Of a stretch of DNA of 64,000 nucleotides, positions 1 through 64,000 are shown in pieces. The translations under genes were made by a program, and so were the position numbers. The first letter of the stretch is position 1. Every line of letters begins with the position of its first letter. The stretch is from Rhodovulum robiginosum (GTDB taxonomy: Bacteria > Pseudomonadota > Alphaproteobacteria > Rhodobacterales > Rhodobacteraceae), in contig NZ_RWGU01000049.1 of assembly GCF_003944755.1 (NCBI RefSeq), forward strand, positions 1 to 64,000, written 5' to 3'. Under the pieces are notes generated by a model that ran no database searches, was not told the origin of the DNA, and saw only the letters and a list, made by a program, of their open reading frames with translations.

Positions 1-163
1 CGCAGCGCGCGCTGGCCGGGGGGCGGCCCAGGTCGCGCGGCGCGGCGCGGGCAGGGGCCTCCTGCACCGACGAGGTGCTGAGCGGGATCGGCACGACGAC
101 CGGAACGCAGGCCGCGAGGGCGATCGGCAGGGCGGCCAGACGGGCCGCAATCTTGAAGGGCAA
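1..163 (-). CDS. Lipoprotein N-terminus, cut by window edge
   Basis: Read on the reverse strand, a TTG at 163 opens a frame that stays open to the window edge, about 54 codons. A purine-rich site (GAGAGAGGAT) lies about ten bases upstream. The product starts with a short basic/hydrophobic stretch and a lipobox ALAAC with the Cys near residue 19, followed by a Pro/Ala/Ser-rich linker. This is what a lipidated inner- or outer-membrane protein looks like. No ATG is available, so the TTG start is inferred from the ribosome site and signal peptide. The mature domain lies outside the window and its function cannot be read. Confidence 0.5.
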   Translation of the reverse strand, partial: MPFKIAARLAALPIALAACVPVVVPIPLSTSSVQEAPARAAPRDLGRPPASARC

Positions 164-273
164 GGGCGGTATCCTCTCTCAGTCGGCTCGTCGCGGCGGC
201 GCACGGACGTTGCGCCGCCTGTCGCTAAAAGTGTAGCAGGGTTCAATCTGAACGAAAGACAGGACGGTGCGGC

Positions 274-651
274 ATGGCCCAAGACAAGCTCGGCACGCAG
301 GATCTGCGTGCGTTTCTCGAAAGCGACGAAACCGAGGTCAGCGTGGTCTTTACCGACCCGTCGCTGCCCGACAACCCGATGATCTATGTCAGCGAGGAAT
401 TCGAGACGCAGACCGGGTATTCCGCCGAAGAGGCTGTGGGCCGCAACTGCCGCTTTTTGCAGGGGCCCGACACCGACCCGCATGCGGTCGAGGCGATCCG
501 CCATGCGCTGAAGGCGCAGACCCGGTTCACGATCGACATCCTGAATTACCGCAAGGATGGCACACCCTTCATGAACCGGCTGCGCATCCGGCCGATTTTC
601 GACGACCAGGGGCAGCTTCTGTTCTACGCGGGCGCCCAGAACCCCGTCTGA
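274..651 (+). CDS. Short LOV-domain blue-light photoreceptor
   Basis: The 125-residue protein is almost entirely one PAS/LOV domain. The flavin-binding loop GRNCRFLQG carries the photoactive Cys at residue 59, and the downstream N-Y-R-K-D-G-x-P-F-x-N signature supplies the FMN-contacting Asn residues. No kinase, HTH or other effector domain follows, so this is a stand-alone short LOV protein of the kind known from Dinoroseobacter and Pseudomonas putida; output is then expected through dimer rearrangement or a partner. The start is the ATG at 274. It is the only gene on the plus strand before the convergent oxidase gene, which ends 16 bases away. Family assignment is firm; the biological output is unknown. 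Confidence 0.93.
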   Translation: MAQDKLGTQDLRAFLESDETEVSVVFTDPSLPDNPMIYVSEEFETQTGYSAEEAVGRNCRFLQGPDTDPHAVEAIRHALKAQTRFTIDILNYRKDGTPFMNRLRIRPIFDDQGQLLFYAGAQNPV

Positions 652-667
652 GACGCCCGGCGCGCTC

Positions 668-1303
668 TTAGCGCCCGGCCAGGGCGTCGGCGAAGCCGTG
701 GTTCTTGTCACGATGCCCCGCCTCGTCGGCGCGCACCGCGACGATCACCTCGCGCAGCCGCGCATCGGCGGGCAGGCCCCAGTAGTCGATGGCAAGTTCG
801 GGCGCGGGCACGTTCTCGGCCAGCCCCTTGTCGACCTGGGCCAGGTACTGGGTGTAGCTGATCACCGCCTCTTCCTCGAGATAGCCGACCACCCGGTGGG
901 CGGTGCGCGGGGCGAAGAGGTAGAGGAAGAAATAGGCGTTGAAGAACAGCGCCTGCCCGACGAGGATGACGGCCCGTTCCAGCGCCGAGGGCTGGGCGAT
1001 CTTGATGAAGGTCATCAGGTGCATCCGCTCGTTCTCGGCCTCGTCCAGAAGCTCGCGGATCCAGCCCTCATCGTCGCGGATGTGGCGGATCGCGCTGAGA
1101 TGCTGCAGCAAGCCCCCGACCATGCCGGGCACCGCGGCGACGGTTTCCAGCACCACGGCGCGGTGGCCGTAGCGTTTCGCGAAGAACGCATCGGCGAACA
1201 CGCGCATGGCTTTGACCAGCCGCAGCGCGATGCGGTCGTGGATGTCCGCCGGCGCCTTGTGGGTGTCGAGAGCGATTTCGGTCTCTTTGGATTTGTCGAA
1301 CAT
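668..1303 (-). CDS. aox: Alternative oxidase (cyanide-insensitive ubiquinol oxidase)
   Basis: The 211-residue protein has the four di-iron ligand motifs of alternative oxidase in order: LETVAA near residue 53, NERMHL near 92-95, LEEEAV near 143 and RADEAGHRD near 194-197. The enzyme would oxidise ubiquinol and reduce oxygen to water at the membrane without pumping protons, bypassing the bc1 complex. Two hydrophobic stretches lie between the motifs (around residues 50-65 and 112-130), as in the monotopic family fold. It is shorter than plant enzymes because it lacks the mitochondrial N-terminal extension, as usual in bacteria. The gene stands alone and converges on the LOV gene. Confidence 0.95.
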   Translation of the reverse strand: MFDKSKETEIALDTHKAPADIHDRIALRLVKAMRVFADAFFAKRYGHRAVVLETVAAVPGMVGGLLQHLSAIRHIRDDEGWIRELLDEAENERMHLMTFIKIAQPSALERAVILVGQALFFNAYFFLYLFAPRTAHRVVGYLEEEAVISYTQYLAQVDKGLAENVPAPELAIDYWGLPADARLREVIVAVRADEAGHRDKNHGFADALAGR

Positions 1304-1466
1304 TCTAGGCCTCCTGCCTCCGAAATTGTGCGCGGGGCGCGGCGGTCAATCCCTTGCGGCCAGGGTTCGGCGTGGATGCACGCCGATGTGATGGCGTGGT
1401 CCATCGTGCGCGAGCCGGGTTCGGGTGCCCTGTTGGCTGCCGGTGGCGCGGGGGCAGGGAAAACGG

Positions 1467-1540
1467 TAGGCCCGGAGGGACTCGAACCCCCAACCAAAGC
1501 GTTATGAGCGCTCTGCTCTAACCAATTGAGCTACAGGCCC
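1467..1540 (-). tRNA. tRNA with CAT anticodon, probably tRNA-Ile2 (lysidine type)
   Basis: A complete cloverleaf folds on the reverse strand: acceptor GGGCCTG/CGGGCCT with a G-U first pair, D arm GCTC-AATTGGTTA-GAGC, anticodon arm GAGCG-CTCATAA-CGCTT, and T arm with TTCGAGT. Position 73 is A and CCA is not encoded. The anticodon is CAT. The loop CTCATAA and the overall sequence resemble the Ile2 species whose C34 is converted to lysidine to read AUA, rather than elongator Met; that distinction is inference. Confidence 0.93.
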
Positions 1541-1644
1541 GACCGTGCCCTTTTCCCTAGCAGACCGGCCCGTCTCGTCAAGCTGGACCGTGGACAGGGC
1601 CGTGCGCTTGGGCTAGTGCAGCGCAAAACCAGATGGGGGCGGCC

Positions 1645-2691
1645 ATGACCGAGCGCAAGAACGGGCTGAGCTACGCGGATGCGGGGGTCGATATCGATGC
1701 CGGCAACGCGCTGGTCGAGCGGATCAAGCCGGCCGCGAAACGTACCGACCGGCCCGGGGTGATGGCGGGGCTGGGCGGTTTCGGCGCGCTCTTCGATCTC
1801 AAGGCGGCGGGGTACGCCGACCCGGTGCTGGTGGCCGCGACCGACGGGGTGGGCACCAAGCTGAAGATCGCCATCGACACCGGGCATCTTTCGGGCGTGG
1901 GCATCGACCTGGTGGCGATGTGCGTGAACGACCTGGTGTGCCAGGGGGCGGAGCCGCTGTTCTTTCTCGACTATTTCGCCACCGGAAAGCTGTCGGTCGA
2001 CCATGCCGCCACGGTGGTCGAAGGCATCGCCGAGGGCTGCACGCGCGCGGGCTGCGCCCTGATCGGCGGCGAGACGGCCGAGATGCCGGGGATGTATGCA
2101 CCCGGCGAGTTCGACCTCGCGGGATTTGCCGTCGGCGCGATGGAACGCGGCGCTGCGCTGCCCGCCGGCGTGGCCGATGGCGACATCCTGCTTGGGCTGG
2201 CCTCGGACGGGGTGCATTCCAACGGCTACTCGCTGGTGCGCCGGGCAGTGAGCGATGCGGGGCTGGCGTGGGACGCGCCCGCGCCCTTCGCGGACGGGGC
2301 CCTGGGGGCTGCGCTGCTGACGCCGACGCGACTTTACGTGCGCCCCGCGCTGGCGGCGATCCGGGCCGGCGGCGTGCATGCGCTGGCCCATATCACCGGC
2401 GGCGGGCTGAGCGAGAACCTGCCTCGGGTGCTGCCCGAGGGGCTGGGCGCCGAGATCGAGCTTGGGACATGGGACCTGCCGCGCGTCTTTGCATGGCTGG
2501 CCGACAGCGCGGGCGTGGCCGAGGCGGAGATGCTCAAGACCTTCAATTCGGGCATCGGCATGGTGCTGGCCGTCGCCCCCGACCGTGCCGACGCGCTGGC
2601 CGAGCTGCTGGCGCAGTCGGGCGAGACCGTCTTTGCCATCGGCCGGGTCGCGCCGGGGCAGGGGGTGCGTTACTCGGGCCGGCTTTTGTGA
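1645..2691 (+). CDS. purM: Phosphoribosylformylglycinamidine cyclo-ligase (AIR synthetase)
   Basis: PurM closes the imidazole ring of FGAM to give AIR in de novo purine synthesis, using ATP. The 348-residue product has the family signatures: the N-terminal [12 protein letters not shown], the [13 protein letters not shown]-binding segment, and [11 protein letters not shown]. The ATG at 1645 is chosen over the one at 1633 because a GGGGG ribosome site sits just before it and the length then matches the family. The stop codon overlaps the purN start (GTGA), so the two are translationally coupled. Confidence 0.97.
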
Positions 2692-3290
2692 AACGGGTCG
2701 CGATTCTCATCTCCGGCGGCGGGTCCAACATGGTGGCGCTGGCGGAGTCGATGGTCGGCGACCATCCGGCGCGCCCTGTTCTGGTGCTGTCGAACGACCC
2801 CGGCGCGGGCGGGCTGGAAAAGGCGCGCGCGCGCGGCATCCCCACGGCGGCGGTCGACCACCGGCCCTTTGGCAAGGATCGTGCCGCCTTCGAGGCGGCG
2901 CTGCAGGCGGAGCTCGCCAAGGCGGCGCCCGACATCCTGTGCCTGGCGGGGTTCATGCGTATCCTGACGCCGGGCTTCGTGGCGCACTGGGAGGGGCGCA
3001 TGCTGAACATCCACCCCTCGCTTTTGCCGAAATATCGCGGGCTCAACACCCATGCCCGCGCCATCGAGGCCGGCGACGCGCAAGCCGGCTGTTCTGTGCA
3101 CGAGGTGACGGCGGAACTGGACGGCGGGCCGGTGCTGGGCCAGGCGCGGGTGCCCATCCTGCCCGGCGACACCGCCGAGACGCTGGCCGCCCGCGTGCTG
3201 GAGATGGAGCACAGGCTCTACCCGGCGGTGCTGCGCCGTTACGCGGCCGATGACAAAACGCCCGTGGTGCTGGACGGCGCCAATAGCTGA
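2688..3290 (+). CDS. purN: Phosphoribosylglycinamide formyltransferase
   Basis: PurN transfers a formyl group from 10-formyl-THF to GAR, the third step of purine synthesis. The 200-residue product begins at a GTG that overlaps the purM stop by four bases. The N-terminal [12 protein letters not shown] is the phosphate-binding loop. The catalytic Asn-His lie in [10 protein letters not shown], and the catalytic Asp in [10 protein letters not shown]. The gene is slightly longer than the E. coli form. Its last 52 bases overlap, tail to tail, the end of the reverse-strand Hint-domain gene, which is unusual. Confidence 0.97.
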
Positions 3291-4264
3291 CCCTCCCAGC
3301 CGCGCAGGCAGGTGCGTGCGGTGGGGCCGGGGCCCGCGGCGACATCGGCAAGCTCTGGAAACAGCGCCATCAACTCTTCCCGCGCGGCGCGGTCCACACC
3401 GCTCAGCGTCATCGCGCCCAGATACAGGCTCTCTGTCGGGATGCCTTCGGCATAGACGATCTCGTGCCGGTCGAAGGCGAAATGCAGATAGGTGACCTCG
3501 GGCATCTCGGCGGGCCGGATCGTGGTGCCGTTGATCAGGTGCTTGGCCGCGACCAGCACCTGCGCCTGTCCGAAGAACATCTCGGCGCGCCAGTCGTCGA
3601 CCAGCAGCCGGTGCTGGGGCGAGACGGTGAGCGTGCGGTGGTTGCCCAGCGCACCGGCCGCGATGCGGATCGGCGCGAACGTGCCGCGGCCCGCGATCCT
3701 GCGCCGCCCGATCCAGCGGATCGGCTGCGGCCCGTGATCGGCGGTCATCACCAGATCGCCCTCGCGCAGGCATTCCACCGGCAGCGGGCCGGCCGCGGTC
3801 TCGATCAGCGTGCCGAGGCAGAAACAGGGCACGCCCGGCGGCGTCGGCGGCAGGGATGTGAACTCGAACACCTCGCTCAGCGGATCGACATTGCCGGGCC
3901 CGTATTTCAAAGTGCTCTCGTTGATGCCGTCGAGGTCGATCACCAGGCCGCCGCCGGTGCCGTCCGTCAGCACCTGGTGTTCGTTCGATGAGGCGCGGCC
4001 GTTGAAGGAGGTATCGTCCGCGTCGAGCACCGAGAACACTTCGTCGTTGGCGGGGTAGGAGTAGATCGTGACCTTGTGGCCCGCGTTGAAATAGCTGTCG
4101 CCCGGATCGACATCCTCGACGACGATGCGGAACACATCGTTCGAGGTCCCCAACGCCAGGGCGTTGTAAAGAAAGAGTTTGGTGCCGTTGCTCTGCCCGC
4201 TGACGGAATACGACGAGAACGTTCCGATCTGGTCGCCCGTGACGAAAAGCTCGATCGTTGCCAA
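3239..4264 (-). CDS. Hint-domain protein (Hedgehog/intein-type), first paralogue
   Basis: The C-terminal half carries a Hint_2-type domain: block A CLGTLIETAAGPLPVE with the Cys nucleophile, and block B-like SPQHRLLVDDWRAEMFFG, followed by FDRHEIVYAEGIPTESLYLG. About 175 residues of beta-rich, Asp/Gly-rich sequence precede it. Such proteins are common and multicopy in Rhodobacteraceae; self-cleavage and secretion are assumed, not shown. The TTG at 4264 is preferred because AAGGGG sits upstream and the domain begins there; the frame can be extended to a TTG at 4366 that lacks a ribosome site. The gene end overlaps the purN end. A second paralogue lies at 31925. Confidence 0.82.
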   Translation of the reverse strand: MATIELFVTGDQIGTFSSYSVSGQSNGTKLFLYNALALGTSNDVFRIVVEDVDPGDSYFNAGHKVTIYSYPANDEVFSVLDADDTSFNGRASSNEHQVLTDGTGGGLVIDLDGINESTLKYGPGNVDPLSEVFEFTSLPPTPPGVPCFCLGTLIETAAGPLPVECLREGDLVMTADHGPQPIRWIGRRRIAGRGTFAPIRIAAGALGNHRTLTVSPQHRLLVDDWRAEMFFGQAQVLVAAKHLINGTTIRPAEMPEVTYLHFAFDRHEIVYAEGIPTESLYLGAMTLSGVDRAAREELMALFPELADVAAGPGPTARTCLRGWEGQLLAPSSTTGVLSSAA

Positions 4265-4432
4265 GCCGCTGCCCCTTGCATTCCATCCCCCCAGGATTTC
4301 ATGCAATGGGCGCAAGTTAGCCACATTCGGGGCCGCCAGCAATGCCGGGTATTGCGCACTTTCCAAGCCCGCGGCATTTCAGTATCACCGACGGACATGT
4401 GCGGCGCGGGCCGGGAAATCATACGGGCAGAT

Positions 4433-5587
4433 ATGAAGACACTGACCACCACCGACGAACTCGCCGCTTTCTGCAAGGCGGCCGCGGCAGCCCCATACGT
4501 CACCATCGATACCGAATTTCTGCGCGAGCGCACCTATTACGCCAAGCTTTGCCTGGTCCAGCTTGCGCTGCCCGGCGACGACGGCGAGGCGGTGCTGGTC
4601 GATCCGCTGGTCGGCGACATGTCCATGGAGCCGCTGTTCGAGCTTTTTCGAAACGAGAACGTGGTCAAGGTATTCCACGCCGCGCGGCAGGACCTGGAAA
4701 TCTTCTTCACCGAGGGAGAGGTCTTTCCAGAGCCGCTCTTCGACACCCAGGTGGCGGCGATGGTCTGCGGCTTCGGCGAGCAGGTGGGCTATGAGACGCT
4801 GGTCAGGAAGATCGCCAAGGCGAACCTCGACAAAACCTCGCGCTTTACCGACTGGTCGCGCCGGCCGCTGACCGAGGCGCAGAAAACCTACGCGCTGGCC
4901 GATGTCACCCATCTGCGGGTGATCTACGAATACCTCGCGGCCGAGCTCGACAAGACCGGGCGGGCCAAGTGGCTGCACGAGGAACTGCGTGTGCTGACCG
5001 CCCCGGAGACCTACGTGGTCAAGCCCTCCGAGGCATGGAAGCGGATCAAGACGCGCACCCATTCGGGCAAGTTCCTGGCGCTGGTGCGCGAGCTGGCGCG
5101 CTTCCGCGAAGGCTATGCCCAGGCGCGCAACATCCCGCGCAACCGGGTTTTCAAGGACGATGCGCTGCTCGAACTCGCCTCGACCAAGCCGCGCTCGACC
5201 GAAGATCTGGGCCGCTCGCGGCTGCTGCTGCGCGAGGCGCGCAGGGGCGAGATTGCCGAGGGCATCATCGAGGCGGTCGGCGTGGCACTGGACATGCCGC
5301 CCGAGGAGTACCCGAAGATCGACAAGGCCAAGGACAAGCTGCAGGTCAACCCCGCGCTGGCCGACCTGTTGCGGGTGCTGCTGAAGGCCAAGGCCGAAAG
5401 CGCGGGCGTGGCGCAAAAACTGATCGCCACCGCCGCCGACCTCGACGCGATCGCCTCTGGAGAGCGCGACGCGATGGCGCTGAAGGGCTGGCGGCGCGAG
5501 GTGTTCGGCGAGGATGCGCTGCGGCTCTGCAACGGCGAGATCGCGCTCGCCGCCAGGGGCAGTGCGGTCGAGGTGATCGCGCTGTGA
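4433..5587 (+). CDS. rnd: Ribonuclease D (3'-5' exoribonuclease)
   Basis: The 384-residue protein matches RNase D, which trims the 3' ends of tRNA precursors and other stable RNAs. The DEDDy exonuclease motifs are visible: TIDTEFLRE near residue 25, VFHAARQDLEIF near 80-90, and YALADVTHL near 160. Two HRDC-like helical regions follow (about 205-290 and 300-375). The ATG at 4433 precedes MKTLTTTDEL and fits the family length; the longer open frame upstream has no family similarity and overlaps the promoter region of the divergent Hint gene. Confidence 0.95.
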   Translation: MKTLTTTDELAAFCKAAAAAPYVTIDTEFLRERTYYAKLCLVQLALPGDDGEAVLVDPLVGDMSMEPLFELFRNENVVKVFHAARQDLEIFFTEGEVFPEPLFDTQVAAMVCGFGEQVGYETLVRKIAKANLDKTSRFTDWSRRPLTEAQKTYALADVTHLRVIYEYLAAELDKTGRAKWLHEELRVLTAPETYVVKPSEAWKRIKTRTHSGKFLALVRELARFREGYAQARNIPRNRVFKDDALLELASTKPRSTEDLGRSRLLLREARRGEIAEGIIEAVGVALDMPPEEYPKIDKAKDKLQVNPALADLLRVLLKAKAESAGVAQKLIATAADLDAIASGERDAMALKGWRREVFGEDALRLCNGEIALAARGSAVEVIAL

Positions 5588-5591
5588 TCCG

Positions 5592-6077
5592 CTAGCGGCT
5601 GCTGGTGCGCCGGTTGCCGGCGCCGATCACCACGATGCGCCGGACCCCCGCGAGCGTCTGGTCCGACACGAAACGCCCCGCCGTGATCTCGCGCGAAGGC
5701 GCGGTGCCGGCCCGGGTCGGGGCCGGCGGCTGGGCGGCGCGGAACTCGTAGGCCAGCGTGCCGTTCTCGGGCCGCTCGTCATTGACCGGCACCAGATCGG
5801 CCTCCCAGTAGCCCTGGCGCGGCGGGCGTCCGGTGGCGTGAACGATCGCGCCCCCCGGCATCCGCTCCACGCGCATCTGCACGACCTCGGCCACCAGCGG
5901 GCGCGGGTCGGCCGCGGCGCGCGCAGGGGCGCCGCCGTCTTCGGTGGCGGTGATCGCCACGCTCTCTTCGGTCGAGCCGCCGAACCAGTTGAACGGGTTG
6001 AGCCGGCTGTCGCGGACCCGCCCGCAGGCGCTGAGCGCAAGGGCGAGCGCAAGAGCGGCAATAAGCGGTTTTTTCAT
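5592..6077 (-). CDS. Conserved lipoprotein of unknown function
   Basis: The 161-residue product begins MKKPLIAALALALALSACG, a clear lipoprotein signal with Cys at residue 19. The mature part has a proline/alanine-rich middle and a C-terminus with VVVIGAGN-like beta strands; I do not recognise a named domain. The start at 6077 is supported by a GGGGGTC ribosome site in front of the ATG; upstream in-frame codons would bury the signal peptide. It converges on rnd with a four-base gap. Probably an envelope lipoprotein of the Rhodobacteraceae; no function is proposed. Confidence 0.8.
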   Translation of the reverse strand: MKKPLIAALALALALSACGRVRDSRLNPFNWFGGSTEESVAITATEDGGAPARAAADPRPLVAEVVQMRVERMPGGAIVHATGRPPRQGYWEADLVPVNDERPENGTLAYEFRAAQPPAPTRAGTAPSREITAGRFVSDQTLAGVRRIVVIGAGNRRTSSR

Positions 6078-6205
6078 GCGGACCCCCGGGTTGACGCGCA
6101 AAGTGTTAGCCCGAAGCGGGCCGCTTGAAAACCCGTGACGCAGCATCGGCTGGACCTTTCGCGGCCGGGGCGCTAGGTCACGTCCAGGAGAAGACGGAGG
6201 CGGTA

Positions 6206-6637
6206 TTGGCGAGCGCGGCATTTGAAGAGATCGTGGAGACCTTCGAGTTTCTGGACGACTGGGAAGATCGCTACCGCCACGTGATCGAGCTGGGCAAGGC
6301 GATGAAGCCCCTGGAAGACGCCTTCAAGGTGCCGGCGACCAAGGTCGACGGCTGCGCCAGCCAAGTCTGGCTGATGCCCCAGATCGAGGGCAAGGGGCCG
6401 TCGGCCACCTTTCGCTTTCACGGCGACAGCGACGCGATGATCGTGCGCGGACTGATCGCCGTGCTGTCGGCGCTATACAATGACGAGCGGGTGTCCGACG
6501 TGCTGACCACCGATGCAGGCGCCGAGCTGGCGCGCCTCGGGCTCGACGACCATCTGTCGGCGCAGCGCTCCAACGGGCTGCGGGCCATGGTCGAGCGGAT
6601 CCGCGAACTGGCCGCGGGTGCCGCGGCGGGGCTGTGA
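6206..6637 (+). CDS. sufE: SufE family sulfur acceptor for Fe-S cluster assembly
   Basis: The product (143 residues from TTG 6206) is SufE, which accepts persulfide sulfur from the cysteine desulfurase SufS and passes it to the SufBCD scaffold. The active-site Cys lies in KVDGCASQVWL near residue 50. The TTG at 6206 is preferred because GGAGG sits six bases upstream and the family consensus (ASAAFEEIVETFEFLDDWEDRY) starts there; an ATG at 6125 would add 27 unlike residues. It stands apart from any suf operon, which is common for this family. Divergent from the lipoprotein gene. Confidence 0.92.
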   Translation: MASAAFEEIVETFEFLDDWEDRYRHVIELGKAMKPLEDAFKVPATKVDGCASQVWLMPQIEGKGPSATFRFHGDSDAMIVRGLIAVLSALYNDERVSDVLTTDAGAELARLGLDDHLSAQRSNGLRAMVERIRELAAGAAAGL

Positions 6638-6788
6638 GCGGCCGGACCTTTCGGGCCGGTCGTGGCGCGGCCAGACCCCGTGACCGGCGCGCGGCCCGTG
6701 GCACCGGATGCGTCTTTGGGTATTTTTGCCAAGAAGAAGCCAGGGCGCGGGACGCGGCCGGAGACCGGCAGGGCATTGCCGAGGCCGG

Positions 6789-7427
6789 TCAGCCCAGGCG
6801 CGCCAGCGCGGTTTCGAGATCGCCGTAACCGGTGAACCGGCGCTCGTAGTCCAGCCCCAGCCGCGCGGCGCAGTCGCGCGCCTTGGCCTCGAGCGCGGGA
6901 TCGTCGGTCTGCGCGAGGTAGACCAGTTTCTCGTAATTGCCGAAATAGGTCTTGGCCAGCTCGGGGTAGCGGTCGAGCCCGAGCGGGCGCCAGACGAAGG
7001 CGTCGAACTGGCGGGCGAGGAAATCGGTCAGGTAGAAGGCCGCGATCTCGTCATCGGCGCGGGCGGTGAAGCGGTCGAGCCCGTCGAAGAAGGCGTAGCA
7101 ATGGGGCCCGGCGATCATCGCCACGCCCAGCTCGGCGCAGGTGGCGGCGAGCCCGCCGCCGGTGCCGCAATCGGCGTAGGCCACGAAGATCGCATCGTAG
7201 GCGTCGCGGTGGCGCGCGACCGCCGCGCGCACGCCCGGCGCGATGCGCTCGGGGTGGTTGTGCCAGATCGCCGGCAGGCAGGCGAGGTCGAGGTGATCCC
7301 AGCCATTGGCGCGCTTGAGCGCGGTGATCTCGTGCGCCAGCGCGCCGCAGGCGATGACCAGGATGCGCCCGCGCCCGCGCGGGGGCAGTCCGGTTTCGGT
7401 GAGCGTCCGGTCGTCGGGGGAGGTCAT
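6789..7427 (-). CDS. DUF1638 domain protein of the corrinoid methyltransferase locus
   Basis: The 212-residue product matches DUF1638: ILVIACGALAHEI near the start, WHNHPERI, the Gly-rich YADCGTGGGL, and GPHCYAFFDG. Several conserved Cys and His residues could bind a metal or cofactor. DUF1638 genes are repeatedly found beside corrinoid-dependent methyltransferase genes, and that is the case here: the corrinoid protein is two genes upstream. The ATG at 7427 overlaps the stop of the 53-residue membrane protein (ATGA), so translation is coupled. A role in corrinoid or methyl-group metabolism is inferred only from the neighbourhood. Confidence 0.85.
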   Translation of the reverse strand: MTSPDDRTLTETGLPPRGRGRILVIACGALAHEITALKRANGWDHLDLACLPAIWHNHPERIAPGVRAAVARHRDAYDAIFVAYADCGTGGGLAATCAELGVAMIAGPHCYAFFDGLDRFTARADDEIAAFYLTDFLARQFDAFVWRPLGLDRYPELAKTYFGNYEKLVYLAQTDDPALEAKARDCAARLGLDYERRFTGYGDLETALARLG

Positions 7428-7585
7428 CGCCGCGATGACCAAAGGCGCACCGCCAGCGCCGCGGCCAGCACGACCGGCACCGCCACCGCCAGCGCGCCGC
7501 CGGGCAGGGCCGCGAGCACCCAGACCGTCGCCGCCGCGGCGGCGATGACCGTGGCGAGGATCAGGGCGAGGATGCGGATGGGCAT
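7424..7585 (-). CDS. Small (53-residue) membrane protein between corrinoid protein and DUF1638
   Basis: A short frame reads MPIRILALILATV and continues with two hydrophobic stretches (about residues 3-27 and 31-48), ending in a basic tail. The ribosome site AAGGAAGG sits five bases before the ATG, and the stop overlaps the DUF1638 start as ATGA. Both points argue that it is translated. It begins 36 bases after the end of the corrinoid gene. It looks like a two-helix hairpin membrane protein; no family is recognised. Its conservation in other DUF1638 loci has not been tested. Confidence 0.7.
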   Translation of the reverse strand: MPIRILALILATVIAAAAATVWVLAALPGGALAVAVPVVLAAALAVRLWSSRR

Positions 7586-7621
7586 GGCGGCCTTCCTTTG
7601 GGGGCGCGGCGGGGCGGCGGC

Positions 7622-8329
<708 letters not shown>

Positions 8330-8591
8330 CGGCGGTGTCTCCGGTTCCCCGGCCGGTCCCGGCGTTTCGGGCGGCCTTGCAGCGATCTACGGCCATTTCG
8401 GGCGGCCCCACTTGGCCTCTTGCGACATGGACCGTGCGTCGCGCGACGTTTTAGCCGGGAATGGCGGCGGATGGTAATGAAGAATCCGCTGTTAGTTTAT
8501 GCGCCGGCTTCAAGTCGGCCGCGGGGGGCGCCGCGAAAACGGGGCTGTCCGGGCGGTGCGCGGGCTGGCGGACCTTGCCAATGTTCGCGGA

Positions 8592-9680
8592 ATGTTCCAG
8601 TCTCGGGCGATGGATCGACCGTTTGTGCGCACCCCCGGCCGCGGGGCCGGAGGCAACCCCGCGAACCGCTATGACCGGCTTTCGACCGAGGCGGCCTGGG
8701 ACGGCTGGGCGCCCGAGGAGGACCTGCCGCCACTGCGCACCGAGGTGTCGCTGGAACGGCCGCGCCGGGTGATCACCCGAAACAGCTCTCCCGACGTGCC
8801 CTTCGACCGGTCGATCAACCCCTACCGCGGCTGTGAACATGGCTGCGTCTATTGCTTTGCCCGGCCCAGCCATGCCTGGCTGGGGCTGTCGCCGGGGCTG
8901 GATTTCGAAACGCGGCTGGTGGCGCGGCCCGAGGCGCCGCAGCGGCTGGCGCGCGAACTGGCGCGGCCCGCCTACCGGCCGGCGCCGATTGCCATCGGCA
9001 CCAATACCGACCCGTATCAGCCCATCGAGCGCGAACACCGCATCATGCGCGGGCTGCTGGAGGTGCTGCTGGACCATCGCCACCCGGTGGCGATCGTCAC
9101 CAAGGGCACGCTGATCGAGCGCGATCTGGACCTGCTGGCCGAGATGGCGCGGCGGCGGCTGGTGCGCGTGGGGGTCTCGCTGACCACGCTCGACCGCGAT
9201 CTTGCCCGCCGGATGGAGCCCCGCGTGCCGCCCCCCGCCCGGCGGCTGCAGACCGTCGCGCGGCTGGCCGCGGCGGGGGTCGAGGTGCGGGCGATGGTGT
9301 CACCCGTCGTGCCGGGGCTGACCGACCACGAGATCGAGGCGATCCTGGCCCGCGCCAAGGATGCCGGCGCGGCGGCGGCAAGCTGGATCATGCTGCGCCT
9401 GCCGCTGGAGGTCGCGCCGCTGTTCCGCGATTGGCTGGAGACGCATTACCCCGACCGCGCCGCGCGGGTGATGGCGCGGCTGCGCGAGATGCATGGCGGG
9501 CGCGACTACGACCCGGCCTGGGGCCGGCGGATGCGCGGGCAGGGGCCCTATGCGCAGATGATCGGCCAGCGGTTCCGCGTGGCTGCGGCCCGGCTGGGGC
9601 TCGACGCGGATCTGCCCCCGCTCGATTGCAGCCGTTTCAGGGTGCCGCCGCGCGCCGGGGACCAGTTGAGCCTGTTCTGA
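8592..9680 (+). CDS. Radical SAM protein, PA0069 family
   Basis: The 362-residue protein has the radical-SAM cluster motif CEHGCVYC near residue 85, preceded by INPYRG and followed by FARPSHAWLG, the pattern of the PA0069/spore-photoproduct-lyase-like group. C-terminal motifs (WIMLRLPLEVAPLF, YDPAWGRRMRG) also fit the family. The reaction is unknown. Starts at 8592 or 8610 are both possible; neither has a strong ribosome site. It is transcribed opposite to the flanking corrinoid and bmt genes, so it is not in their operons although it sits inside the locus. Confidence 0.88.
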   Translation: MFQSRAMDRPFVRTPGRGAGGNPANRYDRLSTEAAWDGWAPEEDLPPLRTEVSLERPRRVITRNSSPDVPFDRSINPYRGCEHGCVYCFARPSHAWLGLSPGLDFETRLVARPEAPQRLARELARPAYRPAPIAIGTNTDPYQPIEREHRIMRGLLEVLLDHRHPVAIVTKGTLIERDLDLLAEMARRRLVRVGVSLTTLDRDLARRMEPRVPPPARRLQTVARLAAAGVEVRAMVSPVVPGLTDHEIEAILARAKDAGAAAASWIMLRLPLEVAPLFRDWLETHYPDRAARVMARLREMHGGRDYDPAWGRRMRGQGPYAQMIGQRFRVAAARLGLDADLPPLDCSRFRVPPRAGDQLSLF

Positions 9681-9692
9681 GGCGCCCGGCGT

Positions 9693-10706
9693 TCAGCTCC
9701 GCCGGCGGCGGCGCGGGCGGGGCGGGGGCGCCGCGTTCTCGCCGGTGCCGTCGGAGGCCGAGGAAAACCCGCCCAGCTTTTCGGCGATCGCTTCCAGGCT
9801 GGGGCGCGGGCCGGGCGCGCGGGTTTCCAGCGCCTCGCGCATGGCCTTCAGATGCTCCGGCGTGGTGCCGCAGCAGCCGCCGATGATGCGCGCGCCGCAA
9901 TCGCGGGCGAGCACGGCGTAATCGGCCATCAGCGCGGGCGTGCCGTCGTAATGAATGTGCCCATCGACATATTTCGGGATGCCGGCATTGCCCTTGGCGA
10001 TGATCGGCCGCTCGGTGCCCGCGGCGGCAAAGCCCATCACCGTGCGCAAGAGGTCCGACGCGCCGACGCCGCAATTGGCGCCGAAGGCGAGCGGCTGGTA
10101 GGGCAGCTTGTCGACCAGTTCGGCCAGGGCGGTCGCGGTGACGCCCATCATCGTGCGGCCCGCGGTGTCAAAACTCATCGTGCCGCACCAGGGCATACCC
10201 GCCATCTTGCAGGCTTCGGCGGCGGCCTTGAACTCGTCGGGCGCGCTGATCGTCTCGACCCACAGCACGTCGGCGCCGCCGGCCTTCAGCCCCTCGGCCT
10301 GCTCGTGGAAGATCTCGACCGCCGAGGCGTAAGAGAGCGCGCCCATCGGCTCCATGATCTCGCCGGTCGGGCCGACCGAGCCCGCAACCACCACCGTGCG
10401 TCCCGCGGCGTCGGCCACCTCGCGGCCCAGCTCGGCGGCGATGCGGTTCAGCTCGGCCACGCGGTTTTGCGCGTCGTGCAGTTTCAGCCGGGCGGCGTTG
10501 CCGCCGAACGAGTTGGTGAGGAAGATGTCCGACCCCGCCTCGACCGCGCCGCGGTAGAGCGCGCGGATGTTGTCGGGCTGGTCGACGTTCCACAGCTCCG
10601 GCGCCTCGCCCGAGGACAGCCCCATGTTGAACAGGTTGGTCCCCGTGGCGCCATCGGCCATCAGCCAGTCGTTGGTGTCGAGCAGGCGGGAAAGCGCGTC
10701 GGTCAT
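9693..10706 (-). CDS. bmt: Betaine--homocysteine S-methyltransferase family protein
   Basis: The 337-residue product belongs to the Zn-dependent homocysteine S-methyltransferase family: DGATGTNLFNMGL at the N-terminus, the Zn ligands in ANCGVG and IIGGCCGT, and TNSFGGN. In marine Rhodobacteraceae this enzyme uses glycine betaine (and possibly DMSP) to make methionine. The start ATG at 10706 has AGGA upstream. A low-complexity Pro/Arg tail closes the protein. The BCCT transporter at 37086 could import its substrate. Substrate choice cannot be read from sequence. Confidence 0.9.
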   Translation of the reverse strand: MTDALSRLLDTNDWLMADGATGTNLFNMGLSSGEAPELWNVDQPDNIRALYRGAVEAGSDIFLTNSFGGNAARLKLHDAQNRVAELNRIAAELGREVADAAGRTVVVAGSVGPTGEIMEPMGALSYASAVEIFHEQAEGLKAGGADVLWVETISAPDEFKAAAEACKMAGMPWCGTMSFDTAGRTMMGVTATALAELVDKLPYQPLAFGANCGVGASDLLRTVMGFAAAGTERPIIAKGNAGIPKYVDGHIHYDGTPALMADYAVLARDCGARIIGGCCGTTPEHLKAMREALETRAPGPRPSLEAIAEKLGGFSSASDGTGENAAPPPRPRRRRRS

Positions 10707-10853
10707 CTTCGGTCCTTTCGGAATCACGCGGGCGGCCCCATGGGCCGCCTCTGGCGCGGCGGGTGCCACGTCGGCACGCTGCCGCGCAAATGCGGTCTGG
10801 TCATGACGAGTTGGGCGGCGCGCACGAGGCGCGCGCGCGCGCCTGCGTCAGAC

Positions 10854-11168
10854 TCAGACCTCGTCCATCAGCTGGGCCTTGGCGTCGGCCAGCAACTCGA
10901 GCATCTTGGTGCGGATCGTGACCTCGTCGGCCTTGTTTCCCAGATCGCCTGCCACCTTGCGGTAGACGTCCTCATCGCCGGCCTCTTCGAAATCGGCCTT
11001 GACGACTTCCTTGGCGTATTCCAGCGAGGCCTCCTCGCTCAGGCCCATCAGGCCCGCGGCCCACAGGCCCAACAGCTTGTTGCGGCGGGCCATCGCCTTG
11101 AACTGCATTTCCTGGTCGTGCGCGAACTTGTTCTCGAATGCGTTCTCGCGGTCGTCGAATGTGGTCAT
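10854..11168 (-). CDS. F1-ATPase inhibitor zeta subunit (DUF1476)
   Basis: The 104-residue protein is the DUF1476 family, identified in Paracoccus denitrificans as the zeta subunit that blocks ATP hydrolysis by F1Fo-ATP synthase. The N-terminal inhibitory segment is MTTFDDRENAFENKFAHDQEM, followed by ARRNKLLGLWAAGLMG and a helical bundle. Length and motifs match closely. Distance from any atp operon is normal for this family. It is transcribed away from purC, with a 182-base spacer holding both promoters. Confidence 0.93.
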   Translation of the reverse strand: MTTFDDRENAFENKFAHDQEMQFKAMARRNKLLGLWAAGLMGLSEEASLEYAKEVVKADFEEAGDEDVYRKVAGDLGNKADEVTIRTKMLELLADAKAQLMDEV

Positions 11169-11350
11169 AGACCTCGCTCCTCCAGATTCTGAACAGAAGA
11201 TGTATTAGATCGCACGCGCGATGCCTAGAGGCAGCGGACCGCATTCCGCCTTTCCCAAGCGCGCCTTGCGGTAGCGGGCGCCTTGCACTAAGACAGCCGC
11301 ACCGCGCGTGCAGGCTCTGGCTGCGCGCCCTTCGCCTATTTGGAGTTCCC

Positions 11351-12112
11351 ATGGCACGGCGCAAGAAGATTTACGAAGGCAAGGCAAAGATCCTCTACGA
11401 AGGCCCCGAGCCGGGGACCCTGGTGCAGTATTTCAAGGACGACGCCACCGCCTTCAACGCCGAAAAGCGTGCGACGGTCGATGGCAAGGGCGTGCTGAAC
11501 AACCGGTTGAGCGAGTTCTTCATGACCGGCCTCAACACGATCGGCGTGCCGACCCATTTCATCAAGCGTATCAACATGCGCGAGCAGTTGATCCGCTCTG
11601 TCGAGATCATCCCGCTGGAGGTGATCGTGCGCAACGTGGCCGCGGGCTCTATGGCCAAGCGGCTGGGGCTGGAAGAGGGCGCACCGCTGCCCCGGCCCAT
11701 CGTCGAATTTTCCTACAAGGAAGACAGCCTGGGCGATCCGCTGGTGCCCGAGGAATACATCATCGCCTTCGGCTGGGCCTCGCAGCAGGACCTCGACGAC
11801 ATGGTGGCGCTGGCGCTGAGGGTGAACGATTTCCTGTCGGGGGTCATGTACGGTGTCGGCATCAAGCTGGTGGATTTCAAGATCGAGATCGGCCGTATCT
11901 ACGATGGCGATTTCATGCGCCTCGTGGTGGCCGACGAGATCAGCCCCGACAGCTGCCGGCTGTGGGACATCAAGACCGGCCAGAAGCTCGACAAGGACGT
12001 GTTCCGCCGCGACCTCGGCAACCTCACCGATGCCTATACAGAGGTGGCCCGGCGGCTGGGCGTGTTGCCCACCAACGTCACCCACACGACGAAACCCACG
12101 CTGATCAACTGA
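11351..12112 (+). CDS. purC: SAICAR synthase
   Basis: PurC joins aspartate to CAIR with ATP to form SAICAR. The 253-residue product has the family hallmarks: [11 protein letters not shown] at the N-terminus, [32 protein letters not shown], and DFKIEIGR. It has GGAG before the ATG at 11351 and starts the purC-purS-(dehydrogenase)-purQ run. PurS follows after 18 bases. Confidence 0.98.
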
Positions 12113-12130
12113 AAGAAGGACGTCCCGCCG

Positions 12131-12370
12131 ATGAAAGCCCGCGTTCATGTGATGTTGAAGGACGGCGTGCTCGACCCCCAGGGCGAGGCGGTGCGCCACG
12201 CGCTGGGCGCGCTGGGCTTTGACGGGGTCGGGGGCGTGCGCCAGGGCAAGGTGATCGACCTGGAGATCGCCGCGACCGATGCCGCCGCTGCCGAGGCCGA
12301 GGTGCGCGCGATGTGCGAGAAGCTGCTCGCGAACACGGTCATCGAGCGTTACGACATCGAGATCGGCTGA
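12131..12370 (+). CDS. purS: FGAM synthase subunit PurS
   Basis: PurS is the small bridging subunit of three-part FGAM synthase (PurS-PurQ-PurL). The 79-residue product has the family pattern: MKARVHVMLKDGVLDPQGEAVRHALGALGF, KVIDLEI and ANTVIERYDIEIG. The ribosome site AAGGACG precedes the ATG. A zinc dehydrogenase gene begins two bases after its stop, separating it from purQ. Confidence 0.97.
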   Translation: MKARVHVMLKDGVLDPQGEAVRHALGALGFDGVGGVRQGKVIDLEIAATDAAAAEAEVRAMCEKLLANTVIERYDIEIG

Positions 12371-12372
12371 GA

Positions 12373-13416
12373 ATGCGCGCCGCGCTGCTCACCGGCTGGC
12401 GCCAGCCGCTGGAGGTGACCGGGGTCGCCGACCCCGACTGCCCCGCGGGCGGCGTGGTGCTGAAGGTGCTGGCCTGCGGCATCTGCCGGTCCGACTGGCA
12501 CAGCTGGACGGGCGCCGACCCCGATGTGGCGCTGCCCCACATCCCCGGCCATGAATATTGCGGCGTGGTCGAGGCCGTGGGGCCGGGCGTGACCCGCTGG
12601 CATCTGGGCGACCGGGTGATCGCGCCCTTCATCCTGGCCTGCGGCCATTGCCCCGACTGCGCCGCGGGCAACCAGACGATCTGCGCCAACCAGGTGCTGC
12701 CGGGCTTTACCCAGGCCGGGGCGTTCGCCGAATACGTGGCCGTGCCCTTTGCCGACACCAATCTCACGCCGCTGCCCGACAGCATGGCCCCCGACCTTGC
12801 CGCCGCCTTGGGCTGCCGGGTGACCACCGCCTGGCAGGCGCTGACGGGGCGCGCGGCGCTGCGTCCCGGCGAATGGCTGGCGGTGTTCGGCGGCGGTGGG
12901 GTGGGCGTTTCGGCGCTGCTGCTGGGCCGGGCGTTGGGCGCGCGGGTCGTGGTGGTCGACGTGGTGCCGGAAAAGCTGGATCACGCCAAAAGCCTGGGCG
13001 CCGATGCGGTGGTCGATGCCCGCGCGGGCGACGCGGCCTTGGCGGTGCGCGAGATCACCGGCGGCGGCGCCGATGTCGCCATCGAGGCGCTGGGCATCCC
13101 CGATACGACCGTCGGCGCGCTGAAATCGCTGCGCAAGCTGGGCCGGATGGTGCAGATCGGCATGCCGGCCGGCGACCACAGCACGATGGAAATTCCGATG
13201 GATGCCGTCTATTCGGGCCAGCTTGCCGTTTTCGGCACCCGCGGCATGGCCGCCTGGCGCTACCCGAGCCTTCTGTCGCTGATCGATGGCGGCCATGTCG
13301 ACCTGACCCCGCTGATCGCCCGGCGCGTGGCCCTGTCGGATGCCTCGGCCGAACTGGCCGCCTTTGATGCGCCGGCCCCGCCCGGCGTCGCCGTCATCAC
13401 CGATTTCGCCGCCTGA
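12373..13416 (+). CDS. Zinc-dependent alcohol dehydrogenase inserted in the pur operon
   Basis: The 347-residue protein is a medium-chain dehydrogenase. The catalytic zinc site is in [10 protein letters not shown] and GHEYCG; the structural zinc four-Cys loop is [15 protein letters not shown]; and the NAD(P)-binding fingerprint is [16 protein letters not shown] near residue 175. The substrate is unknown. The gene starts two bases after purS and ends 14 bases before purQ, so it must be co-transcribed with purine genes. There is no obvious metabolic reason, and the position suggests insertion of a cassette between purS and purQ. Confidence 0.93.
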
Positions 13417-13430
13417 TCAGGGAGATATCC

Positions 13431-14099
13431 ATGAAAGCCGCTGTTCTTGTCTTCCCCGGCTCCAATTGCGACCGCGACCTCGCGGTGGCGTTCCGCAATG
13501 CCGGCGCCGATGTCACGATGGTCTGGCACAAGGACAGCCGCCTGCCCGCGGGCACCGACGTGGTCGCCATCCCCGGCGGGTTTTCCTTCGGCGATTACCT
13601 GCGGTGCGGGGCCATCGCCGCGCGCTCGCCCATTACCGGGTCGGTGGTCGATCACGCACGGCGCGGCGGCTACGTGCTGGGCATCTGCAACGGCTTTCAG
13701 GTGCTCACCGAAACCGGGCTGCTGCCGGGGGCGCTGATGCGCAATGCAGGGCTGAAATTCCTGTGCAAGAGCGTGGAGATGGTCGTCGGGACCACCGCCA
13801 GCGCCTTTACCGCGGGCTATGGCAAGGGCCAGCGCGTCTCGATCCCGATCGCGCATCACGATGGCAATTACGTGGCCGACGACAGGCTCTTGGCGCGGCT
13901 GCGCGACGAGGACCGCGTCGCTTTTCGCTATGTCGATAACCCGAACGGCTCGGCCGGCGACATCGCCGGCGTGCTGAGCGAGAACCGCAGGGTGCTGGGC
14001 ATGATGCCCCATCCCGAACGTGCGGCAGAACCGGCCCATGGCGGCACCGACGGGGCGGCGCTTTTCCGCGCGTTGACCGGCGCGCTTACGCCGGCCTGA
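13431..14099 (+). CDS. purQ: FGAM synthase glutaminase subunit PurQ
   Basis: PurQ releases ammonia from glutamine for FGAM synthase. The 222-residue class I glutamine amidotransferase has the nucleophile in [10 protein letters not shown] (Cys near residue 86), the N-terminal [14 protein letters not shown], and the His-Glu of the triad in MMPHPERA. The ATG at 13431 follows a GGGAG site. purL is not in the window. Confidence 0.97.
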
Positions 14100-14121
14100 G
14101 CCACGCGCGCTTGAGCGTGGC
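14100..14121 (+). terminator. Hairpin after purQ, possible terminator
   Basis: GCCACGC and GCGTGGC form a perfect seven-base-pair stem around an eight-base loop directly after the purQ stop. No T-tract follows, so this is at best a weak or Rho-assisted terminator. Confidence 0.35.
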
Positions 14122-14145
14122 GTCCCAGGGGCTTACCTTGCTTTC

Positions 14146-15909
14146 ATGAAACGCCCGGGAAGAGAGAATGGCAATGGCGGCCGGCGGGGTGGCCGCGACT
14201 GGCGCCTGCGCCTGGCGGTGTCATTGCTGTGCGTGGTGGCCGTGGCCATCGTGTGGGTCACCAACAGCTTTCTGACCGAACGTTTCACCGAGACCACGCG
14301 GAACCGCGCGCAAGTGCGGCTGGCGCTTTATTCCGGCAATATTGTCAGCGAGTTGCAGCGCGCTTCTGTCGTGCCGCTTTTGCTGTCGCGCGACCCTACG
14401 CTGATCGGCGCGCTGAACTCGGGCGACTTTTCCCAAAGCTCGCAAAGGCTGATATCGTATCTCGACGAGATCGGCGCGGCGGCGCTGACCCTGCTGGACG
14501 AGTCCGGGCGCGTTGTGGCGGCGACAGACCGCTCGACGATTGGCGCGACCCAGCGCACCCGTGCCTATTTCGTCGAGGCGCGGCGCGCCAACGACACGGT
14601 GTTCATCACCTCGCAGACCGAGCAGGGCGGGTTCGAGTTCACCTATTCGCGCAAGGTCACATCGGAGCGCGAGAATATCGGGGTGATCGTGGTCAAGGTC
14701 GACCTTGCCAAGTTCGAACAGAGCTGGGCGGGCATTTCCGACGCGGTGCTGGTGACCGACAGCGAGGGCCAGATCATCTTGTCGACCGAGCCGCGCTGGC
14801 GCGGGCGCACCATCGAGCAGGCGCTGGCCGCACGCTCGGCCCCTTCGGCGATCGCGCGCGCGATCCAGGCGACGGCCGATTGGGGGACGCTGCCGCCCGA
14901 TGCCTACCTGATGGGCGAGGCGGTGATGCGCAACGACGCGCGCATCTCGTTCCAGGGCTGGCGGATCTCGTCGTTCACCACCTATGCCTCGATCCGCGAG
15001 CGGGTGAACGCGGTGCTGGCGCTGGAGATCATGGGCTTTGCGATCCTGCTGGCGCTGACCTTCTACCTGCTGTCGCGCCGGGCGCAGTTGCGCTCGATCC
15101 GGTTTCAGCGCGAAACCGCGGAGCTGCGCAAGCTGAACCTGCGCCTGCAACGCGAGATCGCCGAGCGTGAGAAGGCCGAGAAAAACCTCGAAGTGGCCGA
15201 GCAGACGCTCGCGCAAAGCTCCAAGCTGGCGGCGCTGGGCGAGATGTCGGCGGCTGTCAGCCACGAGTTGAACCAGCCGCTTGCGGCGATGAAGACCTAT
15301 CTCGCCGGTGCGCGGCTGCTGCTGCAACGCCGCCGGCCCGACGAGGCGCTCTCGTCGTTCCAGCGCATCGACGACCTGATCGAGCGGATGGGCGCGATCA
15401 CGAGGCAGCTGAAAAGCTATGCCCGCAAGGGCGGCGAGGCGTTCGAGCCCTTGGACATGCGGGCCTGCATTTCGTCGGCGCTGTCGATGATGGAGCCGCA
15501 GCTCAAGCGACGCAAGGTCACCATCACCCGCACCCTGCCGGACCGCCCGGTGCTGGTCATGGCCGACCGAATCCGGCTGGAACAGGTCATCATCAACCTT
15601 CTCAGGAACGCGCTCGACGCCACCAAGATGTCCGCGGACGCGCAGATCGACCTGCTCCTCTCGGCCGGCGAGACGGCGACGCTGACCGTGCGCGACAACG
15701 GCCACGGCATCGAGAATATCAACGCGCTGTTCGAGCCGTTCTACACCACCAAGCGGCCCGGCGACGGCGTCGGCCTCGGCCTGGCGATCTCGTCGGGGAT
15801 CGTGAGCGACCTCGGCGGCCGCCTGACCGCGCGCAACGGGCGCGCCGGCGGCGCGGTGTTCGAGGTGCAATTGCCCATTCTGGGCGAAGAAATAGAAGCG
15901 GCGGAGTAA
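14146..15909 (+). CDS. dctB: DctB-type sensor histidine kinase (C4-dicarboxylate sensing)
   Basis: The 587-residue protein has a first membrane helix (about 22-42), a periplasmic double-PAS-like sensor region (about 43-280; YFVEARRANDTVF is typical), a second helix near 285-305, a coiled coil, and a kinase core. The H-box is AAVSHELNQPLAAMK (His near 370). The N, G1 and G2 boxes are NLLRNALDA, DNGHGI and GVGLGLAIS. This is the DctB build. It would autophosphorylate and pass phosphate to the regulator encoded five bases downstream. No TRAP or DctA transporter gene is adjacent, so the target is not visible. Confidence 0.92.
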   Translation: MKRPGRENGNGGRRGGRDWRLRLAVSLLCVVAVAIVWVTNSFLTERFTETTRNRAQVRLALYSGNIVSELQRASVVPLLLSRDPTLIGALNSGDFSQSSQRLISYLDEIGAAALTLLDESGRVVAATDRSTIGATQRTRAYFVEARRANDTVFITSQTEQGGFEFTYSRKVTSERENIGVIVVKVDLAKFEQSWAGISDAVLVTDSEGQIILSTEPRWRGRTIEQALAARSAPSAIARAIQATADWGTLPPDAYLMGEAVMRNDARISFQGWRISSFTTYASIRERVNAVLALEIMGFAILLALTFYLLSRRAQLRSIRFQRETAELRKLNLRLQREIAEREKAEKNLEVAEQTLAQSSKLAALGEMSAAVSHELNQPLAAMKTYLAGARLLLQRRRPDEALSSFQRIDDLIERMGAITRQLKSYARKGGEAFEPLDMRACISSALSMMEPQLKRRKVTITRTLPDRPVLVMADRIRLEQVIINLLRNALDATKMSADAQIDLLLSAGETATLTVRDNGHGIENINALFEPFYTTKRPGDGVGLGLAISSGIVSDLGGRLTARNGRAGGAVFEVQLPILGEEIEAAE

Positions 15910-15914
15910 AACCG

Positions 15915-17252
15915 ATGCCCCGGACCATGAAGATAGCCATCGTCGACGACGAACAGGACATGCGCCAGTCGATCAGCCAGTGGCTGGCGTTGTCGGGCTA
16001 CGAGACAGAGACCTACGGCTCGGCCGAGGACGCGCTGAAATCGGTGGGGGCGGATTACCCCGGCATCGTGGTGAGCGACATCAAGATGCCGGGCATGGAT
16101 GGCATCGCGTTTCTAAAGCGGCTGATGGGGGTCGACAGCAACCTGCCGGTGATCATGATCACCGGCCATGGCGACGTGCCCATGGCGGTCGAGGCGATGC
16201 GCATCGGCGCCTACGACTTTCTGGAAAAGCCGTTCAACCCCGACCGGATGACCGAGTTGGCCAAGCGCGCCACCCAGGCCCGGCGGCTGACGCTGGACAA
16301 CCGCGCGCTCAGGCGCGAGCTGGGCGACGGCGCGGGCATCATTCAAAAGCTGATCGGCACCGCGCCGGTGATGGAACGGCTGCGCGAGGATATTCTCGAC
16401 CTCGGCCAGGCCGATGGGCATGTGCTGATCGACGGCGAGACCGGCACCGGCAAGACGCTGGTGGCCCACGCGCTGCACGCGGTCGGTCCGCGGGCGGGGC
16501 GCAAGTTCGTGCAGGTGGCCTGCTCCGCCTTCGAGGAAGAGGCGCTGTCGCGCCGGCTGTTCGGCCCGATGGCCGAAACCGACGGCCCGCAACTGCCCGC
16601 GGTCGAAGAGGCGCGCGGCGGCACGCTGTGCCTGGAGGATGTAGAGGCGCTGCCGCCGTCGCTGCAGGCGCGTCTCCTGACCTTCATCAACGAGCAGGGC
16701 AGCCCGGCCGAGACCCGCATCGTGGCGGTCTCGAACCTGCAGGAGCAGGACAAGACCTGCGAGGACATGCTGCGCCCCGACCTGTTTTTCAGGCTCGCGG
16801 CGATGAAGATCACCCTGCCGCCGCTGCGCGCGCGGGGCGAGGATATCCTGTCGCTGTTCACCCGCCTGTCCGAGCAGTTCGCCGACGAATACGGCTGCGA
16901 GGCGCCCGAGGTCAGTGCGCAGGAGGCGGCGCAGCTGTTGCAGGCGCCCTGGCCGGGCAATGTGCGCCAGCTGATCAACGTGGCCGAGCGCGCGGTGCTG
17001 CAAAGCCGGCGCGGCACCGGCACGATCGCAAGCCTGCTGATGGCCGAAAACGAGGCCGCCCAGCCGGTGATGACGACCGAGGGCAAGCCGCTGAAGGAAT
17101 ATGTCGAGGCGTTCGAGAGGATGCTGATCGACAACACGATGCGCCGCCACAAGGGCTCGATCTCTAACGTCATGGAAGAGTTGTGCCTGCCGCGGCGCAC
17201 GCTGAACGAGAAAATGGCCAAGTACGGGCTGAGCCGGTCGGATTATCTCTGA
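15915..17252 (+). CDS. dctD: DctD-like response regulator lacking the sigma54 GAFTGA loop
   Basis: The 445-residue protein has a receiver domain with phospho-acceptor Asp near residue 55 (VVSDIKMPGMDG) and the KPF loop, an AAA+ domain with Walker A GETGTGKT near 175-182, and a C-terminal Fis-type HTH. The segment that in sigma54 activators holds GAFTGA (between the LFG and the GGTL Walker B region) reads FGPMAETDGPQLPAVEEARGGTLCLEDVE, so the loop that contacts sigma54 is missing and Walker B is altered. It may therefore act independently of sigma54, as reported for NtrC of Rhodobacter capsulatus. Paired with dctB upstream. Confidence 0.9.
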   Translation: MPRTMKIAIVDDEQDMRQSISQWLALSGYETETYGSAEDALKSVGADYPGIVVSDIKMPGMDGIAFLKRLMGVDSNLPVIMITGHGDVPMAVEAMRIGAYDFLEKPFNPDRMTELAKRATQARRLTLDNRALRRELGDGAGIIQKLIGTAPVMERLREDILDLGQADGHVLIDGETGTGKTLVAHALHAVGPRAGRKFVQVACSAFEEEALSRRLFGPMAETDGPQLPAVEEARGGTLCLEDVEALPPSLQARLLTFINEQGSPAETRIVAVSNLQEQDKTCEDMLRPDLFFRLAAMKITLPPLRARGEDILSLFTRLSEQFADEYGCEAPEVSAQEAAQLLQAPWPGNVRQLINVAERAVLQSRRGTGTIASLLMAENEAAQPVMTTEGKPLKEYVEAFERMLIDNTMRRHKGSISNVMEELCLPRRTLNEKMAKYGLSRSDYL

Positions 17253-17669
17253 CCGGCGCAGTTGGAAAAAGGCATTGCCCTTGCCCCGGCGAAGTGGCTA
17301 TTGTCGCGGGGCGGGAGTGCAGGCGATTGGCCGCATTTCACCCTAAGTTGAGTTTCGCTGTTTTTCGCGCCGTTTGAGGCGAGTGCCGGACCGGCGTGAA
17401 ACGCACCGATCGGCCCCCGATGGGTCAAAGCAGGCTCGGCAACGTCGCGCATCGTCGCAGGCGGACCGGGCGTATAAACGGATGCCGACAAACCGGCATC
17501 GGAGACAAACCGCGATGGAACGCGCGAGCAGGATCAGGCAAGAAACGGGACGGCCGATGGCCGTGGCCCCGTTCGCCCGAGCCGCGCACGCCCAAGCCCA
17601 AACAAGACATCCGCCGCCGACCGTCCGCCCACCAGGGCCGGGCGGCCTGCCGCGATGCAACGAGACACA
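17253..17669 (+). other. Long leader region upstream of RNase E
   Basis: No credible gene lies in these 417 bases. They probably hold the rne promoter and a long 5' untranslated region. A candidate sigma70-like pair is TTGCCC at 17275 and TATTGT at 17299 with 18 bases between. A perfect seven-base-pair hairpin sits at 17481-17500. In E. coli the rne leader mediates autoregulation by RNase E itself; the same is possible here but is inference. Confidence 0.4.
17481..17500 (+). repeat. Hairpin in the rne leader
   Basis: GATGCCG and CGGCATC pair perfectly around the six-base loop ACAAAC. It lies about 170 bases before the rne start codon, so a role in leader processing or autoregulation is conceivable. 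Confidence 0.4.
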
Positions 17670-20498
17670 ATGGCAAAGAAGATGCTTATCGACGCCACCC
17701 ACGCGGAGGAATGCCGCGTTGTGGTGGTCGATGGAACCAAGGTCGAAGAGTTCGATTTCGAGGCGGCCAGCAAGCGACAGCTTGCCGGAAATATCTACCT
17801 CGCAAAGGTAACCCGGGTCGAGCCGTCGCTGCAGGCGGCCTTCGTCGATTACGGCGGCAATCGCCACGGGTTTCTGGCCTTTTCGGAAATCCACCCCGAT
17901 TACTACCAGATCCCGGTTGCCGACCGCGAGGCGCTGCTCGCCGAAGAGCGCGCCTATGCCGAGTCGTTGAACGATGACGAGGCGAAAGAGGCGCCGAAAC
18001 CGCGCCGCTCGCGCCGCTCGCGCAGCCGCTCCGACTCCAAGGCGGAAAAGACCCGCTCGGGCGACGCGGTGGAAACCCGCGATGTGAGCGCGGACATCCC
18101 CGGTATGGATGTCGTCGATCTGGGCGAAGACGCCGAGGCGACCGAGCCCGAAATCCTCGCCTCGCAGTTGGGCGACGTGCCCGCCGCGACGGACGTGCCG
18201 GCCGGCCCGCAAGGCGCCGCGCCCGAGGCGGCCGAGGCCGAAGCGCCCGCCGCCGCGGCGCCCGAGAGCGATGCCGGTGCCGCCGAGCCCGAGGCGCCTG
18301 CCGCCGAAGACCCGACCGCCGAGTCCGCCGCGCCCGAGACGCCCGTCGCGGACGACGAGGCTGGCAAGGCCGATGAGGGCCGTGGAGACGGCGACCAGGG
18401 CGACGACGACGAGGATGGCGAGGCGGCCATGCCCGACGCGGCCAGCCGCGATGACCAGATCGAGTCGGTGGGCGACGAGGATGTTTCGGACGACATCCGC
18501 CCGCGCAAGCCGCGCCCGCGCCGCTACAAGATCCAGGAAGTCGTCAAGGTCCGCCAGATCATGCTGGTGCAGGTGGTCAAGGAAGAGCGCGGCAACAAGG
18601 GCGCCGCGCTGACCACTTACCTCAGCCTTGCGGGCCGCTACTGCGTGCTGATGCCCAACACCGCCCGCGGCGGCGGCATTTCCCGCAAGATCACCAACGC
18701 GACCGACCGCAAGAAGCTCAAGCAGATCGCGGGCGAGCTGGACGTGCCCGAAGGGGCGGGTCTGATTATCCGCACCGCGGGGGCCAACCGCACCAAGGCC
18801 GAGATCAAGCGCGACTACGAATACCTTCAGCGGATGTGGGAGCAGATCCGCGAGCTGACGCTGAAATCCATCGCGCCGGCGCCGATCTACGAAGAGGGCG
18901 ACCTGATCAAGCGTTCGATCCGCGACCTCTACAACCGCGAGATCGACGAGGTGCTGGTCGAGGGCGAGGCCGGCTATCGCGTGGCCAAGGACTTCATGAA
19001 GATGATCATGCCGTCCCACGCCAAGAACGTGAAGCACTACCACGACCCGATGCCGCTGCTCGCGCGGTTCCAGGTGGAAAGCTACCTGTCGTCGATGTTC
19101 AACCCCACGGTCCAGCTCCGCTCGGGCGGGTATATCGTGATCGGGGTCACCGAGGCGCTGGTCGCCATCGACGTCAACTCGGGGCGGGCCACCAAGGAGG
19201 GCTCGATCGAGGAGACCGCGCTCAAGACCAACCTTGAGGCCGCCGAAGAGGTGGCGCGCCAGTTGCGCCTGCGCGACCTTGCCGGGCTGATCGTGATCGA
19301 TTTCATCGACATGGACGAGCGCAAGAACAATGCCGCCGTCGAAAAGCGCCTGAAGGACAAGCTGAAGACCGATCGCGCCCGCATCCAGCTGGGCCGCATC
19401 TCCGGCTTTGGTCTGCTCGAGATGAGCCGCCAGCGTCTGCGCCCCGGCATGATCGAGGCCACGACCCAGCCTTGCCCGCATTGCCACGGGACCGGCCTGA
19501 TCCGTTCCGACGACAACCTCGCGCTGTCGATCCTGCGCCAGATCGAGGAAGAGGGCGTGCGCGGCCGGTCGAAAGAGGTGCTGATCAAGGCGCCCGTGGG
19601 CATCGTCAACTTCCTGATGAACCAGAAGCGCGAGCATGTCGCGCAGATCGAGGCGCGGTATGGGCTGTCGGTGCGGATCGAGGCCGACTCGTTCCTGATC
19701 TCGCCCGATTACGCCATCGAACGCTTCAAGACCGCGACGCGCGCGGTGCCCGAGGTGGCCGTGCAGGTGATCTCGGTCGATACCTCCGATCTGCAAGAGG
19801 CCGAGGCCGTCGAGGTTGCCGAGGTCGTCCCGGCGGTCGAGGACACCCCCGAAGAGCCGCGCGGTGACGACGGGCAGAGCCCGTCGAAAAAGCGCCGGCG
19901 CCGGCGCCGCAAGAAGAAACCCAACGGCAATGGCGAGCAGCCCGCGCCGCAAGAGGCAGGGTCGGAGTCGACCGAGGCCGAGGCCCCCGCAGAGGCCGGT
20001 GCCGAGAGCGAGGCGGCGCAGCCCTCCGAGGACAAGCCGAAACGCTCGCGCAGCCGCGGCGGCCGCTCGCGCAACCGCAGGTCCAGGTCCGACGAGGCCC
20101 CGTCAGAGGCCGAGGCGACACCCGTCGAGGCCGCTCCGGCCGAGTCGAGCCTTGAGCCCGAAGCGCCTGCGCCTGTCGCGGAGGCCGAACAGGTGACGGA
20201 TATGCCGGCGCCCGACGCCGCGCCCGAACCGGCAACGGCCGCCCAAGCGCCCGAACCGGCACCTGTCGCGCAGCACGACGCCCCGGCGCCCGTGGCGCAG
20301 GAGGAAGAGCAGCTTCAGGCCGCGCATGCGCCGGAACCTGCGCCTGACGCCCAAGAGGGCCAATCGGCACCGGCAGAGGCGCCGCAGCCCGAGCCGCAGC
20401 CCGAGCCCAGCCTTGAGACGGAATTCGCCGGAGAGCCGTCCGACGAGGACGACTCGCAAAAACCCAAGAAGCGCGGCTGGTGGGCGCTGAGCCGATAG
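17670..20498 (+). CDS. rne: Ribonuclease E/G family endoribonuclease
   Basis: RNase E makes the initial cuts in mRNA decay and matures rRNA and tRNA. The 942-residue protein starts MAKKMLIDATH. The S1 RNA-binding domain begins at the N-terminus, is interrupted by a Glu/Ala/Pro-rich insertion (about residues 98-283), and resumes at RYKIQEVVKVRQIMLVQV. The DNase I-like catalytic domain includes VAIDVNSG and VIDFIDMD; the Zn-link is CPHCHGTG near residue 601. The C-terminal 220 residues are a charged, Pro/Ala-rich scaffold for degradosome partners. The split S1 is typical of alphaproteobacteria. ATG 17655 is a less likely start. Confidence 0.96.
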   Translation: MAKKMLIDATHAEECRVVVVDGTKVEEFDFEAASKRQLAGNIYLAKVTRVEPSLQAAFVDYGGNRHGFLAFSEIHPDYYQIPVADREALLAEERAYAESLNDDEAKEAPKPRRSRRSRSRSDSKAEKTRSGDAVETRDVSADIPGMDVVDLGEDAEATEPEILASQLGDVPAATDVPAGPQGAAPEAAEAEAPAAAAPESDAGAAEPEAPAAEDPTAESAAPETPVADDEAGKADEGRGDGDQGDDDEDGEAAMPDAASRDDQIESVGDEDVSDDIRPRKPRPRRYKIQEVVKVRQIMLVQVVKEERGNKGAALTTYLSLAGRYCVLMPNTARGGGISRKITNATDRKKLKQIAGELDVPEGAGLIIRTAGANRTKAEIKRDYEYLQRMWEQIRELTLKSIAPAPIYEEGDLIKRSIRDLYNREIDEVLVEGEAGYRVAKDFMKMIMPSHAKNVKHYHDPMPLLARFQVESYLSSMFNPTVQLRSGGYIVIGVTEALVAIDVNSGRATKEGSIEETALKTNLEAAEEVARQLRLRDLAGLIVIDFIDMDERKNNAAVEKRLKDKLKTDRARIQLGRISGFGLLEMSRQRLRPGMIEATTQPCPHCHGTGLIRSDDNLALSILRQIEEEGVRGRSKEVLIKAPVGIVNFLMNQKREHVAQIEARYGLSVRIEADSFLISPDYAIERFKTATRAVPEVAVQVISVDTSDLQEAEAVEVAEVVPAVEDTPEEPRGDDGQSPSKKRRRRRRKKKPNGNGEQPAPQEAGSESTEAEAPAEAGAESEAAQPSEDKPKRSRSRGGRSRNRRSRSDEAPSEAEATPVEAAPAESSLEPEAPAPVAEAEQVTDMPAPDAAPEPATAAQAPEPAPVAQHDAPAPVAQEEEQLQAAHAPEPAPDAQEGQSAPAEAPQPEPQPEPSLETEFAGEPSDEDDSQKPKKRGWWALSR

Positions 20499-20504
20499 GC
20501 CCTC

Positions 20505-20732
20505 TCAGCCCCGGCGGATGACGAAGACAGCGACGCCGTCGGCCATGTCCTGCGCCAGCAGGGCATGGCCCGCCTCGGCGCAGAAATGGGGCAGGTCGAT
20601 CTCGGCCATCGGGTCGTCGGCCCACAGCCGCAGAACGGCCCCCGGCGCCATCTCAGCCAGCGCCTTTCGTGCCTTCAGCACCGGCAGCGGGCAGCGCAGC
20701 CCCCGCGCATCGATCAGCCGTTCCTCGTCCAT
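20505..20732 (-). CDS. TusA/SirA-like sulfur carrier
   Basis: The 75-residue protein has the TusA fold signature: DARGLRCPLPVLKARKAL, with Cys near residue 14 in the CPxP motif, and a C-terminal VAVFVIRRG strand. Such proteins carry persulfide sulfur for tRNA thiolation, molybdopterin or sulfur oxidation. It converges on rne with a six-base gap. Being a single orphan copy here, its delivery target is unclear. Confidence 0.92.
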   Translation of the reverse strand: MDEERLIDARGLRCPLPVLKARKALAEMAPGAVLRLWADDPMAEIDLPHFCAEAGHALLAQDMADGVAVFVIRRG

Positions 20733-20840
20733 CGTCGCGGGGTTTAGGGCCGCCGCGGCACCCTGTCCACGGCTTTGTGACCCGTTGCGGCGTGACGGCG
20801 CCCGGCAACTTGGCTATCCCCGACGCGAAGAGGAGAGGCG

Positions 20841-21593
20841 ATGTTCGGAATCGAGCTGATCGACGCGGGGCTTGCCCCGGCCATGCTGGTGGCGCTGCTG
20901 GCGGGGCTCTTGAGCTTTCTCTCGCCTTGCGTCCTGCCCATCGTGCCGCCCTACCTGGCCTATATGGGCGGCATCACCATGGGCGAGCTGACCACTGCCC
21001 AAACTGCGCGGCGCCGGGCCTTCGTCTCGGCGCTGTTCTTCGTGCTGGGGCTGTCGACGGTGTTCCTGCTGCTGGGGTTCACCGCCTCGGCCTTCGGCGC
21101 GTTCTTTCTGAAAAATCAGGAGCTTTTTGCAAGGATCTCTGGCGTGGTGGTCATCGTCTTCGGCCTGCACTTCCTGCATGTCTTCCGCATCCCGGTGCTC
21201 GACCGCGAGGCGCGGCTCGATGCGGGCGACCGGGGCGGGTCGGCGCTGGGGGCCTACCTTTTGGGCCTCGCCTTCGCCTTCGGCTGGACCCCCTGCATCG
21301 GCCCGCAACTGGGGGCCATCCTGTCGCTGGCGGCGTCGGAGGCCAATGTCACGCGCGGCACGCTGCTCTTGGCGGTCTATGCCGCAGGGCTGGGCATCCC
21401 GTTCCTGCTGGCGGCGCTCTTCATCCAGCGCGCGATGGGCGTGATGGGCCGGCTGAAGCGCCACATGGGCCTGATCGAAAAGGCGATGGGCGCGCTTCTC
21501 ATCCTTGTCGGTCTTGCGCTTCTGACCGGGGCATTCAGTGCGTTCAGCTATTGGCTGCTTGAGACATTTCCGTCACTGGCCACGCTGGGCTAG
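20841..21593 (+). CDS. ccdA: CcdA thiol-disulfide transporter for cytochrome c biogenesis
   Basis: CcdA moves reducing equivalents from thioredoxin across the inner membrane to keep apocytochrome c thiols reduced. The 250-residue protein has six predicted membrane helices. The two redox Cys sit in LSPCVLPIVPPYL near residue 33 and GWTPCIGPQLG near 154. GAGGAGAGG precedes the ATG. Confidence 0.94.
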   Translation: MFGIELIDAGLAPAMLVALLAGLLSFLSPCVLPIVPPYLAYMGGITMGELTTAQTARRRAFVSALFFVLGLSTVFLLLGFTASAFGAFFLKNQELFARISGVVVIVFGLHFLHVFRIPVLDREARLDAGDRGGSALGAYLLGLAFAFGWTPCIGPQLGAILSLAASEANVTRGTLLLAVYAAGLGIPFLLAALFIQRAMGVMGRLKRHMGLIEKAMGALLILVGLALLTGAFSAFSYWLLETFPSLATLG

Positions 21594-21632
21594 GCCGCAT
21601 AGGCTCGCCCCCGGCGAGGCTGAGGGGCGCGG

Positions 21633-22841
21633 ATGGGCGAGACCACGACAGGGCAGGTGCGCAGGCGGCGGGTGTTTTACATCCCCGGCTACGACCCGTT
21701 CCCGCCGCGCCGCTACCGCGAGCTTTACCGAAAGGAATCCGCAGCCCAGGCGGCCCTCTCGGGTTATGATATCGCGCTGGGGCCGAAGGCCCTCGGCGGG
21801 CCCTTCGGCTGGCACGTGACGGCGCGGATGGACGGCGCCGAGGTCGAGACCGATATCGAGGTGCTGGTCTGGGCCGACCTGGTACGCAATTCGATGGGCC
21901 AGTCCATCGCCGCCACCTATTGGCAGCTTGCCCGCACCGCCTGGGCCTATATCGGCTCGGGCGCGATCTGGCGGCTGGCGCGGCTCAGGAAAGGGCCGAC
22001 CATCGCGGCCTTTTACCCGATCGGCGCGCTGCTGTTGCAGCTCTTTGTGGCGCTAATGGTGGCGCGGGGGCTGGGGGCGGCCCTGGCACTGACCGGGCTG
22101 CCCTATCTGGGCTGGCTGGGGCTGGCTGCCGTCTGGCCGTTGCTGGCCTGGTTCCGCGCCCGCGACGGCAAGATCTATGCCTATTACCTGATGCACGACT
22201 ACGCCCACACGGCGCAGGCAAGCGGGGCCTACCCGGCCGACCTGGAGGCCCGCCTGGCGCGGTTCGCCGACACCATCGCCGCGGCGCTGGAGGGCGAGGC
22301 CGACGAGGTGCTGGTGGTCGGCCATTCCTCGGGCGCGCATCTGGGCGTGTCGGTGCTGGCCGACCTCATCCGCGCGGGCCGGGTGCCCGGGGCGCGGCTG
22401 TCCTTTCTCACGCTGGGGCAGGTGGTGCCGATGGTCAGCTTTCTGCCGCGCGCCGGGCGGCTGAGGGCGGATCTGAGGCTGATGGCCGGGCAGGACCGCA
22501 TCCCATGGGTCGACGTGACCGCGCCGGGCGACGGCTGCGCCTTTGCGCTGTGCGATCCGGCTGCGGTGTCGGGCGTGGCGCCGGAGGGCCGGCGCTGGCC
22601 GCTGGTGATCTCGGCGGCCTTTACGCAGACATTGTCGCCCGCGCGCTGGCGCGAACTGCGGTGGCGCTTTTTCCGGCTGCATTTCCAGTATCTCTGCGCC
22701 TTCGACCGGCCCGGCGATTACGACTATTTCCGCATCACCGCCGGGCCCCTGACGCTGGGCGCGCGTTATGCCGGGCGCAAACCCTCGGCCAGCCGGATCG
22801 AAACCCCGCTCAACCGCTACACCGACACGGAGCCCCGCTGA
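21633..22841 (+). CDS. Membrane alpha/beta-hydrolase-like protein of unknown substrate
   Basis: The 402-residue product has a lipase-like nucleophile elbow, VVGHSSGAHLG near residue 230, and an N-terminal VFYIPGYDPFPPRRYRELY that resembles the oxyanion strand. Two hydrophobic segments (about residues 127-150 and 153-175) suggest membrane anchoring. The stop codon abuts the ATG of the P450 gene, so the two are co-translated. The pairing suggests joint action on a lipid or ester substrate. GAGGGG lies before the ATG. Confidence 0.75.
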   Translation: MGETTTGQVRRRRVFYIPGYDPFPPRRYRELYRKESAAQAALSGYDIALGPKALGGPFGWHVTARMDGAEVETDIEVLVWADLVRNSMGQSIAATYWQLARTAWAYIGSGAIWRLARLRKGPTIAAFYPIGALLLQLFVALMVARGLGAALALTGLPYLGWLGLAAVWPLLAWFRARDGKIYAYYLMHDYAHTAQASGAYPADLEARLARFADTIAAALEGEADEVLVVGHSSGAHLGVSVLADLIRAGRVPGARLSFLTLGQVVPMVSFLPRAGRLRADLRLMAGQDRIPWVDVTAPGDGCAFALCDPAAVSGVAPEGRRWPLVISAAFTQTLSPARWRELRWRFFRLHFQYLCAFDRPGDYDYFRITAGPLTLGARYAGRKPSASRIETPLNRYTDTEPR

Positions 22842-24185
22842 ATGCACCCTCCCAAGCCTGCTGCCCGCCCCGAGCGCGTGTCGCTATTGCGTTATCTGCG
22901 GCTGTTCCGGCAGGACATCCTGTCGGCCCAGCCCGCCAAGCTTTACCGCGCCAAGATGGCCGAGTTCCGCACGCCGTTCTTCCGGTCGTATCTCGTCAAC
23001 CAGCCCGATCTGGTGCGCGAGGTGCTGCAGGCCCGGCCGATGGCGTTTCCGAAATCCGACCGGATCGGCGCGGGGCTGCGCCCGCTTCTGGGCAATTCGG
23101 TCTTCCTGACCAACGGCGAGAAATGGCTGCGCCAGCGTCGCATCATCGACCCGGCCTTCGAAGGCGGGCGGCTGCGCGACACGTTTCCGGCGATGGTCGC
23201 GGCAGGCCGCGCGGCGGTGGGCCGTCTGGGCGAGGGCGAGATCGAAATCGAGGCCATCACCAGCCATGCCGCGGCCGACGTGATCTTTCGCACGCTGTTT
23301 TCCCTGCCGATCGAGGATGAAACCGCCAGCGCGGTATTCCACGAATTCCGCGACTACCAGCGCAGCCAACCGATCCTGAACCTTGCGGCCTTCGTGCCGG
23401 GGCCGGCCTGGATGCCGCGACTGCACCGCGCGCGGACGCGCGCCACGGCGCGGGCGATACGCGGGCTGATCGCGGGGCTGACCGAGGCCCGGCAGGCCGA
23501 TATCGCCGCGGGCACCGCGCCCAACGACCTTGCGACCAAGATCATGACCACGCGCGACCCCGAGACCGGAGAGACCTTCGATGCGGCCGAAATGGTCGAC
23601 CAGGTGGCGATCTTCTTCCTGGCCGGGCACGAAACCTCGGCCTCGGCTATGGCCTGGGCGCTCTACCTTCTGGCGCGTGAGCCCGAGGTGCAGGAGCGGG
23701 TCGCGGCAGAGGTGGCGGAGTTCCCAGAAAACCCATCGTTTTCAGACCTCTCAAGGCTAAAGCTAACCCGCGACGTGTTCCGCGAGGCGCTCAGGCTCTA
23801 CCCGCCGGTGCCGATGATGGTGCGCGAGACGACGCGGCCCGAACGCTTCCGCGACCGCGACCTGCCGAAGGGCGCGCAGGTGGTGATCAGCCCGTGGCAC
23901 CTGCACCGGCACGAGCGGATATGGGAGCGCCCCGACGAATTCGACCCCGACCGCTACGCGACCGAGAACGGAAAGGCGGGGCTGCGCGAGGCCTATATCC
24001 CGTTCTCGGCGGGTCCGCGGGTCTGTACCGGGGCGGGCTTTGCGATGGCCGAGGGGCCGCTCTTGCTGGCGATGCTTGTCAGGGCGTTCCGCTTCGCGCC
24101 CGTGGCGGGGCGCGACCCGGTGCCGGTGGCACATCTGACCGTGCGGGCGAAAGACGGGATCTGGTTGACCTTGGCACGACGTTAA
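22842..24185 (+). CDS. Cytochrome P450
   Basis: The 447-residue protein has all P450 landmarks: the I-helix oxygen-binding motif AGHETSASAM near residue 265, the ExxR motif in FREALRLYPPVP, and the heme Cys loop FSAGPRVCTGAGFA near residue 390. No membrane anchor or fused reductase is present, so it depends on separate redox partners. It directly follows the hydrolase gene with no gap. Substrate is unknown. Confidence 0.95.
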   Translation: MHPPKPAARPERVSLLRYLRLFRQDILSAQPAKLYRAKMAEFRTPFFRSYLVNQPDLVREVLQARPMAFPKSDRIGAGLRPLLGNSVFLTNGEKWLRQRRIIDPAFEGGRLRDTFPAMVAAGRAAVGRLGEGEIEIEAITSHAAADVIFRTLFSLPIEDETASAVFHEFRDYQRSQPILNLAAFVPGPAWMPRLHRARTRATARAIRGLIAGLTEARQADIAAGTAPNDLATKIMTTRDPETGETFDAAEMVDQVAIFFLAGHETSASAMAWALYLLAREPEVQERVAAEVAEFPENPSFSDLSRLKLTRDVFREALRLYPPVPMMVRETTRPERFRDRDLPKGAQVVISPWHLHRHERIWERPDEFDPDRYATENGKAGLREAYIPFSAGPRVCTGAGFAMAEGPLLLAMLVRAFRFAPVAGRDPVPVAHLTVRAKDGIWLTLARR

Positions 24186-24220
24186 GGCGCTGGCGCTCAA
24201 GAGTTTTCGGAAAACGCTTG

Positions 24221-24244
24221 GCAAAATCCCTCCGAAGGATTTGC
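24221..24244. repeat. Hairpin downstream of P450, possible bidirectional terminator
   Basis: GCAAAATCC and GGATTTGC pair with one bulged A around a seven-base loop, between the P450 stop and the end of the convergent RHH gene. Part of the sequence (TTTTGCCAAG on the reverse strand) recurs after other genes in the window. Confidence 0.35.
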
Positions 24245-24278
24245 GCCGCATAGGTGCCGCGCCATGGCTATCCCCGTC

Positions 24279-24494
24279 TTACCCCCGATAGTGCCGCAGC
24301 ACGTAGACCCGGATCGCCGAGGCGAGCCCGCTTTCCATCCCGCGGGCCTCGTCGATCTCGGCGGCGAGCGCGTTGATCGGCTTGCCCTCGCGCGCGGCGA
24401 TCTCGCGGAAGGCGTGCCAGAACTCTTCCTCCAGCGACACGCTGGTGCGGTGGCCGCGCAGCGTGAGCGAGCGCTTGACCGGCCGGCCGCTCAC
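24279..24494 (-). CDS. Ribbon-helix-helix domain protein
   Basis: The 71-residue product reads RTSVSLEEEFWHAFREIAAREG, matching the RHH_4-like ribbon-helix-helix fold seen in Rhodobacteraceae. The GTG start overlaps the stop of the DUF4169 gene as GTGA, so the two are translated together. It is probably a small DNA-binding or antitoxin-like protein, but no toxin gene is next to it. The short length makes function uncertain. Confidence 0.82.
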   Translation of the reverse strand: MSGRPVKRSLTLRGHRTSVSLEEEFWHAFREIAAREGKPINALAAEIDEARGMESGLASAIRVYVLRHYRG

Positions 24495-24676
24495 TCGTCG
24501 TCGAACCGCGCCTGGTCGAGGTGGCGCTTGGCCTTTTCGGCCTGCGTCGCCTCGAGCAGCCGCTGCGCCTTGGTGCGCCCGAAGCGGGCTGCGTTCTCGT
24601 CTGCGCGGGCCTTTTTGGCGGCGCGCCCCGCCTCTTTGCGGGCCTTGTTGAGGTTGATCGGGCGGTCTGCGGACAT
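24491..24676 (-). CDS. DUF4169 family small basic protein
   Basis: The 61-residue protein begins MSADRPINLNKARKEAGRAAKKARADENAARFG. The NLNKARK and NAARFGRTKA motifs are DUF4169 hallmarks. It is highly charged and probably one long helix. Coupled by a GTGA overlap to the RHH gene, an arrangement common in this bacterial family. No function is established. Confidence 0.85.
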   Translation of the reverse strand: MSADRPINLNKARKEAGRAAKKARADENAARFGRTKAQRLLEATQAEKAKRHLDQARFDDE

Positions 24677-24769
24677 CGGGTTTCTCTTCGGATTTGGGGC
24701 GCGCCCCGGCCTCGTGACACCCTTTCACTACCCGCGTTGCGGGGGGCGGACAACAGGGGGGTAAGACCG

Positions 24770-25084
24770 ATGATGATTGCGCGTTGGCATATCCAGACCA
24801 GGTTCGGCCACAAGCAAGCCGCGATCGACCTGATCCAGGAATGGAAGACCGAGATCCGCGCGCAGACCGAACTGGACATGAGCGCGGCGCGGCTGGTGAC
24901 CGGCTCTGTCGGGGCGGCGGAGGCCGAGATCGAGGAAGACATCCCGATCGCCAGCCTGGCCGATCTGGATGTGTTCTTCGAGAAGATCGGGTCGGTCAAG
25001 CTCCATGCCGACTGGCGCAAGAAGATGAGCGGCTATGTCGTGTCCGGCTCGTCCTACTGGGAGGTGTTTCGCGTCATCGGCTGA
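24770..25084 (+). CDS. Conserved small protein, possible dimeric alpha-beta barrel
   Basis: The 104-residue product starts MMIARWHIQTRFGHKQAAIDLIQEWKTE. The alternating strand-helix pattern and aromatic C-terminus (SSYWEVFRVIG) resemble ferredoxin-like, dimeric alpha-beta barrel proteins. I do not recognise a named family. AGGGGGG upstream supports the ATG at 24770. It is followed by a strong inverted repeat and converges on fumC. Confidence 0.7.
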   Translation: MMIARWHIQTRFGHKQAAIDLIQEWKTEIRAQTELDMSAARLVTGSVGAAEAEIEEDIPIASLADLDVFFEKIGSVKLHADWRKKMSGYVVSGSSYWEVFRVIG

Positions 25085-25091
25085 TGTGAAA

Positions 25092-25118
25092 CGCCCCGCC
25101 ACTGCAGGCGGCGGGGCG
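25092..25118. terminator. Bidirectional hairpin between convergent genes
   Basis: CGCCCCGCC and GGCGGGGCG form a perfect nine-base-pair GC stem with a nine-base loop. It lies in the 40-base gap between the plus-strand small protein and the reverse-strand fumC stop. No T-tract is present on either side. Confidence 0.45.
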
Positions 25119-25124
25119 GAGCGG

Positions 25125-26519
25125 TCAGTCCGAGGGGCCGATCATCCGCTCGGGCCGCACGATGTCTTCGAATGTCGCGGCATCGACGAAGCCGAGGTTG
25201 ATCGCCTCTTCCTTCAGCGTGGTGCCGTTCTTATGCGCCGTCTTGGCAACCGTGGTGGCGTTGTCATAGCCGATCTTGGGGGCCAGCGCGGTGACCAGCA
25301 TCAGCGACTCGCGCATCAGCTTGTCGATCCGGTCGCGGTTGGCCTCGATGCCGGTGACGCAATTGTCGGTGAACGAGGCGGCCGCGTCGCCCAGAAGCTG
25401 CATGGATTGCAGCACGTTATAGGCCATCATCGGCTTGTAGACGTTCAGCTCGAAATGGCCCTGCGACCCGGCAAAGCCGACCGCCGCGTCGTTGCCCATC
25501 ACATGGGCGCAGACCTGCGTCAGGGCCTCGGCCTGGGTCGGGTTGACCTTGCCCGGCATGATCGAGCTGCCCGGCTCGTTCTCCGGCAGGATCAGCTCGC
25601 CCAGCCCGCAGCGCGGGCCCGAGCCCAACAGGCGGATATCGTTGGCGATCTTGAAGAGGCTCGCCGCAACGGTTTTCAATGCGCCCGACATCTCGACCAT
25701 CGCGTCATGGGCGGCCAGCGCCTCGAACTTGTTGGGCGCCGTGACGAAGGGCAGGCCGGTGATCTCGGCCATGTTGTCGGCCACCGTCTCGGCCCAGCCC
25801 TTTTTCGTGTTCAGCCCGGTGCCCACGGCGGTGCCGCCCTGCGCGAGCTCGTAGATGTGCCCAAGCGCGCCTTTGACCCGCTCGATGCCCATCGCCACCT
25901 GATGGGTGTAGCCCGAAAACTCCTGGCTCAGGGTCAGCGGCGTGGCGTCCTGGGTGTGGGTGCGGCCGATCTTGATGATGCCCTCGAACGCGCGCACCTT
26001 CGAGTCCAGCGCGAAATGCAGATGCGCAAGCCCCGGCAGCAGCACGTTATGGGCCGTCGTCGCGGTGGCGATATGCATCGCCGTCGGGAAGGTGTCGTTC
26101 GAGCTTTGGCCCATGTTGACATGGTCGTTGGGGTGGACCGGGTCCTTGGTGCCGATGGTGCCGCCCAGGATCTCGATCGCGCGGTTGGCGATCACCTCGT
26201 TGGCGTTCATGTTCGATTGCGTGCCCGATCCGGTCTGCCAGACGACCAGCGGGAAATTGTCGTCGAACTTGCCCGCGACAACCTCGCTTGCCGCCTGCAC
26301 GATGGCCCCGCCCAGCCGCGCGTCGAGATTGCCCGCATCCATGTTGGCCTGCGCGCAGGCCTGCTTGATGACGCCCAGCGCGTGCACGATGGCAAGCGGC
26401 TGCTTCTCCCAGCCGATGGGAAAGTTCATCACGCTGCGCTGGGTCTGGGCGCCCCAGTACTTGTCGGCGGGCACCTCCAGCGGGCCAAAGCTGTCGGTCT
26501 CGGTGCGGGTTGCGGTCAT
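25125..26519 (-). CDS. fumC: Class II fumarate hydratase
   Basis: FumC interconverts fumarate and malate in the TCA cycle without an iron-sulfur cluster. The 464-residue product contains the superfamily signature [13 protein letters not shown], the N-terminal [11 protein letters not shown], and [16 protein letters not shown]. The ATG at 26519 is preferred to one two codons earlier because GAGGAG then sits at the right distance. Confidence 0.98.
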
Positions 26520-26611
26520 CGGCATCTCCTCGCGTTGGCGTCGGCACGGGCTATAGGGCGCGCGCCTGCGCTTGGCAATCACGCCCTGTGTGCGCCGTGT
26601 GCGCGGCCGGG

Positions 26612-27079
26612 TTACTTGCGGAACTTGTCGAGGCTGACCACTTCGGCGTCCTGCACATGGGCCGTCTCGTCCTCCGGCGCCTCCTCGTCCGACGCCTCGT
26701 CGGCATCGTCGTCCTCGTCCTCGCTTTCCTGCGTCTCGAAGCGCAGGCCGAACTCCACCGAGGGGTCCACGAAGGTGCGGATCGCGTCGTAGGGGATATA
26801 AAGCGGCTCGGGACTGTCGCCGAAATTCAGCGTGACCGAAAACCCGTCATCGGTGACGTCGAGATTTTCGAACCAGTGCTGGATGACCACCGTCATCTCT
26901 TCGGGGTAGCGGGCATGCAGCCAATCGGCCAGCGCCACCTCGGGATGGGTGGTGTCGAAGGTGATGAAAAAATGATGCTCGCCCGGCAGGCCCTGCTCGG
27001 CGACATCGGCAAGCACCTGCTGGATAAGCCCGCGCATGGCGCGGTGCATCAGCTTGCCATAGTCGATCTGGCGCGACAT
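26612..27079 (-). CDS. sspB: SspB-type ClpXP adaptor
   Basis: The 155-residue protein matches alphaproteobacterial SspB, which binds ssrA-tagged peptides and delivers them to ClpXP. The dimeric binding domain covers about residues 1-110 ([45 protein letters not shown]). An acidic linker follows, and the C-terminal ClpX-binding tail is VVSLDKFRK. The tmRNA gene that makes these tags lies about 2 kb away, at 28981-29302. Confidence 0.93.
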
Positions 27080-27164
27080 GTGGGGGCGGTCCTCGTTCCC
27101 TTTAATTGAAGCCAGCATAGGGGATTCGGACTCGATTGAAAGGCCCGTCGCGCAAACTTCGCGC

Positions 27165-28427
27165 TCACCCCGCGATGCCCCCGAGCGCCCCCAAACCGGC
27201 CGCCAGGCCCAGCACCGCCGGCAGCGGCCAGCGGCGCCAAAACAGCAGCAGCGCTGCGAGACCCGCGAGCGCCAGCGCGGGTATGTTGAGCGATGCGGGG
27301 TCGGGGGCGATCAGGCGCAGCGGTCCGGCCTCCAGCATCTCGACACGGGCGAAGAACACATGCGCGGCGAACCAGATCGAGAGGTTGAGGATGACGCCGA
27401 CCACCGCCGCCGTCACGCAGGCCAGCGCCGCCGACAGCCGCGGCATGCCGGCCAGCCGGTCGATGTAGGGGGCGCCTGCGAAGATCCACAGGAAACAGGG
27501 CACGAAGGTGACCCACAGCGTGACCGCCGCCCCCGCCAGCGCCATTGCCCAGCCCCCGGCCTGGAAGGCCGCGAGAAACCCCACGAACTCGGTCACCAGT
27601 ATCAGCGGCCCCGGCGTGGTTTCGGCCAGGCCCAGCCCGTCGACCATCTGCGCGGTGTCGAGCCAGCCTTTGCCGGTCACCACCTCCTGGGTCATGTAAG
27701 CCAGCACCGCGTAGGCGCCGCCGAAGGTGACGACGGCAAGCTTGGAAAAGAACGCCGCGATCTGGGCCAGGATCGGCGGGCCGGCGGCCCAGAGCAGCGC
27801 AACGGGCGCCAGCCAGAGCGCCGACCAGGTGGCGATGGTGACCAGCGGACGGGCGGCGGGCGGACGCGGGCCAGGCGCTGGCAGCGGCGCGCCGCGGGCG
27901 CTGAGATAGCCATAGGCCGCGGCGGCCGCGATGATCAGCGGGAAGGGCAGGGCGAGCGCGAAGATGCCGAGGAAGGAGAGCCCGGCGATAACCCAGCGCG
28001 CAGGGGTTTTCAGCGCCTTGCCGGAGACTTTCAGCAGCGCGTCGATGACGACCACGACCACCGTGGCCTTGACCCCCAGAAACAGCGCCTCGACCAATGG
28101 CACCGCGCCGAAGGCGGCATAGGCGGCGGCCAGCGCCAGCACCACCACCGCGCCGGGCAGAACGAAAAGGCCGCCGGCGATCAGCCCTCCGGCCACGCCC
28201 CGCATCCGCCAGCCCGCGTAGGTGGCCAGTTGCATCGCCTCGGGCCCGGGCAGCAGCATGCAAAAGCTGAGCGCGCGCAGAAAGCCCTCGTCGTCCAGCC
28301 AGCCGCGGGATTCCACCAGATCGCGGTGCATCAGCGCGATCTGCGCCGCGGGGCCGCCGAAGGACAACAGGCCGATGCGGCCGAAGACGCGGACAAGCTC
28401 GGGCAGGGGCGGGGCGGGGCGATCCAT
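27165..28427 (-). CDS. chrA: ChrA chromate efflux transporter
   Basis: The 420-residue membrane protein has two homologous CHR domains. The first holds FGGPAAQIALMHRDLVE near residue 20; the second holds FGGAYAVLAYMTQEVV near 240. PGPEAMQLATYAGW is another family motif. About ten hydrophobic helices are predicted. It exports chromate across the inner membrane; sulfate or other oxyanion transport is also possible. The ATG at 28427 has a GGGGGG site. Confidence 0.95.
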   Translation of the reverse strand: MDRPAPPLPELVRVFGRIGLLSFGGPAAQIALMHRDLVESRGWLDDEGFLRALSFCMLLPGPEAMQLATYAGWRMRGVAGGLIAGGLFVLPGAVVVLALAAAYAAFGAVPLVEALFLGVKATVVVVVIDALLKVSGKALKTPARWVIAGLSFLGIFALALPFPLIIAAAAAYGYLSARGAPLPAPGPRPPAARPLVTIATWSALWLAPVALLWAAGPPILAQIAAFFSKLAVVTFGGAYAVLAYMTQEVVTGKGWLDTAQMVDGLGLAETTPGPLILVTEFVGFLAAFQAGGWAMALAGAAVTLWVTFVPCFLWIFAGAPYIDRLAGMPRLSAALACVTAAVVGVILNLSIWFAAHVFFARVEMLEAGPLRLIAPDPASLNIPALALAGLAALLLFWRRWPLPAVLGLAAGLGALGGIAG

Positions 28428-28471
28428 CCCGCCCCCCTAGCACGGCCCATGCAACGGGGCGATGAAAAGCC

Positions 28472-28897
28472 TCAGGCGATCTTTTGCCCGGTCATGCCCA
28501 GCTCGAGGCTGTGTTCGGGCAAGAGGCCCAGTTGCTCGAAAAAGCTCAGGATATCCCAGTTGTTATAGGCCTCGACAATGCGCTCGCCCTCGAACCGCAC
28601 CATGATCTGGCCCGACAGGCGCACCGGTTTCAGGCTGCCCACCGCCACCGCGCGCACGTCGAACAGCGCCGAGATCCAGTCGCCGTGTTCGATGGTATGG
28701 ACGATGCGGTAGCCCTGATCCTCGACCAGTTGCAGCATTGCCGCGACGAAGACCTTGAGATCCTCCGGGCCCACCTGCAAATCGTCCATCAGCCCCGCGG
28801 CCCGGGTGCTGTCGGTAAAGAGCGTATCGACCGCGTCGAGATCGCCCTCGATATAGACCCGCCGGTACCACCGGTCGAGAAGTTCTGCCTTGGTCAT
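28472..28897 (-). CDS. NTF2-like / SnoaL-type protein
   Basis: The 141-residue product has the cone-shaped NTF2-like fold pattern: ELLDRWYRRVYIEGDLDAVDTLFTD at the N-terminus and a VRFEGERIVEAYNNWDILSFFEQLG sheet-and-tail typical of SnoaL-like polyketide-cyclase proteins. The reaction, if any, is unknown. It sits 44 bases upstream of chrA on the same strand and could share its transcript. Confidence 0.8.
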   Translation of the reverse strand: MTKAELLDRWYRRVYIEGDLDAVDTLFTDSTRAAGLMDDLQVGPEDLKVFVAAMLQLVEDQGYRIVHTIEHGDWISALFDVRAVAVGSLKPVRLSGQIMVRFEGERIVEAYNNWDILSFFEQLGLLPEHSLELGMTGQKIA

Positions 28898-28980
28898 CGC
28901 GCCGCCCTCGGGTTGCTGCCTGTCCCCCTTGTCGGCGACAAAGGTTGATGCGCGCTGAACGGCGCCGCGATTTTTCGAAT

Positions 28981-29302
28981 GGGGAGAAGGTGCAGGTTTC
29001 TGTTGCCAGGTACCTGCGAACCCCGCCTGCCCTTGCTAGAGGAACAGGGCTTAAGTTTTCGGTTTGGTTACTGCTTACGCAGCAACGGCCACCGGAGCAC
29101 GGTTGTCATTGGCAACTATCATGCTTGCACCGATAACGGTGGTAGCTCACCGGGCGAAAGCTAACCCCTTTAGACGTCCGTCGATCCTGTTTCGGCCCCA
29201 TGATCCCGCCAATGTGGGAGTTCTGGTGGAGCCGCCGGGTACCGCCCCCGGGTCCGATCCGCTTATTACGGGCGCGTTTATCGCCATAGTCTCTTGCGAG
29301 AC
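28981..29302 (-). ncRNA. ssrA: Two-piece permuted tmRNA
   Basis: On the reverse strand the gene first gives the acceptor piece, whose T-arm region ends CGGCTCCACCA, then an intervening loop, then the coding piece beginning GGGGCCGAAACAGGATCGACG. The 5' GGGGCCG pairs with CGGCTCC, including a G3-U70-type wobble that marks alanine charging. This order is the circularly permuted alphaproteobacterial form, which is cut into two RNAs. The tag frame at 29075-29113 encodes ANDNRAPVAVAA and stops with TAA. The 3' part holds a pseudoknot-forming GCAGGT/ACCTGC pair. Ends are approximate. Confidence 0.95.
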
Positions 29303-29308
29303 AGACCT

Positions 29309-29337
29309 AAGATAAACCCGCGCGGCGCCGGTTTCAA
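29309..29337 (-). promoter_or_regulatory. Sigma70 promoter of ssrA
   Basis: On the reverse strand TTGAAA (29332-29337) and TATCTT (29309-29314) are separated by exactly 17 bases, a near-consensus housekeeping promoter. Transcription would begin near 29302. Confidence 0.8.
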
Positions 29338-29360
29338 CCGCCGCGGGGCGAGGGGGCGGG

Positions 29361-29531
29361 TCAGCCCCCGGGCAGGGCGGCGCAATGGGCGCCGGTGGCC
29401 GCCTGGCCCGAACCCAGCGCCAGCAGCGGCGGCGCACCGTAGGGGTCGAGCGGCGCCGAGCCCGCGAGGTCGACGGCCAAGAGGCCCGCCACGACGATCA
29501 GCAGCACGATCACGACAGGGCGGCGGGTCAT
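29361..29531 (-). CDS. Small (56-residue) exported or membrane protein after YeeE/YedE
   Basis: The frame starts MTRRPVVIVLLIVVAGLLAVD, a membrane anchor or signal sequence, then a Pro/Gly/Ala-rich tail with a single Cys near the end (GAHCAALPGG). Its ATG overlaps the stop of the YeeE gene as ATGA, so it is translationally coupled to the sulfur-transport operon. No family is recognised. A periplasmic thiol or sulfur-handling role is possible from context alone. Confidence 0.65.
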   Translation of the reverse strand: MTRRPVVIVLLIVVAGLLAVDLAGSAPLDPYGAPPLLALGSGQAATGAHCAALPGG

Positions 29532-30655
29532 CGGCGGGCCTCCAGCCCCAGGTAGGGGCGCAGCTTGATACCGTAGTAAGAGCCCAGGAAGGCCGCGGCG
29601 AACCAGGCCCAGCCATGCAGGCTGCCCGTCGAGATGCCGCTAAAGAAGGCGCCCACGTTGCAGCCGAAGGCCAGCCGCGAGGAATAGCCCAACAAAAACC
29701 CCGCGACGATCACCGCGACCCAGGCGCCCAGCGGGTAACCCTTGAGCGGGCCAGACAGCCCGTCGCGCCACCACGCGGCCAGCGCCGCGCCGGCGATGAG
29801 GCCGATATCGGTCAGCGAGGTTATGTCAGTCAGCACGCTTTGTTCGACGCGTTCGACATTGCCCGGCGCCGCCCAGAAGGCCGAGCCGGAGAGATCCGCC
29901 CCCAGCGCGGTGGCGCCCTTGGCGACCCACAGGCCCAGCCCGTAGACGATGCCCCAGGGCTGACCGGCGACCGCCAGATGGGCGATGGCCAGCGCGGCCA
30001 CCACGATGGCCGCGATCCACAGCCGCCCCGGCAGGCGCCGTTTTTCGGGGGCGCCCAGCACCAGCACCAGCAGCGCCACCGCGGCCAGCCCCGCCAGCGT
30101 CACCGCCAGCCCGCCGGTGCCCGCAAACGCGACCAAAGGCAGGGTGCCCAGCCCGGTCCACCAGGTCAGGTGATAGGCGCCCGCAAAGCTGCCGACCGCG
30201 AAAAAGGGCAGGGCGACCGCGCTGACCGCGTTGCCCGAGCCGGCATTCACCAGCGTGCCCGATCCGCAGCCCAGGACGATCTGCATGCAGGCGCCGAACA
30301 CGAACGCCCCGCCGACCATGGCAAAGCCCACGGGCGCGTGGGCGCCCTTCAGTTCGGACCCGTGCGCGGCCAGCATCGGAAAGGCGGCCAGCGCCACAAG
30401 CCCGATGCAGACCATCTGCGCGACCAGCCCGGAGGGGTCGCGGAACAGGATCATCCGCCGCCACGGCCCGGTAAAGCCGAAGCGCAGCCCCTCGAGCGCC
30501 AGACCGAAGCCCAGCCCGAGAAGCAGCAGCAACCCGTAGCGCGGCCCGGCCATCGCCGCGACCGCCAGCACTGCCAAAAGCGCGGCCAGCGCCATCCCGG
30601 CCCGCCCGGCCAGGCGCGGCGCCCCGCGGGGCGCCGCCGTTGCCGTTTCACTCAT
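29528..30655 (-). CDS. YeeE/YedE (TsuA-type) sulfur-compound transporter
   Basis: The 375-residue membrane protein has the two conserved Cys/Gly-rich motifs of the family: FVFGACMQIVLGCGSGTLVNAGSGN in the first half and FGCNVGAFFSGISTGSLHGW in the second. About nine membrane helices are predicted. The TsuA branch imports thiosulfate through a chain of Cys residues; related members import other reduced sulfur. It follows the rhodanese gene by nine bases, so the two form an operon. GAGGAACGGG lies before the ATG. Confidence 0.93.
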   Translation of the reverse strand: MSETATAAPRGAPRLAGRAGMALAALLAVLAVAAMAGPRYGLLLLLGLGFGLALEGLRFGFTGPWRRMILFRDPSGLVAQMVCIGLVALAAFPMLAAHGSELKGAHAPVGFAMVGGAFVFGACMQIVLGCGSGTLVNAGSGNAVSAVALPFFAVGSFAGAYHLTWWTGLGTLPLVAFAGTGGLAVTLAGLAAVALLVLVLGAPEKRRLPGRLWIAAIVVAALAIAHLAVAGQPWGIVYGLGLWVAKGATALGADLSGSAFWAAPGNVERVEQSVLTDITSLTDIGLIAGAALAAWWRDGLSGPLKGYPLGAWVAVIVAGFLLGYSSRLAFGCNVGAFFSGISTGSLHGWAWFAAAFLGSYYGIKLRPYLGLEARR

Positions 30656-30664
30656 ACCCGTTCC

Positions 30665-31627
30665 TCAATACTTGCCGGTGACCTTGTTCCACAGGTTGCG
30701 CACGGGGCCGGGGACATTGGCCATCTCGTGCCCCGATTTGGACCAGCCGACCATCGACTCGGGGTAAAGCCGCGTGCCCTCGATCCCGGCCAGTTCGCTC
30801 AGCGCGAACCAGTTGGTCGCCGCCCAGTGGCCGGTATTGCAGAACGAGACCAGGCTGTCGCCGGACTCGAACCCGTTCTCGGCGGCCAACGCCTTGGCGG
30901 TGTCGGCCTCGATCAGCGACGGCGCGCTGTCACCGAACCAAGAGGAATGGGTGAAATAGCGCGATTGCGGCAGGGTGCCGGGGCGGGCGGCCGCGCCGTG
31001 CTTGGCGTTGCCCTTCCAGAACGCTTCGGGACGGGCGTCGACCAGTTGGCCCTCGGCGCGGCCCTCGACCACGGCCTGCACGTCTTCTTCGGTGGCGAGC
31101 CACTTGTCGGAAAAGCTGACCTCGATGGCGCTGGGTGTCGGCGTGACCGCGTCGGTCGAGACCTCGAGCTTGGCCTCCTCCCAGGCGTTCATCCCGCCGT
31201 TAAGGATGGCCAGCGGGCTGACGCCGCTCGATTTCAGCGTCCAGTAGACGCGGGCGGCGGCGCCGAAATCGGTCTGGTCCTTGCCCTGGTGCACGATCAC
31301 CACCGGCCGGTCCTTGGTGACGCCGAGGCTGCGCAGCACCTCGGTCAGCTTGTCCTCGGCGACCAGTTGGCCGGGGTTTTCCTTGGGCCCGCGGAAGAGG
31401 TTGTAGGGCGCGTGCACCGCGCCGGGAATATGGCCCGCCGCATAGACCGTCTGCTCGGTCTCGCCCACCTTGTCGGTGCGGATATCGAGCACCAGCGGGG
31501 CGACGGTTTCACGTGCCTGGGCCAGCCCCTGGGGATCGATCAGCGGGCCGAAACCCGCGTCCTGCGCCCAGCCCGAAGAGGCGAGCAGCGTGATTGCGAG
31601 GGCAGCACTGGATAGGTGTTTCGTCAT
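30665..31627 (-). CDS. Periplasmic rhodanese (tandem-domain sulfurtransferase)
   Basis: The 320-residue product starts with a Sec signal peptide ending ASSGWA-QDA. Two rhodanese domains follow (about residues 30-150 and 175-300). The second has the active-site loop CNTGHWA; the first has no catalytic Cys, as usual for tandem rhodaneses. It would transfer sulfane sulfur in the periplasm and hand it to the downstream YeeE/YedE transporter. AGGAGG lies eight bases before the ATG. Confidence 0.94.
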   Translation of the reverse strand: MTKHLSSAALAITLLASSGWAQDAGFGPLIDPQGLAQARETVAPLVLDIRTDKVGETEQTVYAAGHIPGAVHAPYNLFRGPKENPGQLVAEDKLTEVLRSLGVTKDRPVVIVHQGKDQTDFGAAARVYWTLKSSGVSPLAILNGGMNAWEEAKLEVSTDAVTPTPSAIEVSFSDKWLATEEDVQAVVEGRAEGQLVDARPEAFWKGNAKHGAAARPGTLPQSRYFTHSSWFGDSAPSLIEADTAKALAAENGFESGDSLVSFCNTGHWAATNWFALSELAGIEGTRLYPESMVGWSKSGHEMANVPGPVRNLWNKVTGKY

Positions 31628-31924
31628 CTCGGATCCTCCTGTGTCTGGCCAGAACCTGTTGTGCGTCAAGCCGGAGTGCAAGACCGCGCCGGCAAACAAA
31701 GCCTACCGCATCGCGGCGAAGAAATCTTGCGTTCCCGATCGGGCAGTTTACGCGGAACGCTTTTCGCGCCCCGGGTGCCTCAGGCGTGCCATGACCGTCC
31801 TGGGCGGCAAAAAAAAGAACGCGCGCCGTCGGGCCGGGTCGACGCCGGGCTGGATTGACGAGCGATCTGATGCTAAAACTCGGTCAAATGTGTCCGTAAA
31901 GAGGCACGTCGAGCAGGACCCGTC

Positions 31925-32914
31925 ATGGGATACAATATCAGCGAGGTGTCCGGCGCCGAGGGCGGCGGTACCTTGAACCTCGATACATGGACCTTCACCC
32001 TTGACCTGGGTGTGGGCGCCACCACGATCAGCGGCGATTTCGACCAGGTTCCCCTCGGGGGCGGGGCCAGCAGCGAGGCCACGGACGGCTACAGCTTTTC
32101 TGCCCTCAACCAGCAGGGCTTGGGCACCCTTACCACCAATAGCAGCGATGGCACCTTCACCTTTATCGTCGACCGCGCCGCGGTGCTGGCGACGGGCAGC
32201 GACCAGACGCTGAGCTTTACCGTAACCGGGTCGAGCGGGGGAAATTCCGACCAGGATACGGTGGTTATCAATATCCTGATCTGCGTCGCCCGCGGAACGC
32301 TGATCGAGACCGTCGAGGGCGCGGTCCCGGTCGAGACGCTGCGACAGGGAGATCCGGTTCGCACCTATGACGGAGGCTCTGCGCCGATCCGCTGGATCGG
32401 ATCGCGCCGGGTAAACGCCTCCGAACTGACCGCGCATCCCGAGCTCAGACCGGTGCGCATCGCGGCGGGGGCCCTGGGGTCTGGACGGCCTTACCGCGAC
32501 CTGGTGGTCTCGCCCCAGCATCGGGTTCTGCTGCAGGACTGGCGGGCGGAACTTCTGTTCGGCGAGGCCGAAGTGCTGGTGCCGGCGAAAAGCCTGCTCG
32601 ACGATGACAAGGTGCGCGTGGACCACCTGGCCGAAGAGGTCGAGTATTTTCACCTGCTGTTCGACCGGCACGAGATCATGTTCACCGAAGGCGCCCCGAC
32701 CGAAAGCTTCCATCCCGGCCCCTATGCGATGCGCGAACTCGCCGCGCCGGCACGCGCCGAACTCGTCCGGCTCTTCCCAGAGCTTTCTGGCGGGGTGGCG
32801 CCATGGGCGGCGGCGCGCCCGGCGCTCAAAGCCTGGGAGGGCAAGCTTCTCGGCCACGGGCGTCCGGGGGCGGGCGCGGCCGGGGCCGGCGAGGAGCAGA
32901 GATGGGCGAGCTGA
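31925..32914 (+). CDS. Hint-domain protein, second paralogue
   Basis: The 329-residue protein has an N-terminal beta-rich region (about 1-118) with Gly/Asp/Ser repeats like secreted adhesins, then a Hint_2-type domain: CVARGTLIETVEGAVPVETLRQGD, IRWIGSRRV, VSPQHRVLLQDWRAELLFG, and FDRHEIMFTEGAPTESFHPGPYA. It is clearly paralogous to the gene at 3239-4264 in the Hint half but differs in the N-terminal part. The last 13 bases overlap the acyltransferase gene. Whether the Hint domain splices or cleaves is untested; the usual terminal His-Asn pair is not evident. Confidence 0.88.
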   Translation: MGYNISEVSGAEGGGTLNLDTWTFTLDLGVGATTISGDFDQVPLGGGASSEATDGYSFSALNQQGLGTLTTNSSDGTFTFIVDRAAVLATGSDQTLSFTVTGSSGGNSDQDTVVINILICVARGTLIETVEGAVPVETLRQGDPVRTYDGGSAPIRWIGSRRVNASELTAHPELRPVRIAAGALGSGRPYRDLVVSPQHRVLLQDWRAELLFGEAEVLVPAKSLLDDDKVRVDHLAEEVEYFHLLFDRHEIMFTEGAPTESFHPGPYAMRELAAPARAELVRLFPELSGGVAPWAAARPALKAWEGKLLGHGRPGAGAAGAGEEQRWAS

Positions 32915-33438
32915 CCGATGCGACCGGTGCCGCGCTGCCGGCGGTCGAGGCGCCGTCGGCGGATCTTTTGCGCGCCTATGGCGACATGGCCTTCCTGGCG
33001 TTCCGCAGCCCGCGCCACGGGGCAATGTCGGTCGGTGAGCTGCGCCGTTATCTCGAGCCCCCCCTGACGCATGGGCAGTTCCGGCTGTTCCGCTTCGACG
33101 GCGTGCCGCGGGGGATGTACACCTGGGCCTGGCTCACCCCCGAGGCCGAGCGGCGGCTGATCGTCGGTGACCCGCTCGACCCCGAGGACTGGGCGGCGGG
33201 CGAGAGGCTTTGGATCGTCGACCTGATCGCCCCCTATCGCGGCCTAACATCCAGCATGGTGCGCTGGGTGATGGTGCCGGGACACTTCACCGACCGCTCG
33301 TTCCTGTTTCGGCGTGTCGATTCCGAAAACCGCACCCGGCGCATCGTGCATATCGATTTCCGCCGGGCACGGCTTTCGAAGGTGATGGACGAGGCGGCGT
33401 TTCTGGCCGCGCAGCCGCGCCTTCCGCCGGGGCGGTAG
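32902..33438 (+). CDS. HlyC-like toxin-activating lysine acyltransferase
   Basis: The 178-residue product aligns with the RTX-toxin acyltransferase family. It has the SPRHGAMSVGEL segment with the catalytic-type His near residue 38, the FRFDGVPRGMYTWAWLT core, and DWAAGERLWIVDLIAPYRG with the second catalytic-type Asp. The family adds fatty acyl groups to toxin lysines before secretion. The start ATG at 32902 lies inside the upstream Hint gene, with GAGGAG before it, so the pair is coupled. No RTX toxin is in the window; the Hint protein is the obvious candidate partner, by inference. Confidence 0.88.
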   Translation: MGELTDATGAALPAVEAPSADLLRAYGDMAFLAFRSPRHGAMSVGELRRYLEPPLTHGQFRLFRFDGVPRGMYTWAWLTPEAERRLIVGDPLDPEDWAAGERLWIVDLIAPYRGLTSSMVRWVMVPGHFTDRSFLFRRVDSENRTRRIVHIDFRRARLSKVMDEAAFLAAQPRLPPGR

Positions 33439-33509
33439 CGGCAGGCGACAAGGGGCGCCACCAAGGCGCTTGTTCAAGGGCCTTGGCAAAAATCCTTCAA
33501 GATCTTCGG

Positions 33510-33543
33510 CCCCGGCCGGCGCGCCCGTGGGCGCGGGCCGGGG
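33510..33543. terminator. Large GC hairpin between convergent genes
   Basis: CCCCGGCC plus CGCGCCC on the left arm pair with GGGCGCG plus GGCCGGGG on the right, a 15-base-pair stem with a two-base bulge and a GT loop. It lies between the acyltransferase stop and the reverse-strand binding-protein stop. No U-tract is seen. Confidence 0.45.
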
Positions 33544-33551
33544 CACTGGAC

Positions 33552-34595
33552 TCAGAACCCGGCCTTGATCTTTTCGAACTCGGCGGACTGGCGCTCGCGC
33601 AGCTCGTTGGGCATCGGCAGTTGCGCCAGCACCGGCGCGTCGATCGGCCCGAGCCCGACCTCGGTCAGGGCCTCTTCGCCATAGGCCGCCATCGCCTTGG
33701 CGTTGGCATGGCCGTAGCCTGCCTCGAGCAGTGGCTCGGTGGATGACGGGTCGAGCATGGCGTTGAGGAAATCATAGGCCTTTTCCTCGCTGCCCTCGCC
33801 GTCGGCGAGGTTCACGTACCCGCACAGCCATAGCGAAGAGCCTTGCACCGGCTCGCGCTGGAACCCGATGGGAAAGCCCGCGTCAACCATGGTCGGCAGG
33901 GTTTCGTTCCAGGCCCAGCTGACTACCACCTCGCCCGAGGCCAGAAGCTGCGCAAGCTCGGCCGGGTCGACCCAGTAGGTGCGCAGGTTGGGATGCACCG
34001 CGCGCAGCCAGTCCGAGGCGGCCGCGAACTGCTGGTCCGTGGCGGTCGCCCAGTTCTGGGTGCCGGTGGCGAGATAGGCCAGCGCGTAGGCGTCGTCGAC
34101 ATTGTCGGGCAGGGTGACGCGGCCGGCGTAGTTCGGGTTCAGGAAGATATCGAGCGTGGCCAGGTCGGCGTCGTCCACCTCTTCGGTGTTGTAGGCGATG
34201 GCGGTCGAGCCGAAATCGGTCGGGACGAAATAGACCTCGGCGCTGACATCGGTCACGTCGGTGCCGGTCAGATCGGCGTTGAGATCGCCCCAGGCGCTGA
34301 TCTTCGATGTATCCCAGGGTTCCACGATCCCGGACTCGATCCATTTCGTCACCGAGCCCGCGCAGACATGGCTGACATCGGCCCGAAAGCCCGAGCGCAG
34401 CTTCTGGAACGCCTCTTCCTCGTCGCCGAAGAAGGCGAAGGCGGGGCTTTGGCCGTGTTGTTCGATGTATTTCGAATGAAAGGCGGGGTCTTCGAAGCCG
34501 GAATAGTCGAAGACCAGAAGCTCGTCGTCGGCGGCGAACGCTGCGCCAGCGGCGAATAGCGCCGTAGTGCCGGCGAGAATCAGTCGTGCGGTCAT
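33552..34595 (-). CDS. PotD/PotF-like extracellular solute-binding protein
   Basis: The 347-residue protein starts with a signal peptide (MTARLILAGTTALFAAGAAFA-ADDE) and reads as a polyamine-type periplasmic binding protein: DELLVFDYSGFEDPAF, DFGSTAIAYNTEEV, and VVSWAWNETLPTMVDAGFPIGF. It would capture a ligand, perhaps putrescine or spermidine, for an ABC importer. No permease or ATPase gene is adjacent, so it is an orphan here. AAGGAAAGGG precedes the ATG. Divergent from the DinB gene. Confidence 0.9.
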   Translation of the reverse strand: MTARLILAGTTALFAAGAAFAADDELLVFDYSGFEDPAFHSKYIEQHGQSPAFAFFGDEEEAFQKLRSGFRADVSHVCAGSVTKWIESGIVEPWDTSKISAWGDLNADLTGTDVTDVSAEVYFVPTDFGSTAIAYNTEEVDDADLATLDIFLNPNYAGRVTLPDNVDDAYALAYLATGTQNWATATDQQFAAASDWLRAVHPNLRTYWVDPAELAQLLASGEVVVSWAWNETLPTMVDAGFPIGFQREPVQGSSLWLCGYVNLADGEGSEEKAYDFLNAMLDPSSTEPLLEAGYGHANAKAMAAYGEEALTEVGLGPIDAPVLAQLPMPNELRERQSAEFEKIKAGF

Positions 34596-34739
34596 GCCAG
34601 GTCCCTTTCCTTGGGCAGTGGTCCGTAGCGAACGCTAGTGGAGCGGCGGGGGCCGCTCAAGGGCCATGCGCGTGGCGGGCGGGTCTCGTCACCGCCGGCG
34701 GTTTCTGCCAAAAGGGGCGAAAGCGACAGGAGGACGAAA

Positions 34740-35285
34740 ATGCACACGCAGGCGGCCGGGGCAGGGCACGACGGGCTGGTGACGCCCGACTGGTGCCGGC
34801 TGATGGCGCGCTACAACCGCTGGCAGAACACCTCGCTGATCGCCGCGGCCGAGACGCTGGAGCCTGCGGCGCTTCTGGCCGAACGCGGTGCCTTCTGGGG
34901 CTCGATTCACGGCACGCTCAGCCATATCCTGTGGGCCGATCACGTCTGGATGGCCCGGCTCGACGGCTGGCCGCCGCCGGGGGGCGGGCTGTCCGACAGC
35001 GACGGCTACGCGCCCGATTGGGCCGAGTTGCGCGCCCGGCGCCGGATCACCGATGCGCGCATCGCCCGCTGGGCCGGGGCGCTCGGCCCGGCCGATCTGG
35101 CGAACGATCTGGTCTGGCAATCCGGTGCGGCGGGGCGCGAGGTTGCGCGGCCACGGGCGATTTGCGTCTTGCACATGTTCAACCACCAGACCCACCATCG
35201 CGGGCAGGTGCACGCCATGCTGACCGCCGCCGGGGCCGCGCCCGGCGACACCGACCTGTTTCTGATGCCCGACATGACCAACTGA
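34740..35285 (+). CDS. DinB family metal-dependent protein
   Basis: The 181-residue protein has the four-helix DinB pattern. The three metal-binding His positions are in HGTLSHILWADHVWM and HMFNHQTHHRGQVHAML; YNRWQNTSL is the typical N-terminal helix. DinB-like proteins act as thiol-dependent transferases or hydrolases; the substrate here is unknown. AGGAGG sits six bases before the ATG at 34740. It is followed after 11 bases by acuI. Confidence 0.9.
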   Translation: MHTQAAGAGHDGLVTPDWCRLMARYNRWQNTSLIAAAETLEPAALLAERGAFWGSIHGTLSHILWADHVWMARLDGWPPPGGGLSDSDGYAPDWAELRARRRITDARIARWAGALGPADLANDLVWQSGAAGREVARPRAICVLHMFNHQTHHRGQVHAMLTAAGAAPGDTDLFLMPDMTN

Positions 35286-35296
35286 GGAGAAATGAG

Positions 35297-36289
35297 ATGT
35301 TCAACGCGCTCGTCGTCGAGAAGGATGAAGACGGCAAGACCCAGGCTGCCGTGCAGCAGGTGGCCGAGGACCGGCTGCCCGAGGGCGACGTGACGGTGGC
35401 CGTCGAGTATTCCACGGTGAACTACAAGGACGGGCTGTGCATCGGCCCCGGCGGCGGGCTGGTGCGCAGCTATCCGCATGTGCCGGGGATCGATTTCGCC
35501 GGTACGGTCGAGGCCAGCGACGACGCCCGCTACAGCCCCGGCGACAAGGTGGTGCTGACCGGCTGGCGCGTCGGCGAGGCCCGCTGGGGCGGCTACGCGC
35601 AAAAGGCGCGCGTGAAGGCCGACTGGCTGGTGCCGCTGCCCGATGGGCTGAGCACGCGCCAGTCGATGGCGGTGGGTACGGCCGGTTTTACCGCGATGCT
35701 GGCGGTCATGGCGCTGGAGGATCACGGGCTCGCGCCGGGGCAGGGGCCGGTGCTGGTGACCGGGGCCGCGGGCGGCGTGGGCTCGGTGGCGACCGCGATC
35801 CTGGCCAGGCTGGGATATGAGGTGGCCGCGGTGACCGGCCGGCCCGAAACCGAAGGCTACCTGCGCGAGCTGGGCGCGGCGCAGATCGTGCCGCGCGATG
35901 AGCTGACCGAGGTCACGCGCAAACCGCTGGAAAGCGAACGCTGGTCGGGCTGCGTCGACGCGGTGGCCGGTGTCATGCTGGGCCGGGTGCTCAAGCAGAT
36001 GACCTATGGCACGTCGGTGGCCGCCGTCGGGCTTGCGGGCGGGGCCGCCATCGAGGGGGCGCTGATCACGCCTTTCATCCTGCGCGGCGTCAACCTTCTG
36101 GGCATCGACAGCGTGATGCAGCCGCACGAGGAGCGCGTGCGCGCCTGGGGCCGGATCGCCCGCGACCTGCCGATGGACAAGCTCGAGGCGATGATCCAGC
36201 CCGCGACGCTGGCCGATCTGCCGGGGCTGGGCGCCGATATCCTGAAAGGCCGGGTGAAAGGCCGCGTGGTGGTCGACGTCAACGGCTGA
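35297..36289 (+). CDS. acuI: Acryloyl-CoA reductase (NADPH), AcuI type
   Basis: The 330-residue protein is a zinc-free medium-chain reductase. NYKDGLCIGPGGGLVRSYPHVPGIDFAGTV and VTGAAGGVGSVATAILARLGYEVAAVTGR are AcuI/YhdH signatures. In DMSP-using marine bacteria it reduces acryloyl-CoA to propionyl-CoA and protects against acrylate. No DMSP lyase or dmdA lies beside it. It shares a transcript with dinB. Confidence 0.93.
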   Translation: MFNALVVEKDEDGKTQAAVQQVAEDRLPEGDVTVAVEYSTVNYKDGLCIGPGGGLVRSYPHVPGIDFAGTVEASDDARYSPGDKVVLTGWRVGEARWGGYAQKARVKADWLVPLPDGLSTRQSMAVGTAGFTAMLAVMALEDHGLAPGQGPVLVTGAAGGVGSVATAILARLGYEVAAVTGRPETEGYLRELGAAQIVPRDELTEVTRKPLESERWSGCVDAVAGVMLGRVLKQMTYGTSVAAVGLAGGAAIEGALITPFILRGVNLLGIDSVMQPHEERVRAWGRIARDLPMDKLEAMIQPATLADLPGLGADILKGRVKGRVVVDVNG

Positions 36290-36606
36290 AGCCGCCGCAG
36301 GCAAAACGCTCGCAGGACTTTTGTACGGTCTTCGAACAAAAATCTTGCGCCCCCCGTGCCGCCGGCGCACCCCGCGAACGACGGACGCGCCGCTCAATCG
36401 CGGCCGCTCCGGCATGCGCCGGTGTCGCGGCCGCAGCCCGGGTCCGCGGCGGGGGGCCTCGGTCACGGCATTGTGCTTTGGTTGTCCAATCAAATTTTCC
36501 TGTTAGGCTAGGTCGCAGGGGACGGGCACACGACCCGCAACTCACCCCTGTCAACACCGACACGCGCGCCGGCCGGTCGTCGCCGGCGCCTCCAACAGGG
36601 AGAGCG
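36290..36606 (+). other. Intergenic region upstream of the stress-protein/BCCT pair
   Basis: No gene is visible. A long inverted repeat lies at 36400-36434. A possible promoter, TTGTCC at 36482 and TAGGCT at 36504 with a 16-base spacer, stands in the AT-richer stretch before the universal stress gene. A region near 36300-36355 resembles degenerate intergenic hairpin sequence seen after other genes. Confidence 0.35.
36400..36434. repeat. Nested inverted repeat with two NotI-like palindromes
   Basis: Two copies of GCGGCCGC flank CCGGC-ATGC-GCCGG, so the whole segment can fold into one long hairpin. Each outer arm is itself a palindrome. It could end the acuI transcript or be an operator. Confidence 0.5.
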
Positions 36607-37035
36607 ATGATGTTCACCCAGATTCTGGCCCCGGTCGACCTTGCTCATATCGACCGGCTGGGACGCGCGCTTGACGTGGCCGCGGACCTTGCGCGCCATT
36701 ACGGCATTCCGGTCTGCTATGCGGCGGTCACCACGCCGCAACCCGGCACGGTGGCCCACAGTCCCGAGGAGTTCGACGCCAAGCTTCAGGCCTTTGCCGC
36801 CGATCAGGCGGAACGCCACGGCCACAAGGCCACGGCAAAGACCGTGATCAGCCACGACCCGTCGGTCGATCTCGACCACGCGCTGCGCGAGGCGCGCCAG
36901 GAGGTGGGGGCCGATCTGGTGGTCATGGCCTCGCATCTGCCCAATGTGGGCGATTACGTCTGGCCGTCTCACGGCGGCAAGCTGGCGCTGCACGCGCATG
37001 CCTCGATCTTCCTGGTGCGCGATCACGAGGACTGA
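36607..37035 (+). CDS. Universal stress protein
   Basis: The 142-residue UspA-type protein begins MMFTQILAPVDLAHID. The ATP-binding loop differs from the usual G-x2-G-x9-G form: VMASHLPNVGDYVWPSHGGKLALHAHASIFLVR. It is encoded 50 bases before a BCCT transporter, like TeaD beside the ectoine transporter of Halomonas, where the Usp modulates transport; that parallel is inference. GGGAG lies before the ATG. Confidence 0.92.
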   Translation: MMFTQILAPVDLAHIDRLGRALDVAADLARHYGIPVCYAAVTTPQPGTVAHSPEEFDAKLQAFAADQAERHGHKATAKTVISHDPSVDLDHALREARQEVGADLVVMASHLPNVGDYVWPSHGGKLALHAHASIFLVRDHED

Positions 37036-37085
37036 GCGGCCGGCCAATCAAGATAAACCCGAGCGACAGCAGAGGGACACGCAAC

Positions 37086-38723
37086 ATGACAGATGATCCG
37101 ACACCCGAAGGCATTCCAGCGCCGGAAGGCGCCGCCGATTTGATCGATACCGATTACGCGATCGGGCAGGACAATATCGAGGGCCAGGTCGGTCCATTCG
37201 GCTTTGACATTCACAACCCGGTCTTCATGATCTCGGGCCTCTCCATCATGGCCTTCGTGTTTTACGCGCTGGCCCTGCCCGAACAGGCCGAGGCCGTCTT
37301 CGGCTGGCTCCGGCCCGCGCTGACTTCGACTTTCGACTGGTTTTTCCTGGGCGCGGCCAACATCTTCGTGGTGTTCTGTCTCGTCCTGATCGTGCTGCCG
37401 GTGGGCAGCGTGCGGCTGGGCGGGCGCGACGCCAAGCCCGATTACAGCTACATCGGCTGGTTCGCGATGCTCTTTGCCGCCGGCATGGGCATCGGGCTGA
37501 TGTTTTTCGGCGTGCTCGAACCCGTCTACCACATGGCGATTTCCGAGCCGCTGGGCGTGCCGTCGCCGATTGCCGAGGACGGCAGCATCATCCCCGAGAA
37601 CGTCGAGGCGGCCAAGCGCATGGGGCTTGCGGCCACGATCTATCACTGGGGGCTGCACCCGTGGGCGATCTATGCGGTGGTGGCGCTGGCACTGGCGCTG
37701 TTCACCTACAACAAGGGCCTGCCGCTGACGATCCGCTCGGCCTTCTACCCGCTGCTGGGCGAGCGTGTCTGGGGCTGGTGGGGCCATATCATCGACACGC
37801 TTGCGGTGTTTGCCACGCTTTTCGGGCTGGCCACCTCGTTGGGCTTCGGCGCGCAGCAGGCCAATGCGGGGCTTGAGCATGTCTTTGGCATTCCCGTCAA
37901 CATCTCGGTTCAGGTGTTCCTGATCACCGCGATCACCGCGGTGGCGCTGATCTCGGTGCTGCGCGGCCTTGACGGCGGGGTGAAGGTGCTGTCCGAAATC
38001 AACATGGGCGTGGCTGCGCTGCTGTTGGTGTTCGTGCTGCTGGCCGGGCCGACCCTGACCATCCTCAACGATTTCGTCGCCGGCATCGTCGCCTACGGCA
38101 AGGACCTTCCGGCGCTGTCGAACCCGATCGGGCGCGAGGATACCGGCTACATGCAGGGCTGGACCTCGTTCTACTGGGCCTGGTGGATTTCCTGGTCACC
38201 CTTCGTCGGCATGTTCATCGCCCGCGTCAGCCGCGGCCGCACGGTGCGCGAGTTCATCATCTGCGTGCTGCTGATCCCCAGCCTCGTCTGCGTGCTGTGG
38301 ATGGCCGTCTTCGGCGGCACCGCCATCGACCAGGTGCTGAGCAACCCCGACGCCAGCTCCGTCAAGGCGCAGGTGATCGACAGCTATAACCCGCCGATGT
38401 CGCTGTTCGCGATGCTCGAGGGGCTGCCCTTGTCGGCCATCACCTCGGTGATCGGGATCGTGCTGGTGATCGTGTTCTTCGTCACCTCGTCGGACTCCGG
38501 CAGCCTGGTGATCGACACGATCACGGCGGGCGGCAAGATCGACGCGCCGGGGCCGCAGCGGGTGTTCTGGTGCACCTTCGAGGGTGCGGTGGCCATCGTT
38601 CTGCTGATCGGCGGCGGGCTGGGCGCGCTCCAGGCCATGGTGATCTCCACTGGGCTGCCGTTCACGGTCGTTCTCTTGGCGATGTGCTTTGCCATCTTCC
38701 GCGGGCTCCAGTCCGAGCGGTAA
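37086..38723 (+). CDS. BCCT family betaine/choline/carnitine-type transporter
   Basis: The 545-residue protein has about 12 membrane helices. The family signature is GWTSFYWAWWISWSPFVGMFIARVSRGRTVREF near residue 360, and the Gly-rich helix AAGMGIGLMFFGVLEP is near 135. BCCT carriers import glycine betaine and similar compounds for osmoprotection or as carbon and methyl sources. The bmt gene at 9693 would use betaine. Substrate and coupling ion are not fixed by what I can see. Confidence 0.95.
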   Translation: MTDDPTPEGIPAPEGAADLIDTDYAIGQDNIEGQVGPFGFDIHNPVFMISGLSIMAFVFYALALPEQAEAVFGWLRPALTSTFDWFFLGAANIFVVFCLVLIVLPVGSVRLGGRDAKPDYSYIGWFAMLFAAGMGIGLMFFGVLEPVYHMAISEPLGVPSPIAEDGSIIPENVEAAKRMGLAATIYHWGLHPWAIYAVVALALALFTYNKGLPLTIRSAFYPLLGERVWGWWGHIIDTLAVFATLFGLATSLGFGAQQANAGLEHVFGIPVNISVQVFLITAITAVALISVLRGLDGGVKVLSEINMGVAALLLVFVLLAGPTLTILNDFVAGIVAYGKDLPALSNPIGREDTGYMQGWTSFYWAWWISWSPFVGMFIARVSRGRTVREFIICVLLIPSLVCVLWMAVFGGTAIDQVLSNPDASSVKAQVIDSYNPPMSLFAMLEGLPLSAITSVIGIVLVIVFFVTSSDSGSLVIDTITAGGKIDAPGPQRVFWCTFEGAVAIVLLIGGGLGALQAMVISTGLPFTVVLLAMCFAIFRGLQSER

Positions 38724-38734
38724 CCGGCCTTTTG

Positions 38735-38795
38735 CGAAGGGCGCTAGCGCGATTCAACGCCATTTCAAGGCGTTGCATCAAACTGACGCCCTTCG
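38735..38795 (+). repeat. Nested inverted repeats in leader of aminotransferase gene
   Basis: An outer pair CGAAGGGCG (38735) and CGCCCTTCG (38787) encloses an inner perfect hairpin, CAACGCC-ATTTCAA-GGCGTTG (38755-38775), plus the palindrome GCGCTAGCGC (38741-38750). The arrangement could be a structured 5' leader, an operator array or a terminator for the BCCT gene. Confidence 0.5.
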
Positions 38796-38840
38796 TAATC
38801 AGGAACGGGGATATGCCCGTTTCTCTTGCCGGAGCCCGCA

Positions 38841-40070
38841 ATGGTTGCCCTCGACATCAACTATGTGCGCAACCAGTTTCCCGCGTTTCGTGCCCCGGCG
38901 CTGCGTGAGCAAGCCTTTTTCGAGAATGCCGGCGGCTCGTATCCCTGCCGCTACGTGATCTGGCGGCTCAACCGGTTTTATACCGAGCGCAAGGTCCAGC
39001 CCTTCGGGCCATACGACGCCTCGGCCCGCGCGGGCCAGGAGATGGACGAGGCGCGCATCCGGCTGTCGGCGCATCTGGGCGTGGCACGCGAAGAGCTGCA
39101 TTTCGGCCCCTCTACAACGGCCAACACCTTCGTGCTGGCGCAGGCGTTCCGGCGCTGGCTGCGCCCCGGCGAGGTCGTCGTGGTGACCAACCAGGACCAC
39201 GAGGCCAATAGCGGCCCGTGGCGGCGGCTGGCCGAGGACGGCATCGAGATCCGCGAATGGCGGGTCGATCCCGAGACCGGGCATCTCGACCCGAAAGAGC
39301 TGGAGCGGCTATTGGACGGCAAGGTGCGGCTGGTCTGCTTTCCGCATTGCTCGAACATCGTGGGCGAGATCAACGACGTGCCCGCGATCAGCGCCAAGGT
39401 GCGCGCGGCGGGGGCCTATAGCTGCGTCGACGGTGTCAGCCTCGTGCCCCACGGCTATCCCGATATCGGGCGGCTTGGGGCGGATATCTACCTGTTTTCG
39501 GCCTACAAGACCTTCGGCCCCCACCAGGGGCTCATGACGATCCGCCATGAGCTGGCGGTGAAACTGCCGGCCCAGGGGCACGGGTTCAACGCCGATGACC
39601 CGACCAAGCGGTTTACGCCGGCGGGGCCCGACCATGCCCAGGTCGCCGCCTGCGCAGGGATGGCCGATTACATAGACGCGATCTACGGTCATCACTTTCA
39701 GGCCGGGCGCGATGCGCTGGGCCGCACCGGCAAGCTGCGCGATCTGATCCGCACCCGCGAGGTGGGGCTGCTGGGCCGGCTGGTGCGCTATCTGGCCGAC
39801 CGCCCGGACCTGCGCGTGCTGGGCCGGCTTGCGGCCGACGAGCGGCGCGCGCCCACCATCGCGATTGCACTGGAAGAGCCTGGGGCGGCGGCAGCGGCGC
39901 GGCTGGCGCAGCACGGCGTCATGGCCGGCGGCGGCGATTTCTACGCGCCGCGGCTGTTGCAGGCGATGGGCGTGAACCCGCGGCGAGGCGTGCTGCGCCT
40001 CAGCTTTCTTCACTACACCACCGGGGCAGAGCTTGACCGGCTGATCGACGCCCTAGATACCGAATTGTAA
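38841..40070 (+). CDS. Class V aminotransferase / cysteine-desulfurase-like enzyme
   Basis: The 409-residue PLP enzyme has its cofactor Lys in FSAYKTFGPHQG near residue 228 and the PLP-contact segment GPSTTANTFVLAQAF near 90. It belongs to the aminotransferase class V fold, which includes cysteine desulfurases and isopenicillin-epimerase-like enzymes. The catalytic Cys loop of true desulfurases is not obvious, so a desulfurase role is doubtful. The ATG at 38841 has CGGAG upstream; the nearby upstream frame is not needed. It precedes the photolyase by 43 bases. Confidence 0.88.
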   Translation: MVALDINYVRNQFPAFRAPALREQAFFENAGGSYPCRYVIWRLNRFYTERKVQPFGPYDASARAGQEMDEARIRLSAHLGVAREELHFGPSTTANTFVLAQAFRRWLRPGEVVVVTNQDHEANSGPWRRLAEDGIEIREWRVDPETGHLDPKELERLLDGKVRLVCFPHCSNIVGEINDVPAISAKVRAAGAYSCVDGVSLVPHGYPDIGRLGADIYLFSAYKTFGPHQGLMTIRHELAVKLPAQGHGFNADDPTKRFTPAGPDHAQVAACAGMADYIDAIYGHHFQAGRDALGRTGKLRDLIRTREVGLLGRLVRYLADRPDLRVLGRLAADERRAPTIAIALEEPGAAAAARLAQHGVMAGGGDFYAPRLLQAMGVNPRRGVLRLSFLHYTTGAELDRLIDALDTEL

Positions 40071-40113
40071 AGCGTTTTTTCCGATCCGGACGGCGCGTTC
40101 CGAAGCAGAGGCA

Positions 40114-41535
40114 ATGGCGACAACATCTCCCATCATCTGGTGGGTCCGGCGCGACCTGCGGCTTTCGGACAACCCCGCGCTGGCAGCGGCTGCCGACCGC
40201 GAGCGCCCGGTGATACCGGTCTTCGTGCATGACGAGACGGTCGAGGCACTGGCCGCCGCGCCCAAGTGGCGGCTTGGGCTCGGGGTTGAACGTCTGGGCA
40301 AGCGCCTGGCCCAGCTGGGCCTGCGCCTGACCTGCCGGCGCGGCCCGGCGCTGCGGACGCTGACGGCGCTGGTCGAGGAGACCGGCGCCTGCGGCGTGGT
40401 CTGGAACCGGGCCTACGAGCCCGAGGCGATCGCGCGCGACACCGCGGTCAAGGCGGCGTTGAAAAAGCGTGGCGTCAGGGCGGCCAGCTTTGGTGGGCAC
40501 CTGCTGTTCGAACCCTGGACAGTCGAGACCAAGACCGGCGGGTTCTACAAGGTCTACACCCCTTTCTGGCGCGCGGTGAAGGACCGCGGGGTGGACGCGC
40601 CCGCGCCCGAACCCGCCGGACTGGTCTGCCCCCGAACCTGGCCCAGGAGCGAGGCGCCGGCCGATTGGCGGATGGGCGCGGCCATGCGCCGGGGGGCCGG
40701 CGTCGTGGCCGGCCACGTCAGGGTGGGCGAGGCCGTGGCGGCAGATCGGCTGGAAACCTTTCTGGCCGACCGGTTGGCCGATTACGCGACCGACCGCGAT
40801 CGCCCCGACCGCCCCGGCACCTCGGGCCTGTCGGAGAACCTGGCCTGGGGCGAGATCGGGCCGCGCCACGTCTGGCACGCGGCGCTGCGCGCCCGTCACG
40901 AGGGCAACCCAGGCGCCGAGGCCTTTCTCAAAGAACTGGTCTGGCGCGAGTTTGCCTATCACCTGCTGTACCACACGCCCCGCATCGCCTGCGCCAACTG
41001 GCGCGCGGAATGGGACGCCTTCCCCTGGAACGAGGACGCCGAGCGCCCGGAGGTACTGGCCTGGAAACAGGGCCGCACCGGGGTCGCGTTCGTCGACGCG
41101 GCGATGCGCCAGATGCACGTCACCGGCACCATGCACAACCGCGGCCGGATGATCGTGGCCTCGTATCTTACAAAGCACCTGATTACCCATTGGAAAATCG
41201 GGCTCGACTGGTTCGCCGAACACCTGATTGACTGGGACCCGGCCGCAAACGCGATGGGCTGGCAATGGTCGGCAGGCTCGGGCCCCGACGCCACGCCCTA
41301 TTTTCGGGTGTTCAACCCCGAGACGCAGCTGAAAAAGTTCGACCCCGACCAGGCCTATGTCGATGCCTGGATCGCCGAGGGTCGCCGGCGCCCGCCCGCC
41401 ACCGCGCTGGCCTATTTCGATGCGATCCCCAAGCGCTGGGGCCTGTCGCCCCACGACGCCTATCCCGACATGGTGGTGACGCCCGCAGAGGGCCGCAAGC
41501 GCGCCCTCGCGGCCTACGAGAGCCGCGATTTCTGA
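40114..41535 (+). CDS. phrB: Deoxyribodipyrimidine photolyase / cryptochrome
   Basis: The 473-residue protein has an N-terminal antenna domain (IIWWVRRDLRLSDNPAL) and a C-terminal FAD domain with WREFAYHLLYHTP, GVAFVDAAMRQM, NRGRMIVAS and WQWSAGSGPDATPYFRVFNP. These match class I CPD photolyases, which split pyrimidine dimers with blue light. In Rhodobacter sphaeroides a photolyase and a cyclopropane synthase belong to the RpoE-ChrR singlet-oxygen response; here cfa follows after 60 bases. Confidence 0.95.
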   Translation: MATTSPIIWWVRRDLRLSDNPALAAAADRERPVIPVFVHDETVEALAAAPKWRLGLGVERLGKRLAQLGLRLTCRRGPALRTLTALVEETGACGVVWNRAYEPEAIARDTAVKAALKKRGVRAASFGGHLLFEPWTVETKTGGFYKVYTPFWRAVKDRGVDAPAPEPAGLVCPRTWPRSEAPADWRMGAAMRRGAGVVAGHVRVGEAVAADRLETFLADRLADYATDRDRPDRPGTSGLSENLAWGEIGPRHVWHAALRARHEGNPGAEAFLKELVWREFAYHLLYHTPRIACANWRAEWDAFPWNEDAERPEVLAWKQGRTGVAFVDAAMRQMHVTGTMHNRGRMIVASYLTKHLITHWKIGLDWFAEHLIDWDPAANAMGWQWSAGSGPDATPYFRVFNPETQLKKFDPDQAYVDAWIAEGRRRPPATALAYFDAIPKRWGLSPHDAYPDMVVTPAEGRKRALAAYESRDF

Positions 41536-41595
41536 TGCGCCATTGCCGGAAGCGGGTCGATTCTGCATAGATACAAAAAAAGCGATGGAGCGGGG

Positions 41596-42807
41596 ATGAC
41601 AGTCCTGACAACCACCAAGGGGCAGGAAAACCTGCCGCGTTATTTCAGCCAGGTCTTCCACGTGGCGGGCGGCATGGCCCGTGGCAGGCTGGACTTTCGC
41701 ATGCCCGACGGCCGGCTCTTCCGCGCCGACGGGCGGGGGGCCGGCCCGGTGGCCGAACTCGACATCCACGACCCCGAGATCTTTGCCCGGCTGATCCGCG
41801 AGGGCGACCTGGGCTTTTGCGAGGCCTATCTCGACGAGGGCTGGTCGACGCCGGACCTGCAGGCCTTCATGGATCTCGTCCACGCCGACAACGACGAGCT
41901 TTACGACGGCTTTCCGGGGCAGGGGCTGGTGCGGGCCTACGAGCGCTTGCGCTTCTGGCTGCAGCGCAACACCAAGCGGCAGGCCCGCAAGAACATCGCC
42001 GCCCATTACGACCTCGGCAACGAATTCTACCGGCTGTGGCTCGACGAGAGCATGACCTATTCCTCGGCGATGTTCCTCAGCGGTCAGGAGAGCCTGGAAA
42101 AGGCGCAAGAGCAGAAATACGCCTCGATGCTCGACGAGATGGGCGTCGGTCCCGGCGACCATGTGCTGGAGATCGGATGCGGCTGGGGCGGATTCGCCGA
42201 ATACGCGGCCGGCCAGCGCGGGCTGAAGGTGACCGGGCTGACGATCAGCCGCGAGCAGCACGATTATGCGGTGGCACGAATCCGCCGGGCCGGGCTGCAA
42301 GACCGGGTCGAGATCAAGCTGCAGGATTACCGCGACGAGCGCGGGGTCTATGACGGCATCGGCTCTATCGAGATGTTCGAGGCGGTGGGCGAGAAATACT
42401 GGCCCACCTATTTCGGCACGCTGAAAAACTGCCTGCACCCGGGCCGGCACGCGACGCTGCAGATCATAACGGTGCAGGACCGGCGCTTCGAGATCTATCG
42501 CAAGGGCGTGGATTTCATTCAGAAATACATCTTCCCCGGCGGCATGTTGCCCAGCCCCACGGTGCTGCGCGACCAGGCCCGCGCGGCCGGTCTGGAGGTG
42601 ACGCGCTCGGTCGAGTTCGGAGAAAGCTACTCGCAGACGTTGCGCCGCTGGCGCGAGACCTTCAACGCGCGCTGGGACGAGATCGCGCCCCTGGGCTTCG
42701 ATGCGCGATTCCGGCGCATGTGGAACCTTTACCTGACCTCTTGCGCCGCCACGTTTCACAGCGGAAACTGCGATGTGACGCAGATCACCCTGACAAGGCC
42801 CGCCTGA
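41596..42807 (+). CDS. cfa: Cyclopropane-fatty-acyl-phospholipid synthase family
   Basis: The 403-residue enzyme has the SAM-binding motif VLEIGCGWGGFAEYAA near residue 190, and RKNIAAHYDLGNEFYRLWLDESMTYS, which is diagnostic for the cyclopropane synthase group. It would methylate unsaturated acyl chains in membrane lipids. It follows photolyase on the same strand and precedes trgA by three bases. Confidence 0.95.
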   Translation: MTVLTTTKGQENLPRYFSQVFHVAGGMARGRLDFRMPDGRLFRADGRGAGPVAELDIHDPEIFARLIREGDLGFCEAYLDEGWSTPDLQAFMDLVHADNDELYDGFPGQGLVRAYERLRFWLQRNTKRQARKNIAAHYDLGNEFYRLWLDESMTYSSAMFLSGQESLEKAQEQKYASMLDEMGVGPGDHVLEIGCGWGGFAEYAAGQRGLKVTGLTISREQHDYAVARIRRAGLQDRVEIKLQDYRDERGVYDGIGSIEMFEAVGEKYWPTYFGTLKNCLHPGRHATLQIITVQDRRFEIYRKGVDFIQKYIFPGGMLPSPTVLRDQARAAGLEVTRSVEFGESYSQTLRRWRETFNARWDEIAPLGFDARFRRMWNLYLTSCAATFHSGNCDVTQITLTRPA

Positions 42808-42810
42808 CAC

Positions 42811-43254
42811 ATGCCCACCGCCGCCAAGCTCTTTGCCGCGCTCGCCTTCGCCGCGGTGGCGTTCTTCGCCTCGGAAAGCGTGAAACCGCTGTTTCCCGAG
42901 GGCGCGCAGTTCGGCATCTTCACGCCGCTCAACACCGGGCTGGGGATGTGCGCGGGCTGGCTGGTGATGGGGCGGCTGGCCGGGCGGGGCTATGGCAAGG
43001 CGATGGGCTCGGGGCTGCGCACCTCGGCGGTGATCCTGTTTTACGGGCTGTTGATCCAGGCCGTGGCCGAGATGCTGAAACGCTCGACCGACCTTCGCTA
43101 TGACGGGCCGATGGACGCGCTGACCGGCATGGTCGAGCTGTCCGGCGAATTCGGCTTTCTCGCGCTTTCCTCGCCCAGCGTGATGGGCATTCTCATCGTC
43201 GGCGGAATACTGGGCGGGCTATTCGCGGAATGGGCGGCGCAGCGCTGGAGATAA
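42811..43254 (+). CDS. trgA: TrgA family membrane protein (tellurite locus)
   Basis: The 147-residue protein has four hydrophobic helices and matches TrgA of the Rhodobacter sphaeroides tellurite-resistance locus trgA-trgB-cysK. The same gene order is present here: trgB starts 11 bases on, then cysK. The biochemical role of TrgA is unknown. The ATG lies three bases after the cfa stop, so it is probably read through from cfa. Confidence 0.85.
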   Translation: MPTAAKLFAALAFAAVAFFASESVKPLFPEGAQFGIFTPLNTGLGMCAGWLVMGRLAGRGYGKAMGSGLRTSAVILFYGLLIQAVAEMLKRSTDLRYDGPMDALTGMVELSGEFGFLALSSPSVMGILIVGGILGGLFAEWAAQRWR

Positions 43255-43265
43255 CAGGCCCGGGA

Positions 43266-44393
43266 ATGGAGACGGTTTTCCTTTATGGCACGCTGTGCCA
43301 TCTGCCGCTGCTGTCGGTGGTGCTGGGCCGGCCCGAGGCCGCGCTCGACGCCGCGCCGGCCCGGGCCGAGGGCTACCGCGTCGACTGGGTCGCCGGCGAA
43401 AGCTATCCGATGATCCGCCCCGCCGAGGGCCATGTGGCCGAGGGCCTGGTCCTGTCCGGGCTTGACGCCGAGGCGCGTGCGCGGCTGGACTATTACGAGG
43501 GCGGCTTTGGCTTCCGCCGGGCGCCGGTCACGGTGACCACGGCCCAGGGCCCGGCCGAGGCCGCGTTCTACGCGCCGCGCGGCAACGGTCTGGTCCCCGG
43601 CGCGCCGTGGCGCCTTGCCGACTGGGCGGCGCGCTGGGGCGAGCTTTGCGTTCTGGCCGCCGAAGAGGTGATGGCGCGCTACGGCGAGGTGCCGCCGCAG
43701 CAGATCGCGCGGCGGGTCAACCGTATCCGGGTGCGCGCCGAGGCCAGGCGCAAGGCGCGAAGCCCGTCGCCCACCACGCTGCGCCGGGCGACCCGGCCGG
43801 ACGACATCGCCCTGCGCGAACGGCGCGAACCCTATGCCAAGTTCTTTGCCGTCGAGGAGTACGAGTTTCGCCACCGCCGCTTTGACGGCGGCATGAGCGA
43901 AGAGGTGAACCGCGCCGCCTTCATATCGGGCGATGCGGCCACGGTACTGCCCTACGACCCGGCGCGCGACACCGTGCTTCTGATCGAGCAGTTCCGCACC
44001 GGCCCCTATGCCCGCGGCGACAGCGAGTGCTGGTCGCTGGAGGCCATCGCCGGCCTGATCGATCCGGGCGAGGCGGCCGAAGAGACAGTTCGGCGCGAGG
44101 CGCTGGAAGAGGCGGGGCTGGAGATCGGGCGTCTGCACAAGGTCTATGCCTATTATCCCTCGCCGGGGGCCAAGAGCGAGTACATCTATTCCTTCGTGGC
44201 CGAGGCCGACCTGCCGGACAGCGCTGCCGGGCTGGGCGGGCTTTTGTCCGAGGGCGAGGACATCCGCGCCCATGTGGTGAACTTCACCCGCCTCATGGAA
44301 TTGCTGGAAAGCGGCGAGATCGAGAACGCGCCGCTGATCCTGTCGGCACTGTGGCTTGCACGGCATCGTGAGCGGCTGCGCGCCGCGGCTTGA
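43266..44393 (+). CDS. trgB: TrgB: GGCT-like plus NUDIX fusion protein
   Basis: The 375-residue protein joins two domains. Residues 1-150 resemble a gamma-glutamylcyclotransferase/AIG2-like fold (VFLYGTLCHLPLL, YYEGGFGFRRAPVTV). Residues 190-370 are a NUDIX hydrolase of the ADP-ribose pyrophosphatase type, with the complete NUDIX box GLIDPGEAAEETVRREALEEAG near residue 265. The R. sphaeroides homologue contributes to tellurite resistance. The fusion suggests linked glutathione and nucleotide-sugar clean-up, which is inference. Confidence 0.92.
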   Translation: METVFLYGTLCHLPLLSVVLGRPEAALDAAPARAEGYRVDWVAGESYPMIRPAEGHVAEGLVLSGLDAEARARLDYYEGGFGFRRAPVTVTTAQGPAEAAFYAPRGNGLVPGAPWRLADWAARWGELCVLAAEEVMARYGEVPPQQIARRVNRIRVRAEARRKARSPSPTTLRRATRPDDIALRERREPYAKFFAVEEYEFRHRRFDGGMSEEVNRAAFISGDAATVLPYDPARDTVLLIEQFRTGPYARGDSECWSLEAIAGLIDPGEAAEETVRREALEEAGLEIGRLHKVYAYYPSPGAKSEYIYSFVAEADLPDSAAGLGGLLSEGEDIRAHVVNFTRLMELLESGEIENAPLILSALWLARHRERLRAAA

Positions 44394-44440
44394 GTTCGAT
44401 CCGGACGCCCGATAGGCAGGGGCGGGAACAGGGGGCAGCC

Positions 44441-45472
44441 ATGCAGATCATACCGGATTTCGCCGGACTTGTCGGCGGCACGCCGCTGCTGCGGCTCGCG
44501 GGGCCGTCCGAGGCAACGGGGTGCGAGATACTCGGCAAGGCCGAGTTCATGAACCCTGGCCAGTCGGTCAAGGACCGCGCCGCGCTTTGGATCATACGCG
44601 ATGCGCTGGCGCGCGGCACCCTGCGCGAGGGCGGCACCATCGTCGAGGGCACGGCGGGCAATACCGGCATCGGGCTGGCGCTGGTGGGCGCCTCGATGGG
44701 GTTCAGAACGGTGATCGTCATCCCCGAGACGCAGAGCCGCGAAAAGAAGGACATGCTGCGGCTGGCTGGGGCCGAGCTGGTCGAAGTGCCGGCCGCACCC
44801 TATAAGAATCCGAACAATTACGTGCGATATTCCGAACGCTTGGCGCATGTTCTTGCACAATCCGAACATTCAGGCGCGATCTGGGCCAACCAGTTCGACA
44901 ACGTCGCAAACCGCCAGGCGCATATCGACGGCACCGGCCCCGAGATCTGGGAGCAGACCGGCGGAAAGGTCGACGGGTTCATCTGTGCGGTGGGCTCGGG
45001 CGGCACGCTGGCCGGTGTCGCCACGGTCTTGCAGCCCCGCGGCGTGCGCATCGGGCTGGCCGACCCCGAGGGAGCGGGGCTTTACAGCTATTACACGACC
45101 GGCGCCTTCGCCTCCGAAGGCAGCTCGATCACCGAGGGCATCGGCCAGGGCCGCATCACCGCCAACCTCGACGGGTTCACCCCCGATCTGTGCTACCGCA
45201 TTCCGGATCGCGAGGCGTTGCCGGTGGTGTTCGACCTGCTTGAAAAAGAGGGGCTGTGCCTTGGTGGCTCGTCGGGCATCAATGTGGCCGGCGCGATGCG
45301 CATGGCGCGCGAGATGGGGCCGGGCCATACGATCGTGACGGTGCTGTGCGACTACGGCACGCGCTACCAGTCGAAACTCTTCAATCCCGATTTCCTGCGC
45401 GAAAAGGGCCTGCCGGTGCCGGGCTGGATGGCTGCCGATGCGCGCTCTTTGCCAGAGGTGTTCGAGCCATGA
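44441..45472 (+). CDS. cysK: Cysteine synthase A-type (O-acetylserine sulfhydrylase)
   Basis: The 343-residue PLP enzyme has its Lys in FMNPGQSVKDRAA near residue 45, TAGNTGIGLALVGAS for substrate binding, and GSGGTLAGV for phosphate binding. It makes cysteine from O-acetylserine and sulfide. It completes the trgA-trgB-cysK set; extra cysteine synthase activity is known to help tellurite resistance. AGGGGG lies before the ATG at 44441. Its stop overlaps the next start as ATGA. Confidence 0.95.
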   Translation: MQIIPDFAGLVGGTPLLRLAGPSEATGCEILGKAEFMNPGQSVKDRAALWIIRDALARGTLREGGTIVEGTAGNTGIGLALVGASMGFRTVIVIPETQSREKKDMLRLAGAELVEVPAAPYKNPNNYVRYSERLAHVLAQSEHSGAIWANQFDNVANRQAHIDGTGPEIWEQTGGKVDGFICAVGSGGTLAGVATVLQPRGVRIGLADPEGAGLYSYYTTGAFASEGSSITEGIGQGRITANLDGFTPDLCYRIPDREALPVVFDLLEKEGLCLGGSSGINVAGAMRMAREMGPGHTIVTVLCDYGTRYQSKLFNPDFLREKGLPVPGWMAADARSLPEVFEP

Positions 45473-47949
45473 CCGTTTTTGTCCGCCTGCTTCTGGTGCT
45501 GAGCCTCGCCTTGGCGTCGCTCGGCCCGGTCCTGAGCCCCGCGCCGGCCGTCGCCCAGGAGGCGCAAACCGAAGACGCGCTGGATTACGAGGCCTGGGAA
45601 AAGACCGCGACGCGCGCCGAAGACGTGTTGCAGACCGGCCGCGCCTCGAACGCGGCCATGGAGGCGCTGCGCCAGGAAATCGCCGACTGGAGAGCCAAAT
45701 TCCTGGCCGCGCAGGATGTCAATTCCAACCGCATCCAGACCTTGCAAACCCAGATCGAGTCGCTGGGACCGGCCCCCGCCGAGGGCGAAAGCGAGGCCAA
45801 CGAGATCGCCCAGCGTAGGGCCGAACTGAACAGGCAGCTCTCCGAACTTCAGGCGCCGGTGCGCAAGGCCGAGGAGGCGTATAGCCGGGCCGACGGCCTG
45901 ATCCGCGAGATCGACGTGCTGATCCGCGAACGGCAGGCCAACGAGTTGTTGTTGTTGGGCCCGTCGCCGCTCAACCCGGTGCATTGGCCGGAGGCCGGCC
46001 GTCAGACCGCCAGATCGTTTTCCGCGATCTGGGGCGAGATCTCGACCAATTGGGAGAGCCCCGCCCGGCGGACGGTGATGCGCGAGAACCTGCCGGCGAC
46101 GCTGTTTTACCTGGCGCTCGCCGGGGTCCTGGTGCTGCGCGGGCGGCGCTGGACACAGAATCTGACCAGCCGCATCGTGAATAGCGGAAAGGGACGCGGG
46201 CGGGTCGTTTACGCGTCGCTTTCGTCGATCGCTCAGATCATCGTGCCGGTGGTCGGGCTGTTCATCCTCGTGGCTGCGGCGAAATCCACTGGCATGATGG
46301 CGCCACGGGGCTTGAAATTGGTCGAGCTGATACCGGTCATGGGGCTGGTCGTCTTCGTGGGCCGCTGGCTGGGCGGGCGCGTCTTTTCCCTGACCGAGGT
46401 CAGCCGCCCGATCCTGAATCTCAGCAAGGAGCAGATGGCCGCCGGCAGGTTCTATTCCTCAAGCCTCGGTCTGTTGCTGGGCATCGCGTTGCTCGGGGCC
46501 AGCTTCGCCCAGAGCGAGGATTTCAGCGACGCCACCCGCGCGGTGCTCAGCTTTCCGCTGATCGTGGTGGGCGGGCTTTTGCTGTGGCGCGTCGGCCGGT
46601 TGCTGCGGTCCCATGTCGAGGCCGAAGATGCATCGACCGAGGAGCGCCACTACCGCAACCGGATCATCGGCCTTATCAGCCGGGCGGTGGTCGTCGTGGC
46701 CGTTGTCGGGCCCGTTCTGGCCGCGATCGGCTATGTCGAGGCGGCCGAGTTCCTGGTGCATCCCACGATCATGACGCTGGCCCTTTTGGGCCTGCTGATG
46801 ATACTTCAGCGGTTCGTCTACGACGTCTACGACCTGCTCACCGGGGCGCCCACGGGCGACGGTGCGACCGAGGGCTTGATCCCCGTGCTGGTGGGCATGG
46901 TGCTGGCGTTTCTGGCGATGCCGGTGCTGGCGCTGATCTGGGGGGCGCGGGTCGCCGACCTGACCGAGGTCTGGGCACGCTTCATCGAAGGGTTCACCAT
47001 CGGCGAGACGCGCGTCTCGCCCACCGATTTCCTGACCTTCGCCCTCGTCTTCGCCGTCGGCTATACGCTGACGCGGGTGGTGCAGGGAACCCTGCGCTCG
47101 ACCGTGCTGCCGAAGACAAAGATCGACCCGGGCGGGCAGACGGCCATCATCTCGGGGCTGGGCTATGTCGGTATCTTCCTCGCCGCGATCATCGCCATCA
47201 CCACGGCGGGGATCGACCTGTCCTCGGTCGCTCTGGTCGCCGGCGCTCTGACGGTCGGTATCGGCTTCGGCCTGCAGACCATCGTGTCGAACTTCGTCTC
47301 CGGCATCATCCTGCTGATCGAGCGGCCCGTCAGCCAGGGCGACTGGATCGAGGTCGGCGGGGTGATGGGCACGGTCAAGGACATCTCGGTGCGCGCGACC
47401 CGGATCGAGACCTTCGACCGTACCAACGTGATCGTGCCCAATGCCGACCTGGTGTCGGGGCAGGTGACCAACTGGACCAAGTACAACCTGATGGGCCGGG
47501 TGATCGTGCCGGTGGGCGTGGCCTATGGCACCGATACGAAGAAGGTCGATGAAATCCTCAGGGAAGTGGCGCGGGCCCATCCGCTGGTGGTGATGAACCC
47601 CGAGCCGCTGATCCTGTTCATGAATTTCGGCGCCGACGCGCTGGAATTCGAGGTGCGGGTGATCCTGAGCAACGTCAATTACAGCCTCTCGGTGCGCAAC
47701 GATCTCAACCACGAGATCGCCCGCCGCTTTGCCGAAGAGGGGATCGAGATCCCGTTCGCCCAGCGCGATATCTGGCTGCGCAACCCCGAGACGCTTTCGG
47801 GCCCGCGGCCGGTATCCGAAACCATCGCACCGGCGCCGGAGACCGGCGCACCGGCCCCGGCCGCGACCTCGCAGCCCGAAGAGTACGTGCCGCGGATCGA
47901 CAACGACGGCACCGATGGCACCGACGGTGGCGATGGAGACGGCCGATGA
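45469..47949 (+). CDS. MscS family mechanosensitive channel with DUF3772
   Basis: The 826-residue protein has a signal peptide (about 1-29), a periplasmic coiled-coil region (35-165) with a DUF3772 segment, about ten membrane helices, and the MscS pore and beta domain at the C-terminus (TVGIGFGLQTIVSNFVSGIILLIERPVSQGDWIEVGGVMGTV; ATRIETFDRTNVIVPNADLVS). It would open under membrane tension to release solutes. The ATG overlaps the cysK stop, and the stop overlaps the next start (ATGA), so three genes are coupled. Confidence 0.94.
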   Translation: MTVFVRLLLVLSLALASLGPVLSPAPAVAQEAQTEDALDYEAWEKTATRAEDVLQTGRASNAAMEALRQEIADWRAKFLAAQDVNSNRIQTLQTQIESLGPAPAEGESEANEIAQRRAELNRQLSELQAPVRKAEEAYSRADGLIREIDVLIRERQANELLLLGPSPLNPVHWPEAGRQTARSFSAIWGEISTNWESPARRTVMRENLPATLFYLALAGVLVLRGRRWTQNLTSRIVNSGKGRGRVVYASLSSIAQIIVPVVGLFILVAAAKSTGMMAPRGLKLVELIPVMGLVVFVGRWLGGRVFSLTEVSRPILNLSKEQMAAGRFYSSSLGLLLGIALLGASFAQSEDFSDATRAVLSFPLIVVGGLLLWRVGRLLRSHVEAEDASTEERHYRNRIIGLISRAVVVVAVVGPVLAAIGYVEAAEFLVHPTIMTLALLGLLMILQRFVYDVYDLLTGAPTGDGATEGLIPVLVGMVLAFLAMPVLALIWGARVADLTEVWARFIEGFTIGETRVSPTDFLTFALVFAVGYTLTRVVQGTLRSTVLPKTKIDPGGQTAIISGLGYVGIFLAAIIAITTAGIDLSSVALVAGALTVGIGFGLQTIVSNFVSGIILLIERPVSQGDWIEVGGVMGTVKDISVRATRIETFDRTNVIVPNADLVSGQVTNWTKYNLMGRVIVPVGVAYGTDTKKVDEILREVARAHPLVVMNPEPLILFMNFGADALEFEVRVILSNVNYSLSVRNDLNHEIARRFAEEGIEIPFAQRDIWLRNPETLSGPRPVSETIAPAPETGAPAPAATSQPEEYVPRIDNDGTDGTDGGDGDGR

Positions 47950-48662
47950 CCCGCATGCTGTTTCGTGACGATGCGTACCGGTCCGAGGCGCCGGCCACCG
48001 TGACCGAGGTTGCCGAAGGCGGCGTCGCGCTCGACGCCACCCTTTTCTACCCGCGCGGGGGCGGCCAGCCCGGCGATTGCGGGCGACTGGTCTGGGCGGG
48101 CGGCGAAATGGCCGTGGCCGACACGGTGAAGGGCGCGGGCGCAGCTATCCTGCTGGTGCCTGCCGAGGGCGCGACACCGCCGCCGCCGGGCACCGCCGTC
48201 GTCCAGCATCTCGACTGGAACCGCCGCCACCGCCACATGCGCGTGCACACCGCGCTGCATCTGCTGTCGGTGGTTATTCCCCTGCCGGTCACGGGCGGCG
48301 CCATCGGCGCCGAGAAGGGCCGCCTCGATTTCGACATGGAAGAGGCCCCCGAAGACAAGGCCGCGCTGCAAGAGGCGCTGAACGCGCTGATCGCCCGCGA
48401 CCTGCCCGTCACCGAGGACTGGATCACCGATGACGACCTCGCCGCCAATCCCGGCCTGGTGAAAACCATGTCTGTCGCGCCTCCCACGGGGCAGGGCCGG
48501 GTGCGGCTGATCCGGATCGGGCAGGGCGATGCACAGGTCGACCTGCAGCCCTGCGGCGGCACCCATGTGGCGCGCACCGGCGAGATCGGGCCGGTGCGCC
48601 TGGGCAAGATCGAGAAGAAGGGCCGCCAAAACCGCCGGGTCAACCTGCATCTGGAGACCTGA
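47946..48662 (+). CDS. Alanyl-tRNA editing protein AlaX
   Basis: The 238-residue protein is a free-standing editing domain that removes serine or glycine from mischarged tRNA-Ala. Zn ligands are in RVHTALHLLS near residue 98 and QPCGGTHVA near residue 200. The N-terminal TLFYPRGGGQPGD is the conserved Gly-rich entry. It is coupled by ATGA to the MscS gene. Confidence 0.94.
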   Translation: MTRMLFRDDAYRSEAPATVTEVAEGGVALDATLFYPRGGGQPGDCGRLVWAGGEMAVADTVKGAGAAILLVPAEGATPPPPGTAVVQHLDWNRRHRHMRVHTALHLLSVVIPLPVTGGAIGAEKGRLDFDMEEAPEDKAALQEALNALIARDLPVTEDWITDDDLAANPGLVKTMSVAPPTGQGRVRLIRIGQGDAQVDLQPCGGTHVARTGEIGPVRLGKIEKKGRQNRRVNLHLET

Positions 48663-48717
48663 GCCCGTTTTCAGCCCCTTGCACAGGCCCGCCGTTGCAG
48701 GCTACACGAAGCGGCAC

Positions 48718-48807
48718 GGAGAGGTGGCCGAGTGGTCGAAGGCGCACGCCTGGAACGCGTGTAGGCGGGAAACCGTCTCCAGGGTTCGAATCCCTGTCTC
48801 TCCGCCA
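48718..48807 (+). tRNA. tRNA-Ser(GGA)
   Basis: A class II tRNA with a long variable arm: acceptor GGAGAGG/TCTCTCC, anticodon loop CTGGAAC with anticodon GGA, variable arm TAGGCGGGAAACCGTCTC, T arm GTTCGAAT, discriminator G and an encoded CCA. Its 3' end is the integration site of the mobile element that follows: the last bases are repeated at 56372. Confidence 0.96.
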
Positions 48808-48808
48808 C
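48794..48808 (+). repeat. attL: 15-bp direct repeat at tRNA-Ser 3' end
   Basis: CTGTCTCTCCGCCAC covers the T-arm end, acceptor 3' strand and CCA of the tRNA gene. It matches the copy at 56372-56386 exactly; flanking bases diverge on both sides. Confidence 0.85.
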
Positions 48809-48897
48809 TTTAGGCATTCGACGATCCATCCCAATATACTGATAGTGCGACGAAAATCGGCGTTTTCGCGCTGATGGCGGTGTTCGGTCCGCTTGAT

Positions 48898-48931
48898 TTG
48901 CTGCACATTTTGCTACACAATTTGCTGCACA
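48898..48931 (+). repeat. Left iteron array (three 10-mers, 12-bp spacing)
   Basis: TTGCTGCACA, TTGCTACACA and TTGCTGCACA start at 48898, 48910 and 48922, a 12-bp period that is close to one helical turn. The array lies between attL and the integrase start. The same unit occurs twice, with the same spacing, near attR. Likely integrase arm-binding or autoregulatory sites. Confidence 0.65.
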
Positions 48932-48950
48932 AATGGGGAATTTCTCCGCC

Positions 48951-50219
48951 ATGAGCATTGCCAAACGAGGCCGTCTTTTTCACCTCCGCCGCCGTGTGCC
49001 GCGCCGGTATCGAAGGATCGAGCCGCGCGAAACCGTCTGGATCAGCCTGCATACCGACTCGGAGACCATCGCCCGCAGCAAGGCGGATCGCGCGTGGAGC
49101 CAGATGATCGAGGCTTGGGAGGCGCGGCTGGCCGGGAACAGTGAAGATGCAGAGGCCCGCTACGAAGCCGCGCGCGACCTCGCCCGGGCGCGCGGCTTTC
49201 GGTATCTGGATGCGGGGGCGGTGGCCAAGTTGCCGGTTGAGGAAGTCGTCGAGCGCGTCGAGGCGATCCCAGCCCCGGCGAAGCAACCCGATGCCATCGA
49301 GGCCGCGGCCCTTCTCGGCACCGTTCCCGAGCCCCGCATCACGGTCACCAAGGCACTGGAACTCTACTGGGGCCTCGCCAAGGAAAAGACGCTGGGCAAG
49401 AGCGAGGATCAGCTGCGCCGCTGGGAAGCGCCCCGCAAGAAAGCCATCAAGAACTTTGTCGCAGTCGTCGGCAACAAGGAGATCGCCAACATCACCCGCG
49501 ACGACATGCTGGACTTCCGCCAGCACTGGCTCGACCGGATTGAGGCGGGCGAGGTCACGGCGAACTCGGCCAACAAGGACCTGATCCACCTGGGCGACGT
49601 GTTGAAGACCGTCACCACGATGAAGCGCCTTGGCCTCTCGCTGCCGCTGGGCGAGTTGTCATTCAAGGAGGGCGAGAAGCAGACGCGCCCGCCCTTCAGC
49701 GAGGACTGGATCAGGACGCGACTGCTCGCCCCCGGTACGCTGGACGGGTTGAACGGTCAGGCCCGCGCCCTGCTGCTCGGCATGATCAACACCGGCTATC
49801 GGCCGTCCGAGGGCGCGGCGCTGACGGCGGAGACGATCCGGCTCGACTGCGACGTTCCGCATATCTCGATCGAACCGGAAGGGCGACAATTGAAGTCGCA
49901 CTATGCCCGCCGCGTGATCCCGCTGACCGGTGTCTCGCTCGAGGCCTTCAAGCAGTACCCTCAAGGCTTCCCGCGTTACCGAAATCGGGCGACCCTCAGC
50001 GCAGTCGTGAACAAGTTCCTCCGCGCCAACGGCCTGCTCGAGACCCCGCGCCACTCGATGTATTCCCTGCGCCATGCCTTCGAGGACCGCATGCTCGCCG
50101 CCGGGATCGACGACCGGATCCGCCGCGACCTGTTCGGTCACCGGCTCGACCGCGAGCGATACGGTAAGGGCGCATCGCTGGAACACGTCGCAGAACTCGT
50201 CGCCCGCATTGCCTTCTGA
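48951..50219 (+). CDS. Tyrosine site-specific integrase (DUF6538 N-terminus)
   Basis: The 422-residue protein has an N-terminal DUF6538-type segment (RGRLFHLRRRVPRRYRRIEP), a SAM-like core-binding domain, and the catalytic domain with the first Arg in INTGYRPSEGAAL, the His-x-x-Arg-type box in YSLRHAFEDR, a His in LFGHRLD and the Tyr nucleophile in RERYGKG. It would catalyse integration at tRNA-Ser. Start 48951 is preferred from family consensus; an in-frame ATG at 48933 directly follows the iterons. Confidence 0.93.
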   Translation: MSIAKRGRLFHLRRRVPRRYRRIEPRETVWISLHTDSETIARSKADRAWSQMIEAWEARLAGNSEDAEARYEAARDLARARGFRYLDAGAVAKLPVEEVVERVEAIPAPAKQPDAIEAAALLGTVPEPRITVTKALELYWGLAKEKTLGKSEDQLRRWEAPRKKAIKNFVAVVGNKEIANITRDDMLDFRQHWLDRIEAGEVTANSANKDLIHLGDVLKTVTTMKRLGLSLPLGELSFKEGEKQTRPPFSEDWIRTRLLAPGTLDGLNGQARALLLGMINTGYRPSEGAALTAETIRLDCDVPHISIEPEGRQLKSHYARRVIPLTGVSLEAFKQYPQGFPRYRNRATLSAVVNKFLRANGLLETPRHSMYSLRHAFEDRMLAAGIDDRIRRDLFGHRLDRERYGKGASLEHVAELVARIAF

Positions 50220-50446
50220 GCCAGCAGCGCCCGCGCCCGGCGTTGCGCCTGCGACAGCCGCTTCTCTTTCTTCACGGCCGCAGCCAGTTCCGCCTCCAGC
50301 CGCTCGAAGACAGGTGCGAAGGTCGGGTCCTCCGCGACCAGCGCGGCGACTTTCACCAACGCCGCCTCGATCCGCGTGGCATCGATCGGCTGGGCCGGTT
50401 CGGTGCGTGTTGCTGATGGGCGCGACGGTGCCATGTCGAGCAACAT
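50138..50446 (-). CDS. Small hypothetical protein overlapping the integrase end
   Basis: The 102-residue frame has a coherent helical core (ATRIEAALVKVAALVAEDPTFAPVFERLEAELAAAVKKEKRL) resembling small conserved proteins that sit near relaxase genes in related elements. Its end overlaps the integrase gene by 82 bases in the opposite direction, and no good ribosome site is seen before the ATG at 50446 or 50434. The C-terminal 25 residues look like antisense shadow, so the true end might differ. Confidence 0.45.
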   Translation of the reverse strand: MLLDMAPSRPSATRTEPAQPIDATRIEAALVKVAALVAEDPTFAPVFERLEAELAAAVKKEKRLSQAQRRARALLAQKAMRATSSATCSSDAPLPYRSRSSR

Positions 50447-50959
50447 GAGGCGGCGCGTGCGTCTTGTGCAGAGCAAGCGAACACGCCGCGCAAAGCGACC
50501 TGTCACAGCGTGCAAATCGGATGGGATGATCGTGCGGCCTTGGACCGATATAGGTCGTCGGTGCCCTGACTTGGGCGGTCACTTCAGGATCACGACTCAT
50601 GCGTCCAGGAGCTTCGCCCGGGTCAGCATGTTTCGGCTATTGGGACAGCGAAAAACGCTCGCCTGGGAGGGCCGCGGGAGACGACAGGAGGGATGGCAAG
50701 ATAAAGCGAGTGCCTCGCTGGCCGGGCCTCTGGCCCTAAGCTGTTGTCTGCACATTGTTTTTTGAGCTCTATCGGAGTCGGCGTGCGAATATCGTGCGGC
50801 ATGGATCGACACTTTCTTCCATGAATTCAACACTCTTTCCTGCCACGCGGCGCCGCAACCGGGGAGCAACCTACGCTACGGCCTGTCTTTGCGCGCTAGG
50901 CTTCGATGGCCTCCTGACGCCCCTTGATCCGTCCCAATACGACCCCCAATCGTCTCTCC
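50447..50959 (+). other. Long non-coding gap before relaxase; possible oriT region
   Basis: No supported gene lies in these 513 bases. The position, directly upstream of a relaxase gene, is where a transfer origin usually sits. One short inverted repeat, GACC-GATATA-GGTC near 50538-50551, is visible, but no known nic consensus is recognised. Confidence 0.3.
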
Positions 50960-53044
50960 ATGACCCGCGACGAGACTGAGTTCCGCATCCGCCCCGGCAA
51001 GCCCCGGGATCACCAGCCGCGCACCTCGCGCGTGCGCCGCAAGCCGCAGGGCTTCCTTGCCCAAGTGCACCAGGCCGTGCGCCGCGCGGGTGGCGATCCG
51101 AACAAGTTGGCCGGGAAGGGAAAGGCAAGCGGACGGTACAACGCGCGCGGCCGGGGTGCGAAGGTGGCCGCCGAACTGAAAGGCCGGAACCCGTGGTCGC
51201 GCGGTCCGGACGGAAGCCGGACGCGCGCCCGACGGGTGACCGTGAAGGCGCGGATCGTGAAGCTCAACCCGCAGCGGGGCGCGGCGCGCGGGCGCTCCTT
51301 CGTCAGCGCCAAGGCGGTCGATGCGCATCTGCGCTACCTGGAACGCGATGGTGTCACGCGCGACGGTGAACGGGCCCAGGTCTATTCCGCGAGTGAGGAT
51401 GCCGCCGACGGTCGGGACTTCCTCGACCGCGGCCGCGACGACCGGCACCAGTTCCGCTTCATCGTCTCCGCCGAGGAAGGCGTCGAACTGTCCGACCTGC
51501 GCCAAACGACACGTGACCTGATGGCACAGATGGAGGTCGATCTGCAGACGCGGCTCGATTGGATCGCGGTCGACCATTACAACACCGGGCACCCGCACAC
51601 GCATATTTTGGTCCGCGGCGTGACCGACCAGGGGAAGATCCTGAACATCGCGGGCGACTACATCGCGCATGGCATCCGCGAATGGGCGAGCGAGATCGTG
51701 ACGCTTGAACTGGGCCGCCAGACCGAGCTGGAGGTCACCGACCAGCTGCGGCGCGAGGTCGAAGCCGACCGCTTCACACGTCTCGACCGCATGCTCATTG
51801 CCGAGCAGGAAGCCGCGAGCGAGTTCGCCGATCTGCGCCCGGATCACGACACGCTGGAGACCATGAAGCGCAACCGCGCGCTGCTGATCGCGCGCGCCCG
51901 GCGGCTCGAAAAGATGGGGCTGGCGACGGAAGTGCGGCCCGGCGAATGGCACATCTCCGATCGTGCCGAAGGCACCTTGCGCGCATTGGGCGAGCGCGAG
52001 GACATCATCAAGTCGATGCACCGGGCGCTGGACGGCAACGATCTCAACGATGCGCGCGGAACGTCCCAACTGGCGATGCATCGCGACAAGCTGCGCGAGC
52101 GGATCACCGGCCGGGTACTGGCGCGCGACCTCGCGGGCGACGGCAATAGCGACCGGGTGCAGCTGGTGATCGACGGTACGGATGGGCGCGTGCACCAGAT
52201 CGAGCTTCATGCGGATCGCTGCGACGGCATCGGTCGCGGCATGATCGTCGCCGCTGTGCCGCCACCGACCGACCCCCGCACGGCCGACCGGAACATCCTC
52301 GCTGCGACGGATAGCGACGGCACCTATCACCCGTCGCGGCATATCGAGATCGCCCGGGCAGAGAAGATCACGCCCGACCCGGAGCGCTTCGTCACCGCCC
52401 ATTTGCGCCGCCTCGAGGCCCTGCGCCGGGCCGGGATCGTGGAACGCTGGGGCGAGGATTACTGGAAGGTGCCGCAGGACCTGCCCGAACGCGGTCTGGC
52501 CCATGACCGGAAAGGACATGGCCCCGGCGCGCGGATGGAGATGCTCTCCCCCATCGGGCTGGACAAGCAGGTCACCCATGATGGCGCGACCTGGCTCGAC
52601 AAGGAGTTGATGCGACAGGGCAGTACCGATCTGCGAGAGACAGGCTTCGGGCTGGAGATGAAACGCGCCATGGGACGCCGCAAGCAGGTCCTCGTCCAAC
52701 GCGGCGATGTGCAAGACCTGGGCCAGGGCCGCATCCGCGCCGCGCGCGACCTCGTCCAGAGACTGGAAGCTCGCGAGATCGCCCGCGTCGGCCGCGCCAT
52801 GGCCGCGGACCGCGGCCGCGACTGGACCCCCATCAAACCCGGCAGCCGCTTCGGCGGAGAACTCGTCGGCAGCACCCAACTCCCCAGCGGCCGCTTCGCC
52901 ATGATCGACAACGGCCTAGGCTTCAGCCTCGTCCCCTGGAACGACGCTCTGGAACGACGGATCGGCCAGCAGATTGGGGGCGTCGGAATGCCGGGCGGTG
53001 GCGTTGACTGGTCGTTTAGGCGGAAGCGCGGGTTGGGTTTGTGA
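50960..53044 (+). CDS. VirD2-type relaxase with DUF3363
   Basis: The 694-residue protein carries the three-His relaxase motif DHYNTGHPHTHILVRG near residue 210, preceded by a basic N-terminal region, and a long C-terminal DUF3363-type domain (IVERWGEDYWKVPQDLPERGLAHDRK; GRFAMIDNGLGFSLVPW). It would nick DNA at an origin of transfer and pilot the strand to a helper conjugation system. No T4SS or coupling protein is encoded in the element. ATG 50960 fits the start; a frame extension to 50924 adds 12 residues. Confidence 0.9.
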   Translation: MTRDETEFRIRPGKPRDHQPRTSRVRRKPQGFLAQVHQAVRRAGGDPNKLAGKGKASGRYNARGRGAKVAAELKGRNPWSRGPDGSRTRARRVTVKARIVKLNPQRGAARGRSFVSAKAVDAHLRYLERDGVTRDGERAQVYSASEDAADGRDFLDRGRDDRHQFRFIVSAEEGVELSDLRQTTRDLMAQMEVDLQTRLDWIAVDHYNTGHPHTHILVRGVTDQGKILNIAGDYIAHGIREWASEIVTLELGRQTELEVTDQLRREVEADRFTRLDRMLIAEQEAASEFADLRPDHDTLETMKRNRALLIARARRLEKMGLATEVRPGEWHISDRAEGTLRALGEREDIIKSMHRALDGNDLNDARGTSQLAMHRDKLRERITGRVLARDLAGDGNSDRVQLVIDGTDGRVHQIELHADRCDGIGRGMIVAAVPPPTDPRTADRNILAATDSDGTYHPSRHIEIARAEKITPDPERFVTAHLRRLEALRRAGIVERWGEDYWKVPQDLPERGLAHDRKGHGPGARMEMLSPIGLDKQVTHDGATWLDKELMRQGSTDLRETGFGLEMKRAMGRRKQVLVQRGDVQDLGQGRIRAARDLVQRLEAREIARVGRAMAADRGRDWTPIKPGSRFGGELVGSTQLPSGRFAMIDNGLGFSLVPWNDALERRIGQQIGGVGMPGGGVDWSFRRKRGLGL

Positions 53045-53238
53045 GCCAACTCCCGCCCCCAAGGGCCACTGTTGCAGGACTTTTGCCGGAAAAAGCTTAA
53101 ACCTCCGCACGCACGATGCAGCAACTTAGCCGAGTGCACACCTTCTTCTTGATAGCATCCGATCAACAGCCATAGTAGTGTCGCTCGAAAACAATGGGAA
53201 ATCGACCCAGCCAACCAAGCCGGACCGTAAGGAAGTAG

Positions 53239-54132
53239 ATGCAGTTCGAAGATAACGAGTTAGACAAAGCGCTCCAGTCGGGTTTGGCGTCGCTTGATGC
53301 AAACCAAAATGCGCAAGCGACTAATGTGCACTTAGAACAGGGCGTCTCAGATGAGCGGCGAAAGTTCTTTGAAGATGAAGCATTTGCACCTTTGAGCAGC
53401 TCTTGGGGCGATTTAACGAGGCGCCACATTGACTATGTGAACCGGTATGTGAAGACGGATTTGGACCAGCCTCATACCTTTCAAGATACATTTGCACCCA
53501 ATGATGTTGGAGACATAGACCACGCGCAATTGATTGTTCGCTTGGAGGGCTTGGCTCGACCAATGTGGGAATTCGGTTGCACCTTTGACGAACTGAAAGC
53601 AGCTCGTGACGCCGATGACACCGTTTTTCTCGATGAGTTTTGCGAATTCTGGAATCAAAGACGCGATCTTAGACCCGCATTTTCAACGCTCCTTAGCGAA
53701 GTGAAAGATGAGATTGACCAGATTGATTGGGCTGACGCTTTGCGCGACCTGCTTGGTCTTGCCCACTATTCCGCGAATACGGCGCCAGAACCCGTGGCCT
53801 TGTGCAAGTATTCAGTCGCCGACGTCCGAAATGAAGCAACTACCGGTTTTCCAATCACCATGCCGACCGTCTTGGACAGCGAACCTTGGGAGCATTACTT
53901 TCCCGCTCCCAAGTCGCTGCAGTTTGGTCGCGCTATGGCTCTCACGCCCTGTGACGGTGACGAAAACTTGAAGGTGGAGTTTCTTAACTCTCGCGTGACA
54001 TACTCGCACAAAAACATCTGGAAAATCGGTATGATAGTGACACCGGCCCCTACCTCCGATATTAGCGACCTGCGCGCGCTGCACCTGCTAGCGCTGCAAA
54101 TCGCATCTGGCGATCATACGTTCGGAACATGA
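53239..54132 (+). CDS. Cargo gene A: unknown 297-residue protein
   Basis: No family is recognised. The protein is acidic, mostly helical in the first 200 residues, with no membrane helix or signal peptide, and has a beta-rich C-terminal part (ENLKVEFLNSRVTYSHKNIWKIGMIVTPAP). Base composition and codon use are more AT-rich than the host genes. Its stop overlaps the next ATG (ATGA), so it forms a tight pair with cargo gene B. The position inside a mobile element, next to attR, is where defence or other fitness genes are often carried; any such role is inference. Confidence 0.8.
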   Translation: MQFEDNELDKALQSGLASLDANQNAQATNVHLEQGVSDERRKFFEDEAFAPLSSSWGDLTRRHIDYVNRYVKTDLDQPHTFQDTFAPNDVGDIDHAQLIVRLEGLARPMWEFGCTFDELKAARDADDTVFLDEFCEFWNQRRDLRPAFSTLLSEVKDEIDQIDWADALRDLLGLAHYSANTAPEPVALCKYSVADVRNEATTGFPITMPTVLDSEPWEHYFPAPKSLQFGRAMALTPCDGDENLKVEFLNSRVTYSHKNIWKIGMIVTPAPTSDISDLRALHLLALQIASGDHTFGT

Positions 54133-56177
54133 CAGAAGCATTGAAACAAAAAGGCCCGGAGCGGCATCCTTGGCTCGAAGTACTTGAGGCTTCGCCGGAG
54201 GCGTCTGTGTCTGATCTCATGGCGGGCTACGCTGCCGTGTTCCCGTATACACGCGCCGATGCTCCGGATGCTGCTCGCACGCTCGTCGGCCATTTACCTG
54301 CCGAAGACCCGGCGCGAATAGCCTTGGCCTCAGGCATTCTGTCCTGGCTTCGAATGAAACGCGACGAGCACCTACCTGCCGATCGGGCCAGACTACAGGA
54401 TTTCATTCGCCAGGTCTCAGAAGCATTCGAAATCATTGCTCTTCTCGATCAGACCGAGCCGGCCCTCGAATTGCGCGACAAATACGTACGATGGTTCGCG
54501 TGGGCGAACCGGTTGAACCTGACACCTTCTCGGGACGCGCGGGCCAGTTACTTCCGCATGCTCGCCAACACGCAACCGATCCTTGCAGAGCGTCTTGCCG
54601 ATCCCGACGCCCTCGCACCCTTCTGGATGCGCCTTTGCAGGGAGTCTGGCTCCACCTATCCAAAAGGGTACTTGCAGATCGGATTGCTGGGCCTTCGTCG
54701 GTTGCCTGGTGCAATCGAGCGCGGCGAGCGACCTTGGATTGCCGGGCTTGCGGCTTGGGCACTCGAACAGGCTCCCTCGGACAAGGAGTTCATGCGGGCT
54801 TGGTCGCCGTTGAAGCGACTGCATCCCGCAGGACCAAAAGTTCTGCGGCAAAATGTATTCAATGTCCTCTCGCAAAAGACCTATGTGGACGCTGGGATAG
54901 AAACGCCCGGTTGGTGGGCAAGCGATCCAGTGTTCCCCAAATTGCAAGACTCCAAAGGGCGTGCTCATTCGCTTGAACCACCGGCACCGGAGCTGCGTGA
55001 GAGCATCATTCATGACCTTCGTGACGGCGTCCGATTTTCAGATTTGGATGATCGGTTGAACACGATGGTGGAGCGCTACGAACGTTATACTGACGCGACC
55101 GGAGACGTCTATTTTCTGGTGCGATCTTTCTGTAACGTGGGCAACATTCTGCTTCGGAATTCTGTGAATGATCACAGTGAAGTAGCACGTTTTGCGCAGA
55201 ATTTGGCTCGCAAAACACTGCGATATCAACCCCGCAACCCGATTGCATGGGGGCTTTGGCGCGACGCGCTGTTTAGTGGCGGCGCTTACGATGCTGCGGT
55301 CGCGCTTGGATGGGAAACAGTTCGCCGGTTTCCGAGTAATCCGTTGATGCGCAACGAATTGGCTGAAATCCTGATTGCGCTGGATCAAGCAGACGTGGCT
55401 TTGGCCTTGCTCGACGACGCAATTGAGGCGCAGGCTTTCAATGCCGTGACCTACGCAATTCTTGCCCGCCTCTTGGCCAATAGGGGAGATATGGAAGCAG
55501 CGCGCACGGCAATTGAAGATGGCCTCACGATCGACTCTGAGAATGCTATTCCGACGCAATGGCGCTCCTACTTGGATGATGGCAAACCGCTCCCTCTATT
55601 GGCCGCTGCTCGGAAAAGAGTGATTGACGCTGTCGATGCCGATTCAAGCGACGAAGTAATCGCGGAACTCGGACGCAGTGGACATCTGCGGCACTTGCGT
55701 CAGCGCCTGCAGAGTGATGCATCTGCCGTTGAGGAGTTGCAGGAGATACTGAATACCGACCCGAGCTTTGCCTATGCTCAAATCCTCGCAGCGCGACACA
55801 ACCTCTGGCATGCGTCAGAACAGGCGCTTCCGCCAGTTGCCGCCGCTTTCGAAGAGGCGCTCGCGAGCGAGGACATCGAACGGCTGACTGCGCTGACGGA
55901 ACAGATGCCGCGGTTGGAGTCGTTGATCTTGCTCGCACGGGCCATTCTTGGAGACGCAGTTGCTGCACGCGAAATCGATGGCCGCTTGCGCAGCCCCAGC
56001 GCAATGGACGATGCTCGAGCCATCGAAATCCTTCAAAGCCGCTTCCAACCTGTTTTCGAGTTGATCGACGGAGGTCTGGAACCCTCTGAGGCAGTAAGCG
56101 AGTATGCAGACCAGCTTCGCATAGCGATCTATGACACCAATGAAGCCGTTTCAGCCCCGGAACTCTTGGTGGCGTGA
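54129..56177 (+). CDS. Cargo gene B: unknown 682-residue TPR-like protein
   Basis: The protein is almost all helix. Residues from about 380 to 470 contain tetratricopeptide-like pairs (NPIAWGLWRDALFSGGAYDAAVALGWETVRRFPSNPLMRNELAEILIALDQADVALALLDDA; then another at AVTYAILARLLANRGDMEAARTAIEDGLTID), and helical repeats continue to the end. No enzyme motif or membrane helix is seen. It starts in the ATGA overlap with gene A. TPR arrays bind partners, so a complex with A is the natural guess. Low-GC, foreign-looking. Confidence 0.82.
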   Translation: MTEALKQKGPERHPWLEVLEASPEASVSDLMAGYAAVFPYTRADAPDAARTLVGHLPAEDPARIALASGILSWLRMKRDEHLPADRARLQDFIRQVSEAFEIIALLDQTEPALELRDKYVRWFAWANRLNLTPSRDARASYFRMLANTQPILAERLADPDALAPFWMRLCRESGSTYPKGYLQIGLLGLRRLPGAIERGERPWIAGLAAWALEQAPSDKEFMRAWSPLKRLHPAGPKVLRQNVFNVLSQKTYVDAGIETPGWWASDPVFPKLQDSKGRAHSLEPPAPELRESIIHDLRDGVRFSDLDDRLNTMVERYERYTDATGDVYFLVRSFCNVGNILLRNSVNDHSEVARFAQNLARKTLRYQPRNPIAWGLWRDALFSGGAYDAAVALGWETVRRFPSNPLMRNELAEILIALDQADVALALLDDAIEAQAFNAVTYAILARLLANRGDMEAARTAIEDGLTIDSENAIPTQWRSYLDDGKPLPLLAAARKRVIDAVDADSSDEVIAELGRSGHLRHLRQRLQSDASAVEELQEILNTDPSFAYAQILAARHNLWHASEQALPPVAAAFEEALASEDIERLTALTEQMPRLESLILLARAILGDAVAAREIDGRLRSPSAMDDARAIEILQSRFQPVFELIDGGLEPSEAVSEYADQLRIAIYDTNEAVSAPELLVA

Positions 56178-56276
56178 CTTCGATGCTTTTTTGGCGACCT
56201 GCGGTAGGGGGCCTCCTGACCAAAAACCTCGCACGGCTATCCACCTGATTAATTCGGATGGCCCACCCTGAGCTTT

Positions 56277-56298
56277 TTGCTGCACATTTTGCTGCACA
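56277..56298 (+). repeat. Right iteron pair (12-bp spacing)
   Basis: TTGCTGCACA occurs at 56277 and 56289, in the same orientation and spacing as the left array; the 23-base block TTGCTGCACATTTTGCT(G/A)CACAA is shared with one mismatch. It lies 73 bases inside attR. Confidence 0.65.
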
Positions 56299-56371
56299 AA
56301 CCGCAACACGAGAAGCCCATTATTTTCGCAAATTCAGTCATTTAGGTACATGGAAAGAAAGCACTTTCGGA

Positions 56372-56386
56372 CTGTCTCTCCGCCAC
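56372..56386 (+). repeat. attR: 15-bp direct repeat
   Basis: CTGTCTCTCCGCCAC is an exact copy of the tRNA-Ser 3' end, in the same orientation. It sits between the cargo operon and a terminator and is not part of a complete tRNA. Confidence 0.85.
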
Positions 56387-56411
56387 CTGCCCCCGCGAAA
56401 GCGTTCTCCCG

Positions 56412-56433
56412 ATCCGGCTCCGGCCGGATTTTT
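56412..56433 (+). terminator. Rho-independent terminator, probably native to tRNA-Ser
   Basis: ATCCGGC and GCCGGAT form a seven-base-pair stem with loop TCCG, followed by TTTT. It lies 26 bases after attR, the distance expected for a terminator behind the tRNA before the element inserted. Confidence 0.75.
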
Positions 56434-56684
56434 CCGTTGTTTTCGAGGGTTATGCGGGACGGGCTGAGCACCGACCTCGGTGCCCGGAGGCCCGGAGGCG
56501 GTCTCTCATTGCCGGTATTCTCTGGACCTCATGACTGCGGGAGTTTGGTGTTCAGGTTGCAAGACTCTGAAATAAGATGGCTTTTCGGAGTTCCCGGCTA
56601 AACACTTCGGCGCCAGTGGCGTGCGCAAGATGACACTCAGATCGAACTTTCAACAGGCGCATTATACCCTGAGGGCTGAACCAA

Positions 56685-57182
56685 TCAGCTGGACGAGCTG
56701 ACATATTCGCCTTCTCCTGTAGGTGGCGAGACCCCGCGTTCGCCGAGCTCGAGCGTCTCCGTTTCGGAGAGCAACCAAGTTGAAAGCTGGTCGGCCGCTG
56801 CCGCGATCTGTTCCGGTTTTCGAAGGGCACACTCCCAGATCGTCGCTACGCGCCAGCCCGCCGCAAGCAGCGCGCCCCGAACCGCGCTGTCCCGCGCAAC
56901 GTTCGCGTCGAACTTTGCCTGCCAGAACGCTACGCGCGTCGCGGGAGTGGTAGCGTAGCGGCACCCCTCATGCCGATGCCAGAAACACCCGTGCACAAAG
57001 ATGACCGCGCGGTGCTTCGGGAGGACGAGGTCAGGCCTACCTTTGACTTTCTTCGAGTGAAGACAGTAGCGGAAGCCGCGTGCGTGCAGCGCCCGCCGAA
57101 GAGCCATCTCAGGCTTCGTGTTCTTTCCCTTGATCCCAGCCATCATCCGCGAACGAGTGACGGCGTCGACGACATCAGACAT
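56685..57182 (-). CDS. vsr: Very short patch repair endonuclease
   Basis: Vsr nicks T:G mismatches that arise by deamination of 5-methylcytosine. The 165-residue protein has SRMMAGIKGKNTKPEMALRRAL, GFRYCLHSKKVKGRPDLVLPKHRAVIFVHGCFWHRHEGC and the Zn-binding Cys/His set. The presence of a C5 methyltransferase in the same cluster explains its role. The last 20 residues are a non-conserved tail. Transcribed away from the endonuclease gene. Confidence 0.94.
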   Translation of the reverse strand: MSDVVDAVTRSRMMAGIKGKNTKPEMALRRALHARGFRYCLHSKKVKGRPDLVLPKHRAVIFVHGCFWHRHEGCRYATTPATRVAFWQAKFDANVARDSAVRGALLAAGWRVATIWECALRKPEQIAAAADQLSTWLLSETETLELGERGVSPPTGEGEYVSSSS

Positions 57183-57420
57183 ATACTAAGCTTAAGCCAG
57201 TTCGATTGACGATGCATACTCCTGCGGGGGCAGCAGTCGCTGCACAATCGATCTCGTTCCGCGGTGGCCCAGGCGCCAGGAGGTCAATCGCGTGAAGACC
57301 GTTGGAGATGCTCCGTTTTGCGGTCAAGCCTCCTGTAAGGGGCAGTGTGGCTGTCTGGGTCTAGATGATCTTGCTTGTCTGACCTAGGAGGGAGTTCGAG
57401 AAGATCCGAATGGAAGTCAC

Positions 57421-58368
57421 ATGGCAAAAAGAGCACGAAAGGCCCGACTCTACGGTGCCGACGGCGTTCCCGCTCCTGAGTTCAACAGGATGGTCAAGAG
57501 CTGGCTTGAAGGCGACCTCCCAATAAGGGAACACACAAGTCCTGCAGCATTCGATGGCGTTCGCCAGAAGTACATGGAAGCAGTGGATGTCGCAATCTCA
57601 GCTGGCCTTGATCGAGCCATCGCGCACAGGGAGGCTCTAAATAAGCTGACAGAGCTTCTGTTTGGCTACGATATTGCAGAAGAGCTCGCCGAGAGACTGA
57701 ATCCTGGCCTCGTAAACGAAGCAGGATTCAGAACCACCCTTTCGCAAGGCGTTGCCAAGAATGTTGGCGAGAACTTTGTAAATCTTATTGTCTATGCTTT
57801 GGCCGACACGCTTTCGGATCAGGACGAGATTCTCATAGACAAGGGCCTTCCACCCGCACTGAAAGCCGCTCTTGAGTTGAGAAGGACCGTTCCACTTAAG
57901 ACGGGAGATATGGACATCTCTATCCCAATTGAAGGGGACATGGCCATATTCTCCAGAAGAAATCCGCTTAATGCGGTAGTCATCAGCGCGAAGACTCGTT
58001 TAAAAGAAGTTTTCCACATTGGGACCATGTGGAAGCTTCTGTTTGACACAATTGATGATGAGTATTGCCTGGACAAATGGGGACTCACGGCACCCGCTGG
58101 CTCAGACGTCTCGGAAGTGCTTTACGTGTTTGCCACAGCCGACATGGTCAGGGAAGGTGGTAGAAATAGTCAAGGACCAGATGTAGAACGCGACATGCCG
58201 CGAAACCTCATAGCTATGGACGCATCTTTCTTCGACTACGTTTTTGTCTCGAAGGTCGGAATCCCCCACGTCGAAAACAAGATTTCTCTAGCAGAGCGTG
58301 GCGCTCTCTTTCACGAGCTTGGGTGTTTGATTGACCTTATCAAGCTCAAATTCCCGCTCCCAAAATAG
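57421..58368 (+). CDS. Putative type II restriction endonuclease (BsaWI-like)
   Basis: The 315-residue protein has a PD-(D/E)xK-like core: EGDMAIF near residue 171-177, and VVISAKTRLKEV with Ser189, Lys191 and Glu196. The AKTRLKEVFHIGTMWKLLFD stretch resembles BsaWI-family enzymes, which cut CCGG-containing sites. GGAAG precedes the ATG. It converges on a C5 methyltransferase gene with 25 bases between, giving a complete R-M pair. AT-richer than the host. The site recognised cannot be read. Confidence 0.72.
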   Translation: MAKRARKARLYGADGVPAPEFNRMVKSWLEGDLPIREHTSPAAFDGVRQKYMEAVDVAISAGLDRAIAHREALNKLTELLFGYDIAEELAERLNPGLVNEAGFRTTLSQGVAKNVGENFVNLIVYALADTLSDQDEILIDKGLPPALKAALELRRTVPLKTGDMDISIPIEGDMAIFSRRNPLNAVVISAKTRLKEVFHIGTMWKLLFDTIDDEYCLDKWGLTAPAGSDVSEVLYVFATADMVREGGRNSQGPDVERDMPRNLIAMDASFFDYVFVSKVGIPHVENKISLAERGALFHELGCLIDLIKLKFPLPK

Positions 58369-58393
58369 ATACGTTTATCTTGCATAGTGGCTG

Positions 58394-60625
58394 TCAGCTC
58401 GCAGAAAGAAGATCTGTCTTATGATTGGCACATTCCCCCTCGTGCGGGAAGATTTGAATTTCTTCTGCAAGCTCGGAAATCCGCGCGGCAAACAAGCGAG
58501 ACAACAAAGGTGGCACGGCATTTCCTATAGCTGAGTACGTATCTACGACCCCTGAAACATCAAAACGGAAAAAATCAGGGAACGATTGGACGCGAGCCGC
58601 TTCCCTGATGGTCAGAGACCGAGGCTCCGTCGGGTGCCAGTATGCATAGGTATCCTTGCCGATGTGTGCCACGATAGTCCTGCACGGCTTTGTTGCAGAA
58701 AGCCGTTCGAACCAGTCGCCATGTGTTGATCCACCGTTCTTCAGGTAGCCTTCGAGCAACAAGTGCTGTTCAGGAAGTTTGAACCTCTCCTTGGTGTGCT
58801 CCAAAAGGAGACGAAGCATCAGGCTTCCATCTACTTTGCCAAGCAGATTCTCAAGTGCGTGCTTTGTCTTTGACGATTGAACCTCTTCAATGGCGGCTTC
58901 TATGCCGTCTCTTAGGTCCTGAAGGGTCTGCGAACGGTCAACTTTGAGATCCATCCACCTTATACCAGGGGCGACAAAAGACGCGAAGACGCGATCATCA
59001 TCACGCGGCTTTCGGAAGATGTGAGCATCAGTAGCGGCTGGCCTTACTCCAGAGACGGGGTCAGGCTGCTGAACCCAAGACAGATAATCACGTTGCTCCG
59101 GAGGAAGCTTGGGATCCCAAACGTCGTACACTGCGCTTGAATGATCTGTCTTTATCCCACCCTTTGGATCAAACTCTTGCGGATCAGACAAGCCAGTGAG
59201 CGCCACACGCAGAGGCACGTCCGCAGCAGCGGACTTAAGTTCAAAGAACTTCGAAGCAATATTGTGAGGAGCAGCCCCAGCCTTCGCGCCAAACATTATG
59301 AAGCGGCGACGGTCTTGAGGTACCGCATAATCACGAGCGTTAATGACCTGGTGACTGACATGATACGTCAGTTTATCGGTGGCCAATTCTTCAATCAGCT
59401 CAACTAGCAAGGCGGGAGCATCGAAGGTGCCATTCGGAGTTTTTAGTGCCGACTGGAAGTTGGATACATTCTCAAAGAGGAATACTTCGGGCTGAAGCGC
59501 CTCGAGAAAGAGCACATATTGCACCATGAGAGCATTGCGCTCGTCACCATATTCTTTGTGCGACCACGCATGCACTCCTTGGTCTCGGAGGCTTTGGATT
59601 ACCGGTCGCCCAATACGGCTGAATCCCTTGCACGGTGGTCCGCCGAGCACGATGTGCGCCCGATATCGATCAAAATAGAGCTCCTCAAGCTGCGACTTGT
59701 TTTCAAGGCAGAATTCGGCACGGACAGATGCACGTGAGGCACGCCAATCGATCCATGCTTCCTTCAGCCTGGAAAATGCGTCGGTGCTCAGAAACTCACA
59801 AAGTCGTGTAAGGCGTTTCGAGTTGTTAGAATTCTGGCCGCGGCCAGATTTACCGGCGGCTTCTTGGATTTCATTGAATCGTGCTGACCACTCTTGTTCC
59901 ATATCATGGACCAGTTCACGATTTGGAAAACCAAGGGCTGGTTCCCCCTCGGCGTTTTCGAGGAGGCTTTCACACTCTTCACCCCACGGGAGACTCCGCG
60001 TGCTTGCCAACGGCCTACTGAACGAGGAAACTCCTAACCTGTTTACGAACGCTTTGACTAAAGCGAGTGTGAAAGTCTGCGGCGGTACACGAGACAACTC
60101 TTCTACGTAGTCATCACTTTGCGAAATCTCGGCAGCAAGTGATGAGAATTTTTTGTCGATATTGCGAATTCGCGCAAGAAATTCCGACAAGCCGATTTCA
60201 TTGAGGCGCTCGAATAGCTCGGGATGGAAAGACGAACCCGCGAGGTGAACGAGATAAAAAAGGCGTATCTCAGTAGGGTGCTGGAACCATGTCATATCAG
60301 CGACACGGCCGATAGGCAGTGAAGCTCGGTCGCCAAGGCTGCGAAAGTTCCTGTTGAAGATCTTAATTGCCGATGGATCGTTATCGATCCCGAGAACTGT
60401 TTTGAACCGCCTAGCGCCATTGAAATTATCAAAGCCGCATGAGAGGCCGCCGGCTCCGCAAAAAAGGTCGACGACCCGCAGTGTATCTTGAAGGGGACGT
60501 TCGGGAAGCGAGCGGTAATAGTTCACAGGACTTGCTTTCTTGCTTTGCTCTCGTTTCGCTGCGGCTGGCGTTGTTGTCCCGCAACCCTTGGCTAGGCGCG
60601 CGACCCCGCGATGACGCAGGCTCAT
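58394..60625 (-). CDS. DNA (cytosine-5)-methyltransferase with large insertion
   Basis: The 743-residue enzyme has C5-methyltransferase motifs: I (VVDLFCGAGGLSCGF, about 51-65), IV with the catalytic Cys (VLGGPPCKGFS, Cys near 332), VI (ENV), VIII (QVINARDYAVPQDRRRFIMFG), IX (TIREAARVQSFPDFF) and X (AIGNAVPPLLSR). Motifs I and IV are normally 60-80 residues apart; here about 200 extra helical residues lie between. The first 40 residues have no family similarity; a GTG at 60628 or an internal GTG near VNYYRSL are other possible starts. It would protect the site cut by the neighbouring endonuclease. Confidence 0.92.
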   Translation of the reverse strand: MSLRHRGVARLAKGCGTTTPAAAKREQSKKASPVNYYRSLPERPLQDTLRVVDLFCGAGGLSCGFDNFNGARRFKTVLGIDNDPSAIKIFNRNFRSLGDRASLPIGRVADMTWFQHPTEIRLFYLVHLAGSSFHPELFERLNEIGLSEFLARIRNIDKKFSSLAAEISQSDDYVEELSRVPPQTFTLALVKAFVNRLGVSSFSRPLASTRSLPWGEECESLLENAEGEPALGFPNRELVHDMEQEWSARFNEIQEAAGKSGRGQNSNNSKRLTRLCEFLSTDAFSRLKEAWIDWRASRASVRAEFCLENKSQLEELYFDRYRAHIVLGGPPCKGFSRIGRPVIQSLRDQGVHAWSHKEYGDERNALMVQYVLFLEALQPEVFLFENVSNFQSALKTPNGTFDAPALLVELIEELATDKLTYHVSHQVINARDYAVPQDRRRFIMFGAKAGAAPHNIASKFFELKSAAADVPLRVALTGLSDPQEFDPKGGIKTDHSSAVYDVWDPKLPPEQRDYLSWVQQPDPVSGVRPAATDAHIFRKPRDDDRVFASFVAPGIRWMDLKVDRSQTLQDLRDGIEAAIEEVQSSKTKHALENLLGKVDGSLMLRLLLEHTKERFKLPEQHLLLEGYLKNGGSTHGDWFERLSATKPCRTIVAHIGKDTYAYWHPTEPRSLTIREAARVQSFPDFFRFDVSGVVDTYSAIGNAVPPLLSRLFAARISELAEEIQIFPHEGECANHKTDLLSAS

Positions 60626-60736
60626 CACCCAACCCTCAAATACACGATAGTGGGCTTGGGCTCAAAGGTGAAGACAATATCTTGACAGAGGAGGCGGAGG
60701 AAAGATGGACGGTGAGGGCTCGCTGCGTGGCCACTA

Positions 60737-61150
60737 TCAGCAAGCAGCATCCGTGTCCGCATCTTGGCTTTGGAGGATGAGGTGCTGGCGGCTCCAGCGC
60801 GCCTCCCTTAGTTTGAGCAATCCGGCCAGCGTCGCCCCCGGTGCCTGCTTCCCGTCTAGGATCGCTTCGACGATGTCGGGCGCGAGCAGCGTGAGCCGCA
60901 AGACGCGGGTCATGTAGGAGGGCGCGATCCCCTCGCGCTCGGCCAGTTCGGCAATGGTTGCGAACTCGCCCGACTCCAGCATGCGTTTCCAGCGGAAGGC
61001 GCGCGCCAGCGCCTTGACCAGCGTGTTGTCAGTCCGCCGTGGTTGCACAGCGCCCTCGGGCATCTTCATCTCTTTCCGCCCGCCGCGCTTCACGATGCGG
61101 AACGGGACGTGGAGTGTCACGATGTCGGGGACTGGCGCGCCGCATGTCAC
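60737..61150 (-). CDS. HTH protein coupled to serine recombinase
   Basis: The 137-residue product contains a helix-turn-helix segment, TIAELAEREGIAPSYMTRVLRLTLLAPDIVEAILDG, of the ParB/KorB-like or sigma-4-like sort that commonly follows large serine recombinases in alphaproteobacterial elements. The GTG start at 61150 overlaps the recombinase stop (GTGA). It probably binds DNA as an accessory or regulatory factor. Confidence 0.85.
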   Translation of the reverse strand: MTCGAPVPDIVTLHVPFRIVKRGGRKEMKMPEGAVQPRRTDNTLVKALARAFRWKRMLESGEFATIAELAEREGIAPSYMTRVLRLTLLAPDIVEAILDGKQAPGATLAGLLKLREARWSRQHLILQSQDADTDAAC

Positions 61151-62457
61151 GCTGCTTCTCCGATTCCACCGGCCAGCATCTCGCGGGCCAGACCGCCGAG
61201 GCCGTCGACGCGCAGGCGGACGTTTAGCCCGTCCACGCCGATGTCGACCCGCTCGACCAGCAGCGCCACGATGCGCGCCTGCTCGGCCGGGAACAGTTCG
61301 TCCCACAGCGGGTCGATCTGGTGCAACGCTGCGCGGGCGTCGGTCTCGGTGATGGCGTCGGCATGGGCGCGCGCCGCCTTCCACGTGCCCGCTACGATCT
61401 CGGGCTGGCGGAACACGGCGCGGAGCTGGTCGATGACGGCCGCCTCGATCTCGCCCGCGGGCACGCGGCCGACCGGGCACGATCCGGCGCCGTGCTTCAG
61501 CACGGTCTGGCTGACGTAGTAGCGATAGAGCTTCCCGCCCTTGCGGGTATGCGTCGGGGAGAAGGCCGCGCCGTCTGGGCCGAACAGCAGGCCCTTCAGC
61601 AAGGCGGGCGTCTCGGCGCGGGTGCGCGCGGCGCGCTTTCGCGGGCTCTCCTGCAGGATGGCGTGGACGCGATCCCACGTCTCTCGGTCGATGATCGCGC
61701 CGTGCTCGCCCGGGTAGCTCTCGCCCTTGTGGACCGCCTCGCCGATGTAGGCGCGGTTGTTCAGCATCCGGTAGAGGTATTTCTTGTCGATCCGGTTGCC
61801 GCGGGGCGTGCGGATGCCGCGCTTCGCCACCTCGCGGGCCAGTTCAGTGCCCGAGCCGATCTCGAGGAAGCGGGCGAAGATCCAGCAGACATGCTCGGCG
61901 GCTTCGTCATCGATCACCAGCTTCCGGTTCTGGACCCGATAGCCGTAGGGCGGCACCCCGCCCATCCACATGCCCTTCTTTCGGCTGGCGGCGACCTTGT
62001 CGCGGATGCGCTCGGCGGTGACCTCGCGCTCGAACTGGGCGAAGGACAGGAGGATGTTGAGCGTCAGTCGCCCCATGGACGTGGTCGTGTTGAAGCTCTG
62101 CGTGACCGAGACGAAGGTCACACCGTTTCGGTCGAACACCTCGACCAGCTTGGCGAAATCCGCCAACGAGCGGCTGAGCCGGTCGATCTTGTAGACCACG
62201 ACCACATCTACGAGCCCGTCTTCGATGTCCTCCAGCAGCCGCTGCAGGCCGGGGCGCTCGAGCGTACCGCCGGAGATGCCGCCGTCATCATACTGGTCGC
62301 GGACCGGCACCCAGCCCTCGGATCGTTGGCTGGCGATGAACGCCTCGCAGGCCTCGCGTTGGGCGTGAAGGGAGTTGAACTCCTGCTCGAGCCCTTCCTC
62401 CGAGGATTTCCGAGTGTAGATCGCGCAGCGCTGCTTGCGGACGACCGGCTTGGTCAT
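61147..62457 (-). CDS. Large serine recombinase
   Basis: The 436-residue protein has the resolvase catalytic domain with the Ser in CAIYTRKSSEEG near residue 18, and YDDGGISGGTLERPGLQRLLEDIE and VVYKIDRLSRSL. A recombinase domain (GVPPYGYRVQNRKLVID) and a C-terminal region follow. The usual zinc-ribbon Cys set is reduced. It would integrate or excise an element by serine chemistry. The ATG overlaps the DUF2924 stop, and the stop overlaps the HTH start. Confidence 0.95.
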   Translation of the reverse strand: MTKPVVRKQRCAIYTRKSSEEGLEQEFNSLHAQREACEAFIASQRSEGWVPVRDQYDDGGISGGTLERPGLQRLLEDIEDGLVDVVVVYKIDRLSRSLADFAKLVEVFDRNGVTFVSVTQSFNTTTSMGRLTLNILLSFAQFEREVTAERIRDKVAASRKKGMWMGGVPPYGYRVQNRKLVIDDEAAEHVCWIFARFLEIGSGTELAREVAKRGIRTPRGNRIDKKYLYRMLNNRAYIGEAVHKGESYPGEHGAIIDRETWDRVHAILQESPRKRAARTRAETPALLKGLLFGPDGAAFSPTHTRKGGKLYRYYVSQTVLKHGAGSCPVGRVPAGEIEAAVIDQLRAVFRQPEIVAGTWKAARAHADAITETDARAALHQIDPLWDELFPAEQARIVALLVERVDIGVDGLNVRLRVDGLGGLAREMLAGGIGEAA

Positions 62458-62906
62458 GTCCGCCTCCGCCGGTTCTTAAGACCGAAGAACACGAGCCCGT
62501 TCCACCTCGTGCCGGTGATGGCGCGGGCGATGGCGGACAGCGACTTGTAGGGCCGCCCCTGCCATTCGAAGCCGTCCGCGGTGACGGTGACGACGTGTTC
62601 GACGCCCTGCCACTCGCGGATCAGCCGGGTGCCGGCGATGGGCATGGTGTCGGCGCGGACGCGGCTCTTTTTCCTGTCACCGCCGTCGAGCTCTTCGCCC
62701 AGCCGCTCCAGCCGCCGGATCGTCTCGGGCTTCAGGCCGCCATAGGCGAGTTCTTGGATGCGGTATGCGAGCCGGCTCTCCAGGTAGCGTCGGTTGAACG
62801 GCGGCGGCTCGCTGTCGAACAGGTCGCGCCACTGCGCCTTCAGCTCCGGCGTCGTCGCGGTCTTCAGCGCGGCCAGGCGCGCGGGAATGGGATCGTGGGT
62901 CGTCAT
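62454..62906 (-). CDS. DUF2924 protein of recombinase module
   Basis: The 150-residue product matches DUF2924: ARLAALKTATTPELKAQWRDLFDSEPPPFNRRYLESRLAYRIQELAYGGL, then GTRLIREWQGVEHVVTV and YKSLSAIARAITGTRWNGLVFFGL. The second half resembles a small DNA-binding fold found beside serine recombinases. GGAG is seven bases before the ATG. Coupled on both sides by ATGA overlaps. Function is unknown but linked to the recombinase. Confidence 0.92.
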   Translation of the reverse strand: MTTHDPIPARLAALKTATTPELKAQWRDLFDSEPPPFNRRYLESRLAYRIQELAYGGLKPETIRRLERLGEELDGGDRKKSRVRADTMPIAGTRLIREWQGVEHVVTVTADGFEWQGRPYKSLSAIARAITGTRWNGLVFFGLKNRRRRT

Positions 62907-63106
62907 GCGGGTCTCCGGTGAGTTGGAGTTGCATGACGGCATCGGTCGGTCGGAGAGTGTAGGCAACTTTCTCCAGTATCGTCAGATACTTCGCCCGTCT
63001 CCCGCATCCGCAACCGAACCAGCCCGAGCGCCAGCAATCCGCACAGCTCGGCGCGGCGTTCGGCGGCGGTCATCCGGTCGGGCGGCAGGGGATTGGGGCG
63101 CTTCAT
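62903..63106 (-). CDS. Small first protein of recombinase module
   Basis: The 67-residue product starts MKRPNPLPPDRMTAAERRAELCGLLALGLVRLRMR, a sequence type that regularly precedes DUF2924 and recombinase genes. Its stop overlaps the DUF2924 start as ATGA. A longer frame to 63199 has no similarity. It is probably a helical accessory protein. No function is known. Confidence 0.75.
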   Translation of the reverse strand: MKRPNPLPPDRMTAAERRAELCGLLALGLVRLRMRETGEVSDDTGESCLHSPTDRCRHATPTHRRPA

Positions 63107-63286
63107 ATCGAGGGGGCCGGTGTCTGTGGTGTCGTCACAGAGGAAAAGCCACCTTCGGTGCCCCGATGGGACACCCACACCGGCCATTGGAACAGACAAG
63201 GAACAAAAATGCTTGCCTGCGGCCTGCGACTCCGCGATCCTCTCCGGTTGAATCCCTATCGAGCAGCAGTTGAGTGAGGTGTGTTC

Positions 63287-64000
63287 ATGCCGCGCAAGTC
63301 TCTTCCTTTGGGCCCCGAATCCCTCGGTCTGATCGAAGATGCGCGGATCGATTTACTTTGCGCGGCGCTCGCTGTTCGGGACGATGATAGCGAACCCGAA
63401 TTCGACCTGCCCGAAGATATGCCCGATCTCGAGGACGAGGACGCCACCCATGCGTTTCGGGAGCGGCTGATCGAGATCCTCTCCGAGTTCGACCCGGACG
63501 AGCTTCGCCCAACAGAAACCCGGTCACGCCGCATGCGCGCGCTCGCCAGCGGCAAGGGCGTCACGTCGCTCGAAACCATCGTGGCCCAGAAGCTCGATCA
63601 CGAACGGGCGCAGGAATTCGACGATCAGCCCGACCCGCTCTGCAGGAGCATCTGGGCTTTTCTCAATGCCCGCGAGACCTTCGAAGACGCGGAGAGCTTC
63701 CACTTCGCCCGACAGTTTCGCGACCACCGCAAGCTCTATGACGCCTTCGAGGTGGATCTGGAAACCGCAACGCCGCTCGATGCGGCGTCCGTCGACGAGC
63801 GGGCGCTGTCGATCAGGATCAAGGAGGTCCTCGAGCTCAAGCCGGCGATCTCCTGCACCGTCCGCGCGCTCGACCTGCCGAAGACCGACGCGCACCCCGC
63901 GTCGATCATGCTGATCGTGCGCCATGGCGGGCCGCTCTCAAGCGTATACAACCATCGCGACGACGGCCGGCGCGCGGCGATCTATTATCGCCCGCCGAAC
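63287..64000 (+). CDS. Unknown protein, cut by right window edge
   Basis: An ATG at 63287, with GAGG eight bases upstream, opens a frame that continues without a stop to the window end (238 codons). The start is MPRKSLPLGPESLGLIEDARIDLLCAALAVRDDD, followed by acidic and helical segments and later IMLIVRHGGPLSSVYNHRDDGRRAAIYYR, a beta hairpin. It is divergent from the recombinase module by 180 bases. GC-rich like the module rather than the R-M genes. No family is recognised. Confidence 0.65.
   Translation, partial: MPRKSLPLGPESLGLIEDARIDLLCAALAVRDDDSEPEFDLPEDMPDLEDEDATHAFRERLIEILSEFDPDELRPTETRSRRMRALASGKGVTSLETIVAQKLDHERAQEFDDQPDPLCRSIWAFLNARETFEDAESFHFARQFRDHRKLYDAFEVDLETATPLDAASVDERALSIRIKEVLELKPAISCTVRALDLPKTDAHPASIMLIVRHGGPLSSVYNHRDDGRRAAIYYRPPN

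Follow-up and report, generated by a model that had tools for sequence, protein, structure and literature searches.

What function is served by two tightly coupled genes that form the only long non-mobility content of a small mobile element? The question is raised by a 7.6 kb element at a tRNA-Ser gene of Rhodovulum robiginosum, which lies in a stretch of 64,000 nucleotides referred to here as the window. The genes, called A and B below, were both found as the initial annotation had described them, encoding proteins of 297 and 682 amino acids in frames that overlap as ATGA. Their GC contents (0.512 for A, 0.571 for B) were likewise correctly reported as lower than that of the host (0.678 in window bases 1-48000); the mobility genes of the element have values of 0.657 (integrase) and 0.681 (relaxase). 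The features of the element are collected in Table 1.

Table 1. Features of the tRNA-Ser element and its attachment sites (window coordinates).
Feature	Position	Strand	Source
tRNA-Ser (gga), attachment gene	48718..48807	+	ARAGORN, Rfam
attL core CTGTCTCTCCGCCAC, the 3' end of tRNA-Ser(gga)	48794..48808	+	
Three TTGCTRCACA repeats, 12-bp period, inside attL	48898..48931	+	
Tyrosine integrase, DUF6538 and Phage_integrase	48933..50219	+	domain models
Small ORF, 125 aa, adjoining integrase	50138..50515	-	ORF list
Relaxase, RlxS-like (DUF3363)	50924..53044	+	Pfam PF11843 3e-118
Gene A, 297 aa	53239..54132	+	ORF list
Gene B, 682 aa	54129..56177	+	ORF list
TPR part of B, residues about 341-475	55149..55553	+	Pfam and PDB profile matches
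Two TTGCTGCACA repeats inside attR	56277..56298	+	
attR core CTGTCTCTCCGCCAC	56372..56386	+	

The two att cores are an exact 15-bp direct repeat (mean 0.00 in 100 shuffles), and locating this copy of the tRNA-Ser 3' end confirmed the proposed position of A-B between the RlxS-like relaxase and attR. Two further observations support the attR boundary. TTGCTRCACA repeats, which inside attL are probable integrase arm sites, are present within both ends of the element, and a related element in another genome, L206, whose integrase is 95% identical, carries at tRNA-Ser an att repeat of its own, 19 bp long, with the same repeats and with the same ACTTTCGGAC motif preceding the att core. Between the att sites there are four long genes and one small ORF, and a conjugation apparatus is absent. 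The relaxase also matched NF041267 at 7e-177, yet stayed under that model's curated cut-off. With an integrase, att repeats at a tRNA gene and a relaxase, the element can be classified from its sequence as an integrative mobilizable element, and the window copy of A-B is cargo of this small element. The claim that A and B are its sole non-mobility genes stands for the long genes and needs one qualification: copies of the 125-aa ORF, 77-92% identical, adjoin the integrase in 5 of 14 integrase-related stretches, which makes it likely that this ORF is genuine and belongs to the integration module. A search for an RNA component in 48600-61000 returned nothing beyond the tRNA, and promoter and terminator scans of 52900-56500 gave signals at or under shuffle levels. 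About 300 bp past attR, outside the element, begins a set consisting of vsr, a PfoI-like restriction enzyme and a C5-methyltransferase.

The B protein comprises an N-terminal region (about residues 1-340), a TPR part and a C-terminal part that is the most variable region in the conservation profile. Window B scored 25.5 bits against PF14559 (TPR_19; cut-off 25), with its best TPR match spanning residues 383-448, and the same model was matched by 16 of 19 B sequences at E 0.01. The AlphaFold model of B is all-helical (mean pLDDT 67), and the PDB matches listed in a fold search were superhelical repeat proteins, presumably of TPR type, at TM-scores below 0.5. B is thus predicted to be a helical repeat protein of the TPR superfamily, as the initial annotation had suspected; its further statement that neither protein belongs to a known family holds for A and fails for B. 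No NTPase domain model was found in window B at E 1, nor among the families listed (25 of 34) for the 19 B sequences, and the same was true of the CHAT model in window B and among those listed families. We accordingly rejected the assignment of B as an NLR/STAND defence protein with TPRs, where an NTPase domain N-terminal to the TPR is absent among the models listed, and as TPR-CHAT (Craspase), where the CHAT protease domain is absent among them. Four of the 19 B homologues matched the PADLOC candidate PDC-M71B with E values of 0.1 or lower, the strongest being 2.5e-11 for L044; it was also rejected, as the one alignment considered, that of L044, covers only 56 residues (503-558) of the repeat region and leaves the N-terminal region of B uncovered.

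For A, no model was matched in Pfam, NCBIfam, PADLOC or PHROGs, and no metabolic domain was found in the libraries searched. Profile comparison with the PDB gave nothing credible (best E 0.35 in one search); a 60-residue piece of erythronolide synthase, obtained at E 0.013 in a PDB profile search, was taken as a chance match. One weak PADLOC match among 21 A homologues (E 0.0013) pointed to ZorC and its EH-signature, a relation that we rejected upon profile-profile comparison with five EH-signature proteins taken from other genomes (0.05% probability, no HMM match). Structure modelling, which had been proposed for both proteins, was informative for B and failed for A, whose model, built from five sequences, has a pLDDT of 44 and was kept out of the fold searches. 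Window A is soluble and acidic (pI 4.6). The best-conserved stretch of A is its C-terminal half, residues 151-297, and its most strongly conserved polar positions are R145, R169, Y191, D213, E247, R279 and H282. An E-x2-H-x8-H pattern is kept in most other A homologues and is partly lost in window A, where N replaces both His; no catalytic motif is recognisable in A. The A of one locus, L050, is only 201 aa long.

How widely, and how faithfully, do the two genes occur together? With a single query sequence, A turned up in 2 of 385 genomes of the class and in 3 of 390 of the order; a profile of seven rows recovered it in 15 of 398 genomes from across the phylum, the own genome being included each time. 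Scanning contigs yielded Pseudochelatococcus lubricantis in addition and, apart from the record of the window itself, three IMG/VR contigs. Among the 25 A loci, with the window counted once, B or a B fragment adjoins A at 24, so that the pair does recur elsewhere, contrary to one of the refuting outcomes named in the initial annotation; the exception, L055, has a divergent A without B. Three of the 25 loci (L015, L017, L056) are broken or fragmentary, four (L042, L046, L047, L053) reach contig ends, and L045 holds unread bases. The neighbours of the solitary A in L055 resemble nitrogen-fixation genes.

The distance matrices of A and B agreed closely (Mantel r 0.95, p 0.0001, 16 pairs), a match in divergence that is also expected from simple joint inheritance. 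For this comparison, the incomplete rows L042, L050 and L053 were excluded and L046 was retained although a contig end truncates it; L045 and L047 entered the A alignment only. In five close homologue pairs, three of them drawn from L016, L020 and L021, dN/dS was 0.13-0.31 for A and 0.19-0.31 for B, pointing to purifying selection on both genes. The homologues are mostly acidic and soluble by hydropathy, with no signal peptide or membrane segment apparent in 21 A and 19 B sequences. Neither A nor B matched any model of PADLOC-DB 2.0.0 (2023) over its full length. The libraries searched also yielded no characterised pair, housekeeping or metabolic, to which the two correspond, contrary to another refuting outcome named in the initial annotation. 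In the literature, a description of the pair was not recognised, which is weak evidence, A having no name to search by. Taken together, there is good support for A-B as a conserved pair that the libraries searched do not contain.

The tight coupling of the two genes, the solubility of their products, their matching divergence and their carriage by mobile elements could also indicate a toxin-antitoxin-type addiction module that stabilises these elements, in which one partner poisons and B neutralises by wrapping. The patchy distribution and the decayed copies in L015, L017 and L056 would fit such a module. We nevertheless regard it as unlikely, since B is larger and more variable than would suit an antitoxin (655-804 aa among homologues, not counting a fragment at a contig end), since the A of L055 stands without B, and since tblastn of 72,556 plasmid records gave no match to window A or B or to A of L021 or L044. 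A corresponding search of 50,697 phage records gave no match to window A or B or to A of L021. Addiction does not, however, exclude defence.

A second type of location is found in satellite-like elements. In L016, L017, L020, L021 and L022, A-B lies in either orientation between the genes for the terminase large subunit and the portal, the L017 copy being broken; the terminase was named via matches to annotated phage terminases, and portal, capsid, primase and integrase were named by eye. L016 is compact (about 16.7 kb from tRNA-Met to int), and its genes, mostly named by eye, read int, primase-like, TerS/TerL, A-B, portal and capsid, with scant room for a tail module. Capsid-forming PICIs have integrase, primase, terminase, portal and capsid genes and lack tail genes, and L016 resembles such a capsid-forming satellite in its apparent gene content.

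To describe what else occupies this slot, we sampled 80 contigs that encode a related terminase (59-96% identical), the best of at least 600, and added L020 and L022. A portal match was present in 72 of the 82, and 70 remained after exclusion of L151, with the portal on the wrong side, and L022, which is the L140 contig. A protein with a DNA-methyltransferase motif occurs in 49 of the 70 slots (50 of 70 if L022 is included and L173 omitted). Counting mechanically called ORFs of at least 180 aa, 53 of 147 slot ORFs carry the motif vs 7 of 445 ORFs outside (Fisher p 2e-28), a crude test in which related elements are non-independent and the outside ORFs include conserved phage genes. With redundancy removed, the motif is present in 19 of 79 slot protein clusters, and 60 are without it; it is absent from A and from B. 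Of 100 slot clusters, 79 were scanned with PADLOC and Pfam, the remainder being A, B and 19 short-ORF clusters; the matches among the families listed (25 of 443; 25 of 68) included EcoRI, XhoI, XamI, PstI-type, MmeI, Eco57I, type I restriction and mad2, along with a few metabolic families (DHDPS, DAO, peptidase M19). A-B itself occupies 3 of the 70 slots (L020, L021, L140), of which only L140 is an unbiased find, because L021 had served as the query and L020 had been added by hand.

The pair is also found on chromosomes of another order, where 14 of 48 genomes have A, with a patchy distribution inside genera; this count includes one solo A and one fragment. In L044, A-B lies between genes resembling glmM and thrS, and in a same-genus genome lacking the pair the glmM-like and thrS-like genes are adjacent, 228 bp apart, which makes this a clean empty site. 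The ends of the L044 insertion have no direct repeat of at least 9 bp and one 8-bp inverted match. At L048, a same-genus genome without the pair was found as well, but as its right flank also differs, this is not a clean empty site. The neighbours in this order are mostly housekeeping genes by eye; defence islands were not recognisable, and mobility genes were not recognised near the chromosomal copies.

These locations bear on two further explanations. The position of A-B among packaging genes in several elements would be expected if the pair served the element and not the host, as a regulator, a packaging or transfer accessory, or a counter-defence of satellites and integrative mobilizable elements; anti-defence genes do occur in hotspots of mobile elements. 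That the pair is also carried by the unrelated, relaxase-bearing element of the window and by chromosomes, between housekeeping genes, makes such a role quite improbable in our judgement, as does the fact that restriction genes often fill the same slot in relatives. The chromosomal copies could instead be taken to indicate a horizontally spread metabolic or stress-response islet, for instance a TPR co-chaperone with its client. TPR proteins are often co-chaperones or scaffolds, the pair sits between housekeeping genes in one order, and metabolic genes are present in some of the satellite-like slots. However, A has no metabolic domain in the libraries searched, presence is patchy even within genera, and the pair occupies a cargo slot in which proteins with a methyltransferase motif abound, so that we consider an islet of this kind the least probable of the explanations weighed here.

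A further indication comes from the relatives of the window integrase, which 42 of 228 family genomes were found to carry, the own genome among them. We read 14 integrase-related stretches, with ORFs listed for five; the window's relaxase and A-B are absent from all 14. Eight of the stretches have a called tRNA-Ser, and among these the search for a second att site succeeded in L206 only. Next to attR, this element carries Drt3a (E 7e-54) and Drt3b (E 7e-116), identified via PDB matches, and DRT3 is a known anti-phage system. The parallel depends on this single element. L206 also contains, by eye, a UvrD-like helicase and a small nuclease-like gene.

Since the two genes nearly always travel together, in different kinds of mobile DNA and at places where related elements carry known anti-virus systems, A-B is probably an immune system. 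Defence is the simplest reading of a pair that is kept together across distant Proteobacteria, is patchily distributed and occupies cargo positions with restriction or DRT counterparts. Association with known defence genes was observed at the terminase-portal slot and in the DRT3 element, and not at every locus. The earlier suggestion of a defence or competition system thereby gains clear but indirect support from genomic context, the function itself being deduced from that context. We favour, with reasonable though limited confidence, the interpretation that A-B is an undescribed two-gene immunity module whose genes move together, as cargo of mobile elements of several kinds.

As a defence module, A-B would most likely protect the host, and hence the element, against phages or rival elements. 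The two proteins, both soluble, may form a cytosolic complex. B suits a sensor or scaffold, since it is a helical repeat protein whose most variable part is C-terminal, and it might either hold A inactive or recruit it; A, conserved best over its C-terminal half, suits an effector that would act upon infection. This division of labour is a guess, which even within the defence reading we hold only tentatively. The fuller proposal has in our view an even chance of being right: A would be an effector of a new family without detectable relatives, under a TPR sensor-scaffold, B, and the two would make up an undescribed immune cassette exchanged among integrative mobilizable elements, capsid-forming satellites and distant Proteobacterial chromosomes, partly via a terminase-portal defence slot of alphaproteobacterial satellites. 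If A-B is defensive, a two-component system would be gained whose effector family lies outside every library searched, and a homologue set that includes natural broken copies would be ready for comparison. The terminase-portal slot, other copies of which hold unclassified genes, would then be fertile ground for unrecognised defence genes.

Among known systems, DRT3 is an analogue by position only, in one element: it too is a two-gene system adjoining attR, in an element with a closely related integrase. Unlike A and B, its components are reverse transcriptases, and they have no recognised similarity to either protein. A satellite-borne TIR-STAND-TPR protein, whose TPRs were suggested to sense infection (PMC9122126), differs from B in that B shows no NTPase domain of that class among the models listed. 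In NLR-type systems such as LypABC, the TPR superhelix is the putative sensing part (PMC13236601). B differs from these systems in having no NTPase domain among the Pfam models listed, and A is no known NLR partner; a TPR superhelix is what B has in common with them. P4-like satellites and P2-like phages carry variable loci of about 1-5 kb between two conserved genes, with varied anti-phage systems, the P2 locus lying near cos between gpA and the portal gene gpQ (PMC9122126). The systems named in the passages considered do not include A-B, and its slot lies between terminase large subunit and portal in another satellite-like family, but it resembles these hotspots in being placed, as they are, between two conserved phage or satellite genes.

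Relatives of the window integrase were found both within the same genome and elsewhere. A second integrase, 96% identical, lies at another tRNA-Ser on contig C48 of the window's own genome (L205), and a gene that by eye encodes a KAP-type P-loop NTPase follows downstream of it; a search for a second att site at L205 found none. In L206, an element with a closely related integrase, two genes occupy positions 3679-7518: one encodes a protein of 279 aa that by eye resembles a PD-(D/E)XK nuclease, the other a helicase of 970 aa, UvrD-like by eye. Also judged by eye, both genes recur in L207 and the nuclease-like gene alone is shared by L209, in each case next to close relatives of the window integrase. 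Counterparts of a small ORF near the window integrase adjoin the integrase in 5 of the 14 related stretches.

Just beyond attR lies an ordinary type II restriction-modification set with a GC content of 0.51-0.63. A Pfam search with its PfoI homologue, outside attR, gave no match. The stretch adjoining this set is possibly a second element next to the first.

Features near the integrase and outside attR in the window
Feature	Position	Strand	Remark
Small ORF	50138-50515	reverse	kept beside close integrase relatives
vsr	within 56685-60628		part of type II restriction-modification set
PfoI homologue	within 56685-60628		match to 6ek1, E 3e-113
C5-methyltransferase, 744 aa	within 56685-60628		part of type II restriction-modification set
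DUF2924 protein and large serine recombinase	61147-62966		adjoining restriction set

The start of IMGVR_UViG_2894590789_000001 (L005, L019), a 55.7-kb viral contig in IMG/VR, corresponds to the window integrase, as judged from the offset of the A and B matches. Because this start is the integrative mobilizable element, the viral call there is doubtful.

Among the A loci examined, the sole solo A is a divergent 374-aa homologue without B, adjoining nif-like genes (L055, 8003-9127). In two genomes of one genus, an HTH repressor-like gene, recognized by eye, follows B (L049, 12128-12793; L051, 6429-7115), and could possibly be a regulator of the A-B module.

In satellite-like phage elements (L021, 2477-6121, and the related contigs L096-L174), the genes for the terminase large subunit and the portal flank a variable slot, about 0.3-7.7 kb long. 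Restriction-modification genes are frequent in these slots, and the unclassified genes found in several of them are candidate defence genes.
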